Of a DNA stretch of 64,000 nt, positions 1-64,000 are shown piece by piece. The position numbers were made by a program, and so were the translations under genes. Each line of letters starts with the position of its first letter. Positions within the stretch are counted from its first letter, which is position 1. A model generated the notes under the pieces. It saw only the letters and a program-made list of their open reading frames with translations. It had not been told where the DNA came from and made no database searches. Origin of the DNA: Prochlorococcus sp. MIT 0603 (lineage in GTDB: Bacteria; Cyanobacteriota; Cyanobacteriia; PCC-6307; Cyanobiaceae); assembly GCF_000760215.1 (NCBI RefSeq), contig NZ_JNAW01000003.1, positions 62,001 through 126,000 of the forward strand, written 5' to 3'.

Positions 1-245
1 ACGAATTATTAGAAAGATTTGAATATAATAATTCTCAAATAAACTTCAATATAAGTAAATTGAAGCAAAGATGGCAATATGGCTTGAACATGGGTTGGAT
101 TAAGCAACGTGGATTCAGATTTCACCTAACTGATCCTGATGGTATGCAACTTAGCAATCAGTTCCTTGTCGATATGTTGTTGTGGTTGGACTCTTTAACT
201 AATTCTCATTCTGCTGAAGCACCCAATCTTGAAGGGTATCAATAA
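1..245 (+). CDS. hemW: HemW-like radical SAM heme chaperone, C-terminal fragment
   Basis: Only the last 80 or so codons lie in the window; the frame is open from base 3, so the gene starts upstream. The end reads [18 protein letters not shown] followed by a hydrophobic helix, which is the usual C-terminus of the HemN/HemW family (formerly called oxygen-independent coproporphyrinogen oxidase-like). HemW is a radical SAM protein thought to insert heme into respiratory proteins. The catalytic CxxxCxxC part is outside the window, so HemW versus HemN cannot be settled here. The stop codon lies inside the 3' end of convergent panB, a 47-base overlap. Confidence 0.72.
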
Positions 246-972
246 ATAACTTTCTTGCTTCTATTAAAGGCTTAGCAAAAGGTGGTTGTTTATCTGTAAG
301 ACCTAGTAAATCGGCAGTAACTCTAACTTGTCCATCACATTCCGCTCCGGCACCAATCCCTATTACAGGTATCTTCAAAGTTTTAGTTAACTTACCTGCC
401 ACTTTTGATGGAACATGTTCCAAAACCAATGCAAAACATCCAACCCTTTGAATTTCGGAAGCCTGATTGATCAATTTTTCTTGTCCTAATGAGTCCTCTG
501 CTTGACGTTGATATCCAAGATTATTAACTGATTGTGGAGTTAGGCCAAGATGACCCATTACTGGAATGCCCATCCGAATCAGTCTTTCAATAACTTTTAA
601 GACTTCAGGTTCAGCACCTTCAACTTTTACCCCAGCGGCACAAGAATGTTTGATTAAGTTACCAGCTGCTTCTACAGCCTTGTCTTCCCCACATTGATAA
701 CTCAGAAAAGGCAAATCGCAAATAACAAGAGGGTGTTTATTCTTGGGATTAGAAAACCCTCTGCCTACTGCTTGAGTGTGATGAAGCATTTGCTCAAGGG
801 TAACTGGCAATGTGCTGCTATGACCATGAATAAACATTGCTAGTGAGTCTCCTACAAGAACGACATCCGCTCCTGCAGCTTCAACAATTGCTGAAGAAAG
901 ACTATCCCATGCAGTAAGCACAGTAATTTGTCTTCCGAGATCTTTAAAACGACTTAATTCCTTAGGAAGCAT
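199..972 (-). CDS. panB: 3-methyl-2-oxobutanoate hydroxymethyltransferase (PanB)
   Basis: PanB makes ketopantoate from 2-oxoisovalerate and methylene-tetrahydrofolate, the first committed step to pantothenate and CoA, in the cytoplasm. The 257-residue protein has the family length. Residues corresponding to the magnesium ligands are D42 (in VLVGDSL), D86 (CDLPF) and E118 (VKVEGA); E185 in LVLEHV fits the catalytic base. The conserved [10 protein letters not shown] and IPVIGIGAG motifs are present. The ATG at 972 begins [10 protein letters not shown]. It converges on hemW with a 47-base overlap and lies just upstream, on the other strand, of the SRP RNA. Confidence 0.97.
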
Positions 973-1014
973 TTAGCTTGTTTGCTAAGAGATTTCTATT
1001 GCTAAACTTTAGGA

Positions 1015-1112
1015 GACTCGGACCCATGCGGCCTCGACGCCTAAATCTGGTCAGGACCGGAAGGTAGCAGCCAAAAAGGATGCTCGAAGCAGGCGTGGAT
1101 TCCGGGTCACCT
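1015..1112 (+). ncRNA. ffs: Signal recognition particle RNA, small bacterial (4.5S) type
   Basis: The domain IV hallmark GTCAGGACCGGAAGGTAGCA lies at about 1051-1070: a GGAA tetraloop closed by CC/GG and followed by the asymmetric AGCAGCC side that binds Ffh. The flanks pair: ACGCC at 1037-1041 with GGCGT at 1092-1096, and GACCC at 1021-1025 with GGGTC at 1104-1108, giving one long hairpin of about 100 nt. The exact ends are estimated from the pairing. The protein partner Ffh is encoded at 27.6 kb in the same window. The RNA runs toward ftsZ, which is convergent. Confidence 0.95.
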
Positions 1113-1128
1113 AAACTGAAGTGATAGC

Positions 1129-2256
1129 TTAGTTTTCAGGGTCGCGTCTAAGCTGTCTGAGTCGTAAAAATTCAGGGATGCTTGCTCCTGGCTCCTTATT
1201 TATCTTTTGCCGATATAGCGATTGAGGTGATAATTTGACTCCTGCTTTTTGGTTCCTATACGCTTGATTACCACTAAATCCAGTTGCTATAACAGTTACT
1301 TGAACTTCACCTTCTAGAGCTTCATCAATAACGGCGCCAACAATAATATTTGCTTCAGGATCTACTACATCGTAAATAATTTCTGATGCTGAGGTCATGT
1401 CTTCTAACGTCATATCTTTTCCTCCAGTAATATTAACCACACAACCTTTAGCACCATCTATACGTCCAGCTTCTAACAAAGGGCTATTAATTGCCGCTTG
1501 AGCCGCCTCAGCAGCTCTTGAGCGCCCAGATCCGATTCCTATACCCAACAAAGAAGTTCCCGCCTCAGTCATGACAGAGCGCACATCTGCAAAGTCTACG
1601 TTTACAAGGCCAGGGCATGTGATTATATCTGTTATGCCTTTTACCCCCATTCGCAAGACATCATCTGCATTTTTAAATGCTTCTTGAAGTGGGGCGCCTG
1701 AAATTGCGTCTTTCAGTCGATCATTAGGTATGACAATCAAAGTATCTACATTTTCTGTAAGTTTTTCTATACCTTCATCTGCTTGACGCATTCTTCTACG
1801 ACCTTCAAATCCAAAAGGCTTAGTAACTATTGCAACTGTGAGGGCTCCGCATTGTTTGGCGACTTCAGCAACTACTGGAGCAGCACCAGTTCCTGTTCCA
1901 CCCCCCATTCCAGCAGCTATAAAAACTAAATCAGCACCTTCCAATGATTGTTGAAGCTCTGCTCTAGATTCTTCTGCAGCCTTTTCGCCAATACTAGGGT
2001 TGCCTCCTGCACCTAATCCCCTGGTAAGAGTCTGTCCAAGCTGAACACGGTTTTCTGCTGATGATTGAAGCAAAGCTTGTGCATCCGTATTAAGAACTCT
2101 ATAAGAAACACCTTGAAGATCACTAAGAATCATCCTGTTAACAGCATTACTGCCTCCACCGCCTACCCCAATAACCTCGATTCGGGCACTTTGACTCGGT
2201 TGAATGCTTTCGGTCCTAATTGGAGAACCTTGATTGTTTCCCATACCCATTACCAT
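1129..2256 (-). CDS. ftsZ: Cell division protein FtsZ
   Basis: FtsZ is the tubulin-like GTPase that forms the division ring. The tubulin signature GGGTGTG is at residues 118-124, preceded by the N-terminal [13 protein letters not shown] motif around residues 30-42, with the NTDAQAL and IPNDRL motifs in order. The protein is 375 residues and ends with a conserved interaction peptide (IPEFLRLR) near residue 360, which normally contacts partners such as SepF and ZipN. A short, poorly conserved N-terminal tail of about 25 residues precedes the GTPase fold. M1, M4 and further residues are all possible starts. It is downstream of ftsQ on the same strand after a 170-base gap that probably holds a promoter. 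Confidence 0.98.
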
Positions 2257-2426
2257 ATCGAGAGAATTTAAATAATGATTTTTGGTGCATTATGAACTGC
2301 TTATGGAATTCTGTTCAATTTTTCAAGAAAGTCTCTTCTTTCTTTAAGAAGATAAATCAGAATTCACTGACTTTTGATCAAAGTCGAATCTAAATACTAC
2401 ATTCATCTCGATTTAATTTGCTTTGG

Positions 2427-3197
2427 TTAATTTGGTTCATTTGGCAAGAATAATTTTGGTTTCAAGGGGTTTTCTAAGTCCAGGATAGCGTCTGATCCAT
2501 TAATTAATTCATTAGGTATGGATTTAGCGAGTTTAGCTACGGCAATTAACTGCTGTTTAAGGAAAGCAGATTTGTTACCTAAGTGGACAAACATAAATTT
2601 TTCAGTTTGAAGGCTGATATTCCCATTCAAGTTAAAGATAATTCTTTTAAGAGGAACCTTTAATTCCTTGTGATTGGTCAATATAAATGCAATCAATTCC
2701 TTGTTCTCTTCAGTCCATCCATCAACAATGATATTCGTTAATGGATCCATACCCTCCCCCAATTCAAAAATAGGTATCCAATAGCCTTCTTTATCTACCA
2801 TTCCTTTTTCTTGTCCATTTACTCCTTTCCTTAAAGCAAAGGCTATTGGCTCTCTTTCTAGAATTTCTATATCAATACTGAGAGGTGCAATATTCCTTTT
2901 AATTGCTACTGCTTTGATTGGTAATTCTCTTAAAAGATTACTTTCAAGTTGTTTGGGATTTATTTCTAAAATAGCTTTTGGGAATTTAATCCCTGAAGCC
3001 TTAAGAATGACTTCTCTAGGGGTGTAAATAGCCCCTTTGATAATAATTTGCTGATTATTGATTGGCTCCCATCCATTAGAAGTCAAAAAATTACTTAGAA
3101 GAAAAGCAATTACAGAGAAACAAATAAATTGCCAAATTCTTATGATTTTTAAATTAGAAGGGTTCTTATAAGTTTTTTTGATCTTCGAAACTTTCAT
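2427..3197 (-). CDS. ftsQ: Cell division protein FtsQ/DivIB (POTRA domain)
   Basis: A bitopic inner-membrane divisome protein. It has a short basic cytoplasmic tail, one transmembrane helix (about residues 21-38), then a POTRA-like domain (about 50-120, beginning IIIKGAIYTPREVI) and a beta domain. Length (256 residues) and layout match cyanobacterial FtsQ, and sequence similarity across the family is always low. Its ATG overlaps the stop of the upstream small membrane protein gene as ATGA, so the two are translationally coupled. The position directly before ftsZ supports the call. Confidence 0.9.
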   Translation of the reverse strand: MKVSKIKKTYKNPSNLKIIRIWQFICFSVIAFLLSNFLTSNGWEPINNQQIIIKGAIYTPREVILKASGIKFPKAILEINPKQLESNLLRELPIKAVAIKRNIAPLSIDIEILEREPIAFALRKGVNGQEKGMVDKEGYWIPIFELGEGMDPLTNIIVDGWTEENKELIAFILTNHKELKVPLKRIIFNLNGNISLQTEKFMFVHLGNKSAFLKQQLIAVAKLAKSIPNELINGSDAILDLENPLKPKLFLPNEPN

Positions 3198-3604
3198 AAA
3201 TCACATCGTGCTTTTCCCATCAATTGATCCATCCATTCACGCGCACGGTCAGCATCTGCAAATGGAACATCTATTTCTTTTCCGCATCCAATGAGACGTA
3301 ATCGGCATTGACCTTGAGCCTCATTTGTTAACGGTGCTTCCCCAGAGCTAAGAGCCATAAGCTCCACTAATTCAAGAGATTTAATTTCAAAAGTCTCTTT
3401 TTCTTTAAAACTTCCTGCCTCGAAACTACTCCAACTAAGAATTCCTTGTCTTAGACGAGCAGCTCCTGATCCATCAAGCTTTGCTAATTCCGAATCTGCT
3501 GCCCAAGAACGATAAAGGGTTTGTCTTCTTCGCTCTAACCAGCCAAGTGCTGTCAGAAGGACAAAAACCAAAAGCAAAGGGAGCCATAACAAACCATGCA
3601 TCAT
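3194..3604 (-). CDS. Conserved cyanobacterial membrane protein, function unknown
   Basis: A 136-residue protein with one N-terminal transmembrane helix (about residues 4-23, LLWLPLLLVFVLLTALGWL) followed by a basic ERRRQ stop-transfer and a soluble domain of about 110 residues. It sits between ddl and ftsQ, with a 4-base ATGA overlap with ftsQ. Co-expression with ftsQ and ftsZ suggests a role in envelope or division, but this is inference from position only. No catalytic motif is visible. I recognise it only as a protein usually found at this place in picocyanobacteria. Confidence 0.8.
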   Translation of the reverse strand: MMHGLLWLPLLLVFVLLTALGWLERRRQTLYRSWAADSELAKLDGSGAARLRQGILSWSSFEAGSFKEKETFEIKSLELVELMALSSGEAPLTNEAQGQCRLRLIGCGKEIDVPFADADRAREWMDQLMGKARCDL

Positions 3605-3644
3605 ATTTTTAAAGCAATTTAAACAATATTGAAATCAAACTAAT

Positions 3645-4706
3645 TTAATCTTTAGCGTTTTCCACCAACCTTGCCACAAGTTGTGAAAGATTAATTCCAG
3701 AAGCACCCCAAAGCATCGGGTACATACTTTGGGAGGTGAATCCAGGAAGGGTGTTGATTTCATTAATTAAAATAGATTGTTTATTCTCTTGATAAAAAAA
3801 ATCTACTCTTGCAATACCCTCTGCTGAAATTGCTTTACAGGCTAAAAGAGATAAATTACGAACTTTATCTGAAATGTCTTGTGGTATTAAAGCTGGAATC
3901 ATGATCTCAGCAGTGTTTGCAGAATACTTTGTTTCATAGTCATACCAATCTGAATTGAGCTTTATTTCTCCAACACACGATGCTGCAATCTTCCTCTTCC
4001 CTAGGACAGCACACTCAAGTTCCCTTGCATTAAGACTTTCTTCTATAACTATTCTTCGATCAAATTGAGCTGCAAATTTCAACCCTTTCAAAAGTTCATT
4101 TTTGTTATATGCCTTACTTACCCCTACTGAAGATCCAAGATTTGCTGGTTTTATAAAACATGGATATCCCAATTCAGATTCTATCTTTTGGATCAATAAA
4201 CTTAGGTTGTTTTCCGATAACAGATCAATCGCATTGGCTGTGCAGTATCTAACTTGTGGCAACCCTTCTTTAGCAAAGGCTGCTTTCATAGCAATCTTAT
4301 CCATTCCCAAAGCAGAAGCTAAGACCCCACTACCTACAAATGGTTTTCTTGTAAGTTTGAAGAAACCCTGAATAGTGCCATCTTCCCCATTAGGCCCATG
4401 AAGGACTGGGAACCACACTTGTATCCTTTGAGTCTCTACAGGCAACTCGGTTAAACCAATAGGAATCATTTCAAGTTTTTCCTTAGTACTTATGTCAATA
4501 GAGCCTTTTCTCAAAACCTCTTCTGATATAGAACTAGGAAGCCATCTGCCATCCTCATCAATATATAAAACTATCACTTCAAACTTATTTCTATTAGATT
4601 CATCTCTCAATGCATTAACAATAGTTTTTGCAGATTTAATTGAGACGTTATGTTCTCCAGACACCCCTCCAAAAACTATTCCTACTGATGTGATCTCACT
4701 TTCCAT
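3645..4706 (-). CDS. ddl: D-alanine--D-alanine ligase
   Basis: An ATP-grasp ligase that makes the D-Ala-D-Ala dipeptide of peptidoglycan. The N-terminus carries FGGVSGEHNVS (about residues 12-22), the ATP-grasp core has PCFIKPANLGSSVGV, and the C-terminus carries the metal-binding NEINTLPGFT (from about residue 315) after IARVDFF. At 353 residues it has normal family length. It lies in the run miaB, ddl, small membrane protein, ftsQ, ftsZ, all minus strand with short gaps, a typical wall and division neighbourhood. Confidence 0.97.
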   Translation of the reverse strand: MESEITSVGIVFGGVSGEHNVSIKSAKTIVNALRDESNRNKFEVIVLYIDEDGRWLPSSISEEVLRKGSIDISTKEKLEMIPIGLTELPVETQRIQVWFPVLHGPNGEDGTIQGFFKLTRKPFVGSGVLASALGMDKIAMKAAFAKEGLPQVRYCTANAIDLLSENNLSLLIQKIESELGYPCFIKPANLGSSVGVSKAYNKNELLKGLKFAAQFDRRIVIEESLNARELECAVLGKRKIAASCVGEIKLNSDWYDYETKYSANTAEIMIPALIPQDISDKVRNLSLLACKAISAEGIARVDFFYQENKQSILINEINTLPGFTSQSMYPMLWGASGINLSQLVARLVENAKD

Positions 4707-4741
4707 ATAAAATCAAGTCACTATTTTTTCTATTTTCTTTT

Positions 4742-6142
4742 TCATTCTAAAGGAATCCCGCTTAATGAGAATGATCGTATTTCATTTATTTTCACTTTAA
4801 CAAGATCGCCTGGTCTATATAAAAAGTTATTAGGCCCTTTTTTTCCAAAAAAAGTTAATCTATTAGTCCTAGTTCTACCCATTAGTTGATCCTTATCCTT
4901 AGGGTTAATAGCCTCAGCAAGAATTTCTTCTACTTTATTTTTATAGCGGTTGTTTCTATTTTTTGCTGTTTCTTCAACTAGATGATTGATCTTTTTCAAT
5001 CGTTCTATTTTTATCTTTTCATCTAACTGATCAGGCCATGTAGCTGCTGGAGTATTAGGCCTTGGTGAATATGCAGCAGTATTAACTTGATCAAACTCAA
5101 TCTCTTTAATAATATCAAGTGTTTGATTAAATTGTTCTTCTTTCTCCCCAGGGAAAGCAACTATTACATCAGCACTAATAGATGCATATGGCATGAGATC
5201 TCTTATCTTATCAATTATTTTTTTATATTTTTCAATCGTATATCCTCTACTCATCCTCTTAAGAACTTCATTATTACCACTTTGGAAAGGGATATGAAAA
5301 TGTTCGCAAACTTTTGGCAATTCTGCACAAGCTTCAATCAATCTAGTTGTGAAATAACGAGGGTGACTAGTCGCAAATCTAATGCGTTCAATCCCTTGAA
5401 CATCATGAATATAGTAAAGAAGATCAGTCAAGGTATTTTCCCTCCTGCCTGACGAGGAAATGCCCGGCAAATCTCGACCATAAGCGTCTATATTTTGTCC
5501 AAGCAAAGTAATTTCTTTAAAACCTCTACTAGCTAGACTTTCTATTTCGAATTTTATAGCTCCTGGCTCTCTTGATTGCTCTCGGCCTCTAACCGAAGGA
5601 ACAACGCAGTAGGTACACCTTTCATTACAACCGTATATGACATTAACCCAACCGCATATATCGCTATCTCGCCTTGCCGTCGCAACATCTTCAAGTATTT
5701 GATATTCCTCCGTGGCTACAACTTGTTGCCCATTATCAACTTGTGAAAGCAATGTTTCCAGTCTATTTGCATGTTGAGGTCCCATCACAAGATCAAGCTC
5801 AGGGACTCTTCTTAAAAGAGACTCCCCTTCTTGCTGAGCTACACAACCTGCAACTATTAGTTTTAGATTAGGAGTATTTTTTTTACGTAAAGCTTGCCTT
5901 CCCAAGTAACTATAAACTTTTTGTTCTGCATTATCCCTAATAGTGCATGTGTTGTATAAAACAAGATCTGCATTCAATTCATTATCTGCTAACTGATAGC
6001 CCATATCTTCTAAGATCCCAGCCATTCTCTGAGAATCAGCTTTATTCATCTGACATCCGAATGTTGTAATCCAATAACTCCCTCTATTATTTCCAGAGGT
6101 TCTCAACTCACTATTAATAGGTAGTAACTTTGTTGATATCAC
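4742..6142 (-). CDS. miaB: tRNA-2-methylthio-N6-dimethylallyladenosine synthase (MiaB)
   Basis: A radical SAM methylthiotransferase that adds a methylthio group to i6A37 of tRNAs reading UNN codons. All six cluster cysteines are visible: C30, C66 and C100 in the N-terminal MTTase domain (TFGCQMN, NTCTIRD, VAGCVAQ) and C172, C176, C179 in the radical SAM motif CNERCTYC. The end (about residues 400-466) is a TRAM-type RNA-binding domain. The 466-residue length is normal. The start region before the first motif is short and variable. It is the first gene of the minus-strand block that ends with ftsZ. Confidence 0.97.
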
Positions 6143-6242
6143 AATGATAGAAGCTGCCTGAAGGTTGGATAAGATGCTTTCTTAATTTTCTCCATAAGAT
6201 TTACTTTTATTTGTAATCTTTCATAAGATTCTATTAAATAAG

Positions 6243-6316
6243 GGCGAGCGAGGGGATTCGAACCCCCGAATAGCGGCGCCACAAGCCGCTGCCTTAACCA
6301 CTTGGCGACGCCCGCC
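6243..6316 (-). tRNA. trnH: tRNA-His (GTG)
   Basis: Read on the minus strand, a 7-bp acceptor stem (GCGGGCG with CGCTCGC) is extended by an encoded extra G at position -1 (base 6316) opposite C73 (base 6243), the identity pair of histidine tRNA. The anticodon loop gives GTG in an arm of CAGCGGC/GCCGCT type, and the T arm reads GGGGGTTCGAATCCCC. CCA is not encoded. It lies just upstream of miaB on the same strand. Confidence 0.97.
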
Positions 6317-6356
6317 GCATATATACAAACTAACCAATTCTCTCTGCTTCATATAA

Positions 6357-7613
6357 ATGTTTGCGCAAAAACAGACATCTTCTAATAATAATTTTCTTGA
6401 AGCACTTGTCCCTCAGAGCTTGATTGCCAGTATTAGGGATCTTTCTAATATCCAAACAACTAACGAAGGACTTTGTCCTATAAAAATCGATCTGGAACTT
6501 GGACGTATTCGAGAAATAACTTCTATTGAGAAAACAAGCCAATCTAATATGCCTTTGTTACTCCCTAGGCTTATAGAGCCACATGCTCACATAGACAAAG
6601 CATTTACATGGAAAGATTTTCCCAATTTATCTGGAACATATCAAGGTGCAATGAAAGCAAACCTTGAAGAACACAAAGATCGAACAAAAAAGAAAGTACG
6701 CACTAGAGCCAATAGATCTTTGCAATTAGCATTGCAAAATGGAGTAAGAGCTATGCGAAGTCATGTTGATAGCGTTGGGGAGATAGGCGACAAATCTTGG
6801 GAAGTCTTATTAGAAATCAAAGACGAGTGGAAGCCTTTAATCGAATTGCAACTTGTTGCTTTGGTCCCATTAGATTATTGGCTTACTTCAGAAGGGAAGG
6901 ATTTGGCTCGCAAAGTAGCCGATGAAGGAGGGTTGCTTGGTGGAGTAATTGTTCCTCCTTATAAAAATAGACAACTCCGTAATTTATTGTTTAACTTTTT
7001 GGCTTTAGCAAATAATTTGGGATGTGCCATTGACTTACATATTGATGAGTCCGATATGCAACCAGCATGTGGCATCTGTGAATTACTTGATGTCCTCGAT
7101 CAAGTGAAAATAGATGTGCCAATAACATGTAGCCATTTAAGTAGCTTAGGATTTCTTCCAAATCAAACTTTGGAAAGAGTCGCACAGAGGATAGCCAATC
7201 AAAAAATAAGCGTAATTGCACTTCCTCTTACAAATTTCTGGTTGCTTTCTCGCTACGAACGAAAGACTCCTACAAAGCGACCTTTAGCACCAATAAGTCA
7301 ACTGCAAAATGCAGGTGTGACTGTTGCTATTGGCGGAGACAATGTACAAGACCCATGGAACCCAATTGGTGATTTTGATCCAATTGCTTTAATGGGTGCT
7401 TCATTACCTATAGCTCAAATTGCTCCATGGGAAAGACTAGGATTAGCGACATACACAACAGGGGCATCACAGATCATGAATCTTGAGTGGGATGGGCGTT
7501 TTCAAATTGGAAGTCCTGCAGACTTTGTTTTATTAAAAGCAGATTCTTGGTCTGGAGCAATGGCCAATCCCCCTGAGAGGAAAATAATGATTCAGGGGAA
7601 CTGGATTGAATGA
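6357..7613 (+). CDS. Cytosine-deaminase-type amidohydrolase, substrate unknown
   Basis: A metal-dependent hydrolase of the amidohydrolase superfamily, closest in layout to E. coli CodA. Candidate metal ligands are H76 and H78 (EPHAHIDK), H228 with catalytic-type E231 (DLHIDESD), H260 (TCSHLSS) and D328 (GGDNVQDPW); their spacing is nearly that of CodA's H61/H63, H214/E217, H246 and D313. The residue after the metal aspartate is Asn here but Asp in CodA as I recall it, so the substrate may differ from cytosine. At 418 residues the length is normal. The stop overlaps the next gene, an FAD oxidase, by 8 bases, so they form an operon. The substrate could be a cyclic amide or a pyrimidine-like ring. 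Confidence 0.8.
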   Translation: MFAQKQTSSNNNFLEALVPQSLIASIRDLSNIQTTNEGLCPIKIDLELGRIREITSIEKTSQSNMPLLLPRLIEPHAHIDKAFTWKDFPNLSGTYQGAMKANLEEHKDRTKKKVRTRANRSLQLALQNGVRAMRSHVDSVGEIGDKSWEVLLEIKDEWKPLIELQLVALVPLDYWLTSEGKDLARKVADEGGLLGGVIVPPYKNRQLRNLLFNFLALANNLGCAIDLHIDESDMQPACGICELLDVLDQVKIDVPITCSHLSSLGFLPNQTLERVAQRIANQKISVIALPLTNFWLLSRYERKTPTKRPLAPISQLQNAGVTVAIGGDNVQDPWNPIGDFDPIALMGASLPIAQIAPWERLGLATYTTGASQIMNLEWDGRFQIGSPADFVLLKADSWSGAMANPPERKIMIQGNWIE

Positions 7614-8994
7614 AAATTTATTTATTAGCTGCTCTCTTTATCCCATGAGAAAGGATTCAAGTTTTCATTCTTTTTTAAAAGACATAAAGAGTCTTCAATC
7701 TTTGGAGATTTTCTTCAAGTCTTCAGAACGCAAAAGATATTCTCGAGATTTCTTTGATTATTCACCTGTACTTAAAGAACTACTTCATGAATGCTGTGCT
7801 GATCTAGTAGTAAAACCACTCTCAGCAAATGCAATAGTTTCAGTAGCAGAACTCTGTCAAAGATATAAAGTCCCATTGACCTTACGGGGTTCAGGAACAG
7901 GGAATTACGGTCAATGTGTGCCTATTAATGGAGGAGTTGTAATGCTAATGACTTCTATAAATAAAATCCGTAATTTTGATTCATCGACTGGAGATGTAAC
8001 TGTAGAGGCAGGGTGTTTGCTTGGGGAATTAAATAAATATCTACTTAATAAGGGGCGACATCTGAAATTAATGCCAAGTACTTGTCGAACTGCTTCTGTT
8101 GCAGGTTTCATTGCGGGTGGTTCTGGTGGCATAGGGTCTGTCCGCTGGGGCTTCCTACGAGACCCTGGACATTTGCTTGCTCTTGAAATTGTAACGCTAG
8201 AAAAATGTTCAAGAAAAATTCAACTAGATGCAAGTTCAGCAGAAGCAATTAATCATGCATATGGAACAAATGGGATTATTACTGCCTTAAAACTTTCCAC
8301 TTGTATTGCAATTGATTGGCATGAAATAGCAATTGATTGCAATAGCTTTTCGAAAGCCATGGAAATTCTTCTAAGCTCTACTCAAGCAGCAGTTGATTTG
8401 TTTTTATGTACTCTTTTAGATAAAAAGATTATTGAGCATATCCCCTCATGGAGTGGTGAACCACGCGGCAAACATCGATTACTACTTTTAGTTTCTCCCA
8501 ATGGGATAACTACTTTAGAAAGAATTTCGCAAAAGGCTGGTGCTGATTTTTATAATTTAGGTCCTGAAAAAGAGAAAGAAGGAAATGGATTAAGAGAACT
8601 CTCATGGAACCATACGACCATGCATATGAGATCAATAGACTCAAATCTCACATATCTTCAAATGCTCCTACCTCAACCTGAAATCAATGCAATTAATGCT
8701 ATTAATGCCAAATGGGGTGACAATATTTTGTGGCATTTAGAAGGAGTTAGACAACAAGGAGTTCAGCGAATTGCGGCCTTACCTTTAATCCAATGGCAAG
8801 GACAGAAAAAACTAGAAAGTTTAATGAAGGATTGCAAAGAAGCTGGAGCAGTTTTATTTAATCCCCATGTCATTACTGTTGAAGATGGAGGTCTTGGTGT
8901 AATTGATTCTGATCAAGTTCAAGCAAAAAAACAATATGATCCTCAAGGAATACTTAACCCAGGTAAATTAAGAGGTTGGCAACAATTTACTTAA
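7606..8994 (+). CDS. FAD-linked oxidase (FAD_binding_4 / glycolate-oxidase GlcD-like)
   Basis: A flavoprotein oxidase or dehydrogenase of the VAO/PCMH fold. The FAD-binding segment RGSGTGNYGQCVPINGG is at residues 94-110, followed by VTVEAG and the SVAGFIAGGSGGIGS loop. The C-terminus has the family's YDPQGILNPGKLRG. The 462 residues suggest a single-subunit D-2-hydroxyacid dehydrogenase type, but the substrate is unknown. The start at 7606 overlaps the amidohydrolase stop; a second ATG at 7645 is possible and less well coupled. Operon pairing implies that both act in one catabolic or salvage route. The stop shares TTAA with that of convergent folC. Confidence 0.82.
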   Translation: MNENLFISCSLYPMRKDSSFHSFLKDIKSLQSLEIFFKSSERKRYSRDFFDYSPVLKELLHECCADLVVKPLSANAIVSVAELCQRYKVPLTLRGSGTGNYGQCVPINGGVVMLMTSINKIRNFDSSTGDVTVEAGCLLGELNKYLLNKGRHLKLMPSTCRTASVAGFIAGGSGGIGSVRWGFLRDPGHLLALEIVTLEKCSRKIQLDASSAEAINHAYGTNGIITALKLSTCIAIDWHEIAIDCNSFSKAMEILLSSTQAAVDLFLCTLLDKKIIEHIPSWSGEPRGKHRLLLLVSPNGITTLERISQKAGADFYNLGPEKEKEGNGLRELSWNHTTMHMRSIDSNLTYLQMLLPQPEINAINAINAKWGDNILWHLEGVRQQGVQRIAALPLIQWQGQKKLESLMKDCKEAGAVLFNPHVITVEDGGLGVIDSDQVQAKKQYDPQGILNPGKLRGWQQFT

Positions 8995-10229
8995 GGTTGC
9001 TTATAAATAGTTTGTAGTAGGTGACCAATTAAATAAAGCGAGCCTGTTACAACAGGAGAAGGCGAAGGCCATCTATTTCTTGATCTAAAGATTTCTAAAA
9101 CTTCTTCTACTCCTTCTGATTCTCGAAGTTGATAGAAAAAATCAGAGCCTACATTTACAAAATCATCTTTCTTCCAACTTTCATGATTCGGAACGGGGAC
9201 AACCCATGCAATATCATTTTCCTTTAACAAATATCGCAGCATTGTTTCTGCATCCTTTTGCTTTTGTATCCCAATAATCCAATTAATACAGGCATCTTTT
9301 TGAGACCAATTGGAACGCTCTTTAGCTAATTGTTTAATCGCATGAGAATTATGAGCACCATCTAAAATTAAAGGGAGATTTTTCCATGTTGTCTTTTGCA
9401 GTCTCCCTGGCCAATTTGCTGATGCAAAACCTTCTTTTATCTGATGAATATTTATCTCCAAACCAATTTTTGGCAATTCTTCTAACAGTGCCTTTGCAAT
9501 AGATGCATTTTGCCGTTGTATGTCTCCATCAATTCCTAGATTCCATTTTTCGCACAAAGGTTCAACCCAAACAATCTTTGCATTATTTGTCTCTACAACT
9601 TCTTCAAGAATCTTTGTCACTTCTGTACTTTGCTTAGAACTAATTACTGTGCAACCTGGAGATATTACTGCAGCTTTTTCTTTTGTAATTTCTTTTATAT
9701 TTTTCCCAAGGTGTTCGCAATGGTCTAACCCTATCCCGGCCATGGCAATTAAAGGTCGATAAGAATGAACTGTCGTTGCATCCAACCTTCCACCTAGACC
9801 TGCTTCTAAAATCATTATTTTCACCTGATTCGTCGAAAAATATTTAAAAGCTGAAGCTATTACAAGTTCAAATGGGGTTAATTGATCTAATTGAGAAAGA
9901 GACTTAATAGTTTTAATAGATTCGCAAAACTTTTCTTCAGAAATCATTGTCCCATCTATTCTAATTCTTTCACACCAATTAATTAAATGTGGAGATGTTG
10001 TACAACCGGTCTTGATACCTGCTTTTACAAGAGCGCTTTCAAGAAAACATGCAATTGATCCTTTCCCATTAGTACCTACAATTTGAATCGCAGGAATTCC
10101 TTCACAAGGATTCCCCATTCTATGAATTACTTTTTGGATTCTACCAAGACCAAGTTTCATTCCTTCGGATTTAAATGAAGGAATTAAATCTTTAAAGCCT
10201 TCATTATTCTGGGAGTTACTAAGTCTCAA
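8991..10229 (-). CDS. folC: Bifunctional folylpolyglutamate / dihydrofolate synthase
   Basis: A Mur-ligase-family enzyme that adds glutamate to dihydropteroate and to reduced folates. The P-loop GTNGKGS is at residues 52-58, and the later motifs LEAGLGGRLDATT, GLDHCEHLG and LILDGAHN (substrate and metal sites) follow in order. Length is 412 residues. The start overlaps the 3' end of argD by 11 bases, so argD and folC are probably co-transcribed. Its stop and that of the convergent FAD oxidase share four bases. Confidence 0.95.
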   Translation of the reverse strand: MRLSNSQNNEGFKDLIPSFKSEGMKLGLGRIQKVIHRMGNPCEGIPAIQIVGTNGKGSIACFLESALVKAGIKTGCTTSPHLINWCERIRIDGTMISEEKFCESIKTIKSLSQLDQLTPFELVIASAFKYFSTNQVKIMILEAGLGGRLDATTVHSYRPLIAMAGIGLDHCEHLGKNIKEITKEKAAVISPGCTVISSKQSTEVTKILEEVVETNNAKIVWVEPLCEKWNLGIDGDIQRQNASIAKALLEELPKIGLEINIHQIKEGFASANWPGRLQKTTWKNLPLILDGAHNSHAIKQLAKERSNWSQKDACINWIIGIQKQKDAETMLRYLLKENDIAWVVPVPNHESWKKDDFVNVGSDFFYQLRESEGVEEVLEIFRSRNRWPSPSPVVTGSLYLIGHLLQTIYKQP

Positions 10230-11406
10230 TTAATTTCTCTATGCTCTTATTCAGTTGCTTTAAGAGATAATTAACTTGCTTCTTAGTAATAATCAAAGGC
10301 GGGACAATCCTAACTACTTTTGGTCCTGCTCCAATAAGAATCAATCCTTCCTCAATGGACTTTTTCACAATGCTTTTAGAAGTTAAGCAACTCTCTTCTT
10401 TGATTTCCAAACCTTGCATTAGTCCAAGACCTCTAGCCTCAACAAAGTGATCTGGATAATTACTAATAATTCTTAAAAGGCCTTCTCTGATTTCTTGCCC
10501 TCTAGATTTAATTTTCCCTAAAAGTTTTCTATTTTCTATTTCTCTCCCCACAGTTAAAGCCGCCTTACAGGCAAAAGGATTGCCTCCAAAAGTACTTGCA
10601 TGATCTCCTGGCTCAAATATATTCGCAGTCTGTTTTGCAACCAAAGCTCCAATTGCATGACCTCCACCTAATCCTTTTGCAAGTGTAAAGATATCTGGCT
10701 CTACCCCTAAATGCTCATACCCCCACAATTCCCCAGTCCTTCCCATTCCTGATTGAACCTCATCAAAAATCAACAAAATATTATTTTCAGAACAAAAGTC
10801 TCTTAAGTATTTAAAGAAAGTTTTATTCCCAGCATGTATACCACCTTCCCCTTGAATCGGTTCTATTAAAACAGCACAAATTCTAGGAATATCCTTTTCT
10901 AACTTATTTTTTAATTGTTCTAATGAGTTTGAATTATTAAATAAAAAGAATTCAAACCCTTCAACTAAAGGTTCAAAGTTTTTCTGGTATTTTGTTTGAC
11001 CAGTAGCACTTAATGCTGCAAGGGTTCTCCCATGAAAACTAGATTTAGCAGATAGAATAATTGGACATTCAATCCCTCTTTTTACATGCCCATATTTGCG
11101 GGCCAACTTTATTGCTGCTTCATTTGCTTCTGCACCACTATTACAAAAAAATACGCTATCTCCACAACTGTTATTAACTAGCCATTGAGCTAGTTCTTCC
11201 TGCTCACATATATGAAAAATATTTGAAATATGCTGAATTTTAGTAAGTTGCTTGTTTAAAACTGCGCGTAATTTCTTATCACTATGGCCAAGGCTGCACG
11301 AAGCAATTCCAGCAACAGCATCTAAGTATCTATTGCCTTTTTCATCCCAGACCCAACAGCCCTTTCCTCTAACCAATCTTAGAGGAAGGCGCTGATAAGT
11401 ATTCAT
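10219..11406 (-). CDS. argD: Acetylornithine aminotransferase
   Basis: A PLP-dependent class III aminotransferase that converts N-acetylglutamate semialdehyde to N-acetylornithine in arginine synthesis. It shows FCNSGAEANEAAIKLARK, SFHGRT, the FDEVQSGMGRTG aspartate motif and the PLP lysine in FTLAKGLGGG. The start is set at the ATG at 11406 (MNTYQRLPLRL), giving 395 residues. The open frame continues upstream to 11490, but those 28 codons lie inside the tRNA-Leu gene and are not coding. FolC follows with an 11-base overlap. argF, the next enzyme type in the pathway, is elsewhere in the window (49.5 kb). Confidence 0.96.
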   Translation of the reverse strand: MNTYQRLPLRLVRGKGCWVWDEKGNRYLDAVAGIASCSLGHSDKKLRAVLNKQLTKIQHISNIFHICEQEELAQWLVNNSCGDSVFFCNSGAEANEAAIKLARKYGHVKRGIECPIILSAKSSFHGRTLAALSATGQTKYQKNFEPLVEGFEFFLFNNSNSLEQLKNKLEKDIPRICAVLIEPIQGEGGIHAGNKTFFKYLRDFCSENNILLIFDEVQSGMGRTGELWGYEHLGVEPDIFTLAKGLGGGHAIGALVAKQTANIFEPGDHASTFGGNPFACKAALTVGREIENRKLLGKIKSRGQEIREGLLRIISNYPDHFVEARGLGLMQGLEIKEESCLTSKSIVKKSIEEGLILIGAGPKVVRIVPPLIITKKQVNYLLKQLNKSIEKLIET

Positions 11407-11414
11407 TAAACAAG

Positions 11415-11496
11415 TGGGAGCGGTCGGACTTGAACCGACAAACCCGAAGGTGCCGCATTTTGAGTGCGGTGCGTCTACCAATTCCACCACGCTCCC
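11415..11496 (-). tRNA. trnL: tRNA-Leu (CAA)
   Basis: A class II tRNA on the minus strand with a 7-bp acceptor stem (GGGAGCG with CGCTCCC), discriminator A, and anticodon loop CTCAAAA between CCGCA and TGCGG, giving anticodon CAA. It has the long variable arm of leucine tRNAs and T loop TTCAAGT. CCA is not encoded. The gene ends nine bases before the argD start codon. Confidence 0.97.
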
Positions 11497-11531
11497 TTAA
11501 TTGTGTTTAATGTCAGTTATCAGTATAAATT

Positions 11532-12923
11532 TTATGCCACTTCGGTACCAGAATAATAATTCTGTTTGTCATCGCTTTTTTTTGTATTCCCTTTAAATGA
11601 TTCTTGTCCATCAAAAACAGTGATTCTTGAGACAATTGCTCCTATAGAACGAAGCTTCTCTTCAAATTTTTCATACCCCCTATCAAGATAGTCTAAACCT
11701 TGGATAGAGCTAGTGCCCTTTGCAACAAGACTAGCTAATACCATTGCAGCACAAGACCTTAAGTCTCCTCCTCGCACAGAGTTGGAAGTTAATTCTTTAG
11801 GTCCTTTAACAAAAGCAGTGTTATCTTGCTGCATTATTTGAGCACCCATCTTTTGAAATTCTTCAACATGCTGCATTCGACTTTCAAACACTGTTTCTTG
11901 AATTCGTGATGTCCCATTAGCCGTAGTCATAAGCGCCATAAAAGGAGCCTGAAGATCAGTAGGAAATCCTGGGAATGGCATCGTTACAATATCTACCGCT
12001 TTAATGTTTTTACCAGGAATGATTTTTAGGGTTTGGCCTGATTGTTCAATTAAACAGCCACATTCTTGTAATTTTAAAATAACTGATGCAAGATGCTCGG
12101 GTATAACAGGGGAAATTGTTAATGAACATCTGCTAATTGCTGCAGCAATCATGAATGTACCTATCTCAATACGATCTGGTATAACGCTATGACTACAACC
12201 TCTTAAAGTTTCAACTCCTTCAATAATTACAGTATCGGTTCCAGCTCCTTCTATCTTTGCACCCATCTTATTCAACATTTTTGCTAAATCTTGAATTTCT
12301 GGCTCTTGCGCGGCATTCTCAAGAATAGTTATCCCTTTGGCAAGTGTTGCTGCCATTAAGATAGTTTCAGTAGCGCCAACGCTTTTGCAGTTGAATTTTA
12401 TTTTTGCTCCAATTAATCTTTTTTGAGGATTAATAGTAGTTGCTAAAACATGATTATTTTCAATTTTCACATCAGCACCTAAAGCTCTTAATCCTTCAAT
12501 ATGTTCATCTATAGGTCTTGAGCCTATTCTGCAACCCCCAGGCAATGGCATTTTTACTTCACCAAGCTTTGCAAGAAGAGGGCCAATGCAAAAAAAGCTG
12601 GCTCGCAGTCCATTAACTAATTCATAGGGCAGATTATTTTTCAAATTTTTTACGCCACTTGAACTTATTTCCATATAAGAATCCTTCCTTACCAGCCTTA
12701 CCCCCATTGAGTAAAGAAGGTCAGACATGACTTGTATATCAGTAAGTCTAGGCACATTGCTTAGAGTCAGGACCTCTTCAGTAAGAAGAGATGCTGCCAT
12801 TAAAACTAAAGACGAATTTTTTGCACCACTAGCTTCTATATGCCCTGATAACGCTTGACCTCCTTTAACCTTAAAATGTGTTAAAAGACTATCTTCTGAT
12901 TTCAATCTTGCGACGTTATGCAT
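11532..12923 (-). CDS. murA: UDP-N-acetylglucosamine 1-carboxyvinyltransferase
   Basis: MurA transfers enolpyruvate from PEP to UDP-GlcNAc, the first committed step of peptidoglycan synthesis. The catalytic cysteine is C131 in [14 protein letters not shown], the fosfomycin target. Other marks are SGAKNSSL near residue 32 and FPTDLQAP in the second half. The 463 residues include an N-terminal extension of about 17 residues and a polar C-terminal tail of about 25 residues beyond the usual E. coli length (419). A tRNA-Leu gene follows downstream on the same strand. Confidence 0.97.
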
Positions 12924-13039
12924 ACATTAAATGAAATCATCTATTCCTCTCAATGACAAGGTAATTAGAACACTTCTGAATAAATGAAATAGTCCCTCAA
13001 TTTTTAATTTCTTATGTTCTACTGAAAAATGCTTTTTTT

Positions 13040-13122
13040 GCGGATGTGGCGGAATTGGTAGACGCGCATGTTTCAGGTACATGTGGCTTAGTGCTTTGGG
13101 AGTTCAAATCTCCCCATCCGCA
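13040..13122 (+). tRNA. trnL: tRNA-Leu (CAG)
   Basis: A class II tRNA with acceptor stem GCGGATG/CATCCGC and discriminator A. The anticodon arm is CATGT-TTCAGGT-ACATG, so the anticodon is CAG. The long variable arm (around GGCTTAGTGCTT) and T loop TTCAAAT are present. CCA is not encoded. It lies in the divergent gap between murA and the rRNA methylase gene. Confidence 0.96.
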
Positions 13123-13209
13123 TTTAATTTTCAAGTGTTTTCTCTAAAATCAATAGAGAATTTATGGTTTAGATGCTAGAACAACCTTAAGAAGACAATC
13201 AAGATTTCC

Positions 13210-14091
13210 TTGATCAATGAAGAAAATCTTGAAGAGTTGGGAGAAGTGAAAATCAATCAAACAAACTTTCCATTGATCTCTAGTCGACGAAACCCTTTGG
13301 TAAAGCGCTTAAGATCTCTTTCAAGCGCTAAAGGACGCTCTAAAGCTTCAATGTTGTTACTTGAAGGCACTAATCTCTTATGTGAAGCCCTGAAAGCTGA
13401 TTTAATTCCATCTGAAATCATTACCACACCAGAATGGATTGAAAAGAATAAAGAAATATTCAACAAAATTCCAAATGAAATTGAATTGCATTTGGTTACT
13501 CAATTAGTTCTAAGAGAATCCCTTTCAACAGTTTCACCTGATGGCATTGCATCTCTTTTGCCTTTATATTCACTACCTAAATTAAAGAAAGAAGCTGAAT
13601 TTATTTTAGCTCTGGATCGAATACAAGATCCAGGGAACTTAGGTACATTATTTCGTACTGCACTAGCAGCTGAAATTGAAATTATTTGGATTGCCATGGG
13701 TGCTGATCCTTTAAGTCAAAAGGTTCTAAGATCTTCTGCAGGAGCTCTAATCCATCTACCTTTTAAGCGCCTGGGGGTATCTGAAGAAAATGCTCTGGAA
13801 CAACTTTCTTCTAAATTAAAAGGCGCTATAACAAAAGGGTTCCAAGTGGTAGGCGCTTATAAGCCTAGTTCTTGTATCAATAAAAGAATCTTGCCTTATT
13901 GGGAGATAGATTGGGACAGGCCAACTGTATTAGTTTTAGGGAACGAAGGAGCAGGGCTTCATCCAAGGATCCAAGATTGCTGCACTCATGCAGTAACTTT
14001 GCCTCATAATGAAATTGTTGAGTCTCTCAATGTTGCATCTGCCGCCGTTCCTCTACTGCTAGAAAGGTTGCGCACCAAAATGACCTCTTAG
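13210..14091 (+). CDS. TrmH/SpoU-family RNA 2'-O-methyltransferase
   Basis: A SPOUT-class methyltransferase of 293 residues. The N-terminal substrate-binding domain starts SSRRNPLVKRLRSL, and the three SPOUT motifs follow: LDRIQDPGNLGTLFRTA (motif 1), LVLGNEGAGL (motif 2) and LPHNEIVESLNVASAA (motif 3, the trefoil-knot end). The target could be 23S rRNA or tRNA; the family does not settle this. The start at 13210 is a TTG; a GTG at 13246 is an alternative because conservation seems to begin a little after it. Confidence 0.9.
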   Translation: MINEENLEELGEVKINQTNFPLISSRRNPLVKRLRSLSSAKGRSKASMLLLEGTNLLCEALKADLIPSEIITTPEWIEKNKEIFNKIPNEIELHLVTQLVLRESLSTVSPDGIASLLPLYSLPKLKKEAEFILALDRIQDPGNLGTLFRTALAAEIEIIWIAMGADPLSQKVLRSSAGALIHLPFKRLGVSEENALEQLSSKLKGAITKGFQVVGAYKPSSCINKRILPYWEIDWDRPTVLVLGNEGAGLHPRIQDCCTHAVTLPHNEIVESLNVASAAVPLLLERLRTKMTS

Positions 14092-14106
14092 TATCAAATT
14101 AGAAAG

Positions 14107-15552
14107 GTGAGCAAAACAAATTTCGATTTTGATTTGATTGTCCTTGGAGCAGGCTATGGGGGGTTTGACGCCGCAAAGCATGCTGCCGCGCATGGGTTGA
14201 AAGTGGGGATTATTGAATCCAGAGAGATGGGAGGGACTTGCGTAAACAGAGGATGTGTCCCTTCCAAGGCATTATTGGCTGCTAGTGGAAAAGTTCGTGA
14301 TCTCGCAGACAAAGATCATTTATCAAAGCTTGGTATTCATGCAGCGCCTATTCGTTTTGAACGGCAAAAGATAGCAGATCATGCAAATAATTTGGTTTCT
14401 AATGTTAGAGACAATTTAACCAAAGCACTTGAGAGGTCTGGTGTTAGTATTTTGCGAGGCCAAGGGCGATTAGAAGGCCATCAGAGAGTTGGCTTAAGAG
14501 AGAATAACGGGGTTGATCGTATTTTATCCGCCAAGGATGTGATAATAGCTACTGGTTCGGATCCATTTGTACCACCTGGGATTGAGATTGATAGTCGAAC
14601 AGTCTTTACAAGTGATGAAGCTGTAAGTCTTGAGTGGCTTCCACGATGGATAGCAATCATTGGCAGTGGTTACATAGGACTAGAATTTGCGGATATTTAC
14701 ACTGCTTTGGGGTGTGAAGTCACGATGATTGAGGCATTAGAGAGAGTAATGCCTACATTTGATCCCGACATTGCAAAGATGGCTTCTCGCAAGCTAATCG
14801 AAGGAAGAGATATTGATGCTAAAGCAAATGTTCTTGCCAGCAAAGTTTCCCCTGGATGTCCGGTGAAAATTGAACTTTCTGACATTAATACGCGAGAAAT
14901 GGTTGAAGAATTAGAAGTTGATGCTGTTCTTGTTGCAACGGGAAGAGTTCCCAGCAGTAAAAATTTAAATTTGAAGTCTGTATCTGTTGAAACAAATAGA
15001 GGCTTTATTCCAATTGATGAATCAATGAGGGTTCTAGTAAAAGGGCAGCCTTTGCCGAATCTTTGGGCTGTTGGAGATGTAACTGGGAAGTTAATGCTAG
15101 CCCATACTGCTGCTGCACAAGGGACTATTGCTGTTGAAAATATTCTTGGAAATCATCGAGAGATTGACTATAAAAGTATTCCAGCTGCAACTTTCACCCA
15201 TCCAGAAATAAGCTCAGTAGGCTTTTCCGAGACTGAAGCAAAGGAAGAATCTAGTAAGGAAGGATTTGAATTGGGAATTGTCCGTAGTTATTTCAAAGCG
15301 AATTCAAAAGCCTTGGCTGAATTAGAGAGTGATGGATTAATGAAACTACTTTTCAGAAAAGACACTGGTGAAGTCCTTGGGGCCCATATATATGGGTTAC
15401 ATGCAGCTGATTTGATACAAGAGGTAGCTAATGCACTGTCTAGAAAGCAAAATGTAGTTGACTTATCCTTAGAAGTCCATACTCACCCCACCCTGAGTGA
15501 AGTAGTTGAAGTTGCTTACAAACAAGCTGCTCAGCAATTAACAAGCTCTTAA
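14107..15552 (+). CDS. lpd: Dihydrolipoamide dehydrogenase
   Basis: The FAD and NAD disulfide oxidoreductase that serves as the E3 subunit of pyruvate dehydrogenase and the glycine cleavage system. It has the FAD motif [12 protein letters not shown] at residues 12-23, the redox-active pair C45 and C50 in [13 protein letters not shown], the NAD motif [12 protein letters not shown], the second FAD motif LWAVGDVTG, and the C-terminal catalytic HTHPTLSEV. It is 481 residues from a GTG start preceded by AGAAAGG. pdhA is encoded separately at 24.3 kb. Confidence 0.97.
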
Positions 15553-15575
15553 ATTTAATTTTTCAAATCTTTCAG

Positions 15576-16457
15576 ATGGAGATTCGCCGTCGTCCACCAA
15601 ACCCAAAAGTTCAAGTAGAAAATCTTGAATATGCAATTCCGCATAAAGACTCAGAACCGAAAAATATACTTGAAAAAATTGTTTGGGAAAAAGATAGGGA
15701 AGTAAGTATTGCTAGGGAAAGAGTACCGTTATCAGAGTTAATAAGAAAAACCGAAAACTTACCTCATCCCAAAGATTTTCTCAAGCACTTAAAAAATTCT
15801 GTTAAATCACCTGCTGTAATAGCTGAGATTAAAAAAGCAAGTCCAAGTAGAGGCATCCTTAGAAAAAACTTCTACCCAAGTGAAATAGCAATTGCCTATC
15901 AAAAAGGAGGGGCAACATGTCTATCAGTACTAACAGACAAAACTTTTTTTCAAGGAGGGTTCGATGTACTGAAAGAGGTTCGTAAAAATACAGATCTCCC
16001 CTTACTATGCAAGGACTTCATCATCCACCCTTATCAAATCTATCAAGCAAGAATGGCCGGGGCAGATGCAGTGTTATTGATTGCGGCTATACTTTCTGAT
16101 CAAGATCTGAGTTATTTAAAAAAAATTGCATATAACCTTGGCCTGTCAATATTAGTCGAGGTTCATGATGAAAAAGAATTGCAGAGGATTATGCGACTTG
16201 GTGACTTTCCTTTGATAGGTATCAATAATAGAAATTTAAAAACATTTGAGACTGACATATCTATTACTGAAGAATTATCTAAAAAATATTCTTCTATTTT
16301 CAAAGAACAGAATATCCTATTAGTAAGTGAATCAGGTTTATTTACACGGGAAGATTTAGAAAAAGTTTCTTCCTTTGGTGCTAAAGCTGTTTTAATTGGG
16401 GAGTCTCTGATAAAACAAAATGATCTCACTGCTGCTTTGAAAAACTTGATTGGATAG
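15576..16457 (+). CDS. trpC: Indole-3-glycerol phosphate synthase
   Basis: A TIM-barrel enzyme of tryptophan synthesis that cyclises CdRP to indole-3-glycerol phosphate. It shows [13 protein letters not shown] (catalytic Lys), [33 protein letters not shown] and LVSESG. The 293 residues include about 30 extra N-terminal residues ([13 protein letters not shown]), a feature of cyanobacterial TrpC. It follows lpd by 23 bases and may be co-transcribed with it. Confidence 0.96.
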
Positions 16458-16545
16458 TAATTTGAAAACCTTCTCTTTAAATAGTGTTTTTTCCAGAAAG
16501 AAATAACACAAATAGTTTGTTCATGAGGCAGACTTATCAAAGTTA

Positions 16546-17223
16546 ATGAATGAAATGCTTTTTAGCATCCTTACTGGTTTTATTGCTGGAGCTGTTCACG
16601 TAGTTGGAGGTCCTGACCATTTAATCGCAATGGCACCAGCTGCCTTAAAACAACCAAGATTGGCAATTAAGAATGGTTTTGCCTGGGGAGTGGGTCACTC
16701 GGCAGGCGTCCTAATCTTATCTTGCATAGGAATATTAGTTAAAGATCTAGTTCAGATAGAAAGGATGTCTGGTTTGGCTGAATTAAGTGTAGGGGTTTTT
16801 CTTTTAATAGTTGGCGTTTTTACTATCAAAGCTTCTTTAGGTCTAAATATACATACACATAATCACAATCATGGGGATGGTCAAAAGCACCAGCACCTTC
16901 ATATCCATCTAAGAGGAAGGGAAAAACATAATAAGCACTCACATACTTCAACAAGTTTAGGCTTGCTCCATGGCATGGCAGGAGCAAGTCATTTATTAGC
17001 AGCAATACCTGCTTTGGCATTACCTTCATTCGGAGCTTTCTTGTATTTAGTGTCTTATCTTTTAGGCTCTGTTTTAGCAATGGGAGCAGTGGTTTCTATA
17101 ATGTCTCTAGCAACATTAAAAGCAGGAAAAAAAGCCATACCTTTTCTTTTTGGATTGACAGGAACACTTTCAGTTTGTACAGGTTTTTTCTGGATTCATA
17201 AAACATCTATTTATATTTTTTGA
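16546..17223 (+). CDS. NicO-type nickel/cobalt transporter candidate next to Ni-SOD
   Basis: A membrane protein of 225 residues with about six hydrophobic segments. It has a HxxxxxDH-type motif in the first helix (H18, D24, H25 in HVVGGPDHLIAM), a second histidine in WGVGHSAG, and a cytoplasmic or periplasmic loop around residues 100-134 very rich in histidine (HTHNHNHGDG, HQHLHIH). A metal-binding His loop plus these motifs fits the NicO/RcnA-HupE-like nickel and cobalt transporters. Immediate convergence with the nickel superoxide dismutase genes supports nickel. Direction of transport (uptake or efflux) cannot be read from the sequence. One base separates its stop from that of the Ni-SOD protease. 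Confidence 0.82.
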   Translation: MNEMLFSILTGFIAGAVHVVGGPDHLIAMAPAALKQPRLAIKNGFAWGVGHSAGVLILSCIGILVKDLVQIERMSGLAELSVGVFLLIVGVFTIKASLGLNIHTHNHNHGDGQKHQHLHIHLRGREKHNKHSHTSTSLGLLHGMAGASHLLAAIPALALPSFGAFLYLVSYLLGSVLAMGAVVSIMSLATLKAGKKAIPFLFGLTGTLSVCTGFFWIHKTSIYIF

Positions 17224-17224
17224 G

Positions 17225-17536
17225 CTAAACACGTCTGGGAATTATTTTTTCAACAATCCCTTGTATTTGTTCTTTCCTAATTTGTCCAAATTGTCTGCTA
17301 TCTGTACTACTTGATTTATTATCACCAAGGATTTCTAATTTTCCAGAATCGATTTTATAAATTCGTTTTACAATTAGCACTCCCGTTTTCAAAGGGTGTT
17401 CTAAAACCACTAGCAAACCTTCAAGAAGGATATCTTCTGAATATTTGAATGGCTTGTAAATTATCAGATCACCTTCTTTTAAGGTGGGAGTCATAGAGTC
17501 TCCAACTACACGACAATATCGTCGAGAGCCAATCAA
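17225..17536 (-). CDS. sodX: Nickel-type superoxide dismutase maturation protease (SodX)
   Basis: A small S24/S26-like signal-peptidase-family protease of 103 residues. The serine motif GDSMTPTLKEGD lies near residues 12-23, the general-base lysine is in VLIVKRI, and LGDNKSSSTDSRQFG is the third family box. It lacks a membrane anchor. In cyanobacteria and actinobacteria this protein cuts the propeptide off SodN so that the new N-terminal His can bind nickel. It lies 41 bases downstream of sodN on the same strand, which fits co-expression. Confidence 0.93.
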   Translation of the reverse strand: MIGSRRYCRVVGDSMTPTLKEGDLIIYKPFKYSEDILLEGLLVVLEHPLKTGVLIVKRIYKIDSGKLEILGDNKSSSTDSRQFGQIRKEQIQGIVEKIIPRRV

Positions 17537-17577
17537 TAAGCGAATTAAAGTTAAAAGGATGTTTTTTTAAACTTTCT

Positions 17578-18051
17578 CTAGCTTGCTGTAACCCAAGAAT
17601 CTGAACGACCTTTGGATTTCCAGAAAATATTATGAATTACCTCGACGGCATTCATTAGTTCCTCAGCTTTCTGCTGGTCAACATTCACCTTACATGCACT
17701 ACAAAGCTTTGCTGCTTTCCAAAAAGTATCATGAAGATCTGGGAAAGAAGCAAGGTGCTCAGGCTTGAAATAGTCTGTCCAAAGAATTAGAAGTTCCTTC
17801 TTAGTTTCTTGGGCTTGTTCTTCTTTTACAGCAACAAATCTAGAAAAAGTATTGTTATAAACAGCCCAAGCTGCTGCATCATTTCCTTCTGGAGGGACTA
17901 AAGCAATAAGTTTTTTAGTCATAGAAAGTACTGCTTCAGCCGCAATTCGGGCCGATGCAGGATCGTACACACCACAAGGCCCATCGCAATGTGCATGTAC
18001 TTTTTGGGCTGGAAGCCTGTTGAGAAATGATGAGATAGCCGATCGCAACAT
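17578..18051 (-). CDS. sodN: Superoxide dismutase [Ni]
   Basis: Ni-SOD removes superoxide using nickel bound by the N-terminal hook. The protein has a 20-residue propeptide (MLRSAISSF...KVHA) and then the complete nickel hook HCDGPCGVYDP at residues 21-31, providing His1, Cys2 and Cys6 ligands after cleavage. The four-helix body follows, for 157 residues in total. sodX is directly downstream and a NicO-type transporter converges on them. The use of Ni-SOD rather than Fe-SOD is typical of marine picocyanobacteria. Confidence 0.98.
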   Translation of the reverse strand: MLRSAISSFLNRLPAQKVHAHCDGPCGVYDPASARIAAEAVLSMTKKLIALVPPEGNDAAAWAVYNNTFSRFVAVKEEQAQETKKELLILWTDYFKPEHLASFPDLHDTFWKAAKLCSACKVNVDQQKAEELMNAVEVIHNIFWKSKGRSDSWVTAS

Positions 18052-18136
18052 TTGGTATCAAATAAAAACTCTTCCAATACATTACTTCCCCAACACAAAT
18101 AATGAGTAATTTATGATTTATTCAACAGAAGTATTT

Positions 18137-18733
18137 CTATTTAACGCTTAACAACTCAATTTCAAATATCAATGTTGCATTAGGAGGTATTACTCCACCA
18201 GCACCCCTTTCTCCATATCCCAAAGAAGGTGGGATAATCAATTCCCTCTTTCCACCGACTTGCATACCAATCACCCCTTCATCCCATCCTTTTATCACTT
18301 GCCCTGATCCAAGTGCAAAAGTAAAAGGTCCTCTTCCATAACTACTATCAAATTCCTTTCCACTCTCTAGCGTGCCTTTATAGTTAACCGAGACATTTTT
18401 GCCAGCTGATGCTGCTTCTCCATTACCAATTACAAGATCAGTAATCCTTAATCCTGATGGAGTTGATTTTGTAGTAATAGAACCTCCGAGAGAATCACTC
18501 GCAGATTTTGAGTTGCTTGCCATAGTAAAAAGAGAAGGGTTAGGCTCGTCTGGGTCTAATTCCAGAGGATTATTTACTGCTTGTGCTTCTTCAACTTTAA
18601 CCTCAAAAGCTGTTGAAAATTGACTTTCAGCGGTAACAACTGATGGGGAAATGATCTGACTAGCAACAGCGACAATTATGCAAGCCAGAAAAATTGAAAA
18701 GCTAATGAAGATTTCTTTCACAGGAATTAACAA
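18137..18733 (-). CDS. FKBP-type peptidyl-prolyl cis-trans isomerase, exported
   Basis: An FKBP foldase with an N-terminal signal or anchor segment (about residues 10-30, [19 protein letters not shown]), a Ser/Asn/Pro linker, and one FKBP domain (about 90-198) holding [43 protein letters not shown] and [23 protein letters not shown] written across its length. It is expected to work in the periplasm or thylakoid lumen. The 198-residue length is normal for the FkpA/FklB-like group. Confidence 0.93.
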
Positions 18734-18829
18734 TTCAGTGATATTAATTCTTTCAGAATAATTGAATTAAAACTTATTTGTTTTTTGAAACAATGAAAAT
18801 CATATAAGTATTCATTTATTGATTAAACA

Positions 18830-20323
18830 ATGATCATAAGTCGCCAGAAGTATATCGTCTTTTTAATAGGAATTTGTGGTGGTATTTTTTCTGGAATAGG
18901 ACTTTCAGAAGGGTGGGTTCTTTTTACTTTGCCAGCAATTGCTTTGCTCTGGTCTTCTAAAGAACATCCATTCGCAGGATTCCTTTGGGGCAGTATTGCT
19001 ACTCTTATCAGCCATCGATGGCTTTTAAGCCTCCATCCATTGAGTTGGATAGGGGTACCGAATATTTTAAGCCTTCCTATAACAATTTTCTTATGGTCTA
19101 TATGTAGTTTTTGGGGTGGATTACTTATCGAATGTTGGTGTTTGCTTGGCAGATCAACTTTTTTCAAGAGAAGTGATCATTCATCTCTAAAGAATCAATT
19201 CTTGGTTGCTTTTGCTTTGTCATTAATTTGGGGTCTTTCAGAAGTTCTTCTAGCAAAAAGTCCTTTGTTTTTATTTGGAATCAGTTCAAGTTTATTGCCT
19301 CAAGACAGGTGGCTAGCTGGTTTAGCTAGGTGGTTTGGAGCAGGGGGGCTAACCGCCTTGCAATTACTCTTAGGCTGGTGGATTTGGCAAATCGCGCTTG
19401 CATTAAAAAAAAGGCACTCAATTTTACGCTTATTTACTTGGGGCGTTTTTGTTCTAGTAATTTCTCACTATCTTGGTTGGAGTCTTATCTCAATCAATAA
19501 TTATTCATTCACAAAGCGTATTGCTCTATGGCAAACAAATGTGCCAATAAAAGAAAAATTTTCTAGTTCTCATTTGAAAGATCTTCCCACCGCAATCGAC
19601 GATGCTTTAAATGAAGCAAAAAAAACAGGTTCAGAATGGTTGGTTGCTCCAGAGGGGACGCTCTTAGCTGATCAAACTCTATTGTCACCTGCAGTAATAC
19701 CTTTTCTCTCAGGAGGTTTTAGATGGGTTGATGGCAAGCAGAGGAGTTCATTACTTGTATTCAACACAGGCAGCTCTAGCTTTAATGAAGCAATTGATAA
19801 ATATCGATTAGTCCCTTTAGGGGAATGGATCCCTAAACTTCCTAGTTTTGCTTTTAAAGGTCTTTCTTTAGTGGGAGGACTTGACCCAGGTCAATCTTCA
19901 AGGTTTCTTAAGTGGGAAGGGCCACCTGCAGGCGTAGCAATTTGTTATGAATTGAGTGATGGAAAATCTTTAGCTAAAGCTGCAAATAAAGGTGCTCAAT
20001 GGATTTTATCTATTGCAAATCTCGACCCCTATCCAATCTCTCTTCAAAAACAATTCATATCATTGGCTCAATTAAGGGGTATTGAACTTGCTAGAGATGT
20101 AATTAGTGTTGCAAATACAGGGCCAACTTCATTAATTAATAGCTCTGGACAAGTAAAGCAAGTTGTTGTTCCGTTCATTAAAGGTGTTGGGACAGTGGAA
20201 GTAAGTTTTTCCAATCAAATAAGTGGATATAGCCGATGGGGAGAGCTACCAATGATATTTGGTCTGATAGTTGCTATTTTTGAAATTACTAGATTAAAGG
20301 AGAAAAGTGAGTATGTCGGTTAA
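18830..20323 (+). CDS. lnt: Apolipoprotein N-acyltransferase
   Basis: An inner-membrane enzyme that adds the third acyl chain to lipoproteins. The N-terminal half holds about six membrane segments; the C-terminal half is a nitrilase domain with a complete candidate triad: E275 (APEGTLL), K324 (DKYRLVPLGE) and C372 (VAICYELSD). It has 497 residues and a last membrane helix near the end. The stop is only two bases from the stop of convergent mnmA, leaving almost no terminator space. Confidence 0.94.
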   Translation: MIISRQKYIVFLIGICGGIFSGIGLSEGWVLFTLPAIALLWSSKEHPFAGFLWGSIATLISHRWLLSLHPLSWIGVPNILSLPITIFLWSICSFWGGLLIECWCLLGRSTFFKRSDHSSLKNQFLVAFALSLIWGLSEVLLAKSPLFLFGISSSLLPQDRWLAGLARWFGAGGLTALQLLLGWWIWQIALALKKRHSILRLFTWGVFVLVISHYLGWSLISINNYSFTKRIALWQTNVPIKEKFSSSHLKDLPTAIDDALNEAKKTGSEWLVAPEGTLLADQTLLSPAVIPFLSGGFRWVDGKQRSSLLVFNTGSSSFNEAIDKYRLVPLGEWIPKLPSFAFKGLSLVGGLDPGQSSRFLKWEGPPAGVAICYELSDGKSLAKAANKGAQWILSIANLDPYPISLQKQFISLAQLRGIELARDVISVANTGPTSLINSSGQVKQVVVPFIKGVGTVEVSFSNQISGYSRWGELPMIFGLIVAIFEITRLKEKSEYVG

Positions 20324-20325
20324 CT

Positions 20326-21549
20326 TTATTCACTCTGGATAAGACCGCCTCCAAGAAGTATTTCTCCCTCATAAAAAACTGCAGCTTGGCCTGGTGTTAT
20401 AGAAAACTGAGCTGAGGCAAAATTTAATTTACAACGATGAGGGCGTTCATTTTCTATATCTTTTTTTGTTGGTTCAAGTGGTGAAAGTTTAGCCATTACA
20501 GGTTTACTCCTATAGCGTAATTGGACTTCTACTTGCATTGAATTATTGGGGGGGTTAATTGATAACCAATTAATTTCACCAACAGTACATTCAGATTTGC
20601 TTGCCTTTGACCGTGGCGCAACTATTACTCGATTCGAAGAGGATTGAAGCTCTATGACATGAAGTGGTTCTTCCCAAGCTATTCCCAAGCCTTTTCTCTG
20701 CCCAATGGTGAAATGCTCAATACCATTATGCTCCCCCAATACTTGGCCATCTTGCAAAACTATTTGCCCTTTCCTTGGTGGCAGATAAGAATCTAAAAAA
20801 GCCTTCATGGAGCCATGATGCTCCACAAGACATAGATCTTGACTCTCAGGCTTAGAAGCAGTCCTTAAATCCATATTTATAGCTTCTTTCCTTGTATCTG
20901 ATTTCTTAAGTTCCCCTAGAGGAAAAACTACTTTTTCAAGAATTTCCTGGGAAAGGTCATAAAGAAAATAACTTTGGTCTTTTGTTTCATCTAAACCTCT
21001 TAAGAGCTGATGACGAGGAGCTGCAGAACTTTTAGACGTTATTCTTTTGGAGCGTTGTTGTTCTACGTGCCTTATTCGTGCATAGTGGCCTGTTGCAAGG
21101 CGTTTTAATCCTAAATTTTTTGTAGCCCAATCCAGCATTGGTGAGAACTTTACAAATCGATTGCATTTTGAACATGGCAATGGCGTAATTCCTGATTGAT
21201 ATCCTTTAACCAAAGATTCAATAACCTCCTTTTGAAAAGTTTTTCTAGCATCAACTACATGATGTGGTATTCCAAGTTGCTTACAGATTCCTGCTGCATC
21301 GATAAGACCATCGGTGCAGCAAGATCCTTTCCCAGTCATTAACCAAAGTGTTAATCCTTCAACCTTCCAACCTGCTTCAACAAGGAGTGCCGCTGTTAAT
21401 GAACTGTCAACACCACCAGAAAGGCCTACAGCAATAGAATGTTCACCATTCATCTTCTTGAGCCTTGACAAAACATCTTTACTTACAGGAGTTCCTGCTG
21501 ATTTTTTTTGGTTAGATAAAGTTTTTATATTTGTATTAGTAATAGTCAT
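20326..21549 (-). CDS. mnmA: tRNA-specific 2-thiouridylase (MnmA/TrmU)
   Basis: Thiolates U34 of tRNA-Lys, -Glu and -Gln. The PP-loop ATPase motif [10 protein letters not shown] is near residue 43; the two catalytic cysteines fit [13 protein letters not shown] and [11 protein letters not shown]. The C-terminal GQRKGLGI and beta-barrel substrate domain follow. At 407 residues it is about 40 longer than E. coli MnmA, mostly a low-similarity N-terminal tail of about 30 residues, so a later start is possible. Confidence 0.96.
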
Positions 21550-21595
21550 AGCTGTATTAATTTTTCATAGTGTTGGAAATATTTAGGGGGAAATT

Positions 21596-23179
21596 TTGAC
21601 TTGGCCTAACTCTGACGCTGGTCATTTAATTGTCTCATCTTCTCAGATGAGAAAGATTGAAGAGCAGCTTTTTTCATGTGGAATGCCAGTAGAAGCATTA
21701 ATGGAAAAGGTTGGATTGAAAATGACAAGCTGGATACTTAACAATTTACAAGTTATAAAAAACGGTGTTGTCATTTTAGTAGGACCTGGGCACAACGGTG
21801 GCGATGGTCTTGTTTTAGCTAGGGAACTTTTTTTATCAGGTGTAGATGTCTCATTATGGTGTCCATTTCCAATAAAAAAATCTTTAACAGCTAAACATCT
21901 TTCTTATTGTATTTCTATTGGAATAACTAAATTAGCAAGTCCTCCAGATGCTTCTGAAAAAGTTCTTTGGATTGATGCTCTTTTTGGCCTTGGCCAAACC
22001 AAGTCAATACCTAAAGAGATAGGGCTGCTATTCCAAAAAAGAAATGAGCTCAGACCAAGAGAATTAATAAGTTTAGATGTCCCTTCTGGTATTTGCTCAG
22101 ATCATGGAAAACCCTTTAAAAATGGAGCAGCAAAAGCTTCTTACACACTAACTGTAGGCTTTATCAAAACAGGTCTTCTTCAAGACATTGCGATGCCTTA
22201 TGTAGGGCACCTAATCAGAATCGATATAGGTATTCCAGATATTGCAATCAAATCATTAGCTAAATCTTTACCTTTACAAATCTCACCAAAAGATATTCAT
22301 TCATTTGAACTTCCTTCAATTTCTGTTAATTCAAATAAATATCAACGCGGACGTCTGATGATTTGTGCAGGCAGCCAAAAGTATCGAGGTGCTGCTTTAC
22401 TTGCATTGAGAGGTGCTATTGCAAGTGGTGTTGGAAGTATCCAAGCAGTTTTGCAACAAAATATCTGTGATCAGCTTTGGAAATTGATACCTGAAGTAGT
22501 CTTTCAAAGTTATTCTGACAAAGAAGAAAAAGAAATTTATATCGGCAAATGTTTAAGCAAAATTAGATTAGATAAAATTGATTCTTTACTAATTGGACCA
22601 GGCTTAGATTATGCGAATGAAAAGTGGGAAGATTTCTCTCCCGCTCTTGAGGATTTCCCAGGATTATTAGTACTTGATGCTGATGGTTTAAACAGGCTTT
22701 CACATTCGCAAGAAGGATGGAAATGGTTCCATAAACGCAAAGGTCCGACATGGATTACACCTCATTTAAATGAGTTTTGTCGTTTATTCCCTGAGATAGA
22801 TATTGATTATCCGCTAAACGCAGCAAGGATTGCAGCAGATCTAAGTAGAGTAGGGATTTTGCTAAAAGGTGCTCATAGTGTTATTGCCGCTCCAGGAGGC
22901 TCTGTTTGGCAACTGGCAAATACTTCTGGTCTTGTAGCAAGAACTGGATTAGGGGATGTATTGGCAGGCTTTGTTGCAGGGATTGGAGCTTTAGGACTAT
23001 CTTCCGACCAGAAAATTGGCTTTGATTTATTTGCCTTTTCAGTTTTAGTTCATGCTTATGCAGCTGCTTCATGTGAAGACGGAACTAGCGCAGCCTTGAT
23101 TTCTAAAACTTTAGAAAAAACCTTCAATGACATTCAGGTAGAAAATGTTCGCAATGATACATATAGACGCCTAAAATGA
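21596..23179 (+). CDS. nnrD: Bifunctional NAD(P)H-hydrate epimerase / ADP-dependent dehydratase
   Basis: Repairs hydrated NAD(P)H. The N-terminal YjeF epimerase domain (about residues 1-210) has VGPGHNGGDGLVLAREL; the C-terminal ribokinase-like dehydratase domain (about 225-527) has LLIGPGL, LDADGLN and RTGLGDVLAG. The fusion of both domains in one chain is the common bacterial form (527 residues). The start is a TTG at 21596 with a clear AGGGGG Shine-Dalgarno a few bases upstream, which decides it. Confidence 0.95.
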   Translation: MTWPNSDAGHLIVSSSQMRKIEEQLFSCGMPVEALMEKVGLKMTSWILNNLQVIKNGVVILVGPGHNGGDGLVLARELFLSGVDVSLWCPFPIKKSLTAKHLSYCISIGITKLASPPDASEKVLWIDALFGLGQTKSIPKEIGLLFQKRNELRPRELISLDVPSGICSDHGKPFKNGAAKASYTLTVGFIKTGLLQDIAMPYVGHLIRIDIGIPDIAIKSLAKSLPLQISPKDIHSFELPSISVNSNKYQRGRLMICAGSQKYRGAALLALRGAIASGVGSIQAVLQQNICDQLWKLIPEVVFQSYSDKEEKEIYIGKCLSKIRLDKIDSLLIGPGLDYANEKWEDFSPALEDFPGLLVLDADGLNRLSHSQEGWKWFHKRKGPTWITPHLNEFCRLFPEIDIDYPLNAARIAADLSRVGILLKGAHSVIAAPGGSVWQLANTSGLVARTGLGDVLAGFVAGIGALGLSSDQKIGFDLFAFSVLVHAYAAASCEDGTSAALISKTLEKTFNDIQVENVRNDTYRRLK

Positions 23180-23295
23180 CGTTTTTCGAGAGAAATGTGT
23201 AGATTTCAAAGCAAGAATCTGAAGGCTTTTTGAAGCATTGGCCACTTTTCCAAATTCTGTAGGAAAGTCAACTATCCGAGTTTGGGAAAATCAAA

Positions 23296-24237
23296 ATGGT
23301 TTCAACAGCACCCAAGCCAGCAGAATCACAAAAAAGAAGGAGCACTGACCCCATTAGTTGGTATTTAGCCACTATCGGGAGAGTACCTCTATTGACACCA
23401 GCCGAGGAAATTGAGCTAGGCAATCAGGTTCAGGTAATGATGAACCTGACCGAAGATGGAATGGTTAATGAAAAAACCAAAACATTTACTGCACATGAAC
23501 GCCGCTTAATTCGAATAGGTCGAAGAGCAAAGGAAAGAATGATGAAAGCAAACCTTCGTCTTGTAGTTAGCGTCGCAAAAAAATATCAAGGAAAAGGATT
23601 AGAGCTCTTGGATCTTGTTCAGGAAGGTTCGCTTGGATTAGAAAGAGCTGTAGAAAAATTCGATCCAACCCGTGGATATAAATTCTCCACTTATGCATTT
23701 TGGTGGATTCGTCAAAGTATGACTAGAGCTATTGCATGTCAATCTCGTACCATTCGTTTACCGGTTCATCTAAGTGAAAGGCTTGCATCTATTAGAAAAG
23801 TAAGCCTTGATTTAGCTCATAAGTTAGGCGCAATGCCAAATAGAGTTGAAATTGCTGAAGAAATGGATATAGAAGTTGAAGAACTTGATTCTATTTTGCG
23901 TCAAGCACTTACAACTAGCAGTCTTGATGCACCAGTAAATGGTGATGATGGACGAAGCTTCTTAGGTGATTTAATTGCAGACGGTTCTGCTGAAGAGCCT
24001 TTGGAAAAGGTTGAACAAAGTATTCATCAAGAGCAACTTGGCAGATGGTTAACACACCTAAGCGAGCAAGAGCAGCATGTCCTCAAACTTAGATTTGGAC
24101 TTGAAGGCAATGATAGGCATACACTTGCTGAAATTGGACGATTACTTGAAGTATCAAGAGAACGTGTACGACAAGTTGAACTAAAATCTCTAAGAAAATT
24201 GAGAAATTTGACTAGAAAGCTTCCAAGTGGGATTTAA
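23296..24237 (+). CDS. Group 2 sigma-70 family RNA polymerase sigma factor
   Basis: A 313-residue sigma factor with region 1.2 (DPISWYLATIGRVPLLTP), region 2 core binding (ANLRLVVSVAKKYQGKGLEL and DLVQEGSLGLERAVEKFDP), region 2.4 (YAFWWIRQSMTRAI), region 3 and region 4 ending in a helix-turn-helix (LAEIGRLLEVSRERVRQVE). The lack of a large region 1.1 and the length make it a cyanobacterial group 2 factor, used for stress, light or time-of-day responses, rather than the principal RpoD1. Which paralogue it is cannot be told from the window. Confidence 0.93.
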   Translation: MVSTAPKPAESQKRRSTDPISWYLATIGRVPLLTPAEEIELGNQVQVMMNLTEDGMVNEKTKTFTAHERRLIRIGRRAKERMMKANLRLVVSVAKKYQGKGLELLDLVQEGSLGLERAVEKFDPTRGYKFSTYAFWWIRQSMTRAIACQSRTIRLPVHLSERLASIRKVSLDLAHKLGAMPNRVEIAEEMDIEVEELDSILRQALTTSSLDAPVNGDDGRSFLGDLIADGSAEEPLEKVEQSIHQEQLGRWLTHLSEQEQHVLKLRFGLEGNDRHTLAEIGRLLEVSRERVRQVELKSLRKLRNLTRKLPSGI

Positions 24238-24289
24238 TTAGTTATTTCTAGATTCCCTGCAAAGTCTATTAGGATAAAGCTTCTATTAA

Positions 24290-25363
24290 TTAATTTTCCG
24301 CCCAAATATATTTTGTTAGTTCAGCAGGGTCAGGATCTGCTGCACCAAGCGCGAATTCCACAGCATCGTTTATCTCCTTATCTATTTCTCTTTCTATTTC
24401 TCTTAATTCTGAGGATGAAACAATGTTCTTTTCAGAAAGATCCTTTTCAAGAAGTTTTAGGGGATCCCTTTTTGCCCAAAAATCCTTTTCTTCAGAAGAG
24501 CGCAATTCGTCAGGGTCTGCAAGAGAGTGTCCTCTAAATCTATAGGTTAAGCATTCAAGTAAAGTGGGACCTTCTCCAGCCCGGGCTCTTTCAATTGCTC
24601 TTTGAGCAGCTCCTCGAACCGCAAGGACATCCATTCCATCAACTTCCTCACCCTTCATACCAAAAGCATCAGCTTTTCTCCATATTTCAGGTTCACTAGT
24701 AGCACGATCATGTGCCATACCTATTGCCCATTTATTATTTTCAACAACAAAAAGCATAGGCAATTTCCATAGTTGGGCCATATTTAAACATTCATAAAAT
24801 TGACCAATATTGCAAGTGCCATCTCCAAAAAAAGCAGCTGTAACTGCATCACTTTCCTGAGTGCCAAATACTTCTTTTTTGTAACGACTAGTAAAAGCTG
24901 ACCCTAGTGCCACAGGAATACCTTCTCCTATAAAGGCATAGCCACCTAGCAGGTGATGTTCTTTGGAAAAAAGATGCATTGATCCACCTCTCCCTTTGCT
25001 ACATCCTGTTTCCTTCCCAAACAGCTCACTCATAACTTGTCTTGCAGGAACTCCAGCACTTAAGGCATGTACATGGTCACGGTAAGTACTGCAAAACCAA
25101 TCATGCTTTTGTTTCATTGCTCCAATAACCCCTGAACTTACTGCCTCTTGACCGTTGTAAAGATGAACAAATCCAAACATCTTGCCCCGATAGTACATTT
25201 CTGCGCATTTATCTTCAAATCTTCTTCCCAAGGTCATATCCTTAAAAAGTCTTAGACCAGTGGTGCGATCGAGATCTGCTTTTTTTTGATTGGAGATATT
25301 CCGCAGCCGCTCTGCATGAGCACCTTCTAAAGACAACTTATTGGGTGTTTGCTGATTAGTCAC
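24290..25363 (-). CDS. pdhA: Pyruvate dehydrogenase E1 component, alpha subunit
   Basis: The thiamine-diphosphate subunit of the pyruvate dehydrogenase complex. TPP-binding motif [19 protein letters not shown] with partner [11 protein letters not shown], the N-terminal [20 protein letters not shown] and the phosphorylation-loop-like [15 protein letters not shown] are all present. 357 residues. The beta subunit is not adjacent, as usual in cyanobacteria, where the pdh genes are scattered. Confidence 0.96.
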
Positions 25364-25473
25364 TTTTGATGATTCCTTTTATATATGTATAACTTTAAAG
25401 GTCTATGGAAGAAATAAGCATTGCATAGATTTTTGTTCTGTCTAAAGTTTAATTCTAATCGCTTGATTATTGA

Positions 25474-27522
25474 TTGGAACTGCCGATCGATCATTTTCGC
25501 TTACTGGGGATCAGTCCCTCTTCAAGTCCAGAAGAGGTACTTAGATTTTTTCAGTTGCGCTTAAACCAAGTTCCTGAAGAGGGTTTTACCCCTGAAGCAC
25601 TTGTGCAACGGGCAGAGCTTCTACGCAGATCTGCTGATTTACTTTGTGATAAGGAATCGCGAGACAAATACGAATCGGCTCTCCTAGGAGGTGCCACTGG
25701 TCTTGAATTCTCATCGAATCGAGAGGTTGCTGGCTTAATACTTTTATGGGAAGCCGGAAATGCTTTAGAAGCTTTCAAATTAGTTCGCAAAGCCCTACAA
25801 CCCCCGCAAGCGCCTGCACTTGGCAGTGGAAGAGAGTCTGATTTAACATTATTAGCTGCACTTTCATGCAAAGATTCGGCTTTACAAGAGCAAGAACAAA
25901 GACACTATTCTTTTGCAGCAGAACTATTAGAGGAAGGCATTCATCTACTGCAAAGGATGGGAAAGCTGCCAGAACATAGAAAGAATCTTGAAAAAGAACT
26001 CGAAGCGTTAATTCCTTATAGGATTCTAGATTTGCTTAGCAGAGACTTATCTGACCAAAAGTCTCATCAAGAAGGGCTAAATTTATTAGATTCTTTTGTT
26101 TTAAAAAGAGGTGGTTTAGAAGGCAAAAAGTTAAGTGGTTCAAATAGTGAATTAAAGCAAACTGATTTCGAATTATTTTTCCAACAAATCAGGAAATTTT
26201 TGACCGTTCAAGAACAAATAGATTTATTTTCCCATTGGAATAAAAACGGATCCATTGATGCAGGTTTTCTGTATGCAATATCTTTGGTTGCTTCTGGTTT
26301 CTATAGACGAAAACCACAAGCCTTACAAAAAGCAAGGAGAAAGATTAAGAGGCTTGGTTTAGAAGGTTTTGACTCTATGCCTTTGCTTGGTTGCATAGAT
26401 CTTTTGCTTGCAGATGTGAAGCAAGCAGAGTTATGTTTCAACCAAAGTTCTGACAAAGGATTAAAGGAATGGTTTAACACTTATCCAGGAGAGAAGCTGG
26501 CTGCATTATGCGATTATTCAAGGAGTTGGTTGTCAAGAGATGTTCTACCTGGATTCAGAGATATTGAAGCAGATTCTGTAGATTTAGAAGCTTGGTTTGC
26601 TGATAAAGATGTTCAAGATTATGTAGAGAAAATTGAAAAGAAAGGAGCTTTAAGAATTGCACAAGCAGGTTTTTCTTTTATTTCTGGATTATCTCAAGAA
26701 AAGCCTCAGCAAGTCTCATCTGCAAATCAAGCACAAGACCCCTCAGGTTTTGTTGTACGTGAATCCAATCAGAAAGCTATAGGAGAAGATTATCAGCAAA
26801 GAACATCCCAAGGCAAAAAGGCATTAATCCTAAAAGAATTATTTCCAGATTATGCAAAGTTATTTTCTTGTTTCAGAATTCCTTCTTTTAATTTTTTACA
26901 ACCACTGTTTAGAAGTACTTCTAACAATTGCTTATTAGGTATTTTTGTATTTCTCTGTTTATTAAGTTCTGGAACTCTAATTGGTTGGATGACAATGAGA
27001 AGTCAACTAGAAAAGGATATCTCAACACAATCATCACTATTAAAAGAGTTACCAGAGCCTAAGGATTCTATTCCTAGTAATAATTTGAAGGAATCATTTC
27101 AATCAAGATCAGATACAATTAATTTCAAGCCTTTAACTGATATAAGGCCTAATCAGAGTCAAATAATGACTTTAATTGAAGCATGGTTAAAATCCAAAGC
27201 AGATATTCTTTCTGGTAGCTTAAATAAGAACCTAGAAAAAGTTGCAAGGAAAGAGTTGGTTGATATCGTGAATAATCAGAGGAAGGAAGATGAATTATTA
27301 GGGCATAAGCAGGTAATTAATGCAAAGATAATCTCATTAGAGATTTTGAATCAAACAGATAAAAGAATTGCCGTTAGAGTTATTATTTCCTACAAAGACC
27401 AAAGAGTGAAAGACTCTGGAGAAATACTTTCTGAAACAAGTATTCCTTCTTTAAAAGTTAAATATATTTTAGGTAGGAGGAAAACACTTTGGCAGTTGGT
27501 TGATTTCTCCAGCGGAGCTTAA
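25474..27522 (+). CDS. zipN: Cell division protein ZipN/Ftn2 (ARC6 homologue)
   Basis: A cyanobacterial divisome scaffold that tethers FtsZ to the membrane. It starts with a J-domain-like segment (LPIDHFRLLGISPSSSPEEV), then a long helical cytoplasmic region, one transmembrane helix at about residues 485-504 (GIFVFLCLLSSGTLIGWM), and a periplasmic C-terminal IMS (DUF4101) domain of about 120 residues beginning SQIMTLIEAWLKSKADIL. The total of 682 residues is normal. The start is TTG at 25474; conservation begins at once after it. FtsZ, its partner, is at 1.1 kb. Confidence 0.93.
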   Translation: MELPIDHFRLLGISPSSSPEEVLRFFQLRLNQVPEEGFTPEALVQRAELLRRSADLLCDKESRDKYESALLGGATGLEFSSNREVAGLILLWEAGNALEAFKLVRKALQPPQAPALGSGRESDLTLLAALSCKDSALQEQEQRHYSFAAELLEEGIHLLQRMGKLPEHRKNLEKELEALIPYRILDLLSRDLSDQKSHQEGLNLLDSFVLKRGGLEGKKLSGSNSELKQTDFELFFQQIRKFLTVQEQIDLFSHWNKNGSIDAGFLYAISLVASGFYRRKPQALQKARRKIKRLGLEGFDSMPLLGCIDLLLADVKQAELCFNQSSDKGLKEWFNTYPGEKLAALCDYSRSWLSRDVLPGFRDIEADSVDLEAWFADKDVQDYVEKIEKKGALRIAQAGFSFISGLSQEKPQQVSSANQAQDPSGFVVRESNQKAIGEDYQQRTSQGKKALILKELFPDYAKLFSCFRIPSFNFLQPLFRSTSNNCLLGIFVFLCLLSSGTLIGWMTMRSQLEKDISTQSSLLKELPEPKDSIPSNNLKESFQSRSDTINFKPLTDIRPNQSQIMTLIEAWLKSKADILSGSLNKNLEKVARKELVDIVNNQRKEDELLGHKQVINAKIISLEILNQTDKRIAVRVIISYKDQRVKDSGEILSETSIPSLKVKYILGRRKTLWQLVDFSSGA

Positions 27523-27593
27523 TTTTTTTATTTAAATGAATATAGTCATTTCTTTAGGTAGGCTATTAAAGATGGATTTAAAAAATCATTGAA

Positions 27594-29051
27594 ATGTTTG
27601 ATGAGCTTTCCGCACGTTTTGAAGATGCAGTCAAAGGTCTAAGAGGCGAGAAAGCAATTAATGAAGAGAATGTAGAACTTGCGCTTAAGGAAGTTCGACG
27701 TGCTCTTTTAGAAGCCGATGTAAGCCTTTCTGTGGTCAAGGATTTTGTAGAGGAAGTACGTCAAAAAGCTATTGGTGCAGAGGTAGTAAGAGGAGTCAAG
27801 CCAGGAGAGAAATTCATCCAGGTTGTTCATAATGAGTTAGTAGAAGTCATGGGGGGTAACAACTCTCCATTAACAGAATCAACGAAAAAGCCTTCTGTCA
27901 TACTTATGGCAGGCCTTCAGGGGGCTGGGAAAACAACAGCAACAGCAAAATTAGGGCTGCATCTAAAAGAGAAAGGGAAGAAAACCTTGCTGGTTGCCGC
28001 TGATGTCTATAGACCAGCTGCAATAGATCAATTAAGCACCTTAGGTAAACAGATTGACGTAGAGGTTTTTAGTCTTGGTAAAGATCTAAAACCTGAAGAG
28101 ATTGCCTCTGCTGGTTTAGCAAAAGCGCAAAAGGAAGATTTTGACAACCTAATAGTTGATACCGCTGGAAGATTGCAGATTGACAAGGAAATGATGGATG
28201 AAATGGTTCGCATCAATTCTGCTGTGAATCCAGATGAAGTCTTATTAGTAGTTGATTCTATGATTGGTCAGGAGGCGGCTGATATCACTAGGGCTTTTCA
28301 TGAAAAAATAGGTATTACAGGGGCTGTCCTTACAAAACTAGATGGTGATTCAAGAGGAGGGGCTGCTCTTTCAATAAAAAAAATAAGTGGTCAACCCATC
28401 AAATTCATTGGGACTGGGGAAAAGGTAGAGGCTTTACAACCTTTTCATCCTGAAAGAATGGCTGGAAGGATTTTGGGAATGGGCGATGTATTGACTCTTG
28501 TTGAAAAAGCTCAAAAGGAAGTGGAAATTGCTGATGCTGAACAAATGCAAAGGAAGTTTCAAGAAGCAACTTTTGATTTCTCTGACTTTGTTAAACAGAT
28601 GAGGCTTATAAAAAGGATGGGATCTTTAGGAGGGTTAATGAAAATGATCCCAGGAATGAATAAAATTGATGATGGAATGCTGAAAAGTGGTGAAGAACAA
28701 TTAAAGCGAATAGAGGCAATGATTGGTTCTATGACTGATGCAGAGAGATTGCAACCAGAGCTGCTAGCAGCGGAGCCTTCTAGGAGGAGAAGAGTTGCAC
28801 TTGGCAGTGGCCACACCCCTCCTGAGATGGATAAGGTTTTAGCAGACTTTCAGAAAATGAGAGGCCTGATGAAGCAAATGTCTAGTGGGGCTGGAATGCC
28901 AGGGCTGGGAGGCTTCCCAGGTCTTGGCGGGCCAGGAAGCATGCCTGGCTCGGCACCGAATCAATTTAATTCTAGAAAAAGTGGTGGTTCAATTGGCTCC
29001 AAAAAACGTCAGCGTCCTCATAAAAAAAAGAAAGGATTTGGAGACTTATGA
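27594..29051 (+). CDS. ffh: Signal recognition particle protein Ffh
   Basis: The SRP54 GTPase that delivers nascent membrane proteins with the SRP RNA. The N domain is followed by the G domain with P-loop GLQGAGKTTT, DVYRPAA, DTAGR and TKLDGDSRGG, then the methionine-rich M domain (about residues 325-435, IKRMGSLGGLMKMIPGM) that binds RNA and signal peptides. The tail is Gly/Pro-rich (GLGGFPGLGGPGS) and ends in a basic stretch, for 485 residues. The RNA partner is encoded at about 1.0 kb. rpsP follows after 78 bases. Confidence 0.98.
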   Translation: MFDELSARFEDAVKGLRGEKAINEENVELALKEVRRALLEADVSLSVVKDFVEEVRQKAIGAEVVRGVKPGEKFIQVVHNELVEVMGGNNSPLTESTKKPSVILMAGLQGAGKTTATAKLGLHLKEKGKKTLLVAADVYRPAAIDQLSTLGKQIDVEVFSLGKDLKPEEIASAGLAKAQKEDFDNLIVDTAGRLQIDKEMMDEMVRINSAVNPDEVLLVVDSMIGQEAADITRAFHEKIGITGAVLTKLDGDSRGGAALSIKKISGQPIKFIGTGEKVEALQPFHPERMAGRILGMGDVLTLVEKAQKEVEIADAEQMQRKFQEATFDFSDFVKQMRLIKRMGSLGGLMKMIPGMNKIDDGMLKSGEEQLKRIEAMIGSMTDAERLQPELLAAEPSRRRRVALGSGHTPPEMDKVLADFQKMRGLMKQMSSGAGMPGLGGFPGLGGPGSMPGSAPNQFNSRKSGGSIGSKKRQRPHKKKKGFGDL

Positions 29052-29128
29052 TCCCTCAACAGGCTAATGTAGAAAGCGGTACGTGATTAATCACTACCTT
29101 CCTTAAATAACTTAGAAGTTAAGCGCAG

Positions 29129-29500
29129 ATGATCAAACTCCGCCTTAAGCGGTTCGGAAAGAAGAGGGAAGCCAGCTTCCGCTTAGTTGCTTGCAATAGC
29201 ACTTCGCGAAGAGATGGGCGTCCACTTCAGGAATTAGGTTTTTACAATCCACGAACTAAAGAAACACGATTAGATGCTGAAGCTCTTAGGTTGAGATTAA
29301 GTCAAGGTGCTCAGCCAACAGATGCTGTTCGTGCTCTATTAGAAAAAGGTGGAATTTTAGAAAAAACAATTAGACCGGCTGAATTGATTGGCAAAGCAAA
29401 ACAAGAAAAGGATAGGACATCAGCAACAAAAGCTTCATCCAAAAAGCAAGAAGACAAATTGAAAGAATCAGATTCAACCGAAGCCTCTGCTGACACCTAA
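29129..29500 (+). CDS. rpsP: 30S ribosomal protein S16
   Basis: The N-terminal 80 residues are plain S16 ([34 protein letters not shown]). The 123-residue protein carries a charged, low-complexity C-terminal tail (residues about 88-123, rich in Lys, Glu, Ser and Thr) longer than E. coli S16 (82). The tail is common in picocyanobacteria. It sits between ffh and phoH, 7 bases before the phoH start. Confidence 0.98.
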
Positions 29501-29507
29501 TACATTC

Positions 29508-30482
29508 ATGACAGAAGCAAAGTCTTCTGGAAGGTTTTCTATTGATTTGCCTGATACAGATGCTGCAATAGCACTTGCGGGGGCAGGCCAATCAATACTT
29601 CATAAGCTAGAAAAACTTACTGGAGCTTCAATTGTCTTAAGAGGCTTAAGGCTTGAGATAAGAGGGCTTTCCAATCAACTTGAGAAAGCAGCTGCCTTGA
29701 TTGAGTTAATGCGACCGGTTTGGCAAGAAGGTCAAGCTATTTCTGATGTAGATATTAAAGCTGCTCTAAATTCTATTGATACCGGGCAAAGATCAGATTA
29801 TGCATCACTGGGGGATCAGGTTTTAGCAAGAAGTCAACGGGGGAATCTTCTAAGGCCAAGAACTCTTAGGCAAAAAGCCTACCTGGACGCGATGGAAGGT
29901 CATGATTTAACATTTTCTTTGGGGCCAGCAGGCACAGGTAAAACATTTCTTGCAACTGTTTTAGCTGTTCGAATGCTTTCAGAGAGAAGAATCGAGAAAA
30001 TTATATTAACCAGACCAGCTGTTGAAGCTGGCGAAAGATTAGGTTTCTTACCAGGAGATCTTCAACAGAAAGTAGACCCATATTTAAGGCCACTTTATGA
30101 TGCTCTGCATTCTTTGCTTGGCTTGGAAAAAACATCAGTTTTATTTGAGAAAGGGATTATTGAAGTTGCTCCTTTGGCATATATGCGAGGAAGAACACTA
30201 GAAGATGCTTTTGTAATTCTTGATGAGGCTCAAAATACAACTTCATCACAAATGAGAATGGCTCTTACTCGCTTAGGAGAAAGATCTCGGATGGTTGTAA
30301 CAGGGGATATTACTCAAATCGACCTTCCATCAGGACAAGTCAGTGGCCTTGTGGAAGCCATAGAAATGCTAAAGAAAGTTAAAGGGATTTCCATCTGCCA
30401 TCTAACTTCTGCTGATATTGTTCGCCATCAACTTGTTCAACGAATAGTAGATGCTTATGAGAAAAAAACGAAAAGTTCGTGA
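29508..30482 (+). CDS. phoH: PhoH-family ATPase
   Basis: A PhoH-like P-loop ATPase with an N-terminal KH-like region (about residues 20-90) and the ATPase domain with Walker A LGPAGTGKTFLA (about 142-153), VEAGERLGFLPGD and Walker B AFVILDEAQNT. The 324-residue form is the chromosomal PhoH/YbeZ type linked to RNA metabolism and ribosome maturation, not the short phage PhoH. Seven bases separate it from rpsP, and era is 1.4 kb downstream, in line with a translation-related role. Confidence 0.93.
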   Translation: MTEAKSSGRFSIDLPDTDAAIALAGAGQSILHKLEKLTGASIVLRGLRLEIRGLSNQLEKAAALIELMRPVWQEGQAISDVDIKAALNSIDTGQRSDYASLGDQVLARSQRGNLLRPRTLRQKAYLDAMEGHDLTFSLGPAGTGKTFLATVLAVRMLSERRIEKIILTRPAVEAGERLGFLPGDLQQKVDPYLRPLYDALHSLLGLEKTSVLFEKGIIEVAPLAYMRGRTLEDAFVILDEAQNTTSSQMRMALTRLGERSRMVVTGDITQIDLPSGQVSGLVEAIEMLKKVKGISICHLTSADIVRHQLVQRIVDAYEKKTKSS

Positions 30483-30551
30483 CATCCGCACAAAAATAAT
30501 CGCGCAAATATTATTTTTCTGTCAAAGTATTAATTAATTACTTGGATACAG

Positions 30552-31289
30552 ATGCCAGCAAGTAGCAATTTTCAGCAAGCCATTCGAGATGCTCAATCGA
30601 GCTCTTTAGTAGGCCCAAATGTAGTTAATAAAGCTTTGCCTTATGTAGGCGGAGGAATGGTCCTTACTGCACTTGGAGTATTAAGTGGATTATCCTTATT
30701 GGCTTCTAACCCTGGACTATTTCAACCACTTTCTTTTGTGGCATTAATTGCAGAATTGGTTCTGTTTTTTATGGCAACTAGTGCAGCAAACAATGCGAAT
30801 AATTCAAAAGCATTGCCGTTGTTAACAGCTTTTAGTTTATTAACTGGTTTCACTTTAAGTGGAATTGTTGCCATTGCTATTGGTACAGCAGGGATAGGTT
30901 CAGTAGGGACAGCAGCTTTCGCAACTGGAATAACTTTTGTAATAGCCTCCAGTGTAGGAAGGCGGATGAGCGACAGTGTTGGACAAGCCTTAAGTGGGGC
31001 AGTAGGACTAGGCCTTATTGGATTGTTAATTGCAATGGTTGTCCAATTAATAGGAGGTTTCTTTGTTCCTGGAATGTTCGGTGGAACAGGTTTTGAGTTA
31101 ATGATTGCTGGATTTGGAACTGTTCTTTTTGTTGCGATGTCCTTTGTTGATTTTTATACAATGCCTCGCAGGTATAACGATGAACAATACCTTGCTGGTG
31201 CATTAGGTATGTATTTGACTTATATAAACTTGTTTGTTTTCATTCTTCGTTTAATCATTGCTCTTCAAGGAGGTGGAAGAAGAGATTAA
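30552..31289 (+). CDS. Bax inhibitor-1/YccA family membrane protein
   Basis: A 245-residue integral membrane protein with about seven hydrophobic helices. It has the typical short polar N-terminus, Gly/Ala-rich helices (LTAFSLLTGFTLSGIVAIAIG) and the family end with YLAGALGMYLTYINLFVFILRLI. YccA in E. coli modulates FtsH; FtsH is encoded in the same window but not adjacent. Function in cyanobacteria is unknown. Confidence 0.86.
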   Translation: MPASSNFQQAIRDAQSSSLVGPNVVNKALPYVGGGMVLTALGVLSGLSLLASNPGLFQPLSFVALIAELVLFFMATSAANNANNSKALPLLTAFSLLTGFTLSGIVAIAIGTAGIGSVGTAAFATGITFVIASSVGRRMSDSVGQALSGAVGLGLIGLLIAMVVQLIGGFFVPGMFGGTGFELMIAGFGTVLFVAMSFVDFYTMPRRYNDEQYLAGALGMYLTYINLFVFILRLIIALQGGGRRD

Positions 31290-31312
31290 TTCTTATTTAT
31301 CTTTTTCTCCAT

Positions 31313-31342
31313 AAAAGGGAAGCATTTCGCTTCCCTTTTTTA
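31313..31342. terminator. Strong intrinsic terminator, probably bidirectional
   Basis: An 11-bp perfect stem, AAAAGGGAAGC (31313-31323) with GCTTCCCTTTT (31329-31339), closes an ATTTC loop and runs into a T tract on the plus strand; the A tract on the other side gives a T tract for the minus strand. It lies in the 55-base gap between the BI-1 gene (plus) and the hypothetical gene (minus), so it can serve both. It is the clearest intrinsic terminator I found in the window. Confidence 0.9.
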
Positions 31343-31344
31343 TT

Positions 31345-31863
31345 TTAATTTTCTGCAATTGAATTAATTACCATAGCTATCTCTTTTTTCTGTTCATTAT
31401 CATAATTCCAAGTACTAAAGAATTTAACATCTTTTCCACTGTCTTCAGTTGCAAGTAATAAGCTCTCAAGCCTATCTTTAACCAAGTAAGGTTCAAGTAA
31501 TCTTAAAAGGTCAATACATCTTCTTTTTATTCTTTCAGAGCCAACCTGCTGTATTGTTTTTTTATCTTGTTGATGTTGATATGCCATTGCAGTGCTCATG
31601 ACAAGGTTTTTAGCGGTTAGATCAACAACCATTTTTCCAGTATTCCTTAAAACAAAAACAAGCGCATCAGGAAGTCTATCCATTAAAGGGGAGTCACTAG
31701 AAAGACTAAAAACAAAAAAGCCCCTGGCTCCATTAATAGTTTCAAGCAATTCAGATACCCTATCTGCTAAAACCTCATCACTTAGCTCACCTGATTCCCA
31801 AGCAGTGCACCATAAAGATGACGCACTAATGGCCTCTTCAAAACTAGGTTCTTTCTTTTTCAT
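31345..31863 (-). CDS. Conserved cyanobacterial protein, function unknown
   Basis: A 172-residue soluble protein, mostly helical, without signal peptide or membrane segment. It has WCTAWESGELSDEVLADRV near the N-terminus, NGARGFFVFSLSSDSPLMDRLP in the middle, and a motif-free helical C-terminal half. I recognise it only as a protein conserved in marine picocyanobacteria. It diverges from era (48 bases between start codons) and is separated from the BI-1 gene by a strong terminator. Confidence 0.75.
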   Translation of the reverse strand: MKKKEPSFEEAISASSLWCTAWESGELSDEVLADRVSELLETINGARGFFVFSLSSDSPLMDRLPDALVFVLRNTGKMVVDLTAKNLVMSTAMAYQHQQDKKTIQQVGSERIKRRCIDLLRLLEPYLVKDRLESLLLATEDSGKDVKFFSTWNYDNEQKKEIAMVINSIAEN

Positions 31864-31911
31864 ACTTAATTTCTCTTTGGGGTCAATCTATTTGAGGTAA
31901 ATTCTTAGAGC

Positions 31912-32856
31912 ATGTCATCATTTGATCCTCCTACAAAAAATTTTCGATCAGGGTTTATCGCTTTGATTGGCAGACCGAATGTGGGGAAATCTACTTTGAT
32001 GAATCAATTAGTAGGGGAAAAAGTTGCAATTACATCGCCAATTGCTCAGACAACTCGTAACAGATTAAGAGCTATTTTGACAACTTCCAAGGCACAATTA
32101 GTTTTTGTAGACACACCAGGAATCCATAAACCCCATCATTTACTTGGTGAAAGGTTGGTAGCAAGCTCTCGAAAGGTCATAGGAGAGGTGGATAGTATTA
32201 TGCTAATTCTTGACGCTAATGATCCCCCAGGTAGAGGGGATTCATTTATTGTCGATTTACTTAAAGCTCAAAAGCAACATGTATTTATTGTCTTGAATAA
32301 ATGGGATTTAGTCGGAGAAAATAATCGTAAAGATAGATTGAAAGAATATGAGTTTGTTATTGGCAAGAATAATTGGCCAATTTGTTGTTGCAGTGCAATT
32401 AATGGAGACGGTTGCGATGGCTTGATAGAAAAAATTTCCAACTCTTTACCAACTGGACCTTACCTGTATCCCTTAAATGTCAAATCTGATCAACCTGAAA
32501 AACTATTATTGGGCGAGCTTATTCGCGAGCAGGTTTTACTAAGGACAAAGGAGGAAGTCCCTCATAGTGTTGCGGTAAGTATTGAGCGAATAGAAGAAGT
32601 TCCAAAAAGCCAATCAAACAACAAAATTTCTTCAAAGACTGCCATATTAGCAACAGTATTAGTAGAACGTAAAAGTCAGAAAGGGATATTAATTGGGAAA
32701 GGAGGTTCTATGTTAAAAGCGATTGGGAAGGGAGCGAGGCTTCAAATGCAGAAATTGATCAATGGTCCTGTATATCTTGAGCTTTTTGTAAAGGTTGTCC
32801 CTAATTGGCGAAGCAAACCGGCAAGGTTGTCTGAGTTGGGATATGAAGAAAAATAA
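31912..32856 (+). CDS. era: GTPase Era
   Basis: A ribosome-assembly GTPase that binds 16S rRNA. G1 IGRPNVGKSTLMNQL, G3 FVDTPGIHKPHHLLGE and G4 LNKWDLVG lie in the N-terminal domain, and the C-terminal KH domain contains GILIGKGGSMLKAIGKGAR. 314 residues. trmD follows after 6 bases, so the two are co-transcribed. Confidence 0.97.
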   Translation: MSSFDPPTKNFRSGFIALIGRPNVGKSTLMNQLVGEKVAITSPIAQTTRNRLRAILTTSKAQLVFVDTPGIHKPHHLLGERLVASSRKVIGEVDSIMLILDANDPPGRGDSFIVDLLKAQKQHVFIVLNKWDLVGENNRKDRLKEYEFVIGKNNWPICCCSAINGDGCDGLIEKISNSLPTGPYLYPLNVKSDQPEKLLLGELIREQVLLRTKEEVPHSVAVSIERIEEVPKSQSNNKISSKTAILATVLVERKSQKGILIGKGGSMLKAIGKGARLQMQKLINGPVYLELFVKVVPNWRSKPARLSELGYEEK

Positions 32857-32862
32857 AAACCA

Positions 32863-33648
32863 ATGAGCATATATCAACTTGAGGTTATCAGCCTCTCACC
32901 AAAGTCTTTTGAAAGCATGATTGAGCTTGGCGTAATTGGACGTTCCTTAACTCGAGGAGTAGCCAAGCTAAATATATATAATCCTCGTGATTTCACTAAG
33001 GACGTCTATCACAAAGTAGATGATCAGCCATATGGTGGTGGAGTCGGCATGGTCCTAAAGCCGGAACCATTTTTCAATGCATATGATTCTATTCCTGTTT
33101 CACCAAAGAGAAGGGTCTTAATGATGACTCCACAAGGTCGGCGACTATCACAACAAGATTTATGGAGATGGGCTAGAACATATGAACAGCTTGTGTTTAT
33201 TTGTGGTCAATATGAAGGGTTTGATGAGCGAATCAGGAGCCTTGCCGATGAAGAGATTTCTCTAGGGGATTTTGTTTTAACTGGAGGTGAATTGGCAGCA
33301 ATGTCAATTATTAATGGGGTCTTACGTTTACTTCCTGGCACTATTGGCAGTCCAGAATCTCTGATTGAAGAGAGTCACTCAGACTTATTACTTGAACATC
33401 CACATTACACACGTCCACCAAATTACCGAAATCTTGAAGTCCCCAAAATATTAAGAAGCGGTAATCATTCAGCCATTAATAAATGGAGACAGGAAAAGAA
33501 AGAACTTCGAACAAAAGAACGCAGACCAGAGCTGTATGAACAATGGGTGGAAAAACAGGCAGTTCATAAGTCAACAATAGAACTTACTGGCTTTAATACA
33601 TTGCATTTGAGGATAGGGAACGAATACTATAATTACCCCGACTGGTAG
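32863..33648 (+). CDS. trmD: tRNA (guanine-N1-)-methyltransferase TrmD
   Basis: A SPOUT enzyme that makes m1G37. It has DDQPYGGGVGMVLKPEP, the SAM-binding knot with CGQYEGFDERI and LGDFVLTGGELAA, and the end motif EHPHYTRPP. The 261 residues include about 25 extra C-terminal residues of low similarity. It is the last core gene before the AT-rich insertion at 33.7-36.1 kb. Confidence 0.97.
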   Translation: MSIYQLEVISLSPKSFESMIELGVIGRSLTRGVAKLNIYNPRDFTKDVYHKVDDQPYGGGVGMVLKPEPFFNAYDSIPVSPKRRVLMMTPQGRRLSQQDLWRWARTYEQLVFICGQYEGFDERIRSLADEEISLGDFVLTGGELAAMSIINGVLRLLPGTIGSPESLIEESHSDLLLEHPHYTRPPNYRNLEVPKILRSGNHSAINKWRQEKKELRTKERRPELYEQWVEKQAVHKSTIELTGFNTLHLRIGNEYYNYPDW

Positions 33649-33732
33649 TGATAATAGAGTTTTATGATAAAGATATGAAAAAATGTCGAATTTAGTTGAA
33701 AATCTAATCAGACGATTTGTTTAGAGTTTAGT

Positions 33733-34599
33733 TTAAGTAATTTTTTTGCAATCAATAATAAAAGTGGATGCCAAGAAGAAACCTCTCCAATCTAATGGGT
33801 TTTCTATTTTCCATGAAATTTCTCTAAAATAATTTTTATCGAATGTTTCAAATAAAGGTGGTAGTGCGTGAAAATGATAAAAATATATACCTTCCACGGA
33901 CAAACCTAATTCTGCCATTTCATCAGCAATAGTTAAAGGATTATGAGGTATATGATTATAAACACCTTCTTCATCAATGTTTTTTTTAAGCCTTATTTTG
34001 TTTCTATCAGTAAAGTCTTTTGTTAAATCGTTGTATTTATCCTTCCATTCTTCTTTTAACTTTTCAACTTCATAAATTTCATCTAATAATTTTTTTGTAT
34101 AATTATTTAAAGTAACTAGATCAAATAACCTGTTTCTTAATGAAAAAATTAATCTACCATTCTCTTTTAATATTTTTTTCTGGTTTAAGAGTGTTTGATT
34201 AACATTTTTAGAATAATAAAAAGCTCCCATACCAAGTATACAATCAACGGAATTGTTTTTAACTACTTTTGGATTTTCAAAATCATCATGAAACACTAAA
34301 TCAGGTGAGAATTTGTTTTTTTTTAGATTTTCTTTTGCTTCTAAAACCATATTCTTTGCTTTATCATAACCAATAATGTCAAAACCTTTCTTTTTAATAT
34401 CTATAAGTGGCATTCCGGCACCACATCCAGCATCAATAATTTTATTTGGTTTATATTTATTTAAAAGTTCTAGAAAAATCTGCTCTCTTTTTACATTAGC
34501 AGGATACGAAATATCAAAATCTAATTTTTTATACATATCAGAATATTCTTTAACTTCATTTTCTCTATTGAAAAATTGAAAAGCGTCTGTTTCTTGCAT
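33733..34599 (-). CDS. SAM-dependent class I methyltransferase in an accessory insertion
   Basis: A Rossmann-fold methyltransferase of 288 residues. Motif I is IIDAGCGAGMPLIDIKKKGF (about residues 54-73), followed by DIIGYDKAKNMVLEAK and NSVDCILGMGAFYYS (motif IV). The residues after about 150 are charged and helical and end with a family-specific domain (LPPLFETFD...WRGFFLAST). The substrate is unknown. Codon use is strikingly AT-rich and Lys/Asn-rich compared with neighbours. It is paired with the DUF4910 gene upstream (21-base gap) and lies between core trmD and ispF, which suggests lateral gain; a sugar or secondary metabolite target is a guess. Confidence 0.8.
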   Translation of the reverse strand: MQETDAFQFFNRENEVKEYSDMYKKLDFDISYPANVKREQIFLELLNKYKPNKIIDAGCGAGMPLIDIKKKGFDIIGYDKAKNMVLEAKENLKKNKFSPDLVFHDDFENPKVVKNNSVDCILGMGAFYYSKNVNQTLLNQKKILKENGRLIFSLRNRLFDLVTLNNYTKKLLDEIYEVEKLKEEWKDKYNDLTKDFTDRNKIRLKKNIDEEGVYNHIPHNPLTIADEMAELGLSVEGIYFYHFHALPPLFETFDKNYFREISWKIENPLDWRGFFLASTFIIDCKKIT

Positions 34600-34620
34600 C
34601 TATTAATAGTTAATTCTCTA

Positions 34621-35910
34621 TTATTCTACTAGATTGTGGCTAAGCAGAATACTATTAATTTTTCTAACAGAAGCTAAATCTAAATCAATTAAATTAGAAA
34701 TCTTTTCTAATGAATTTGTTCCATCAGCATATTGAAGGAAATCCATATAATTTCTGGTTGATTTTTTTAAATTTTTAGTAGATAAATTAGAGTAGAGTCC
34801 TCTTTTACCCATTTGTGGTTCACACATCATTTTACATTTTGGATAAATTCTTTTTAATAATATTTCTATTGATTTTTTTGCAACATTAAATCCTCCAATA
34901 CAACCTTTTAAAGTAACAAGATTGAAATCATCTAATGAAGTATGGTATTCAGGAAATTCACCATATTTTGTCCTAAAAATTGACGAGATTTTCAAATCAA
35001 TACCAGGAGAATTATATTGTCTTTCATCTGAACCTCTTTCTAGGAATGAATACACTTTATAATTTTTTATTTTTAGTAAGTTATATGCTTCAATAATTGC
35101 TTCATCAGAAGGTGAGTTTTGATATTTAGAAAACATGCAAGAATGTTGCCTTTCGTCACCAATGCAAGTAAGGTTATAGCCTCCAATAACATTCTCTTTT
35201 AAATATTGAAGATTTTTACTCAAATAAGATATTGAACCAATTGTTTCTGGAATAAAAATAAATCTTAAAGTTTTGTTTAATTGTTTTTTCTTAAAATGAT
35301 TTATTAATCCCATAGATACTATAGGCCCAGATAACTCATTGTTTGCCATTGAAGGGTGGCATATATATGTAGAAATTAAAATTTCTTTTTTAGATTTACC
35401 TTTTAAAATATATTCGCCATAATTTAAATTGCCCTTTTTGTTTAGGCTTGAATTAATAACAACCTTAAATTTATCATTTGAAGAATATCTCTTATCTAAA
35501 ATTTTATAATCATTATAAGAAATACAAAAACCCCATCTTCTTTTATAATAAGAAGTTATATAAGGTATAGCTTCAGGTTGATCTTTTAAGAAATATAAAT
35601 GTTTAAATAATTCTTTTTTTGTAATATTTTTTTCAATAGGTATTGAGTATCCGACTAAATGTAAGTTATTTTCCTTGAAATCTATAATTTTATTATTATA
35701 TTTATCAAATATATAAGCATCTGTTACATTCCATTCTTCTGGAATATCCCAATCAAAAACTTTTGTCCCTGATTTGATTTTTTTAATTTCCATTTCAGGA
35801 AATTCTTTTTGTATAATATTTAGTGTTTTTCTTACACCATCACCTGTCAAACTTCTTGTAAGAGGGAAAAGTTTTGCTTTAGCAATATTGTAGTATTTTC
35901 TTATAGTCAT
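34621..35910 (-). CDS. DUF4910 (COG4310) aminopeptidase-like protein
   Basis: A 429-residue protein of the aminopeptidase-like family found in polysaccharide and secondary-metabolite clusters. It opens with LFPLTRSLTGDGVRKTL, a family hallmark; the M28-like metal region has STYICHPSMANNELSGP (about residues 194-210), RFIFIPETIGSISYL, and later LERGSDERQYNSPGI and PEYHTSLDDF, giving plausible His/Asp/Glu zinc ligands. The C-terminal 80 residues look like a winged helix. No signal peptide is visible. The biochemical role of this family is not established as far as I know. AT-rich composition matches the adjacent methyltransferase. Confidence 0.85.
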   Translation of the reverse strand: MTIRKYYNIAKAKLFPLTRSLTGDGVRKTLNIIQKEFPEMEIKKIKSGTKVFDWDIPEEWNVTDAYIFDKYNNKIIDFKENNLHLVGYSIPIEKNITKKELFKHLYFLKDQPEAIPYITSYYKRRWGFCISYNDYKILDKRYSSNDKFKVVINSSLNKKGNLNYGEYILKGKSKKEILISTYICHPSMANNELSGPIVSMGLINHFKKKQLNKTLRFIFIPETIGSISYLSKNLQYLKENVIGGYNLTCIGDERQHSCMFSKYQNSPSDEAIIEAYNLLKIKNYKVYSFLERGSDERQYNSPGIDLKISSIFRTKYGEFPEYHTSLDDFNLVTLKGCIGGFNVAKKSIEILLKRIYPKCKMMCEPQMGKRGLYSNLSTKNLKKSTRNYMDFLQYADGTNSLEKISNLIDLDLASVRKINSILLSHNLVE

Positions 35911-36210
35911 ATTAGAATTTTAATATATTAAATCAAACTTAACACGATACAAATAGTATAACTTGCTTCCAAATATTAATGAGAAAAAGCATATAGATAT
36001 ATATAATGAAGAAGTTTAATAATATTATAGAAGAGAGTTGTTAATCAAGTTTTGAAAAAATACTTAAATATAATTAAGTGTTTTGTAAAAAGCGGAGCTA
36101 AATTATTAGCTTGTGAAGGGGGTGAAAGTATCATTAAAGGTTAAATAAAATACACATTTGCGGTTACAGAATAGTTACAGGTTGCTTTATGATGCTCCAA
36201 AACACTTGAT
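35911..36210. other. AT-rich intergenic gap at the right edge of the trmD-ispF insertion
   Basis: Divergent spacer between the DUF4910 gene and ispF, expected to hold both promoters. The only frame that looks at all protein-like is a 30-codon plus-strand reading from a TTG at 36052 to a stop at 36144, ending GAKLLACEGGESIIKG. It has no clear ribosome binding site and may be a gene remnant or chance. I see no repeat, tRNA or integrase that would explain the insertion. Confidence 0.4.
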
Positions 36211-36711
36211 ATGACTAAAACCTTACCAAAGTTCCGTATTGGCAACGGTTATGACATTCATCGTTTAGTTCCAGAGAGGGATCTAATTGTTGGAGGTGTC
36301 AAACTTACTCATCCTGCTGGGCTAGGTCTTGATGGCCATAGTGATGCAGACGTACTTACACATGCTCTAATGGATGCAATGCTTGGGGCACTTTCTTTAG
36401 GTGATATTGGCAAATACTTTCCTCCAGATAATCCCAAGTGGAAAGGTGCTAATAGCTTGCAACTTTTAGCGAAAGTAAATGAACTCATCAAGAATGAAGG
36501 ATGGCAGATAGTAAATATTGATTCTGTTGTCATTGCAGAACGGCCAAAATTAAAGCCTTATATTGATTTGATGAGAAAAAATATTGCTACGAGTATTGGC
36601 TCAAATCCTAGTGATGTGGGTGTTAAGGCAACAACTAATGAATTACTAGGGCCTGAAGGGCGTGAAGAAGGAATTAGTAGCCATGCAATTGTTTTATTAG
36701 AAGAGATATGA
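36211..36711 (+). CDS. ispF: 2-C-methyl-D-erythritol 2,4-cyclodiphosphate synthase
   Basis: An MEP-pathway enzyme of isoprenoid synthesis. Metal ligands are in GYDIHRL (D15, H17) and the active-site loop [15 protein letters not shown] (His near residue 49); GDIGKYFPP and the C-terminal [18 protein letters not shown] are family signatures. 166 residues. It overlaps the next gene by 4 bases (ATGA), and larB follows with another 4-base overlap, forming a tight three-gene operon. Confidence 0.98.
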
Positions 36712-37163
36712 AAGCCTTTCCTTTTAATTTTTTAAGAAAGAAGATTCTTGTTTTAGGGACATCATTGCTATTGGTATTATTCTTGTTTTTTTGCAATACT
36801 CCAATTGTATTTGCTTCAATATCAACTGAGTTGGCCTCTTCAGAATCAACTGTAATTGAATATCTTAAGCTCAATGTTCCTAAACAGAATAGACAAGCTT
36901 GGCTATCGGCAGAGAAACAGAGTTGGGAACCTTGGTTAAAAAAACAAAAGGGTTTTCTGAATCGGAAACTCCTTTGGGACCCTAATAGTGAAGAAGCTAT
37001 ATTGCTGATTTCTTGGGATAGTCGTGCTGCTTGGAAATCAATTCCTCAAAAAGAAATTGACACTGTTCAGCAATTATTTGAAAATATCGCTAAGGACTTA
37101 ACAGCTCAGAGTGACATAAACCCCTTTCCGGTTAAATACGAAAGCGAACTGATACCACAATGA
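36708..37163 (+). CDS. TIGR03792-family cyanobacterial protein, exported
   Basis: A 151-residue protein with an N-terminal hydrophobic segment (about residues 12-32, [20 protein letters not shown]) that serves as a signal peptide or anchor, then a small ferredoxin-like alpha/beta domain ([36 protein letters not shown]) resembling the dimeric ABM-type fold. I recognise it as the TIGR03792 family, unknown in function. It overlaps ispF and larB by 4 bases at each end. Confidence 0.83.
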
Positions 37164-37822
37164 AAGAGAAAGAGTTCAATCTAGATATTGATCGTCTGCA
37201 GCGATTAAGGATGGTAGAAGCCATTTGGGGAGAAAACAAGTCAATTCAACAAATCAGTAGAATTTTGAAGAGATTGGAAACATCTGATCAATTAGCTTTA
37301 GTAACTAGAGTTAACGAAGAAAAAGCATCAAAGTTAATTTCTGATTTTAAAACCGCTAAATATCATGCTCAAGCATCTTGCTTAACATTAGGGGAACCTG
37401 TTTTAATTAATAAATCATTAGGCGAAGTTTTAGTTGTTACTGGTGGCACAAGTGATCATAGAGTTGCTTCTGAGGCGATTCTTTCCTTGCATTGTCATAG
37501 TGTAAAAACTGATTTATTAATGGATGTAGGCATCTCTGGCCTACATAGACTATTAGGAAATTTAGAGAAATTATCACAAGCAAAAGTTGTTATTGCTTGT
37601 GCTGGGATGGAGGGAGCCCTGCCCACAGTCATTGCAGGATTAATTCCACAACCAGTTATTGGTTTACCAGTATCAGTTGGTTATGGGGTTAGCAATGGAG
37701 GTCATGCTGCACTGCAAAGCATGCTTGGCAGCTGTTCTCCTGGATTATTGGTTGTGAACATTGACAATGGATATGGCGCCGCAATGGCGGCCCTAAGAAT
37801 TCTCAATTCAAGTATTTTGTAA
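37160..37822 (+). CDS. larB: LarB-type nicotinic acid adenine dinucleotide carboxylase / PurE-like
   Basis: A PurE-related protein of 220 residues. The N-terminal helical part (about residues 1-80) is typical of LarB, and the C-terminal PurE-like domain has VVTGGTSDHRVASEA, VVIACAGMEGALPTVIAGL and GLPVSVGYGVSNGGHAALQSML. LarB carboxylates and cleaves NaAD to start nickel-pincer nucleotide synthesis. Older annotations call it AIR carboxylase. LarC, LarE and LarA are not in the window. It is the third gene of the ispF operon. Confidence 0.92.
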   Translation: MKEKEFNLDIDRLQRLRMVEAIWGENKSIQQISRILKRLETSDQLALVTRVNEEKASKLISDFKTAKYHAQASCLTLGEPVLINKSLGEVLVVTGGTSDHRVASEAILSLHCHSVKTDLLMDVGISGLHRLLGNLEKLSQAKVVIACAGMEGALPTVIAGLIPQPVIGLPVSVGYGVSNGGHAALQSMLGSCSPGLLVVNIDNGYGAAMAALRILNSSIL

Positions 37823-37853
37823 ATCAATTTATTATCTGCTCAACAATTTAAGT

Positions 37854-37988
37854 TCAAGTGTTATTTAATTCTAAGACCTGCTCAAGCCACAATTTCATAC
37901 GATAAGTCAGACGACCTTCATGGTATCGAGACAATGCCTCTGCCAATACAGGCGTATTAACCCAATTCAACGATCTTTTTATTCTCAA
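37854..37988 (-). CDS. Proposed small protein (44 residues), function unknown
   Basis: A short frame starting at TTG (37988) and ending in TGA. It reads NWVNTPVLAEALSRYHEGRL and then TYRMKLWLEQVLEL, a well-mixed amphipathic composition with Trp, Tyr, Arg and Glu unlike the AT-driven junk of other gaps. No ATG is available upstream; an in-frame stop lies six codons before the TTG. It shares the strand with the next proposed small gene. Function unknown; existence rests on composition and on the otherwise unexplained 610-base gap. Confidence 0.45.
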   Translation of the reverse strand: MRIKRSLNWVNTPVLAEALSRYHEGRLTYRMKLWLEQVLELNNT

Positions 37989-38058
37989 AGAAGATAATGA
38001 AATTTATAGATTGAATTTGGGCTATAAATAAGTACTTAGCAAGAGGTTGCAAACAAGA

Positions 38059-38226
38059 TCAATCTTGTTTGTCATATTTTGTTCCCAGCCTAGACAATTC
38101 ATTGCTATTACTTTGGGACTCAACATCAAGCAAACGATTGACTAGCTCAGAAAGATCTCTTTGAGCTAATTCACCATTGCTCTCCCACTTCATTGACCGA
38201 GGTTCAGGTTGAGACGAGGCAGACAC
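38059..38226 (-). CDS. Proposed small acidic protein (55 residues), function unknown
   Basis: A GTG-started frame (GTG at 38226, TGA at 38059) encoding a polar, charged peptide: SSQPEPRSMKWESNGELAQR followed by DLSELVNRLLDVE and a Ser/Asn-rich end. The middle would form an amphipathic helix. No membrane segment or known motif. It fills much of the gap between larB and thiS. An internal ATG (M12) is the alternative start. Evidence is composition and gap-filling only. Confidence 0.45.
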   Translation of the reverse strand: MSASSQPEPRSMKWESNGELAQRDLSELVNRLLDVESQSNSNELSRLGTKYDKQD

Positions 38227-38432
38227 CTAACTAAATAAAAACTTACTCAACAAGATTAACTGTGTGTAACCGCTGACTTGCCCCATGTTGCGAATTTTTA
38301 GTAGAAGAAAATATAAAGATTTTGCAAAAGAGGTATTTTCTTGTGAATATTTTATAAATGCTTAATATTTGAGGTTAATTTCACTCATTTTTTGAGAATC
38401 AATTGATTTTGTCTGTATTGATTTTCAAAAAA

Positions 38433-38645
38433 TTATGCGCCTCCTCCAACAATAGTAACAATCTCAAGCATATCTCCGTCTTGGATGCTTTGACTCGACC
38501 AAAGATCTGGGCTCAATATTGTCCCGTTAAACTCAACCACTATTAGCTTAGGGTTAAAACCAAGCTTAGTGATTAAGAAAGATAGATTTTGCTCTTTTGT
38601 TTCTAAATCAATAGTTATAAGCTCTCCATTTATAGTTAGTTTCAT
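38433..38645 (-). CDS. thiS: Thiamine biosynthesis sulfur carrier protein ThiS, with an extra C-terminal Ala
   Basis: A ubiquitin-like sulfur carrier for the thiazole ring of thiamine. The 70-residue protein has the beta-grasp pattern (MKLTINGE, IVVEFNGTILSPDLW, DGDMLEIVTIVGGGA). Normal ThiS ends in Gly-Gly, whose carboxylate is adenylated; here the codons after GGG are GCA then TAA, so the last residue is Ala. Its start overlaps the thiE stop by 4 bases, so thiE and thiS are co-transcribed. Confidence 0.93.
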   Translation of the reverse strand: MKLTINGELITIDLETKEQNLSFLITKLGFNPKLIVVEFNGTILSPDLWSSQSIQDGDMLEIVTIVGGGA

Positions 38646-39679
38646 TTAATTTTCTCCAAAAGCCCTTTGCTTGCTAAGTATGGATCTTTTGATTCCATGA
38701 TTGCATTGATTACTGCTATTCGCTTAGCTCCTGCATTATTTACTTCAATTATATTAGTGCTATTAACTCCACCAATTGCAAACCAAGGGATACTAACTTG
38801 ACTTGCAATATCTTTTAAAAAATCAACTCCTAATTCATTTTCACCAGGCTTGGAATTCGTTTTAAAGATTGGACCTATGCCTAGATAATCAAATGATTTA
38901 TTAGTGGCAATTTCTATCTGCTCTAATGAGTGTGTACTTTGTCCAATTAACTTTTCAGCTCCAAGTATATTCCTAGCAATTTCTACTGGAAGATCTTCTT
39001 GTCCCAAGTGAATTCCATCAGCATCTGTTGCAAGAGCAATATCCAACCTGTCATTAACTATAAAAAGAGATTCATGCTTTTTGCAGATATCTGATATTTC
39101 TTTGGCGATTGAAAAACTTTCTAAATCAGTGCCTTCTTTGCATCTGTACTGAATCATAGTTACTCCTGCTTGAAGAGCTAAAGAAACAGTTCTAATTAAT
39201 TCCTTATGAGGCTTTGTAATAAGGCAAAGTTTGCATTCCCTAAGCTTTTTATCTAATTTCCTTTTTGTGGAAGACTTTAAAATAACTACTTCCAAGTCAT
39301 AAACCTTATAACGCATATTTGCTGTAATTTCTGACAACTCTGAGTGCCAAGGGCGAGAAAATTCTTCAAGGACTCTTAAAGCCTCTTGAACCCTGCCAAA
39401 ATTAGCCGCTACTATTTCCTTTGGCAGAGTTCGCTTCTCTTGTATTGAATGTGATATACCGGCTCCTCTATCAGCACTAGCACAACGGGCTCTTTTATAA
39501 AAATCAAAATGTTGTTGCCCTAATTGCTGACGCCAGTTCTTTATTGTTATTACTAGTTCTTTATCCTTCAAATAAAATCTGCACCAGTCTTCAATTACTC
39601 GCAGGCCTTCCCTTGCTCTATCAAGATTAGCATCTATTAGCTGAGCAACACGTTCATCCGGCTGAGGGGTGACACTCAT
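38642..39679 (-). CDS. thiE: Thiamine-phosphate synthase with N-terminal ThiD2-type domain
   Basis: ThiE couples HMP-PP and thiazole phosphate. The C-terminal TIM barrel (about residues 145-345) shows LCLITKPH, QAGVTMIQYRCKEG, FIVNDRLDIALATDADGIHLGQEDLP and GQSTHSLEQI. The N-terminal 130 residues (LIDANLDRAREGLRVIEDWC...FGRVQEALRVLEEFSRP) match the ThiD2 domain, an HMP-phosphate kinase, often fused to ThiE in cyanobacteria. 345 residues in total. It overlaps thiS by 4 bases. Confidence 0.94.
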   Translation of the reverse strand: MSVTPQPDERVAQLIDANLDRAREGLRVIEDWCRFYLKDKELVITIKNWRQQLGQQHFDFYKRARCASADRGAGISHSIQEKRTLPKEIVAANFGRVQEALRVLEEFSRPWHSELSEITANMRYKVYDLEVVILKSSTKRKLDKKLRECKLCLITKPHKELIRTVSLALQAGVTMIQYRCKEGTDLESFSIAKEISDICKKHESLFIVNDRLDIALATDADGIHLGQEDLPVEIARNILGAEKLIGQSTHSLEQIEIATNKSFDYLGIGPIFKTNSKPGENELGVDFLKDIASQVSIPWFAIGGVNSTNIIEVNNAGAKRIAVINAIMESKDPYLASKGLLEKIK

Positions 39680-39722
39680 CTATTTCGTGCCAATCTTAAA
39701 GAGGTTGCATATCCCCTTAGTT

Positions 39723-39830
39723 ATGGGAAACGCTGATTTTGATAGCACTAATGTGCTCATTTGGGGAGTTCTTCTACTTGGAGGGATAGGTTTTTTTGTG
39801 GTTTGGGGATTAGCTAATGCCTACCCTTAG
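39723..39830 (+). CDS. Proposed small single-pass membrane protein (35 residues)
   Basis: An ATG-started frame of 35 codons between the starts of divergently placed thiE and the end of ribF. It is MGNADFDSTN followed by one transmembrane helix of about 20 residues (VLIWGVLLLGGIGFFVVWGL) and a short ANAYP end. Size and layout are like the minor subunits of thylakoid complexes (photosystem, cytochrome b6f or NDH-1), but it does not match PsbM, PsbT, PetL, PetM, PetN or PsaM as I know them. The region around 39700 probably holds its promoter. Confidence 0.68.
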   Translation: MGNADFDSTNVLIWGVLLLGGIGFFVVWGLANAYP

Positions 39831-39847
39831 CCAAATTTATTCTAACG

Positions 39848-40759
39848 CTAAGTCAATATTGAAATAGCCATCTTTGCGTCTAATTTAATTTGATTACTTA
39901 AATCATCTAAGGTGGGGAACTTCTTTTGATCTCTTATCCGTTCGACAGGTTTAACTATTAATTCTTTGCCTTTCAAATCAATATTCTGATTTAAAAAATG
40001 GACCTCTGTTGCAGAGGGGGCTCTTGGATCAATTGTTGGTTGTGATCCTAGATTCATTACTGCTGGAATGAAATCTTCGTTATTAACCTCTTTGGCTAAA
40101 ACTGCATAAACTCCTGGACTTGGAAGAAGCTTGCGAGCATCAACTTGAAGATTTGCTGTTGGCCAACCTATTTCTTTGCCAATACCCTTTCCTTGAACAA
40201 CAGCACCTCGAAAAACATAAGGTCTACCTAAAAGATTGTTTGTTGTTTTTAAATCACCTGCTTTTAGGGCTGATCTAATTCTGCTGCTACTCATTCTCCC
40301 TTTACTATCTTCAATTATTTCTACTACGATTATTTCTACGTTTGATCGCTTCCCTAATTTAATCAAAGTCGAGTTATCTCCTTCTCTATCTTTTCCAAAT
40401 CTAAAATTTGCTCCTATTGCAATTTGTTTTGCTTGCAATTGATTTAAAAGAATTTGCTCAAAAAATTCTTCTGCAGTTAAAGATGCTAATAAACGATCAA
40501 ATGGTACTAAAACCAATTGTTTGACCCCTAAAGGCTCAAGCAATGCAGCTTTCTCGGATGGCAAGTCTAGACGAAGTCTGGACTCGCCATAAAGAACCTC
40601 ACGAGGATGAGGCCAGAAGCTTACAACTGTTGGAATTCCAAGTTTTGTCGTTGTTATTCTTTTAATAACACTTTGATGGCCAGCATGAAGACCATCAAAA
40701 CTTCCTAAAGCCAAAGCTGTAGGGAGGCTTGCCTGAAGTGGAGAACAGAGTGATATCAA
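39848..40759 (-). CDS. ribF: Bifunctional riboflavin kinase / FAD synthetase
   Basis: Makes FMN and FAD. The N-terminal nucleotidyltransferase domain has ALGSFDGLHAGHQSVI (HxGH-type motif) and SSSRIRSAL; the C-terminal kinase domain (about residues 180-303) has GRPYVFRGAVVQGKGIGKEIGWPTANL and VHFLNQNIDLKGK. At 303 residues it has usual length. It is divergent from the DUF3611 gene. Confidence 0.96.
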   Translation of the reverse strand: MISLCSPLQASLPTALALGSFDGLHAGHQSVIKRITTTKLGIPTVVSFWPHPREVLYGESRLRLDLPSEKAALLEPLGVKQLVLVPFDRLLASLTAEEFFEQILLNQLQAKQIAIGANFRFGKDREGDNSTLIKLGKRSNVEIIVVEIIEDSKGRMSSSRIRSALKAGDLKTTNNLLGRPYVFRGAVVQGKGIGKEIGWPTANLQVDARKLLPSPGVYAVLAKEVNNEDFIPAVMNLGSQPTIDPRAPSATEVHFLNQNIDLKGKELIVKPVERIRDQKKFPTLDDLSNQIKLDAKMAISILT

Positions 40760-40819
40760 GATGAACGTGCAATTTTCTCAAATAAGTGGCAAGTTTGAAT
40801 TAATGCCGCATTGTTTTTG

Positions 40820-41383
40820 ATGGCTGACCAGCCAGATTTCCCCTCTATAGCCTTAGGGATGAGGCGTATTGGTTGGATACGCTTTTGGGTCCAGACAGTT
40901 CTTGGAGTTGTTGTTGTTGGTGTGTTGCTGTTTAACAATGTAGGAAGCAGCTTGGCTAGAAACTCTGAAAAAGCATTGGGCTTAGGACCAGGTTTGTCCC
41001 TTACCAGTTTGGCTTTTCTTTTATTGTTATACAGCCTTTGGCAGGGATGGTTGATAGTACTAACAGGAAGAGCCATTAATACCCCTGCTCGTCCTAGCAG
41101 AGCTGAGACTAGTCGGTTGTTAAAAAGAGGCCTCATAATTGATTTATTGGGATTAATATTTTCTTCAATTGGGTATCAATCATTAGCAGGGGCTCTTTTT
41201 GTTCAAGCTTCTATGCAAGCACCTGGTATTTCTATAGGGGCAGGTGTGAGAGCAATGGAGAATTATCCAATTACTTCTTTGGAAATGCTTTCAGTTTTAA
41301 GTAACACACAGGTTTTATTTGCACATTTGCTTGGATTGATTTTTTCCCTCTGGTTGCTTCAAAGAATCTATCGGCCTAGATAA
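40820..41383 (+). CDS. DUF3611 family membrane protein
   Basis: A 187-residue protein with four predicted membrane helices: [58 protein letters not shown] and [16 protein letters not shown]. The family is conserved in cyanobacteria and plastids, with unknown function. The ATG at 40820 (MADQPDFPS) is chosen; the frame could begin at a TTG nine bases earlier. Its 3' end overlaps convergent surE by 16 bases. Confidence 0.85.
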
Positions 41384-42177
41384 TTTTTAAAATCTAATTT
41401 TGGTAAATCATCAACATTTCCTCTCCAAAACAAATCTGGCTGCACTGGAGTCAATGATGGTGCATTGGTTTCGATTTGAGATACATCACTAGGCCATTCA
41501 ATGGGACCATCTCCAGCAGATTCAAGATCTCTTACCGCTTCTCCAGCCATCCAATAATAAGTATTTCCTCTAGGGTCCTTTCTCTTACTAAATTGTTCTT
41601 GATATTGTCTAATAGAAAGTCTTGTCCAGCCAATCTCACCCATATCTTCAGCATTACACGGGGGGATATTTAAATTAAGTAGTAACTTTTGGGACCAATT
41701 ACGCAATAAAGCATTCTCGGAAATATTTAAAGCTATTTCTCCAGCAAAAGCAAACTCTCGCCATTGAAAACTCGCTACACTAACTGCTATTGAAGGGATA
41801 CCTTCAAGCGTTCCTTCAAGAGCAGCTGCCACAGTCCCTGAACAGAAAATATCCGTACCAAGATTTGGACCATGGTTTATGCCAGACATAATCAAATCTG
41901 GCTTTTCATCCAAAAGTTCATATAAAGCAAGTTTTACACAGTCTGCTGGGGTACCACTACATGCCCATGCTTTGATGCCTTTTTGAAAAAGTTCGTCTAC
42001 TCGTTCTGCTCTTATAGGGGCTTGTAAAGTAAGGCCATGTCCTGTTGCAGATCGTTCTTGATCAGGACAAACTACTATTACCTTATGGCCCCTATTAGCT
42101 GCTGCAATAGCAAGTGTTCGCATTCCCTCTGCAAACACTCCATCATCATTACTAATTAAAATTGTCAATGGGTTCAT
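41368..42177 (-). CDS. surE: 5'/3'-nucleotidase SurE
   Basis: A metal-dependent phosphatase acting on nucleoside monophosphates and short polyphosphate. It has [11 protein letters not shown] at the N-terminus (metal-binding DD), [35 protein letters not shown] and GTVAAALEG. 269 residues, normal for the family. Converges with DUF3611, overlapping by 16 bases. Confidence 0.96.
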
Positions 42178-42248
42178 TGTTGCTGGTTGCTCGTAAAAAA
42201 AAAATAGTGACCATACCTGTTTAAGATTGTATTCAATCTATTTTTGTT

Positions 42249-43256
42249 GTGAGTCAAAACGTCTCTCTTAAGCAGCTCAATGATGACCTCGAAGGGTTAG
42301 AGAAAGAAGCTGCAAAGGCTATTACCATTTCTCAAGACAAGGATTCTCTCGAGCAACTTAGAATACAGTTCCTAGGAAAGAAAGGCCGCCTATCAAAAGT
42401 ATTAGCCTCTATGGCCAATTTGGATGGATCTGAACGTCCAGCAATTGGTCAAAGAGCAAATTTATTAAAAAATCAACTGCACAAATTAATTGCTGAACGA
42501 TCTAATAATTTAGAAGAGAAGATTTTAAATGAACAAATCAAGAATGAAAGTGTAGATGTGACTGCACCGCCTACAGGCAAACCATTTGGCAATAGACATC
42601 CCTTAATGAAAACAACAGAGCAAATAGTTGATCTCTTCTGCGGACTTGGATATGAAGTTCATGAGGGTCCTGAAATTGAAACTGACTATTACAATTTTGA
42701 GGCTTTAAATATTCCTGCAGATCATCCAGCAAGGGATATGCAAGACACATTTTATTTAGAAAACAATTTGCTTCTTAGAACACACACTTCCCCTGTGCAG
42801 ATTCGATGCTTAGAAGGAAGCCCTCCCCCAGTAAGAATCATTGCACCAGGTCGGGTCTATAGAAGAGATGCAATTGATGCAACTCATTCGCCTGTTTTTC
42901 ATCAAATAGAGGTATTGGCTATTGATGAAGGATTGGACTTCAGCCATCTTCGTGGAACAGTGATGGCATTCTTAAAAGCTTTTTTTGGAGATTTGCCAGT
43001 TCGTTTTAGAGCTAGCTATTTCCCATTCACTGAACCTTCTGTTGAGGTTGATGTCCAATGGAGAGGGAAATGGCTTGAAGTGATGGGCTGTGGGATGGTT
43101 GATCCTGCTGTATTAAATGGATTGGGCATTGACCCTGAAAGGTGGACTGGTTTCGCTGCAGGGCTAGGGGTAGAACGCTTCTGCATGGTTCGACATGAGA
43201 TAGATGATATTAGGAGGCTTTATACAAGTGACCTTAGATTTTTGGAGCAATTTTAG
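42249..43256 (+). CDS. pheS: Phenylalanine--tRNA ligase alpha subunit
   Basis: The catalytic subunit. The N-terminal coiled-coil (about residues 1-85) is followed by the class II core with [20 protein letters not shown], motif 2 [21 protein letters not shown] and motif 3 [16 protein letters not shown]. 335 residues from a GTG start at 42249. pheT is not adjacent, as usual in cyanobacteria. Confidence 0.97.
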
Positions 43257-43352
43257 AATTAGTATTGCTTCTATTTGATTTCTGGTTAATTAGATTTATC
43301 TTGTGAATAAGCTTTTTAATTAAAGTGATAAAGTTGTTTGCTTTTGTGATCA

Positions 43353-44261
43353 GTGCCTCTACTAGGACTGATTTTTAATGATGGTAAAGAGCTTTCTTTA
43401 GAAAGAGCTCTTTATATTCAAAGAAAATTTGAGGCTGCTGGTTATGAAGTTATAAGAGCTAGCAGTGCTGGTGGAATGGTTGGCTTCGCCAACCCAGATC
43501 AACATATGAGAACACTTGGATATAACGCATGCGTTCCAGAAGGTTTTGATTCTTCTATGAAATTAGCCATTGTCTTAGGAGGAGATGGCACAGTACTTTC
43601 TGCAGCTCGTCAGACAGCGCCGATTGGAGTCCCTATTCTTACAATTAATACAGGCCATTTAGGTTTTTTAACAGAAACATACCTTCCAGATATTGATAGA
43701 GCTCTTAATAGCGTTTTAAGAACCGAATGGTATATAGAAGAAAGAACTAGTCTTGTTGTAAGTGTCATGCGTGGAGAGCAGAGACGTTGGGAAGCTTTAT
43801 GTCTTAACGAAATGGCGTTACATAGAGAGCCTTTAACAAGCATGTGTCACTTTGAAATTTCAATTGGCAATCATGCACCTGTAGATATATCTGCTGATGG
43901 TGTAATCCTTTCCACTCCTACAGGTTCAACTGCTTACTCTCTTAGTGCAGGTGGACCTGTTATAACTCCAGATTGCCCAGTCCTTCAATTGACTCCTATA
44001 GCCCCACACTCATTAGCTTCAAGAGCACTTGTTTTTAGTGAATTAGAACCTGTAACTGTTTTCCCTGCAACACCTGAAAGATTGATGATGGTTGTTGATG
44101 GGACTGCAGGCTGTTATGTATGGCCAGAAGATAGGGTCCTAATTAGAAGAAGCAATCATCCTGTTAAATTCATTCGTTTGTCTGATAATGAATTCTTCCA
44201 AGTACTTGGTAATAAATTAGGCTGGGGTTTGCCTCATATCGCCAAGCCTGAAAAAAATTGA
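43353..44261 (+). CDS. nadK: NAD kinase
   Basis: Phosphorylates NAD to NADP. The [11 protein letters not shown] motif (about residues 70-80), [13 protein letters not shown] and the NAD-binding [15 protein letters not shown] are all present. 302 residues, with a GTG start at 43353. Cyanobacteria carry two NAD kinases; this is one, and the other is not in the window. Confidence 0.96.
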
Positions 44262-44280
44262 TTGTCGAATGAAATTACTT

Positions 44281-45585
44281 CTATTGAAATTTACCCTTAA
44301 TTATAAAGACAGGATTCATTGGATTAAGTCTTGTCCCTTCTTTTAAAGACACACCTCTTAAATTTTGATGCTGGCTAATTTTCAATTGAAATCCTTTTTT
44401 CTTTAAAAGGTTCGCAATCTTTTCTAGATTTTCTATTGTTGCTAAAGGAATAACAATAATTCCTGTTGGTTTTATTCGAGCAATAATTTCATTTAAAAGA
44501 TTTATTTTCTCAGAACCTCCTCCTCCTAGAATCACTCTATTTGGTTGTGCAAGTTGACTAGGGATTGCTTCTTTTTCAAGAATTGAGAGGGCATCTGCTT
44601 CAATAATTTTTCTAGGAAAGACTGCTAGCCTTCTTGCATTTAATTTAATAAGCTCTTCCCCTCCCAAACGTTTTTCAATAGATAAAAGTTCTAATTTAGG
44701 CCTTAATCGTAAAGCTTCCAAGCCAATAGTCCCTACACCAGCACCAATATCCCAAATAACACCCGTTTCTGGAAGTTCTAAATCTGCTAATAATTGAATG
44801 CGTATTTCTCTCTTTGTCATAAGACCTGGACGATCCTGATATGACAAATAAAAACCATCTTCTATACCAAATAAAGGAATATCTTTCTTACTAATAAAGG
44901 GTTCTTTGTCCTTTATTAGCACTACTAGATGAAGTGGGTCTAGCAAAGGCAATTCTTCTTTAGGAGAAATTCGATATGTACGTTCTTGCTTATGACCAAG
45001 ATTTTCGAATATCCAAAAGCTATAAATATTTTCAAGTTCACATGCCGCAAGTATTGCTCTTACTTCCTGGGCTCCGCCTCGATTCGGGTCTGTAAGTATA
45101 CCTATCGTATTAGGTCTTTTTTGTAAAAGCTTAGTGAGAGGAGTTGTTTCTCTCCCATGAAGACTAATCCAATGAGCATCTTGCCAAGGGATAGCTAATC
45201 GTGAAAATGCTAATTGCAAAGAAGTAGGAGAAGGATGAAAAACAAGTTTTTCAGATGGAAAATTTTTTAACAATATCCTCCCAATTCCAAACCAAAGAGG
45301 GTCTCCACTTGCTAATACAACAGTTTTTTGATCTTGCTCATTGAGCCAATTGATAAATTCTCCTGGATTATCAGTTGCAAAAAAAATTGGGAATGGATTA
45401 CTTGAATTTTGCTTATTCCACCAGTCTTTAAGAGAAATCAGCAATCTTCTAGGGGCTGAAATATTTCTTGCTGAGAGGACAATTCCTTGCAATCTGCTTG
45501 AAAGATCTGCAACCCCTGAAGCTGAAACACCAATGATGTCTATAGAAATTCCCTCTTTGGCCTTGTTTTTATTGTTTCTTACCAT
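44281..45585 (-). CDS. cobL: Precorrin-6Y C5,15-methyltransferase (CbiET/CobL fusion)
   Basis: A bifunctional corrin methylase and decarboxylase of cobalamin synthesis. The N-terminal CbiE domain (about residues 10-200) has ISIDIIGVSASGVADL and SGDPLWFGIGRIL; the C-terminal CbiT domain (about 225-434) has SYQDRPGLMTKREIR and the SAM motif VIWDIGAGVGTIGLEALRL. The ATG at 45585 (MVRNNKNK) is chosen because the frame upstream (to 45675) enters the start of the divergent gene at 45647 and lacks conservation. The length is then about 434 residues. Confidence 0.93.
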   Translation of the reverse strand: MVRNNKNKAKEGISIDIIGVSASGVADLSSRLQGIVLSARNISAPRRLLISLKDWWNKQNSSNPFPIFFATDNPGEFINWLNEQDQKTVVLASGDPLWFGIGRILLKNFPSEKLVFHPSPTSLQLAFSRLAIPWQDAHWISLHGRETTPLTKLLQKRPNTIGILTDPNRGGAQEVRAILAACELENIYSFWIFENLGHKQERTYRISPKEELPLLDPLHLVVLIKDKEPFISKKDIPLFGIEDGFYLSYQDRPGLMTKREIRIQLLADLELPETGVIWDIGAGVGTIGLEALRLRPKLELLSIEKRLGGEELIKLNARRLAVFPRKIIEADALSILEKEAIPSQLAQPNRVILGGGGSEKINLLNEIIARIKPTGIIVIPLATIENLEKIANLLKKKGFQLKISQHQNLRGVSLKEGTRLNPMNPVFIIKGKFQ

Positions 45586-45646
45586 ATTAAAAACATTTAA
45601 TTGATAAGTTGATTGATTAGATTCTTTTTGCTTCTTAGAGAGTTCA

Positions 45647-45913
45647 TTGAAAAAGTCAACCGGCCATATAAACAAAGATCCTATTAGGCGTCAGCGTCAA
45701 CATGAACTTTTAATAGCTCTTATTAAACAACAAAAAGACTTGGATCTAATGGATGCAGAAGGACCACGATTTGATTCTAATGGAAGCAATGCAACTGATC
45801 CTGCAAAATGGTTAGACCGAAATCGTCGTGTTTTGGCAAAATACCAATCATTAGTTAACACCTCAATAACTTTAGATGCATTACTTGATTCGGAGTCAAT
45901 TCAAAGTGATTAA
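45647..45913 (+). CDS. Small conserved hypothetical protein
   Basis: An 88-residue polar, helical protein without signal peptide: RQRQHELLIALIKQQKDLDL, then DPAKWLDRNRRVLAKYQSLV and a short acidic end. It starts at a TTG at 45647. The stop codon overlaps the start of the next gene (GTG at 45906), so the two are translationally coupled. I do not recognise a function. Divergent cobL starts 61 bases away. Confidence 0.75.
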   Translation: MKKSTGHINKDPIRRQRQHELLIALIKQQKDLDLMDAEGPRFDSNGSNATDPAKWLDRNRRVLAKYQSLVNTSITLDALLDSESIQSD

Positions 45914-46406
45914 GTCATTTCTTCTATTCCTACTCATATCAATTTCTTGTTATTTAATTCCACCTAAAGCGTTAGAAGCAAAGTTGGAACTTTTTGAAAA
46001 TATCAATGGGAATGAAGTTCAAAGAAGCTTAGAAAGTTTAAGAGATCTTGATGACCAGACATGGCAATTGGTTGTTTACCCTCAAACAGGACATGAAGAT
46101 AACTTAGTCTTGCGAATAGTTGGGTTTACAGGAAGTCTTAGATTAAATCACCCAGAAAAATTACATTTAAAATCAGGTCTTAAATCCTGGGATCTTAAAG
46201 ATATAACTTTAAGCAACCCTCAACTGGCTAACGATAATCGTGATGCGGCTGCAGAGTTTTTATTAAGCCCATTTCTGCAAGAACTTAATAATAATCGGCC
46301 ATTGCGATTGTCTTTGGTGGGAGGTTTTAATGATTTACCTGTACCGCCCTATGTTGTTAATGAATGGAGATCAATGCTTAAAAGCTTTATAAGAAATGAG
46401 ACCTGA
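45906..46406 (+). CDS. DUF3122 family exported protein
   Basis: Starting at the GTG at 45906, the protein opens with a signal peptide (VIKSFLLFLLISISCYLIPP, then KALEA|KLE as a likely cleavage site) and a secreted domain of about 140 residues with LDDQTWQLVVYPQ, LVLRIVGFTGSLRLNHPE and RPLRLSLVGGFNDLPVPPYVV. This is the DUF3122 family of cyanobacteria, unknown in function. The frame is open from 45876, but the extra residues would precede the signal peptide. Its end overlaps ribD by 11 bases. Confidence 0.85.
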   Translation: MIKSFLLFLLISISCYLIPPKALEAKLELFENINGNEVQRSLESLRDLDDQTWQLVVYPQTGHEDNLVLRIVGFTGSLRLNHPEKLHLKSGLKSWDLKDITLSNPQLANDNRDAAAEFLLSPFLQELNNNRPLRLSLVGGFNDLPVPPYVVNEWRSMLKSFIRNET

Positions 46407-47487
46407 CTTATATCAACGAACTTGGGGGCAATGGATGCGCCGTGTATTGGACTTAGCCCTTCTAGCTGAAGGGCAAACAAGTCCTAATCCACTTGTTGGC
46501 GCAGTGATTTTAGACTCTCAACAAAACCTTATAGGTGAAGGCTTTCATAGGGGTACTGGTCAAAAGCATGCGGAAATAGAAGCCTTGTTGCAAGCCGGTC
46601 CTAATGCAAAAGGGGGAACGCTATTAATCAATCTTGAACCTTGTTGTCATTATGGAAAAACTCCTCCTTGTACAAAATCAATTTTAAAGTCAGGTTTGGC
46701 AAGGGTTGTCGTTGCTATTAAGGATCCAGATCCAAGGGTTTCTGGTAAAGGCATTTCTATTTTACGTAAAGCTGGAATAGAAGTAATTACTGGAGTTCTA
46801 GAAAAAGAGGCGGCTTGGTTAAATAGAGCTTTCATTTTTCGCAATCAAACTGGAAGGCCATGGGGTGTTTTAAAATGGGCCATGAGCTTGGATGGAAGGA
46901 CAGCATTGCCTAATGGAACAAGTCAATGGATTAGTGGAGAAGAATCTAGAAAAAAAGTCCATTCCCTTCGTTCACGATGCGATGCTGTAATTGTTGGAGG
47001 AAAAACCGTAAAATTCGACAACCCTCTCTTGACAAGCAGAGGCATTAAGAAAAAAGAGCCCTTAAGAGTTGTTCTAAGTTCTTCTCTAGACTTTCCAGTG
47101 GAGGCCCAAATTTGGAATACTAAGCAAGCAGAAACTTTGATTTGTTATGGTCCAGAAAGTAACTCTAGACTTTTAGATAAATTGCCAGATGGTCCTGAAT
47201 CAATTCTTTTAGAAGAATGTAATCCAGCAAAATTATTAGAGGTTCTTGCTCAAAAAGGCTGTAATCAAGTCTTATGGGAATGTGGAAGTCGACTAGCAAC
47301 TGCGGCAATTAAACATAATTGCGTTCAAGAAATATTAGTTTTCATATCTCCAAAATTATTAGGGGGGACCTCTGCGATGACGCCTCTTTCTAATCTAGGG
47401 TTTGCTTCAATGGAGCAAGTCCTTACGGTAAAAGAGATTTCTCAATCAAAAAAAGGGCATGATTTTGTTTTAAATATGCTTATTTGA
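46396..47487 (+). CDS. ribD: Riboflavin biosynthesis protein RibD (deaminase/reductase)
   Basis: A two-domain enzyme of riboflavin synthesis. The N-terminal zinc deaminase has HAEIEALLQAG (His plus catalytic Glu) and PCCHYGKTPPC (zinc cysteines), at about residues 55-95. The C-terminal reductase domain (about 155-363) starts LKWAMSLDGRTALPNG and has VIVGGKTVKFDNPLLT. 363 residues. Overlaps the DUF3122 gene by 11 bases. Confidence 0.97.
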   Translation: MRPDLYQRTWGQWMRRVLDLALLAEGQTSPNPLVGAVILDSQQNLIGEGFHRGTGQKHAEIEALLQAGPNAKGGTLLINLEPCCHYGKTPPCTKSILKSGLARVVVAIKDPDPRVSGKGISILRKAGIEVITGVLEKEAAWLNRAFIFRNQTGRPWGVLKWAMSLDGRTALPNGTSQWISGEESRKKVHSLRSRCDAVIVGGKTVKFDNPLLTSRGIKKKEPLRVVLSSSLDFPVEAQIWNTKQAETLICYGPESNSRLLDKLPDGPESILLEECNPAKLLEVLAQKGCNQVLWECGSRLATAAIKHNCVQEILVFISPKLLGGTSAMTPLSNLGFASMEQVLTVKEISQSKKGHDFVLNMLI

Positions 47488-47596
47488 TAATCAATGCTAG
47501 AAGTTAATTTTGATCTCGTTCGGTTCTTACACCTAATTTTTGATATCTGAATTGCACATATTTGTTAGTTTTGTATTCAATTAATTTTTTATTGTT

Positions 47597-49456
47597 ATGC
47601 CGATTCGCCAAGATGAAAATCAGCCGAATCGTCGTTTCGGCATAATTAATCTGATTTTGATTGGATTTGGAGCTCTTTTGCTTTTCAGCAGCTTCTTTCC
47701 AAATCAGAACATGCAAGTACCAAGAGTCCCATATTCATTATTTATTAACCAGGTAAATGATGGCGAAGTTAAAAGAGCCTATATAACCCAAGATCAAATT
47801 AGATATGAGCTCTCAACGCCAACTGAAGGAGCTCCATCAGTCTTAGCTACAACACCAATATTTGATATGGATCTACCTCAACGACTTGAAGCAAAAGGCG
47901 TTGAATTTGCAGCTGCACCTCCTAAGAAGCCCAATATTTTCAGCACAATTCTTAGTTGGGTTGTGCCTCCATTGATATTTATTTTAGTTCTTCAGTTTTT
48001 CGCTCGCAGAAGCATGGGTGGAGGAGGTGCTCAAGGAGCATTGAGCTTTACGAAAAGCAAAGCAAAAGTTTATGTACCCGATGAAGAGTCACGAGTCACT
48101 TTTGATGATGTAGCGGGAGTTGATGAAGCCAAGGAAGAACTAACTGAAATAGTTGATTTTCTAAAAAGACCTCAAAGGTATTCGGATATTGGAGCCAGGA
48201 TACCTAAAGGTGTTTTGCTAGTAGGGCCGCCAGGGACAGGGAAAACCTTGCTTTCAAAAGCTGTTGCAGGAGAAGCAGAAGTTCCTTTCTTTATTATTTC
48301 AGGGTCAGAATTTGTAGAGCTTTTTGTTGGAGCTGGTGCTGCAAGAGTTAGAGACTTATTTGAACAAGCCAAGAAAAAAGCTCCTTGCATAATTTTCATA
48401 GATGAATTAGATGCAATAGGCAAGAGTCGCTCAGGTTCTATGGGTGTTGTTGGGGGTAATGATGAAAGAGAACAAACCCTTAATCAACTGCTCACAGAAA
48501 TGGATGGTTTTTCTTCCGCTGACAAGCCAGTCATTGTTTTAGCCGCGACAAACCAACCAGAAGTTCTTGACGCTGCTTTATTGAGACCTGGACGATTTGA
48601 CAGACAAGTATTAGTTGACAGGCCAGATTTATCCGGAAGAAAAACTATTTTAGAGATTTATACTAAGAAAATAAAATTAGCTGAAAAAATTGATTTAGAT
48701 ACTATTGCTCAAGCCACTAGCGGTTTTGCTGGAGCAGACTTGGCAAACATGGTAAATGAAGCAGCTTTATTAGCGGCAAGAGCTAAAAGAACCTCAGTAG
48801 AGCAGAGAGATTTAAATGAGGCTATAGAAAGGGTTGTTGCTGGATTAGAAAAGAAAAGCAGGGTCCTACAAGATGATGAGAAGAAAGTTGTCGCTTACCA
48901 TGAAGTTGGTCATGCAATTGTTGGGCATCTGATGCCAGGTGGAAGCAAAGTTGCAAAAATCTCTATAGTTCCTAGGGGAATGAGTGCATTAGGTTATACA
49001 TTGCAACTTCCCACTGAGGAAAGATTTCTTAACTCTAAAGATGAATTAAAGGGACAAATTGCCACATTATTAGGTGGTAGATCTGCTGAAGAAATTGTTT
49101 TCGGGAAAGTCACAACTGGAGCTTCAAATGATCTACAAAGAGCAACTGATATTGCCGAACAAATGGTTGGTACTTATGGGATGAGTGACATATTGGGACC
49201 ATTGGCGTATGACAAACAAGGAGGAGGTCAGTTCTTAGGTGGGAACAATAATCCAAGAAGAGTTGTTAGTGACGCAACTGCTCAGGCTATAGATAAGGAA
49301 GTAAGGAGCCTTGTAGACGAAGCTCATGAAAGCGCTCTAAGCATACTTCGCAAAAACTTGCCTTTGCTTGAAAGCATTGCGCAGAAGATTCTTGAAAAAG
49401 AAGTTATTGATGGAGATGACCTTAAATCTTTGCTTTCAGAAAGTCTTATGCCTTAA
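47597..49456 (+). CDS. ftsH: ATP-dependent zinc metalloprotease FtsH
   Basis: A membrane-bound AAA protease, in cyanobacteria involved in photosystem II repair and general turnover. Two membrane helices (about residues 15-34 and 118-138), the AAA domain with [18 protein letters not shown] and [12 protein letters not shown], second region of homology [15 protein letters not shown], and the zinc motif [10 protein letters not shown] (about 433-442) are present. 619 residues. Cyanobacteria carry four FtsH paralogues; which one this is was not tested. Confidence 0.97.
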
Positions 49457-49534
49457 GGCTTATAAAAATTTGTTTTTCTCTTGATCAATAGCTAATTTAT
49501 ATATCCATATTAAATTTTTAAAGAGACTAATTTT

Positions 49535-50494
49535 ATGGAAATGGTCTCAGAATCATTATCAAGAATTCTTGCTGATCTTAAAGGCAAGAGTTTTATCTCT
49601 TGCAATGATCTAAATGCTCATCAAATTGAAGCAATTCACAAACTCGCGCTTCAATTAAAAAATGGGGAGAGAAAAATCGACCTTGGTGGCCGAGTATTAG
49701 GTTTGATTTTTAGCAAGGCTTCAACCAGGACTAGAGTTAGCTTTCAAGTCGCAATGACAAGGCTAGGCGGTCAAACAATTGATATAAACCAAAAGACCTC
49801 TCAGCTTGGGAGAGGCGAGCCATTAAAAGACACCGCTCGAGTCCTAAGCCGTTATTGTGATGCTCTTGCGATAAGGACTTATGGCAATGATGAGCTAATC
49901 GAATACGTAAAATGGTCTTCAATACCTGTATTGAATGCACTTACAGATTTAGAGCACCCTTGCCAGGCATTAGCTGACTTTCTAACAATGAAAGAAGTTT
50001 TTGGCAAGACAGAAGGATTAACACTTACATATTTAGGCGATGGAAATAATGTTGCTCATTCACTAATGCTTTGTGGGGCCCTTTTGGGAGTAAATGTGAG
50101 AATATCCTGCCCTAAAGGCTTTGAGCCAATTCCATCTGTAATAGATCAAGCTAAAGCTTTGGCAAAGGAATCTGGATCTAATATTGAAATTTCACATAAT
50201 CCATTAGAGGCCGTAAATGGAAGCAATGTTATTTATACAGATGTTTGGGCCTCAATGGGACAGGAAAAAGAACAATTACATCGGGAAGAAGCTTTTAAAG
50301 ACTTTACTCTAGATAATCGTTTAGTAGACAAGGCTGATAGCAAGGCAATCGTTCTTCATTGCTTACCCGCTCATAGAGGGGAAGAGATATCCGACGAAGT
50401 ACTTGAAGGCAAACGTAGTCGAGTATTCGATCAGGCTGAAAATAGACTTCATGTGCAACAAGCTCTTCTAGCTGCATTACTAGGTGGACTTTAG
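49535..50494 (+). CDS. argF: Ornithine carbamoyltransferase
   Basis: Makes citrulline from ornithine and carbamoyl phosphate. Carbamoyl-phosphate loop SKASTRTRVSFQ, EHPCQALADFLT, ornithine loop TDVWASMGQE and HCLPAHRGEEI are complete. 319 residues. lexA follows on the same strand after 66 bases that contain a LexA-box-like palindrome. Confidence 0.97.
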   Translation: MEMVSESLSRILADLKGKSFISCNDLNAHQIEAIHKLALQLKNGERKIDLGGRVLGLIFSKASTRTRVSFQVAMTRLGGQTIDINQKTSQLGRGEPLKDTARVLSRYCDALAIRTYGNDELIEYVKWSSIPVLNALTDLEHPCQALADFLTMKEVFGKTEGLTLTYLGDGNNVAHSLMLCGALLGVNVRISCPKGFEPIPSVIDQAKALAKESGSNIEISHNPLEAVNGSNVIYTDVWASMGQEKEQLHREEAFKDFTLDNRLVDKADSKAIVLHCLPAHRGEEISDEVLEGKRSRVFDQAENRLHVQQALLAALLGGL

Positions 50495-50518
50495 ACCTTG
50501 CGAACCAATTGATTCTTA

Positions 50519-50532
50519 GGTACATATGTATT
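50519..50532 (+). promoter_or_regulatory. Candidate LexA (SOS) box upstream of lexA
   Basis: GGTACATATGTATT matches 13 of the 14 positions of the cyanobacterial LexA box as I remember it (RGTACNNNDGTWCB); the only miss is T for C at position 13. Its core TACATATGTA is a perfect 10-base palindrome. It lies 29 bases before the chosen lexA start, the place expected for autoregulation. The argF stop is only 25 bases upstream, so the site sits in the only promoter space lexA has. Confidence 0.6.
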
Positions 50533-50560
50533 GAAGAACATATGCATTACTTTTGGCCCA

Positions 50561-51169
50561 ATGGCAAGCGAGGCATTGACTCCTGCTCAAAAAGAGCTTT
50601 TTGAATGGCTATCTGACTACATAGGGGAGCATCATCACAGCCCTTCCATCAGACAAATGATGTCAGCGATGGGGCTTCGTTCTCCTGCGCCGATACAAAG
50701 CAGGCTAAGGCATCTTCAAGAGAAGGGGTGGATAACTTGGCAAGAAGGTCAAGCGAGAACATTGCAGTTATTGGAAGATAATTTTCCTGGCATTCCATTA
50801 CTTGGAGCTGTTGCTGCTGGAGGTCTTATAGAAACATTTGATGATGTTCAAGAAACCCTTGACATGGAATCAATTCTTAAAACTCGAGGCTTATTTGCGT
50901 TAACTGTTAATGGAGATTCAATGATTGACTCATTTATCGCTGATGGAGATGTAGTCCTAATGGAACCAGTGAAAGAATCGTCCTCTTTAAGAAATGGAGC
51001 CGTTGTTAGCGCAATGGTTCGCGGCTCAGGGACAACATTAAAGCATTTTTATCGCAATGGATCTTTAATCAGACTTGAAGCTGCAAACTCAGCCTATGAA
51101 CCCATTGAGCTGGAAGCGTCTATGGTTGAAATACAAGGCAAACTATTGGCAGTTTGGCGAAAAACTTAA
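50561..51169 (+). CDS. lexA: LexA repressor
   Basis: From the ATG at 50561 (MASEALTPAQ) the protein is 202 residues. It has an N-terminal winged helix (about 1-65, with SPSIRQMMSAMGLRSPAPIQ), the self-cleavage site A86-G87 in AVAAGG, catalytic S120 (NGDSMID) and K161 (GTTLKHFY). All cleavage residues are present, so RecA-dependent autoproteolysis is expected; some cyanobacterial LexA proteins have lost these. An upstream frame to 50531 would add ten poorly coded residues and run into the putative operator. Confidence 0.95.
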   Translation: MASEALTPAQKELFEWLSDYIGEHHHSPSIRQMMSAMGLRSPAPIQSRLRHLQEKGWITWQEGQARTLQLLEDNFPGIPLLGAVAAGGLIETFDDVQETLDMESILKTRGLFALTVNGDSMIDSFIADGDVVLMEPVKESSSLRNGAVVSAMVRGSGTTLKHFYRNGSLIRLEAANSAYEPIELEASMVEIQGKLLAVWRKT

Positions 51170-51243
51170 TTGTTTAAAGTGGTAAGATCATCTAACAGGA
51201 AGAATCCAGATTCGTACGAGGCCAACGTTGAAATCAATAGCCA

Positions 51244-53130
51244 ATGGAATATAGATCACATAATAAAAAAAACCTTTTAATCAAATATTTTCTATTTTTA
51301 GGTAAAAGTCTTTCAAATTCACGCTCTTATTTATTATTTATATTTCCTTTATTATTTATACTTCTTGCGGAAAATCAATCTAGAGCAGAAAATCAAGAGG
51401 AAAATAAAATAATCTGGGAAAAAATTACTTACCCAGAATCAGATCAATCTTCGGATGAAATGAGATGGGAATTTATTAATAGTGATGAAATCGAATTAGG
51501 CCCTGACTCTATAAACAAACATAATAAGATTCCATTATCTATAGATGAAGCTCAGAATCTATATAAGACTATAAAGCCAATCGATAAAGATTTTTCAAAA
51601 CCAACCAGAATCAGTCCATCATTCCCAGTTACCACAACATTAAGTGAAGGTGAATATTCATATAAAGTATATAGTTTATCAACTTTTACAAATGGTGCAG
51701 CAGGTGGAGCAGGAAATCAAAATTATGCATTCGTATTTGATTATGGTATCAATGAGAACATCCAGTTTTCTGGTTTTTACTCAGTGGCAGATGATCCTTT
51801 ATTTGAATTAATTAATGGCACTAAATTAACACCAAACTATTGGGAAATCTATGGAATATCCTATAAGCAAAAACTCTGGAATAAAGAAAAATGGGATTTT
51901 TCTATTTTAGCTTCAATTGAATCCTGGAATCAATCAAGCGGTGGAAGTAATCAAAACAATATATTCAATAATATTAATTCTAAAGTATCTTCTAAGGATA
52001 TCATTGGTTCTTTGTATTTACCTTTAACTAGAAAATTAACTAATAATTTAGATCTTAATTTATTAGCAGGTGCGGTTTTTCTACCTGACAAACATGGCGG
52101 AGGAAATCAAAACAATTTCTATGGCAATAATTTTTATCTTGGTTCAGGTTTCTCATGGAAAATCAGACAAAATGTTTATTCAAGTGCATCTATTGCGCAA
52201 CCTTTTGGCCCTGGCAACAACACATTTGATTCAAATTTAAATTTTTCCAACCAGCCTACATACACAATAGGAGTTAATTGGGATATAAACCCAATTATAG
52301 GTCTTGAAGGTAGATATACAAATGCTTTTGGGGCAACTCCTGCCACAGGATTCCTCCTTACACCTTCATCTAATAGACCTATATATTTTGCAGGTTTAAA
52401 GTATAGACCAGGTAAAATAGATTCACCTCAAAGGAACCTTTCGAGAAGAGAGGAATCTTTGGCAATTGGTGGCTTAACAGTCAATACAGCTTTTATACCT
52501 CAACAGGGGAGAAGCCATCTTTCCGCAAATATTGATAGCAAAGGAAATAGCTTTGGTTTCCTAGGCTACTCTCTCTCAAATGCTTTCCAACTCGAAATAT
52601 TAAATTTTGGATCGTTTAATGATGTTCATCAAGATAGTTCTAAATCAGCAAATATTATCAACACTTTCATGAGTAGCAATAATTTTAACACTCGTGTTGG
52701 AGGCAAGTTTGTTCTTGCTAGTCCGCTAAGGAATAAACCCTTTTGGCTAACAGGTAGAATTAGCTTGGGCAGGAATCAACAGTCAAAACAAGGTTACTCA
52801 TACTATGAGTTAATAAATACTTGGGAAGTTAGTGATAATCTTGCTATAAATATAAATCCTAAAACTGCACAAAGTTCACTTTCTACAATAACAAGTTTGG
52901 GATTATCTATGAATCTTCAGATATCTGAAAAAATACAACTAATACCAGAAACAAATATCATTTTATCTGGAGCAACTGAGAGTAATGCCACACTTGCGAT
53001 CAGAAGACTTATGAGTGATAGGCTATATTTTGATATATATATGAGTTCAGCTATTGGATTACAAGACTTTGGGCAAGTCTTAGGAGATCATGAATTGAAA
53101 GCAGGAATGAAAGTAAATTATATTTATTGA
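51244..53130 (+). CDS. Outer-membrane beta-barrel candidate, function unknown
   Basis: A 628-residue protein with a hydrophobic N-terminal segment ending in an Ala-x-Ala-like site (LLFIFPLLFILLAENQSRAE, about residues 30-50), a polar linker, then many alternating aromatic strands (YEWEIYGIS-like repeats, SGFSWKIRQNVYSSASIAQ, YTIGVNWDINPIIGLEGRY) and a terminal YIY. This pattern and the C-terminal tyrosine fit an outer-membrane barrel. It converges on the wzc-like and wza-like genes, 23 bases apart, so it may serve surface polysaccharide export. I do not recognise a named family. Confidence 0.68.
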   Translation: MEYRSHNKKNLLIKYFLFLGKSLSNSRSYLLFIFPLLFILLAENQSRAENQEENKIIWEKITYPESDQSSDEMRWEFINSDEIELGPDSINKHNKIPLSIDEAQNLYKTIKPIDKDFSKPTRISPSFPVTTTLSEGEYSYKVYSLSTFTNGAAGGAGNQNYAFVFDYGINENIQFSGFYSVADDPLFELINGTKLTPNYWEIYGISYKQKLWNKEKWDFSILASIESWNQSSGGSNQNNIFNNINSKVSSKDIIGSLYLPLTRKLTNNLDLNLLAGAVFLPDKHGGGNQNNFYGNNFYLGSGFSWKIRQNVYSSASIAQPFGPGNNTFDSNLNFSNQPTYTIGVNWDINPIIGLEGRYTNAFGATPATGFLLTPSSNRPIYFAGLKYRPGKIDSPQRNLSRREESLAIGGLTVNTAFIPQQGRSHLSANIDSKGNSFGFLGYSLSNAFQLEILNFGSFNDVHQDSSKSANIINTFMSSNNFNTRVGGKFVLASPLRNKPFWLTGRISLGRNQQSKQGYSYYELINTWEVSDNLAININPKTAQSSLSTITSLGLSMNLQISEKIQLIPETNIILSGATESNATLAIRRLMSDRLYFDIYMSSAIGLQDFGQVLGDHELKAGMKVNYIY

Positions 53131-53153
53131 TAAAACATCAATTAGTGAAAGAA

Positions 53154-54791
53154 TTATATATTAGGAAATATTGTTTTTGTATCAAGCAATAACCAGCCTA
53201 GAATCTTGTCTTTATAGAGCTGAAGGTATTCATTTGTCAATTTAAGGTTAGTTGATGATAAAGAACCCTTTTCAAATAAAAGTATTATACTTGAACATTT
53301 TTCAATATCATTCTTATCAAATGGGTCTATAAAAGTGATGCTATTATCAGCTTTAAACAAGCTATAAGTATTATTAGGCCCTTTAATCATGCTGTCATCT
53401 GAAATAGATGCTATGCCAATCAATCCCTTTGAGGAGGCTTTTATCTTGTTAGATTCTATTATATTAGAAATAATTCTATCATTTAATTCAATATTATTCT
53501 TGTAAATGGTTTGCATAAATCTGTATGGAATCTCGTTATTTAACTCATAAAAATAGTAAAGTATACCTGAGTTTTTTTCTCTTAATATTAGAATTAAGCC
53601 CAAAATAGTTATTGAAGATAAGAATGTAATAACTGTCTCAATACTTCTCTTTGGTGATACTCTATAGTCACTTAATGTCGGTTCTGAAATAAGATCCCAT
53701 GGATCTTCCTGTCGTGCTTGTTCTAATAAAGCTATATCTAAATTAGTCTCAAGACTTTGCAAGAGAGCCTCATCTCGCAAAGCAATTCTTTTTAGCTCTC
53801 TAAATTCAGCAATTATTTTATTAGGCCTATCTAAAGAGACCCTTAGGCCTTCAACTCTACTCTTTAGCTCTTTTAAAACTGAAGAATTTGGTTTTAATTT
53901 TGAGGAAAGCTCCGCATAATCAGCTTCATATTGCTCTAGTAGTTTAAAGTGAGTTTTATATCTTCTCGCAGCTCCTGAACGTCCATTGTCACCAGCTCCA
54001 AAATTAGCTCCATAGGTTCCTAATCGGCCTTTTACTGCTGCCTTCTTACCTGACAAATCGTAAGTAACTATTCCTGGGCTTGGATCATCTGATCCAAATA
54101 ATCCATCAGCATTCCCCAACCCATGTTGTATAGAAAAGCTATTGAAAGTTTTCATTGATTTACTTGACTTCTCTTTAGATTGCTTAACTTGTAACTTTAA
54201 ATAATCAATTCCTTTATCTAACTTTTCCAATCGATCTTTCCTTGAATATGCTTGATACTTAGATGAGACCATTCTCAATGTTGATAATATCAATTGCTTA
54301 TCAGTATCCTTATAATTTACAGTTAAAACTTTTGTGCCCTTTTTTAAATCTATAGATAAATGATCGTCAATCCATTGTTTATAAGTAGGGTTATATTTAG
54401 TAAGTCCTTGACTATACTTTTTAGTTTTAACGCTTTTGTAAACAGGTTTAAGAACAGAAGGGCTCTCTAAAATAACTACCTGGGTTTTCAAATCATCGGA
54501 AGTATAACCTTGGAGGCTAACTTGTAATCCATCAACTCTATTTACATCTGCTAATGACCCTGCTTGTTCAGCTGGTGTATCTCTTTGGATAATTATTTGG
54601 AAGCTTCCTTCCCATACAGGCTTCCTAATATAAGTAGAAATAATTACTCCAAAAGTAATAACAAATGAAACGGGTAATATAGTTGATCTATTTCTTTTCA
54701 GCCTTTTATATACTTTACTTAAATCAATATCATCTTTATCATAATCATTATTTAAATAACTTTGATTGTTTGAATTGTCCATTTTTATCAT
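53154..54791 (-). CDS. Wzz/Wzc-like polysaccharide chain-length protein, kinase-like domain decayed
   Basis: Inner-membrane co-polymerase type. First membrane helix at about residues 39-57 (LPVSFVITFGVIISTYI), then a periplasmic Wzz domain with a long coiled-coil region (RLEKLDKGIDYLKLQVKQSK) and a second membrane helix near 410-430 (VITFLSSITILGLILIL) preceded by the Pro-rich PTLSDYRVSPKRSI. The 110-residue C-terminus has the end of a BY-kinase-like fold (SIILLFEKGSLSSTNLK, KDKILGWLLLD) but no Walker A, A' or B motif. 545 residues. It follows the wza-like gene by 9 bases. Confidence 0.85.
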   Translation of the reverse strand: MIKMDNSNNQSYLNNDYDKDDIDLSKVYKRLKRNRSTILPVSFVITFGVIISTYIRKPVWEGSFQIIIQRDTPAEQAGSLADVNRVDGLQVSLQGYTSDDLKTQVVILESPSVLKPVYKSVKTKKYSQGLTKYNPTYKQWIDDHLSIDLKKGTKVLTVNYKDTDKQLILSTLRMVSSKYQAYSRKDRLEKLDKGIDYLKLQVKQSKEKSSKSMKTFNSFSIQHGLGNADGLFGSDDPSPGIVTYDLSGKKAAVKGRLGTYGANFGAGDNGRSGAARRYKTHFKLLEQYEADYAELSSKLKPNSSVLKELKSRVEGLRVSLDRPNKIIAEFRELKRIALRDEALLQSLETNLDIALLEQARQEDPWDLISEPTLSDYRVSPKRSIETVITFLSSITILGLILILREKNSGILYYFYELNNEIPYRFMQTIYKNNIELNDRIISNIIESNKIKASSKGLIGIASISDDSMIKGPNNTYSLFKADNSITFIDPFDKNDIEKCSSIILLFEKGSLSSTNLKLTNEYLQLYKDKILGWLLLDTKTIFPNI

Positions 54792-54800
54792 GATTAATAA

Positions 54801-55958
54801 TTAGTCGAATATATTGTAAAGAGCATAGCCTCCAAGGACTGGTCTTGAGATTTCGCCAATAACCTCTGAAGCAGTTCCTAAAGCAGATTTTCTAACATTA
54901 ATAACATCACCACTCATTAATATTGGGTTTTTAGCTGTATTAATGGGGGCCTTTGCATCATACCTGAATTGATTTCTCAATGTAGTTCCATCATCATTAA
55001 ACCTTATAAACTCTATATTTCCAGTCATCAGTTTTTTCCCTCCACTTGAATATATAGCTTGTATAAGTCCTGATCCTTGTCTAATTTTTGATGCTCCAGC
55101 TCTTTCAACATTTCCAGTTATAAAAACAGTTATATATTCAGGGCTCAAATTGGTTTTATTTGCTTTAAGTATTTGATCTTTTAATACCTTTTCTGATCTG
55201 GAAATGATTATAGTATCTCCATCAAAAATTCTTATATTCTGAGATTGATCTCCATTTGTAAGAAGCTTCAATAAATTTATAGTTGTTTTAATTTTACCAC
55301 CACCACTGCTCCTAGCATTGTTTCTTATAATTGAAATTTCTGAAAGGTTTGCATTTGGTGTGACACCGCTAGAAATCCTTATTGCATCAAATATTCGTGG
55401 TGCATAGTCTACACTCGCTATTGAACTGGCAGCTTGGTCAATTGTTTGAGCTTGAATCCTTTCCTCCTGACTGAAACCACCTAAAGAACTAGTAGGAGTT
55501 CCAAGATTTCCTGTATTACCTCCTTTAAAGGTATACAAGCCAGGTCTTTTGACCTCTCCTGAAATATAAACTCTCATAGGCCTGTATCTGACTACCTGTA
55601 TTTCTATCTTTGGATCGATTATGAACTCATCATAACTTTGGAGCAATGCGTTTCTAAGCTCGTTAACTGTTAGCCCCTCGGCCTGCAAACTCCCAACTTC
55701 AGGAAGATACATTAGGCCATCGGGACCAACTGAATAACTAGCATTAAATTGAGGCAACCCAATAAATGATATAAACAATACATCGCCAGAACCAAGTATA
55801 TATTGGGGCTTATCGATAAATAGCTTAGAATTATTTAAATCAGTATTGGCATCATTATTTGTATTTGCATAAAGAATTCCCCTTGAAGTAATACCAAGTA
55901 AAAGTACTAACAAAAGGGCTACTCGATTAAATAAAAGCAATTTTGAAAGCTTAATCAT
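54801..55958 (-). CDS. Wza-like polysaccharide export protein (no lipobox)
   Basis: An outer-membrane export channel protein of 385 residues. A signal peptide (residues about 1-31, NRVALLLVLLLGITSRGI) is followed by the Poly_export domain (YILGSGDVLFISFIGLP, VGPDGLMYLPEVGSLQAEGLT) and SLBB-type segments (RPMRVYISGEVKRPGLYTF, VFITGNVERAGASKIRQG). No Cys occurs near the end of the signal peptide, so it would not be a lipoprotein, unlike E. coli Wza. It is upstream of the Wzc-like gene, in the same operon. Confidence 0.88.
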   Translation of the reverse strand: MIKLSKLLLFNRVALLLVLLLGITSRGILYANTNNDANTDLNNSKLFIDKPQYILGSGDVLFISFIGLPQFNASYSVGPDGLMYLPEVGSLQAEGLTVNELRNALLQSYDEFIIDPKIEIQVVRYRPMRVYISGEVKRPGLYTFKGGNTGNLGTPTSSLGGFSQEERIQAQTIDQAASSIASVDYAPRIFDAIRISSGVTPNANLSEISIIRNNARSSGGGKIKTTINLLKLLTNGDQSQNIRIFDGDTIIISRSEKVLKDQILKANKTNLSPEYITVFITGNVERAGASKIRQGSGLIQAIYSSGGKKLMTGNIEFIRFNDDGTTLRNQFRYDAKAPINTAKNPILMSGDVINVRKSALGTASEVIGEISRPVLGGYALYNIFD

Positions 55959-56567
55959 AAAAAAATAGTATTAATAAGATTAATCTGGGAGTACGTTTTC
56001 AAAACAATCAGCTTCAGGAACGAATATAACATATAGGATTTCTCTTGGGAGCACTTGTTCTTTTTTGCAAGTATTAGGAAAATTCTATATAAATTTTTGC
56101 GGCTACAAGCCAACGTTTTAATTTTATTAGAAAAGGCAGAAAAAGTACTGGAGTCCTTTACAACATTTATTTTGTAGTCTATTGCAGGAGCTTAAAATTG
56201 AGTTAATTAGTAACTTAGTTGGAATTGAAAAACAGTAAAGAATTAAATATAATTATACTAATCAAAGGCCTAAATGGCTGACTTGAAAAAGTTATTAACA
56301 GCTCACATCAAAAGACTTAAAGGCTTAAGATAAAGACTGTTTAACGTAATTTGGACATAATTTATTTTGAGTTTTTGAAAGATGGAACTTATCAAAATAA
56401 AAATCACTTGTCTTAATGATGTTTTATATAATGACCTCTTCTCTGGTCAGATGTAGTATATTCTATAGTAATTCGAAATCTATTTGACACATTAACAAGT
56501 GACAGTTAGTTCAAAATGGTCATCAAACCAAAGTGAATCTTTCTTTATAGTCACTTAAAAGCATCCT
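55959..56567. other. Non-coding stretch between the polysaccharide export operon and tRNA-Ala
   Basis: About 610 bases with no convincing gene on either strand. The longest plausible frame (ATG near 56381, 24 codons) is low in information. The left end must carry the promoter of the wza-like gene; the right end carries the tRNA-Ala promoter. No direct repeat of the tRNA end was noticed. The unusual length for this compact genome suggests a decayed gene or an untranslated leader RNA, which cannot be told apart here. Confidence 0.5.
56546..56551 (+). promoter_or_regulatory. Possible -10 box for tRNA-Ala
   Basis: TATAGT lies 17 bases before the tRNA-Ala 5' end, so a start site near 56557-56559 would give a short leader. 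No good -35 is present at the right spacing; a TTGACA near 56483 is too far away. Weak, based on position and one hexamer only. Confidence 0.3.
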
Positions 56568-56640
56568 GGGGCCATAGCTCAGCTGGTAGAGCACCTGCAT
56601 GGCATGCAGGGGGTCAGCGGTTCGAGTCCGCTTGGCTCCA
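56568..56640 (+). tRNA. trnA: tRNA-Ala (GGC)
   Basis: Acceptor stem GGGGCCA with TGGCTCC (one G-T pair), discriminator A, D loop AGCTGGTAGAGC, anticodon arm CCTGC-ATGGCAT-GCAGG giving anticodon GGC, and T arm GTTCGAGTC. CCA is not encoded. It stands alone, between the polysaccharide export operon and an AT-rich surface-sugar island, in a large gene-poor region. Confidence 0.97.
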
Positions 56641-57036
56641 TAGAAATTTAAAGCTATGATTAGCTATTTGATTAGGCTAGTTAGAGAAGAATTGATTAGG
56701 CTTATTTTCGAGTTAAGTTCTAAGCTATTTTGATATAGTAATTACTCTAATAGCATTGGGAAATAGGAAGTATCAAAAGCCATAGTAATTGCCATGAGAA
56801 TTAAAAGATATTTAAAATGTCTAGCATAGTATTACTAGTTATAGTTAAAATAAACAAATCATGTATATTGCTTATCGCTGAAGATCAATGTACTCTTCTA
56901 TACTGCCGAATTGCAACTTAAATGAATCAAATAAAGCTTAATAAATGCAATTACTGGATTATCTGCTCAAGATCCGAAAGTCTACGTACATCGAATACTC
57001 CCACTAAATTAATCACTCTATTAATTAGACTAATTT
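56641..57036. other. Gene-free AT-rich stretch downstream of tRNA-Ala
   Basis: About 400 bases without a supported gene. No integrase, no insertion sequence and no obvious repeat of the tRNA-Ala 3' end is seen. It probably holds the promoter of the ABC exporter gene. Together with the gap on the other side, the tRNA sits in 1.08 kb of noncoding DNA, one of the least dense parts of the window. Confidence 0.5.
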
Positions 57037-58806
57037 TTGAAAGAAGTTTCGCAGAGTTATTTTACAATAGATAAAATCATGGATATACTAATAAAGTTAT
57101 TAACAATTTATAAGCATTTCTTTTTTGCAGGAAATATTAAAAGGAATTTAAGACTCTGCTTCTATGCTTTTATATTGTTACCTTTTCAATCACTGCTAGA
57201 AGTCTACACAATTTCGTTATTAGCTTCAATATTAACAGGAAGTGCTTTGACAATATTGATAATACCAAAAATATTTTCTTTTGAATTTATCAACGTGGGC
57301 ATTAATCTCTTAGTTAGTTCTATAACTTTGTATATTCTACGTTACAAGAATCTCTCAATACAACACATAGTATCAAGAGATGTAGTCATCAATATGCAAG
57401 TAAAAATATATGAAAAAATGGTAAGCAACGGGAAAGAACCTAATCATTTAGGGAAAGGAGATTCTGATAGTAATTCCTTAAATTTAGACAGCAATTTAAA
57501 TAATGTATTGCAAAATGAATTATTTATATTCTATAGAGACATTTGCATTCCTACTCTAAGATTATTCTCAAACTTTATAATTCTCTTAGCTGTTGTATTT
57601 TATTGCATATACTCTTCAGGAATAATCTTCCTACCAATCTTCTCATCATCTTTGATTTATTACTTTATATACTACAGTTTAAAGGCAAGAAACACAATAA
57701 ATACATCAAGTAATTTTATCAAAAGTCAATCTAATAATACTGGTATTATTAGATATATTTTCTCTAATATACAGAGTTTTATATACTCAAATATATCTAC
57801 TAAATTAACAACGAAGAGCATTAGAGAGTTTAATAATCAGCTTAACAATTATTATATTTTGGGTAAAGGGGTTTTCTCTACTATATACCAACTAGAGCTT
57901 TTATTTATTTTTATAGTGATAATAGTTTTATTTTGGAGCAAAACGTTAAATTATTCATTAGGTGTTTCTTCAATTCTAGTTGCTCTAATTGGTCTTCAGA
58001 AGACATTCCGTACATCACAACAAATTGCAAATTCCTTCACTGTTTTCCTTAATAATTCCAAGACTATAGATAATATTTTTGAGCTTTTATTTAAAAGTCA
58101 GTTTGATAATCTTAAGACAAACTATTATACATCAAATCAATTTATAAGGTTCGATAAGAGAAAAAGTATATATACTCTTGAAGGCAGACTAAGCTTAGAT
58201 TTCCTTAGTAAAAAGAAATCATTAGAAACGAGAATCTACCAAAGTGATTTTGGATTCAATTTTACATCTGATCAGCCTGTTCATATATCAGCTCCATCTG
58301 GTTTTGGGAAAACATTGATATTAAAGAGATTATTAAATTCACCTGTTAATGTATTGAATAGAGAATTAAAAGGCGAGACTAGATTAGTTAATCAAAAAAA
58401 TATACTTCTTAAAGATATTGCCTTTTATTTACCTCAGTCTCAGCAATTACCACCTTTAGTTATTTCAGATTTCCTACCTGGGTTAGAAAAGAGTCACATT
58501 GATGATTTGTTGAATTTGTTTAAATTTCCCAGAAGTATTATTGAAAACTTTAGGATAAAAGATTACAACAAATTTTTAATAAACTCACTGTCATTAAGTG
58601 GTGGAGAGGTGCAAAGATTATGGATAATAAAAGCAATATCAGAAAAACCAAAAATTTTAATATTAGATGAGCCATTCTCAGCACTTAATTCTGAGATGAT
58701 CCATGATATTTCTAAATTATTACCAACATTACTACCTCCATCAACAATAGTAATTATAACTTCCCATGTTAAACTGAGTGAGTGCTACAAGGTCATTAAA
58801 CTTTAA
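57037..58806 (+). CDS. Fused ABC exporter (permease plus ATPase), accessory
   Basis: A 589-residue half-transporter of exporter type. The first 320 residues hold about five to six membrane helices (CFYAFILLPFQSLLEVYTISL, FINVGINLLVSSITLYIL, LFSNFIILLAVVFYCIYSSG, LLFIFIVIIVLFWSK). The ATPase domain has Walker A APSGFGKT (first Gly of the usual GxSGxGKT is Ala), Q-loop FYLPQSQQLPP, signature LSGGEVQR, Walker B ILILDEPFSAL and switch His ITSHVK. The start is uncertain: TTG at 57037 or ATG at 57079. Codon use is very AT-rich. Given the neighbours, a surface-sugar exporter is likely, but the substrate is unknown. Confidence 0.8.
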   Translation: MKEVSQSYFTIDKIMDILIKLLTIYKHFFFAGNIKRNLRLCFYAFILLPFQSLLEVYTISLLASILTGSALTILIIPKIFSFEFINVGINLLVSSITLYILRYKNLSIQHIVSRDVVINMQVKIYEKMVSNGKEPNHLGKGDSDSNSLNLDSNLNNVLQNELFIFYRDICIPTLRLFSNFIILLAVVFYCIYSSGIIFLPIFSSSLIYYFIYYSLKARNTINTSSNFIKSQSNNTGIIRYIFSNIQSFIYSNISTKLTTKSIREFNNQLNNYYILGKGVFSTIYQLELLFIFIVIIVLFWSKTLNYSLGVSSILVALIGLQKTFRTSQQIANSFTVFLNNSKTIDNIFELLFKSQFDNLKTNYYTSNQFIRFDKRKSIYTLEGRLSLDFLSKKKSLETRIYQSDFGFNFTSDQPVHISAPSGFGKTLILKRLLNSPVNVLNRELKGETRLVNQKNILLKDIAFYLPQSQQLPPLVISDFLPGLEKSHIDDLLNLFKFPRSIIENFRIKDYNKFLINSLSLSGGEVQRLWIIKAISEKPKILILDEPFSALNSEMIHDISKLLPTLLPPSTIVIITSHVKLSECYKVIKL

Positions 58807-58880
58807 ATCTATTTTATTATTAATATGCTTAGTAACTGATAGAGGAGTATGAACAATTAGATATAAATCAGCTTTAATTT

Positions 58881-59633
58881 TCACCACATAAAACCCTTTT
58901 CTATTAGAATGCAGTTTCTATTAATTTCCTGAGATCCAGTTATTTCTTTCATGGTAAAAATAATTTCTTCTGTAGTTAGATTTACTAAGTCATTATAATT
59001 ATACATTTCTATAAGTTTCTTTAATTTGGTTAAATCATCTGATGTATCTAAACAATATCTTAGACCCTTAGCTTGCCAATAATTAGGGCATGGAATACTC
59101 TCCCTACCACACAACTTTTCCAATGCAAATATAACATGTTCTTTATCATTTTTATTATTATCAAGTAAGGAATTAGCCTTTCTCAAATATTCTGAGGATA
59201 TTACGCTTACAATTGTTCCATTAGGCCAATTGAGATCATAATAACAACTTCCGAAAACAATTTTATTTTTCATTACATAATCTATAGCGTAATTAATGAC
59301 GTCATGTCCTACTAGAGGGTTATCTCCTGTAACCCTAACTATCCATTGAAATTCTTGTAATTTCCTTGAAATATCATCAAATCTAAGAAGGACATTATCC
59401 TCTTCTTCATTTGTGAAAGTTTCTATATCCAAACTATTGGCAATATTAATTATTTTTTGATTCGATAGAGTTGATCCAGTCGAAACAACTACTTTATCAA
59501 GGCTTTTTGATCTACTTACCCTATCAATACAAACCTCTAATGCTGTCTTGCCTTTAATTAGTTCAAAGATAGATTTCCCTGGAAGTCGTTTTGATGAATA
59601 TCTTGCTTGAATTATACAAAGAATTTTCACCAT
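58881..59633 (-). CDS. SpsF-type nucleotidyltransferase (CMP-sugar synthetase-like)
   Basis: A 250-residue protein of the SpsF/NeuA-like nucleotidyltransferase family (COG1861). The N-terminal nucleotide motif is IIQARYSSKRLPGKSI, followed by DKVVVSTG, VRVTGDNPLV (metal-binding Asp) and ENNVLLRF-type segments. It would activate a sugar acid, probably with CTP, from the family and the NeuB neighbour. Its start overlaps the SDR gene stop by 7 bases, so it is the last gene of the operon. The substrate cannot be named. Confidence 0.8.
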   Translation of the reverse strand: MVKILCIIQARYSSKRLPGKSIFELIKGKTALEVCIDRVSRSKSLDKVVVSTGSTLSNQKIINIANSLDIETFTNEEEDNVLLRFDDISRKLQEFQWIVRVTGDNPLVGHDVINYAIDYVMKNKIVFGSCYYDLNWPNGTIVSVISSEYLRKANSLLDNNKNDKEHVIFALEKLCGRESIPCPNYWQAKGLRYCLDTSDDLTKLKKLIEMYNYNDLVNLTTEEIIFTMKEITGSQEINRNCILIEKGFMW

Positions 59634-60361
59634 ATACTCCAGCCCCCATCAATAACCAATTCACTACCATTCATATAAGTATTACGCTTATCCAGTAGAA
59701 GCTCTACAGCAGGTAGAAGCTCCTCTAATTTCATCATTCTATTAATTGGAGTTAAAGAGGAGAATTTTTTAATGAACTCAGTTTCATGATTATTAAGTAC
59801 TCCATGTGGAGCAATTGTATTTGTTCTGATTCCGAACTGAATCCAATTTGCTGCTAAGTATTTTGTCAGCATATGAACTCCACCTTTACTTGCTGAGTAG
59901 CAAGCAGGGTTACCCATACTATTGTTCTTATAAAGATTGGGGTTAGAAGATATTCGCCCATAAGTAGATCCAAAGTTTACTATAGAGATATCTGAAAACT
60001 CAGGTCTCCTATAATTCTTTATGCCCAAACACATATAATATAATCCATTCAAGTTAGCATCAATTACTGATTTCCATAATTCAATATCATCCTCACTTTC
60101 TTTTGATAAAAAGCCTTTTGGTTTATATTGATGACAATTTATTAAAGCTGTCAAATCAATCTCCTTCTTAGATATTCTTTCATAAAGTATTTCAACCTCT
60201 TTATCATTACTAATATCGACTGAGTTATAATAAAATCTTTCATCTTGTACAGAAGAGTAGTCTGAGATATCAACTCCTATAACAAACTCTTTCTTAGCCA
60301 ATAATGATTTAACTAAGAAAGATCCAATAAGACCATTTGATCCAGTTACGATTATAGCCAT
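59627..60361 (-). CDS. Short-chain dehydrogenase/reductase in sugar-acid cluster
   Basis: A classical SDR of 244 residues: NAD-binding GSNGLIGSFLVKSL at the N-terminus, catalytic Ser in STYGR and the YxxxK pair in CYSASKGGVHML, with the end motif NGSELVIDGGWSIW. It overlaps the Gfo/Idh gene by 10 bases and the SpsF-type gene by 7. The arrangement resembles the PtmA-type SDR genes found in Campylobacter flagellin-sugar loci, from memory. The substrate is inferred to be a sugar or sugar nucleotide. Confidence 0.83.
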   Translation of the reverse strand: MAIIVTGSNGLIGSFLVKSLLAKKEFVIGVDISDYSSVQDERFYYNSVDISNDKEVEILYERISKKEIDLTALINCHQYKPKGFLSKESEDDIELWKSVIDANLNGLYYMCLGIKNYRRPEFSDISIVNFGSTYGRISSNPNLYKNNSMGNPACYSASKGGVHMLTKYLAANWIQFGIRTNTIAPHGVLNNHETEFIKKFSSLTPINRMMKLEELLPAVELLLDKRNTYMNGSELVIDGGWSIW

Positions 60362-61266
60362 TCTTTAATTCTTTTACAAAATCTTGCAATCACTATACCA
60401 TCTGATCCTCTTGCTGTGATTTGCTTTCCTCCTTTTAATATTTCATCCCACATACTTTCATATGTGTTTGACCATGATTCAAAGTCTTCAAAATTATCTA
60501 AATTAAAAATATAAGGGATTTTATTATTGGTTTTAATAAGCTCTATAAACCTTTTTCTTATAGGAGAAACTAATGAAAGTGAAATAAATGCTTTAATTTC
60601 TGATTTACTATGGATTAGATTTATTTCAATACTGTCTTCTATTTTTGAGGACTTGGGGTTCAACAGCTCTTTCTTATTAAGAATAAACCAGTCATCCTGA
60701 GAAGTTTTTGTTATGTATAAAAGCAAATCTATTTCATGACAACTTATATTTAAAGCACCCCCATGATCAGGATCAATTACATAATTTGTTAGGGACCTCT
60801 CTCCATACCAATTAAAAGGATTATCATGGAAAAATAGTTTTATTGATTGTATTTCCGAATATGAATCTTCTATTATATCTTTGATTTTTTGAACATTTGG
60901 ATTATATCTTACATTAAATAAAGTATAGAATTTTCTTTTTCTAAATTTATCAAGAATATTTATATCATATTCATTCCAACTTAATAAAGGTTTCTCTACA
61001 GCTATTAATGAATTATCTCTCGTTGCTATGTAGCTTATTTCAAGATCGACCTTGCGATTTTCAGGTGATCCTGCTATTACTGATAAGTCAAAATAATTAT
61101 GATACTTTTTGGGTAGGAAATCCATATAAGATAAAAATATAAGGTTTTTAATTGTTCCATGATGTTTACGAGTTCGACTTAAATGAATGCAATGAATGCC
61201 TTTAGATTGAAGTATATTAGAGTGCCTTTGTGCTATAGAGCCTGTGCCTATTATTAAAGCTTTCAT
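60352..61266 (-). CDS. Gfo/Idh/MocA family oxidoreductase in sugar-acid cluster
   Basis: An NAD(P)-dependent sugar dehydrogenase of 304 residues. The Rossmann motif is GTGSIAQRHSNIL (about residues 7-19), AVEKPLLSW is the family's EKP motif, and DPDHGGALNISCHEIDLLLY provides the conserved catalytic His region. The C-terminal beta-sheet domain follows. It is co-directional with the SDR (10-base overlap) and 110 bases downstream of the GT2 gene. The substrate is unknown; the cluster suggests an amino-sugar or its nucleotide. Confidence 0.84.
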   Translation of the reverse strand: MKALIIGTGSIAQRHSNILQSKGIHCIHLSRTRKHHGTIKNLIFLSYMDFLPKKYHNYFDLSVIAGSPENRKVDLEISYIATRDNSLIAVEKPLLSWNEYDINILDKFRKRKFYTLFNVRYNPNVQKIKDIIEDSYSEIQSIKLFFHDNPFNWYGERSLTNYVIDPDHGGALNISCHEIDLLLYITKTSQDDWFILNKKELLNPKSSKIEDSIEINLIHSKSEIKAFISLSLVSPIRKRFIELIKTNNKIPYIFNLDNFEDFESWSNTYESMWDEILKGGKQITARGSDGIVIARFCKRIKEWL

Positions 61267-61375
61267 ATAATTAAATTTATAACTAGTGACTTAAAACTTT
61301 TAATCACAATAAATCTTTATCTACTAACAAGATAATTATATACATCAAATCTATACATGACTAATCAAGCATATA

Positions 61376-62026
61376 CTAATCATGACTTTTATCATAAGTT
61401 CGTTTTTGCTCATACTCAGATGTTAACGACATAGAATGTTGTCTATACCTATACAAGGGTAGAGGTAAATGTAGGGAGTTTATACCATTAGCATTTAATC
61501 TTGATGCAAATTCTCTCTCTTCTCCAATACGAAGAGATTCATATAAACCATGCCTAGCAAAAACACTTTTTCTAACTAATCTTGCGCATGCTATAGGTTT
61601 TTCGCAGGCATTAATCCTTGATGACTTTTGATCATTATCATCTACATACACATAATCTGAATATACAATGTCAATATCAGGTCTTAATTCTAATGCTACT
61701 GTAAGCGTTTGAATTGTTAAAGGGTGAATATAGTCATCTGAGTCTAATAGAAAAATATATCTACCTCTTGCCATTGATATTGCTTTATTACGAGCAAAGC
61801 CAACACCAACATTTAAAGTATTGGTTATAATCTTTATCAACTTATTATCACTGTACAGAAAACCTAGTATTTCATTAGTTGAATCTGTAGATGCATCATC
61901 GCAAACCACAACTTCATAGTTAATTTCTGTTTCTTGCATAATACAAGAATTAATACATGCCTCTATATATGACTGCGAATTGTAAGCAGGTATTACTATT
62001 GAAACGTGTGGATGCATATTTTTCAT
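61376..62026 (-). CDS. Family 2 glycosyltransferase
   Basis: A GT-A fold transferase of 216 residues: VSIVIPAYNSQSYIEACINS at the N-terminus, CDDASTDST (nucleotide Asp), NVGVGFARNKAISMARGRYI and the metal motif LDSDDYIHP (DxD). After about residue 140 the acceptor part (VRKSVFARHGLYESLRIGEE) is short. It may be a compact GT2; a truncation cannot be excluded, as many are 250-330 residues. TAATG overlap with the neuB stop means translational coupling. Confidence 0.85.
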   Translation of the reverse strand: MKNMHPHVSIVIPAYNSQSYIEACINSCIMQETEINYEVVVCDDASTDSTNEILGFLYSDNKLIKIITNTLNVGVGFARNKAISMARGRYIFLLDSDDYIHPLTIQTLTVALELRPDIDIVYSDYVYVDDNDQKSSRINACEKPIACARLVRKSVFARHGLYESLRIGEEREFASRLNANGINSLHLPLPLYRYRQHSMSLTSEYEQKRTYDKSHD

Positions 62027-63063
62027 TATTCTATAACTTCCATTGATAAAGAATCACCCTTAATCAGATCTACAATTGTACTCTTACCAAGAACATTATC
62101 GATATGTATTGGTAATAAAGAGTTTGTAGGTCTAAGAATAGCTATGTGGTGGCCCTCTAATCTAGTTCCTGCTGGAATTGCTTTAGCTGCATATAGGCCT
62201 CGACGAGCATGTAATCTGGCCATCTCTTGACTCTTTAAATCAGGAATTCCCTCTCCAAGCAACTTAATTAATTTCTTTTCCCTTATTCTTAACTCTAATA
62301 AATCTTCTGCTGTCATTGCGTGGTAATGGTCATTTCCTGCCTTTATTCGTGAGGTAGTAAAATGCTTTTCTATAAATACTGCTCCCGAAGTAATAGCAGC
62401 CAAAATACAGTCAAAGCCTTCAGGTACTGGAACGTGGCAAGAATAACCAATACTAATATTCTGATCGGCAAAATGATCCTTTAGAGTTGATACCATTGAA
62501 ATATTTGCATTATCAATTTCACATGGATAGTTAAGAACACAATGAAGTACCGTTAAATGTATCTTTGTATTTTTTATTATATGATTAACTGTGTAATCTA
62601 TTTCATCAATTGTACTTGCACCTGTAGATAAAACTATAGGTTTATTTTTTTCTATTATATGATCTATTAAAGGCAAATTTGTAATATCTGATGAGCTGAT
62701 CTTATGAAAAGGTACATAAGGGTCAAAGGTATCAATTAAATCTGGATCAAAGCAGGTAACAACAAAGTCCAAGTGATATTTTTTACATGCTTCAATCAAA
62801 GGTTTGTAAAAGTCAAGATCATTTTGCTCAAGTCGTTTAAATAAAGAGTATTGAGTTCTTTCTGACTCTTTATCTGTATCCCAATAAGCTGGAGAATGTT
62901 GTGCTGCTAATTTATCTGCTTCATAACATTGAAATTTGACACCACTTGCTCCTGCAATGGAAGCGGTCTTAATCATCTCCAGAGCCAGGTCTAATGACCC
63001 TCCATGATTAACTCCAATCTCAGCTAGCATATAAGCAGGTTTCATACAAGTGATATCTAGCAT
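62026..63063 (-). CDS. neuB: Nonulosonic acid synthase, NeuB/SpsE family
   Basis: Condenses a hexosamine derivative with PEP to give a nine-carbon sugar acid (sialic-, legionaminic- or pseudaminic-type). The TIM barrel (about residues 10-270) shows AEIGVNHGGSLDLALEMI, GVKFQCYEADKL, KISSSDITNLPLIDHI, VLSTGAST and IGYSCHVP; the C-terminal 65 residues are a SAF (antifreeze-like) domain starting ARRGLYAAKAIPAGTRL. 345 residues. Which sugar is made cannot be told from the synthase alone. The GT2 gene follows directly. Confidence 0.9.
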   Translation of the reverse strand: MLDITCMKPAYMLAEIGVNHGGSLDLALEMIKTASIAGASGVKFQCYEADKLAAQHSPAYWDTDKESERTQYSLFKRLEQNDLDFYKPLIEACKKYHLDFVVTCFDPDLIDTFDPYVPFHKISSSDITNLPLIDHIIEKNKPIVLSTGASTIDEIDYTVNHIIKNTKIHLTVLHCVLNYPCEIDNANISMVSTLKDHFADQNISIGYSCHVPVPEGFDCILAAITSGAVFIEKHFTTSRIKAGNDHYHAMTAEDLLELRIREKKLIKLLGEGIPDLKSQEMARLHARRGLYAAKAIPAGTRLEGHHIAILRPTNSLLPIHIDNVLGKSTIVDLIKGDSLSMEVIE

Positions 63064-63238
63064 TAATCAATTTACATTAAAATAGTGTATTTGATCAATT
63101 GAGTTGTTTAATAGTTACAGACGTAAGAACTTTATTCTAAAAATATAAAAGTGATCCCTTAGTAAACATCTGGTTAGTTGTAAAGAGAATATTACTTAGT
63201 TGAGTATAAAATTCTAATCAAGATAGAGAGTGAAAATG

Positions 63239-64000
63239 TTAAATGATATCTCTAAATGTTCCTTGTATAATATCTTCTATAGTTATTAATATCTTTCTTA
63301 TAAAATGTTTAGAAAATACATTAGGACGTTTGGTTATATATATAATTAATTTTTCTGGTATGCTTAGTATTCTAGATAGTCTAGAGACTGGCAATGTGAT
63401 TGAATGCACTTTGTAAATACCATCAACCCTTTCAAAGCCATCTAGAGGATCAAAATAACTCATCAAATAATTAGCAAAGATAATTGCATTTTTGGAATCT
63501 AATATTTTAATTTTATTTAATTTACGATTATTAGCTTTTAGGAAATCGATGCAATCTATAGCAGAATTAAAGTTATATCCTATGTTAAGTGGAGAGTATG
63601 GAGAAGGTCCTATTTGAATTAATAATTTTTTCCAATAGGAGGCCTCAAGGGAGATCGAAGACGCAAATGTAATGACTGCATCTGCTTTGTCAAGTAAAGC
63701 ATAAGAGTCAATAACACTATCAGGATCATGTACTGTAACATTATCTCTTTTTGGAAGACTTCTTATTGATTGCAATGAAGAAGTTCTCACTCCTATTTGA
63801 TTAGGATGGATTCTTATTACTATCTCAAAGTCTTCTGAAGGAAGGTTTGTAATTAACTTAAAGATTTCCTTTGACTGTAATACTTTCCTTTGACTGATAC
63901 CCCAATCATTGCCTAAAAATCTATATTCGTCATCAGAAGAAGTATAGATTACAATTAATTGCTTTGATTTATTTAATTTTCCATAAAAACCTAACTGCTG
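63239..64000 (-). CDS. Capsule/surface polysaccharide biosynthesis-like protein, 5' end outside the window
   Basis: The frame is open to the right edge, so at least 253 residues belong to a larger gene. Upstream of the first internal GTG (63790) the reading KLNKSKQLIVIYTSSDDEYR and LPSEDFEIVIRIHPNQIGVR continues without a stop. A GT-B-like C-terminal half follows: VTVHDPDSVIDSYALLDKAD, ITFASSISLEASYWKKLLIQ and IGPSPYSPL. The order of a HPN motif, a DADAV-type segment and SxxxEA recalls the capsule-synthesis/UDP-GlcNAc-2-epimerase-like superfamily. Function unproven. Confidence 0.65.
   Translation of the reverse strand, partial: QQLGFYGKLNKSKQLIVIYTSSDDEYRFLGNDWGISQRKVLQSKEIFKLITNLPSEDFEIVIRIHPNQIGVRTSSLQSIRSLPKRDNVTVHDPDSVIDSYALLDKADAVITFASSISLEASYWKKLLIQIGPSPYSPLNIGYNFNSAIDCIDFLKANNRKLNKIKILDSKNAIIFANYLMSYFDPLDGFERVDGIYKVHSITLPVSRLSRILSIPEKLIIYITKRPNVFSKHFIRKILITIEDIIQGTFRDII

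What the first reader, a model, noticed from the sequence alone, without database searches (positions are those of the whole stretch)
33733..35910. DUF4910 plus methyltransferase pair inserted between trmD and ispF
The two genes are only 21 bases apart, share strand and extreme AT-rich codon use, and break the core order trmD-ispF. DUF4910 proteins usually sit in polysaccharide or natural-product clusters, and their substrate is not known. A two-gene module of this type, not attached to a polysaccharide cluster, is a compact setting in which to find the role of DUF4910.
Basis: partly seen in the sequence, partly recalled or inferred. Interest (0 to 1): 0.6.

Follow-up and report, generated by a model that had tools for sequence, protein, structure and literature searches.

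The report
SAR11 sugar-tailoring gene pair in Prochlorococcus
Two AT-rich genes wedged between two housekeeping genes of a Prochlorococcus-type cyanobacterium are a compact cassette taken from SAR11, another hugely abundant ocean bacterium, and they probably customise a sialic-acid-like sugar on the cell surface.

Summary
A methyltransferase (33733-34599) and a DUF4910-DUF2172-HTH_47 protein (34621-35910), both minus strand, 21 bp apart and about 25% GC, separate trmD from ispF. The same ordered pair occurs in at least eight SAR11 (Pelagibacteraceae) genomes: up to 86% protein identity, and 86.6% DNA identity over 2,256 bp, running 68 bp past the coding region to within 16 bp of the trmD stop. 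The window's DUF4910 nests inside a SAR11 clade (99/95), apart from other picocyanobacterial copies, so the pair is a cross-phylum transfer. In SAR11 it is itself mobile: in nonulosonic-acid (NulO) gene clusters, against tmRNA or near tRNA-Ser, and once between two copies of the tmRNA 3' hairpin beside an integrase. Function: DUF4910 genes recur beside NeuB, CMP-sugar synthetase and acyltransferase genes, two are fused to aminotransferase or cytidylyltransferase, and published Cj1295 is needed for an N-acyl variant of pseudaminic acid. Best reading: a portable NulO-tailoring cassette (N-acyl editing plus methylation) acting on sugars made elsewhere; the host has two NeuB loci, one in this window. 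The trmD-ispF gap is an accessory-gene spot in sister genomes. Transfer is near certain; the chemistry is inferred.

The parts
33733..34599 (-). Class I SAM-dependent methyltransferase, second gene of the pair
   Evidence: Pfam Methyltransf_31/11/23; 59-84% aa identity to the partner gene in SAR11 loci; dN/dS 0.13-0.20 against SAR11 copies; Foldseek hits only broad class I methyltransferases.
34621..35910 (-). DUF4910 + DUF2172 + HTH_47 protein (M28-like zinc fold, Cj1295/CA_C2195 kind), first gene of the pair
   Evidence: Pfam; phmmer to 3k9t 1.2e-90 over residues 6-405; H185 and H323 match zinc ligands H189/H324; N191 replaces D195 as in nearly all marine homologues; nested in a SAR11 clade.
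34600..34620 (-). 21-bp gap between the two genes (about 0-21 bp in most SAR11 copies)
33665..33732 (-). Non-coding SAR11-derived tail after the methyltransferase stop; the junction with host DNA falls within the 16 bp next to trmD's stop (33649-33664)
   Evidence: Local alignment to L018 downstream DNA, score 62, 0 of 500 dinucleotide shuffles as high.
35911..36210 (.). 300 bp between the DUF4910 start and ispF; origin unassigned, presumably holds the promoters of both the pair and ispF
   Evidence: No significant similarity to SAR11 upstream DNA or to sister trmD-ispF gaps; promoter-like hits not above shuffles.
32863..33648 (+). trmD, host flank (not part of the insert)
   Evidence: Pfam tRNA_m1G_MT
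36211..36711 (+). ispF, host flank (not part of the insert)
   Evidence: Pfam YgbB
58881..63063 (-). Host NulO-type gene run that may supply the substrate in trans: cytidylyltransferase 58881-59633, SDR, oxidoreductase, glycosyltransferase, NeuB 62026-63063
   Evidence: Pfam CTP_transf_3 5e-20 and NeuB 3e-58; ORFs.

Best explanation
The pair is a portable two-gene cassette acquired from SAR11 that alters a nonulosonic acid (NulO: pseudaminic/legionaminic/sialic-acid-like sugar) destined for the cell surface. SHOWN: the DNA segment is shared with SAR11 and nests within SAR11 diversity; in SAR11 the pair sits in at least six different genomic contexts, including tmRNA/tRNA sites, once between duplicated tmRNA ends next to a tyrosine recombinase; both genes are under purifying selection; DUF4910 genes recur with and are fused to NulO-type genes; the host has two NeuB loci elsewhere. 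INFERRED: the DUF4910 protein acts on the N-acyl group of the NulO (removes the acetyl group, or exchanges it for another acyl group, at a single-zinc site), and the methyltransferase then methylates the exposed amine or the new acyl/sugar hydroxyl. The product would be a modified surface sugar, changing recognition by phages or grazers. It works in trans on host-made sugar, which is why it can live outside a sugar cluster.
For: Transfer: same pair in SAR11, 86.6% DNA identity over 2,256 bp, shared non-coding tail, SAR11-like GC3, tree placement 99/95 inside SAR11, methyltransferase in no other of 300 same-family genomes. Mobility in SAR11: tmRNA 3' hairpin core GCGTTCTGTTGCCAGGTGCCC at 8666, 11057 and 17230 of L018, the first two bracketing the pair, integrase 16129-17127 beside the third; the pair ends a few bases from the tmRNA gene in L021 and L092 and 78 bp from tRNA-Ser in L023; a sulfotransferase replaces the methyltransferase at the same ppdK site in L091. 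Function: NeuB within the fetched stretch of 7 of 9 picocyanobacterial and 15 of 35 non-pair SAR11 DUF4910 loci; DegT-DUF4910 and cytidylyltransferase-DUF4910 fusions; aminoglycoside N-acetyltransferase-like, ACP, KAS III and split transketolase neighbours; virus-borne DUF4910 next to NeuB and CMP-sugar synthetase genes; Cj1295 required for 5-N-(di-O-methylglyceroyl) pseudaminic acid (PMC3068675); the structure paper argues for sugar transacylation (PMC4000134). Host NeuB loci.
Against: No biochemical data on this pair. Only 2 of 8 SAR11 pair loci hold NeuB within the fetched stretch. NeuB is common in SAR11 anyway (283 of 397 genomes), so genome-level co-occurrence (56 of 65 with DUF4910 vs 227 of 332 without, Fisher p = 0.004) is modest and confounded by genome completeness. 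The zinc ligand D195 of 3k9t is Asn here, so catalysis may differ. The methyltransferase's substrate class is not resolved by sequence or fold. No att-like repeat or integrase is left at the trmD-ispF site, so the route into the cyanobacterium is unknown.
Confidence: 0.7

Rival explanations
1. The DUF4910 protein is a true metallopeptidase and the pair matures or modifies a peptide (natural-product or protein processing).
For: M28-like fold with zinc site (PMC4000134); named 'putative peptidase' in the PDB.
Against: Both catalytic acids of M28 are replaced in the family (Ser191, Pro225; PMC4000134), and the same holds here (S187, P221). No recurrent peptide-substrate gene lies next to the pair in the SAR11 loci. 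The Cj1295 phenotype is on the glycan, not the polypeptide.
Confidence: 0.08
2. Same acyl-editing-plus-methylation chemistry, but on another amino sugar (for example a UDP-linked lipopolysaccharide or capsule sugar), not a NulO.
For: Many SAR11 DUF4910 loci are mixed glycan clusters without NeuB in the fetched stretch; two pair-bearing SAR11 genomes lack a NeuB hit, though at about 0.9 Mb in contigs they may be incomplete.
Against: Fusions with NulO-type aminotransferase/cytidylyltransferase domains, NeuB adjacency, Cj1295.
Confidence: 0.2
3. The pair is an intracellular anti-phage defence cassette, as its island-like mobility would suggest.
For: Moves as a compact unit at tmRNA/tRNA sites; the methyltransferase gives a PADLOC hit to mad2 (54 bits).
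Against: The PADLOC hit covers only 143 positions of a 492-position model, the region of the SAM-binding fold; DUF4910 has no PADLOC hit. DUF4910 associates with sugar genes, not defence genes.
Confidence: 0.05
4. Assembly chimera or SAR11 contamination in the cyanobacterial genome.
For: SAR11 is a likely contaminant of marine genomes; the insert is SAR11-like in sequence and composition.
Against: The insert is a single 2.3-kb segment with host core genes on both sides of one 190-kb contig, without N; reported contamination 0.09%; clear synonymous divergence (0.3-1.2) from every SAR11 copy compared; the same gap carries other inserts in three sister genomes.
Confidence: 0.04

Closest known systems
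Campylobacter jejuni Cj1295 (DUF2172/M28-like; required for di-O-methylglyceroyl pseudaminic acid on flagellin; PMC3068675)
   Same: Described as similar length (435 aa) and domain type, no signal peptide; the family usually lies in sugar clusters, some with sialic acid synthases; genetically tied to an N-acyl variant that carries O-methyl groups.
   Different: Cj1295 lies inside a complete flagellin glycosylation locus and is phase-variable. Here the gene lies alone with one methyltransferase and the glycan is unknown. Cj1295 itself was not aligned here.
Clostridium acetobutylicum CA_C2195 (PDB 3k9t; PMC4000134)
   Same: Same three-domain architecture; zinc ligands H189/H324 and the S191/P225 substitutions conserved.
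   Different: The D195 zinc ligand is Asn (N191) here and E192 follows; the C. acetobutylicum gene lies in a cluster with a NeuB-type synthase, ACP and N-acetyltransferases.
Tycheposon-type cargo (Prochlorococcus) and tRNA/tmRNA-integrated islands
   Same: In SAR11 the pair behaves as small cargo bounded by tmRNA ends beside a tyrosine recombinase.
   Different: The cyanobacterial insertion is not at a tRNA and has no recombinase or repeat; membership not claimed.
phnCDEubiE operon exchanged between HIMB59 and Pelagibacterales (PMC12416821)
   Same: Small accessory operon exchanged between distant plankton lineages, next to tRNA/recombinase genes in the recipient.
   Different: That exchange is between two orders of plankton bacteria once both called SAR11; this one crosses phyla and is older (87% DNA identity).

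Membership tests
DUF4910/DUF2172/HTH_47 (CA_C2195, Cj1295) family | Three-domain architecture with DUF2172 inserted in DUF4910 and C-terminal HTH_47 | tested here: met
   Pfam scores 280.9, 110.9 and 66.9 bits, all above cut-off
DUF4910/DUF2172/HTH_47 (CA_C2195, Cj1295) family | Single-zinc site His189, Asp195, His324 | tested here: inconclusive
   H185 and H323 conserved; Asp195 is Asn191, followed by Glu192, here and in most marine homologues
DUF4910/DUF2172/HTH_47 (CA_C2195, Cj1295) family | Lies in a sugar/NulO gene cluster | tested here: inconclusive
   Not at the window site; yes in L019, L022 and many relatives
M28 aminopeptidase | Catalytic Asp and Glu of the co-catalytic two-zinc site | tested here: not met
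   Ser187 and Pro221 at the two positions (reference positions from PMC4000134)
Cj1295 function (N-acyl variant of NulO) | Gene required for a NulO N-acyl modification | not testable with these tools
   Needs mutant and mass spectrometry
Horizontally acquired SAR11 cassette | Phylogenetic nesting in the donor clade, DNA-level identity beyond the genes, foreign composition | tested here: met
Tycheposon / tRNA-integrated mobile element (at the window site) | Insertion at a tRNA/tmRNA with flanking repeats and a recombinase | tested here: not met
   Nearest tRNA is over 20 kb away; no tmRNA core copy and no convincing flanking repeat
Known anti-phage defence system | Match to curated defence models across both genes | tested here: not met
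   Only a partial methyltransferase-domain hit

The most novel reading that the evidence does not exclude
SAR11 and Prochlorococcus, two of the commonest cell types of the surface ocean, exchange small surface-sugar tailoring cassettes through a shared vector (satellite, phage or vesicle), so that cells of different phyla come to display the same modified sugar and share phage or grazer recognition.
Probability: 0.2. Interest if true: 0.8.

Novelty: new variant of a known kind. Interest (0 to 1): 0.58.

Why it matters
It gives a clear SAR11-to-picocyanobacterium gene transfer at about 87% DNA identity, with one junction placed to within 16 bp. It also reduces the DUF4910 problem to a two-gene module acting away from its sugar cluster: two genes, one expected glycan mass shift, in a culturable type of host. 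If the reading is right, the pair tests directly what DUF4910 does in nonulosonic-acid chemistry, open since the 2010 Cj1295 mutant and the 2014 structure, and it shows surface-sugar decoration as freely moving cargo in the ocean.

Tried and rejected
Viral vector: the exact pair is not in IMG/VR or INPHARED; only distant DUF4910 genes occur in viral contigs (36-50%). tmRNA att core in the window: none up to 6 mismatches (shorter core at chance level). Flanking repeats at trmD-ispF: nothing beyond AT-rich chance matches. Promoter/terminator scan: not above shuffles. AlphaFold of the DUF4910 protein with 7 sequences: pLDDT 37, discarded. Methyltransferase model: pLDDT 60; Foldseek gives many class I enzymes (CmoM, MitM, RebM) at 8-15% identity, so no substrate call. 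An apparent 1,183-aa DUF4910 fusion in L111 is an N run and was dropped, and L121, whose stretch also holds 2,500 N, was not used; L112 and L122 contain no X and stand. Genome-level DUF4910/NeuB co-occurrence: weak support only.

Full report
OBSERVATION. The two ORFs are as described: a 288-aa methyltransferase at 33733-34599 and a 429-aa DUF4910-DUF2172-HTH_47 protein at 34621-35910, both minus, 21 bp apart, between trmD and ispF, both plus. GC is 0.22-0.27 across the pair against about 0.38 around it. GC3 is 0.15/0.17 against 0.25-0.32 in host core genes. The genome (1.75 Mb, 7 contigs) has one DUF4910 copy.

RARITY IN RELATIVES. DUF4910 occurs in 16 of 300 same-family genomes including this one; the others are at 30-50% identity. 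The methyltransferase (E up to 1e-15) is in none but its own. trmD and ispF are adjacent, or fused, in seven same-genus genomes (fusion confirmed by Pfam in L078). In three others the gap carries different genes: an FkbM-type methyltransferase (L074), a class I methyltransferase with an outer-membrane barrel protein (L075), and an unassigned 218-aa protein (L076). The gap is thus a small accessory-gene spot that has received methyltransferases more than once.

SOURCE. A genome scan with the methyltransferase found seven loci, all Pelagibacteraceae (SAR11), at 59-84% identity. Six carry DUF4910 directly upstream at 65-86%; the seventh contig is cut there. Two more SAR11 genomes, G687 and G360, hold the pair. 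The best DNA match, L018, is 86.6% over 2,256 bp and continues 68 bp past the methyltransferase stop (0 of 500 shuffles as good), ending 16 bp from the trmD stop. A 50-row maximum-likelihood tree puts the window protein in a set of five rows, the other four SAR11 (99/95), within a 29-row clade that is otherwise all SAR11 (100/100), away from the other picocyanobacterial copies. dN/dS is 0.10-0.23, so both genes are kept by selection. Direction SAR11 to cyanobacterium follows from the nesting, the composition and the diversity on the SAR11 side.

MOBILITY IN SAR11. The pair lies in NulO/glycan clusters (L019, L022; sugar-type genes also in L101), between ppdK and tmRNA (L018, L092), against tmRNA with other left neighbours (L021), beside tRNA-Ser (L023), and at two further sites (L020, L024). 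In L018 the 21-bp core GCGTTCTGTTGCCAGGTGCCC of the tmRNA 3' hairpin occurs three times without mismatch: before DUF4910, after the methyltransferase, and in the tmRNA, where a tyrosine recombinase gene sits. Several other SAR11 loci show two to four copies near tmRNA (L094, L095, L113), so this is an accretion hotspot. In L091, at the same ppdK site, a sulfotransferase replaces the methyltransferase: the second gene appears exchangeable. No such repeat is present at trmD-ispF; the entry route there is unknown.

FUNCTION. The family structure (3k9t) has one zinc, lacks both M28 catalytic acids, and was proposed to act in sugar modification (PMC4000134). The window protein keeps the two His ligands and the Ser/Pro substitutions but has Asn for the Asp ligand, as do nearly all marine homologues. 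Cj1295 of C. jejuni is required for the di-O-methylglyceroyl form of pseudaminic acid, and its authors proposed cleavage of the C5 acetamido group (PMC3068675). In the loci fetched here DUF4910 recurs with NeuB, cytidylyltransferases, DegT aminotransferases and aminoglycoside-N-acetyltransferase-like proteins. It is fused to a DegT aminotransferase in L112 and to a cytidylyltransferase in L122. In some loci it adjoins KAS III, split transketolase and a small carrier-like protein (ACP supported by Pfam in L108 only, the others by their sequence and position). Viral contigs carry DUF4910 next to NeuB and CMP-sugar synthetase genes, beside phage-type genes. The host has two NeuB loci, one at 62026-63063 of this window with a cytidylyltransferase at 58881-59633, the other on contig C4 with a cytidylyltransferase and a carbamoyltransferase.

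MODEL. From these I infer N-acyl editing of a NulO by DUF4910, followed by methylation of the amine, acyl group or sugar, on a substrate made elsewhere in the cell. Steps shown: transfer, mobility in SAR11, selection, sugar-gene linkage of the family, presence of host NeuB. Steps inferred: substrate, reaction, order, surface display and ecological effect.

LIMITS. The NulO link for the pair-bearing loci themselves is thinner (2 of 8 with NeuB in the fetched stretch) than for the family. NeuB is frequent in SAR11 (283 of 397), so co-occurrence is weak evidence. The methyltransferase's substrate is unresolved. The organism's name was not verified.

Noticed in passing
L018 8666/11057/17230; L095 15442/16482/17157/17479; L113 3097/3602/4476; L094 4864/7081: Tandem copies of the 21-bp tmRNA 3' hairpin core next to SAR11 ssrA: an integration hotspot with accreted short cassettes.
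   Followed up: partly
L078 4781-6004 (G010); also G093: trmD and ispF fused into one 407-aa ORF with both Pfam domains in a sister genome; the same appears in G093 (413-aa frame).
   Followed up: partly
L074 7343-8131; L075 6987-7673 and 8250-9203; L076 4762-5418: Other accessory genes, two of them methyltransferases, in the trmD-ispF gap of sister genomes.
   Followed up: partly
L112 537-3050; L122 8337-10319: DUF4910 fused to DegT aminotransferase and to cytidylyltransferase in SAR11: direct fusion links to NulO-type enzymes.
   Followed up: yes
L144, L145, L146, L147, L151 (IMG/VR contigs): Phage-like contigs with DUF4910, several beside NeuB and CMP-sugar synthetase genes: virus-borne NulO-type synthesis genes.
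   Followed up: partly
L123 9945-12529; L102 3130-4434 and 9233-10633: Two DUF4910 genes in one locus; the second in L123 has lost the motif His residues (CPSLGNN, EYDTH), perhaps a non-catalytic partner.
   Followed up: no
L091 551-1507 vs L018/L092: At the same ppdK site a sulfotransferase takes the place of the methyltransferase after DUF4910: exchangeable second gene.
   Followed up: partly
window 53154-64000: Capsule/NulO island in the same window (Wzc-like, Wza-like, ABC transporter, cytidylyltransferase, NeuB) around tRNA-Ala 56567-56641.
   Followed up: partly
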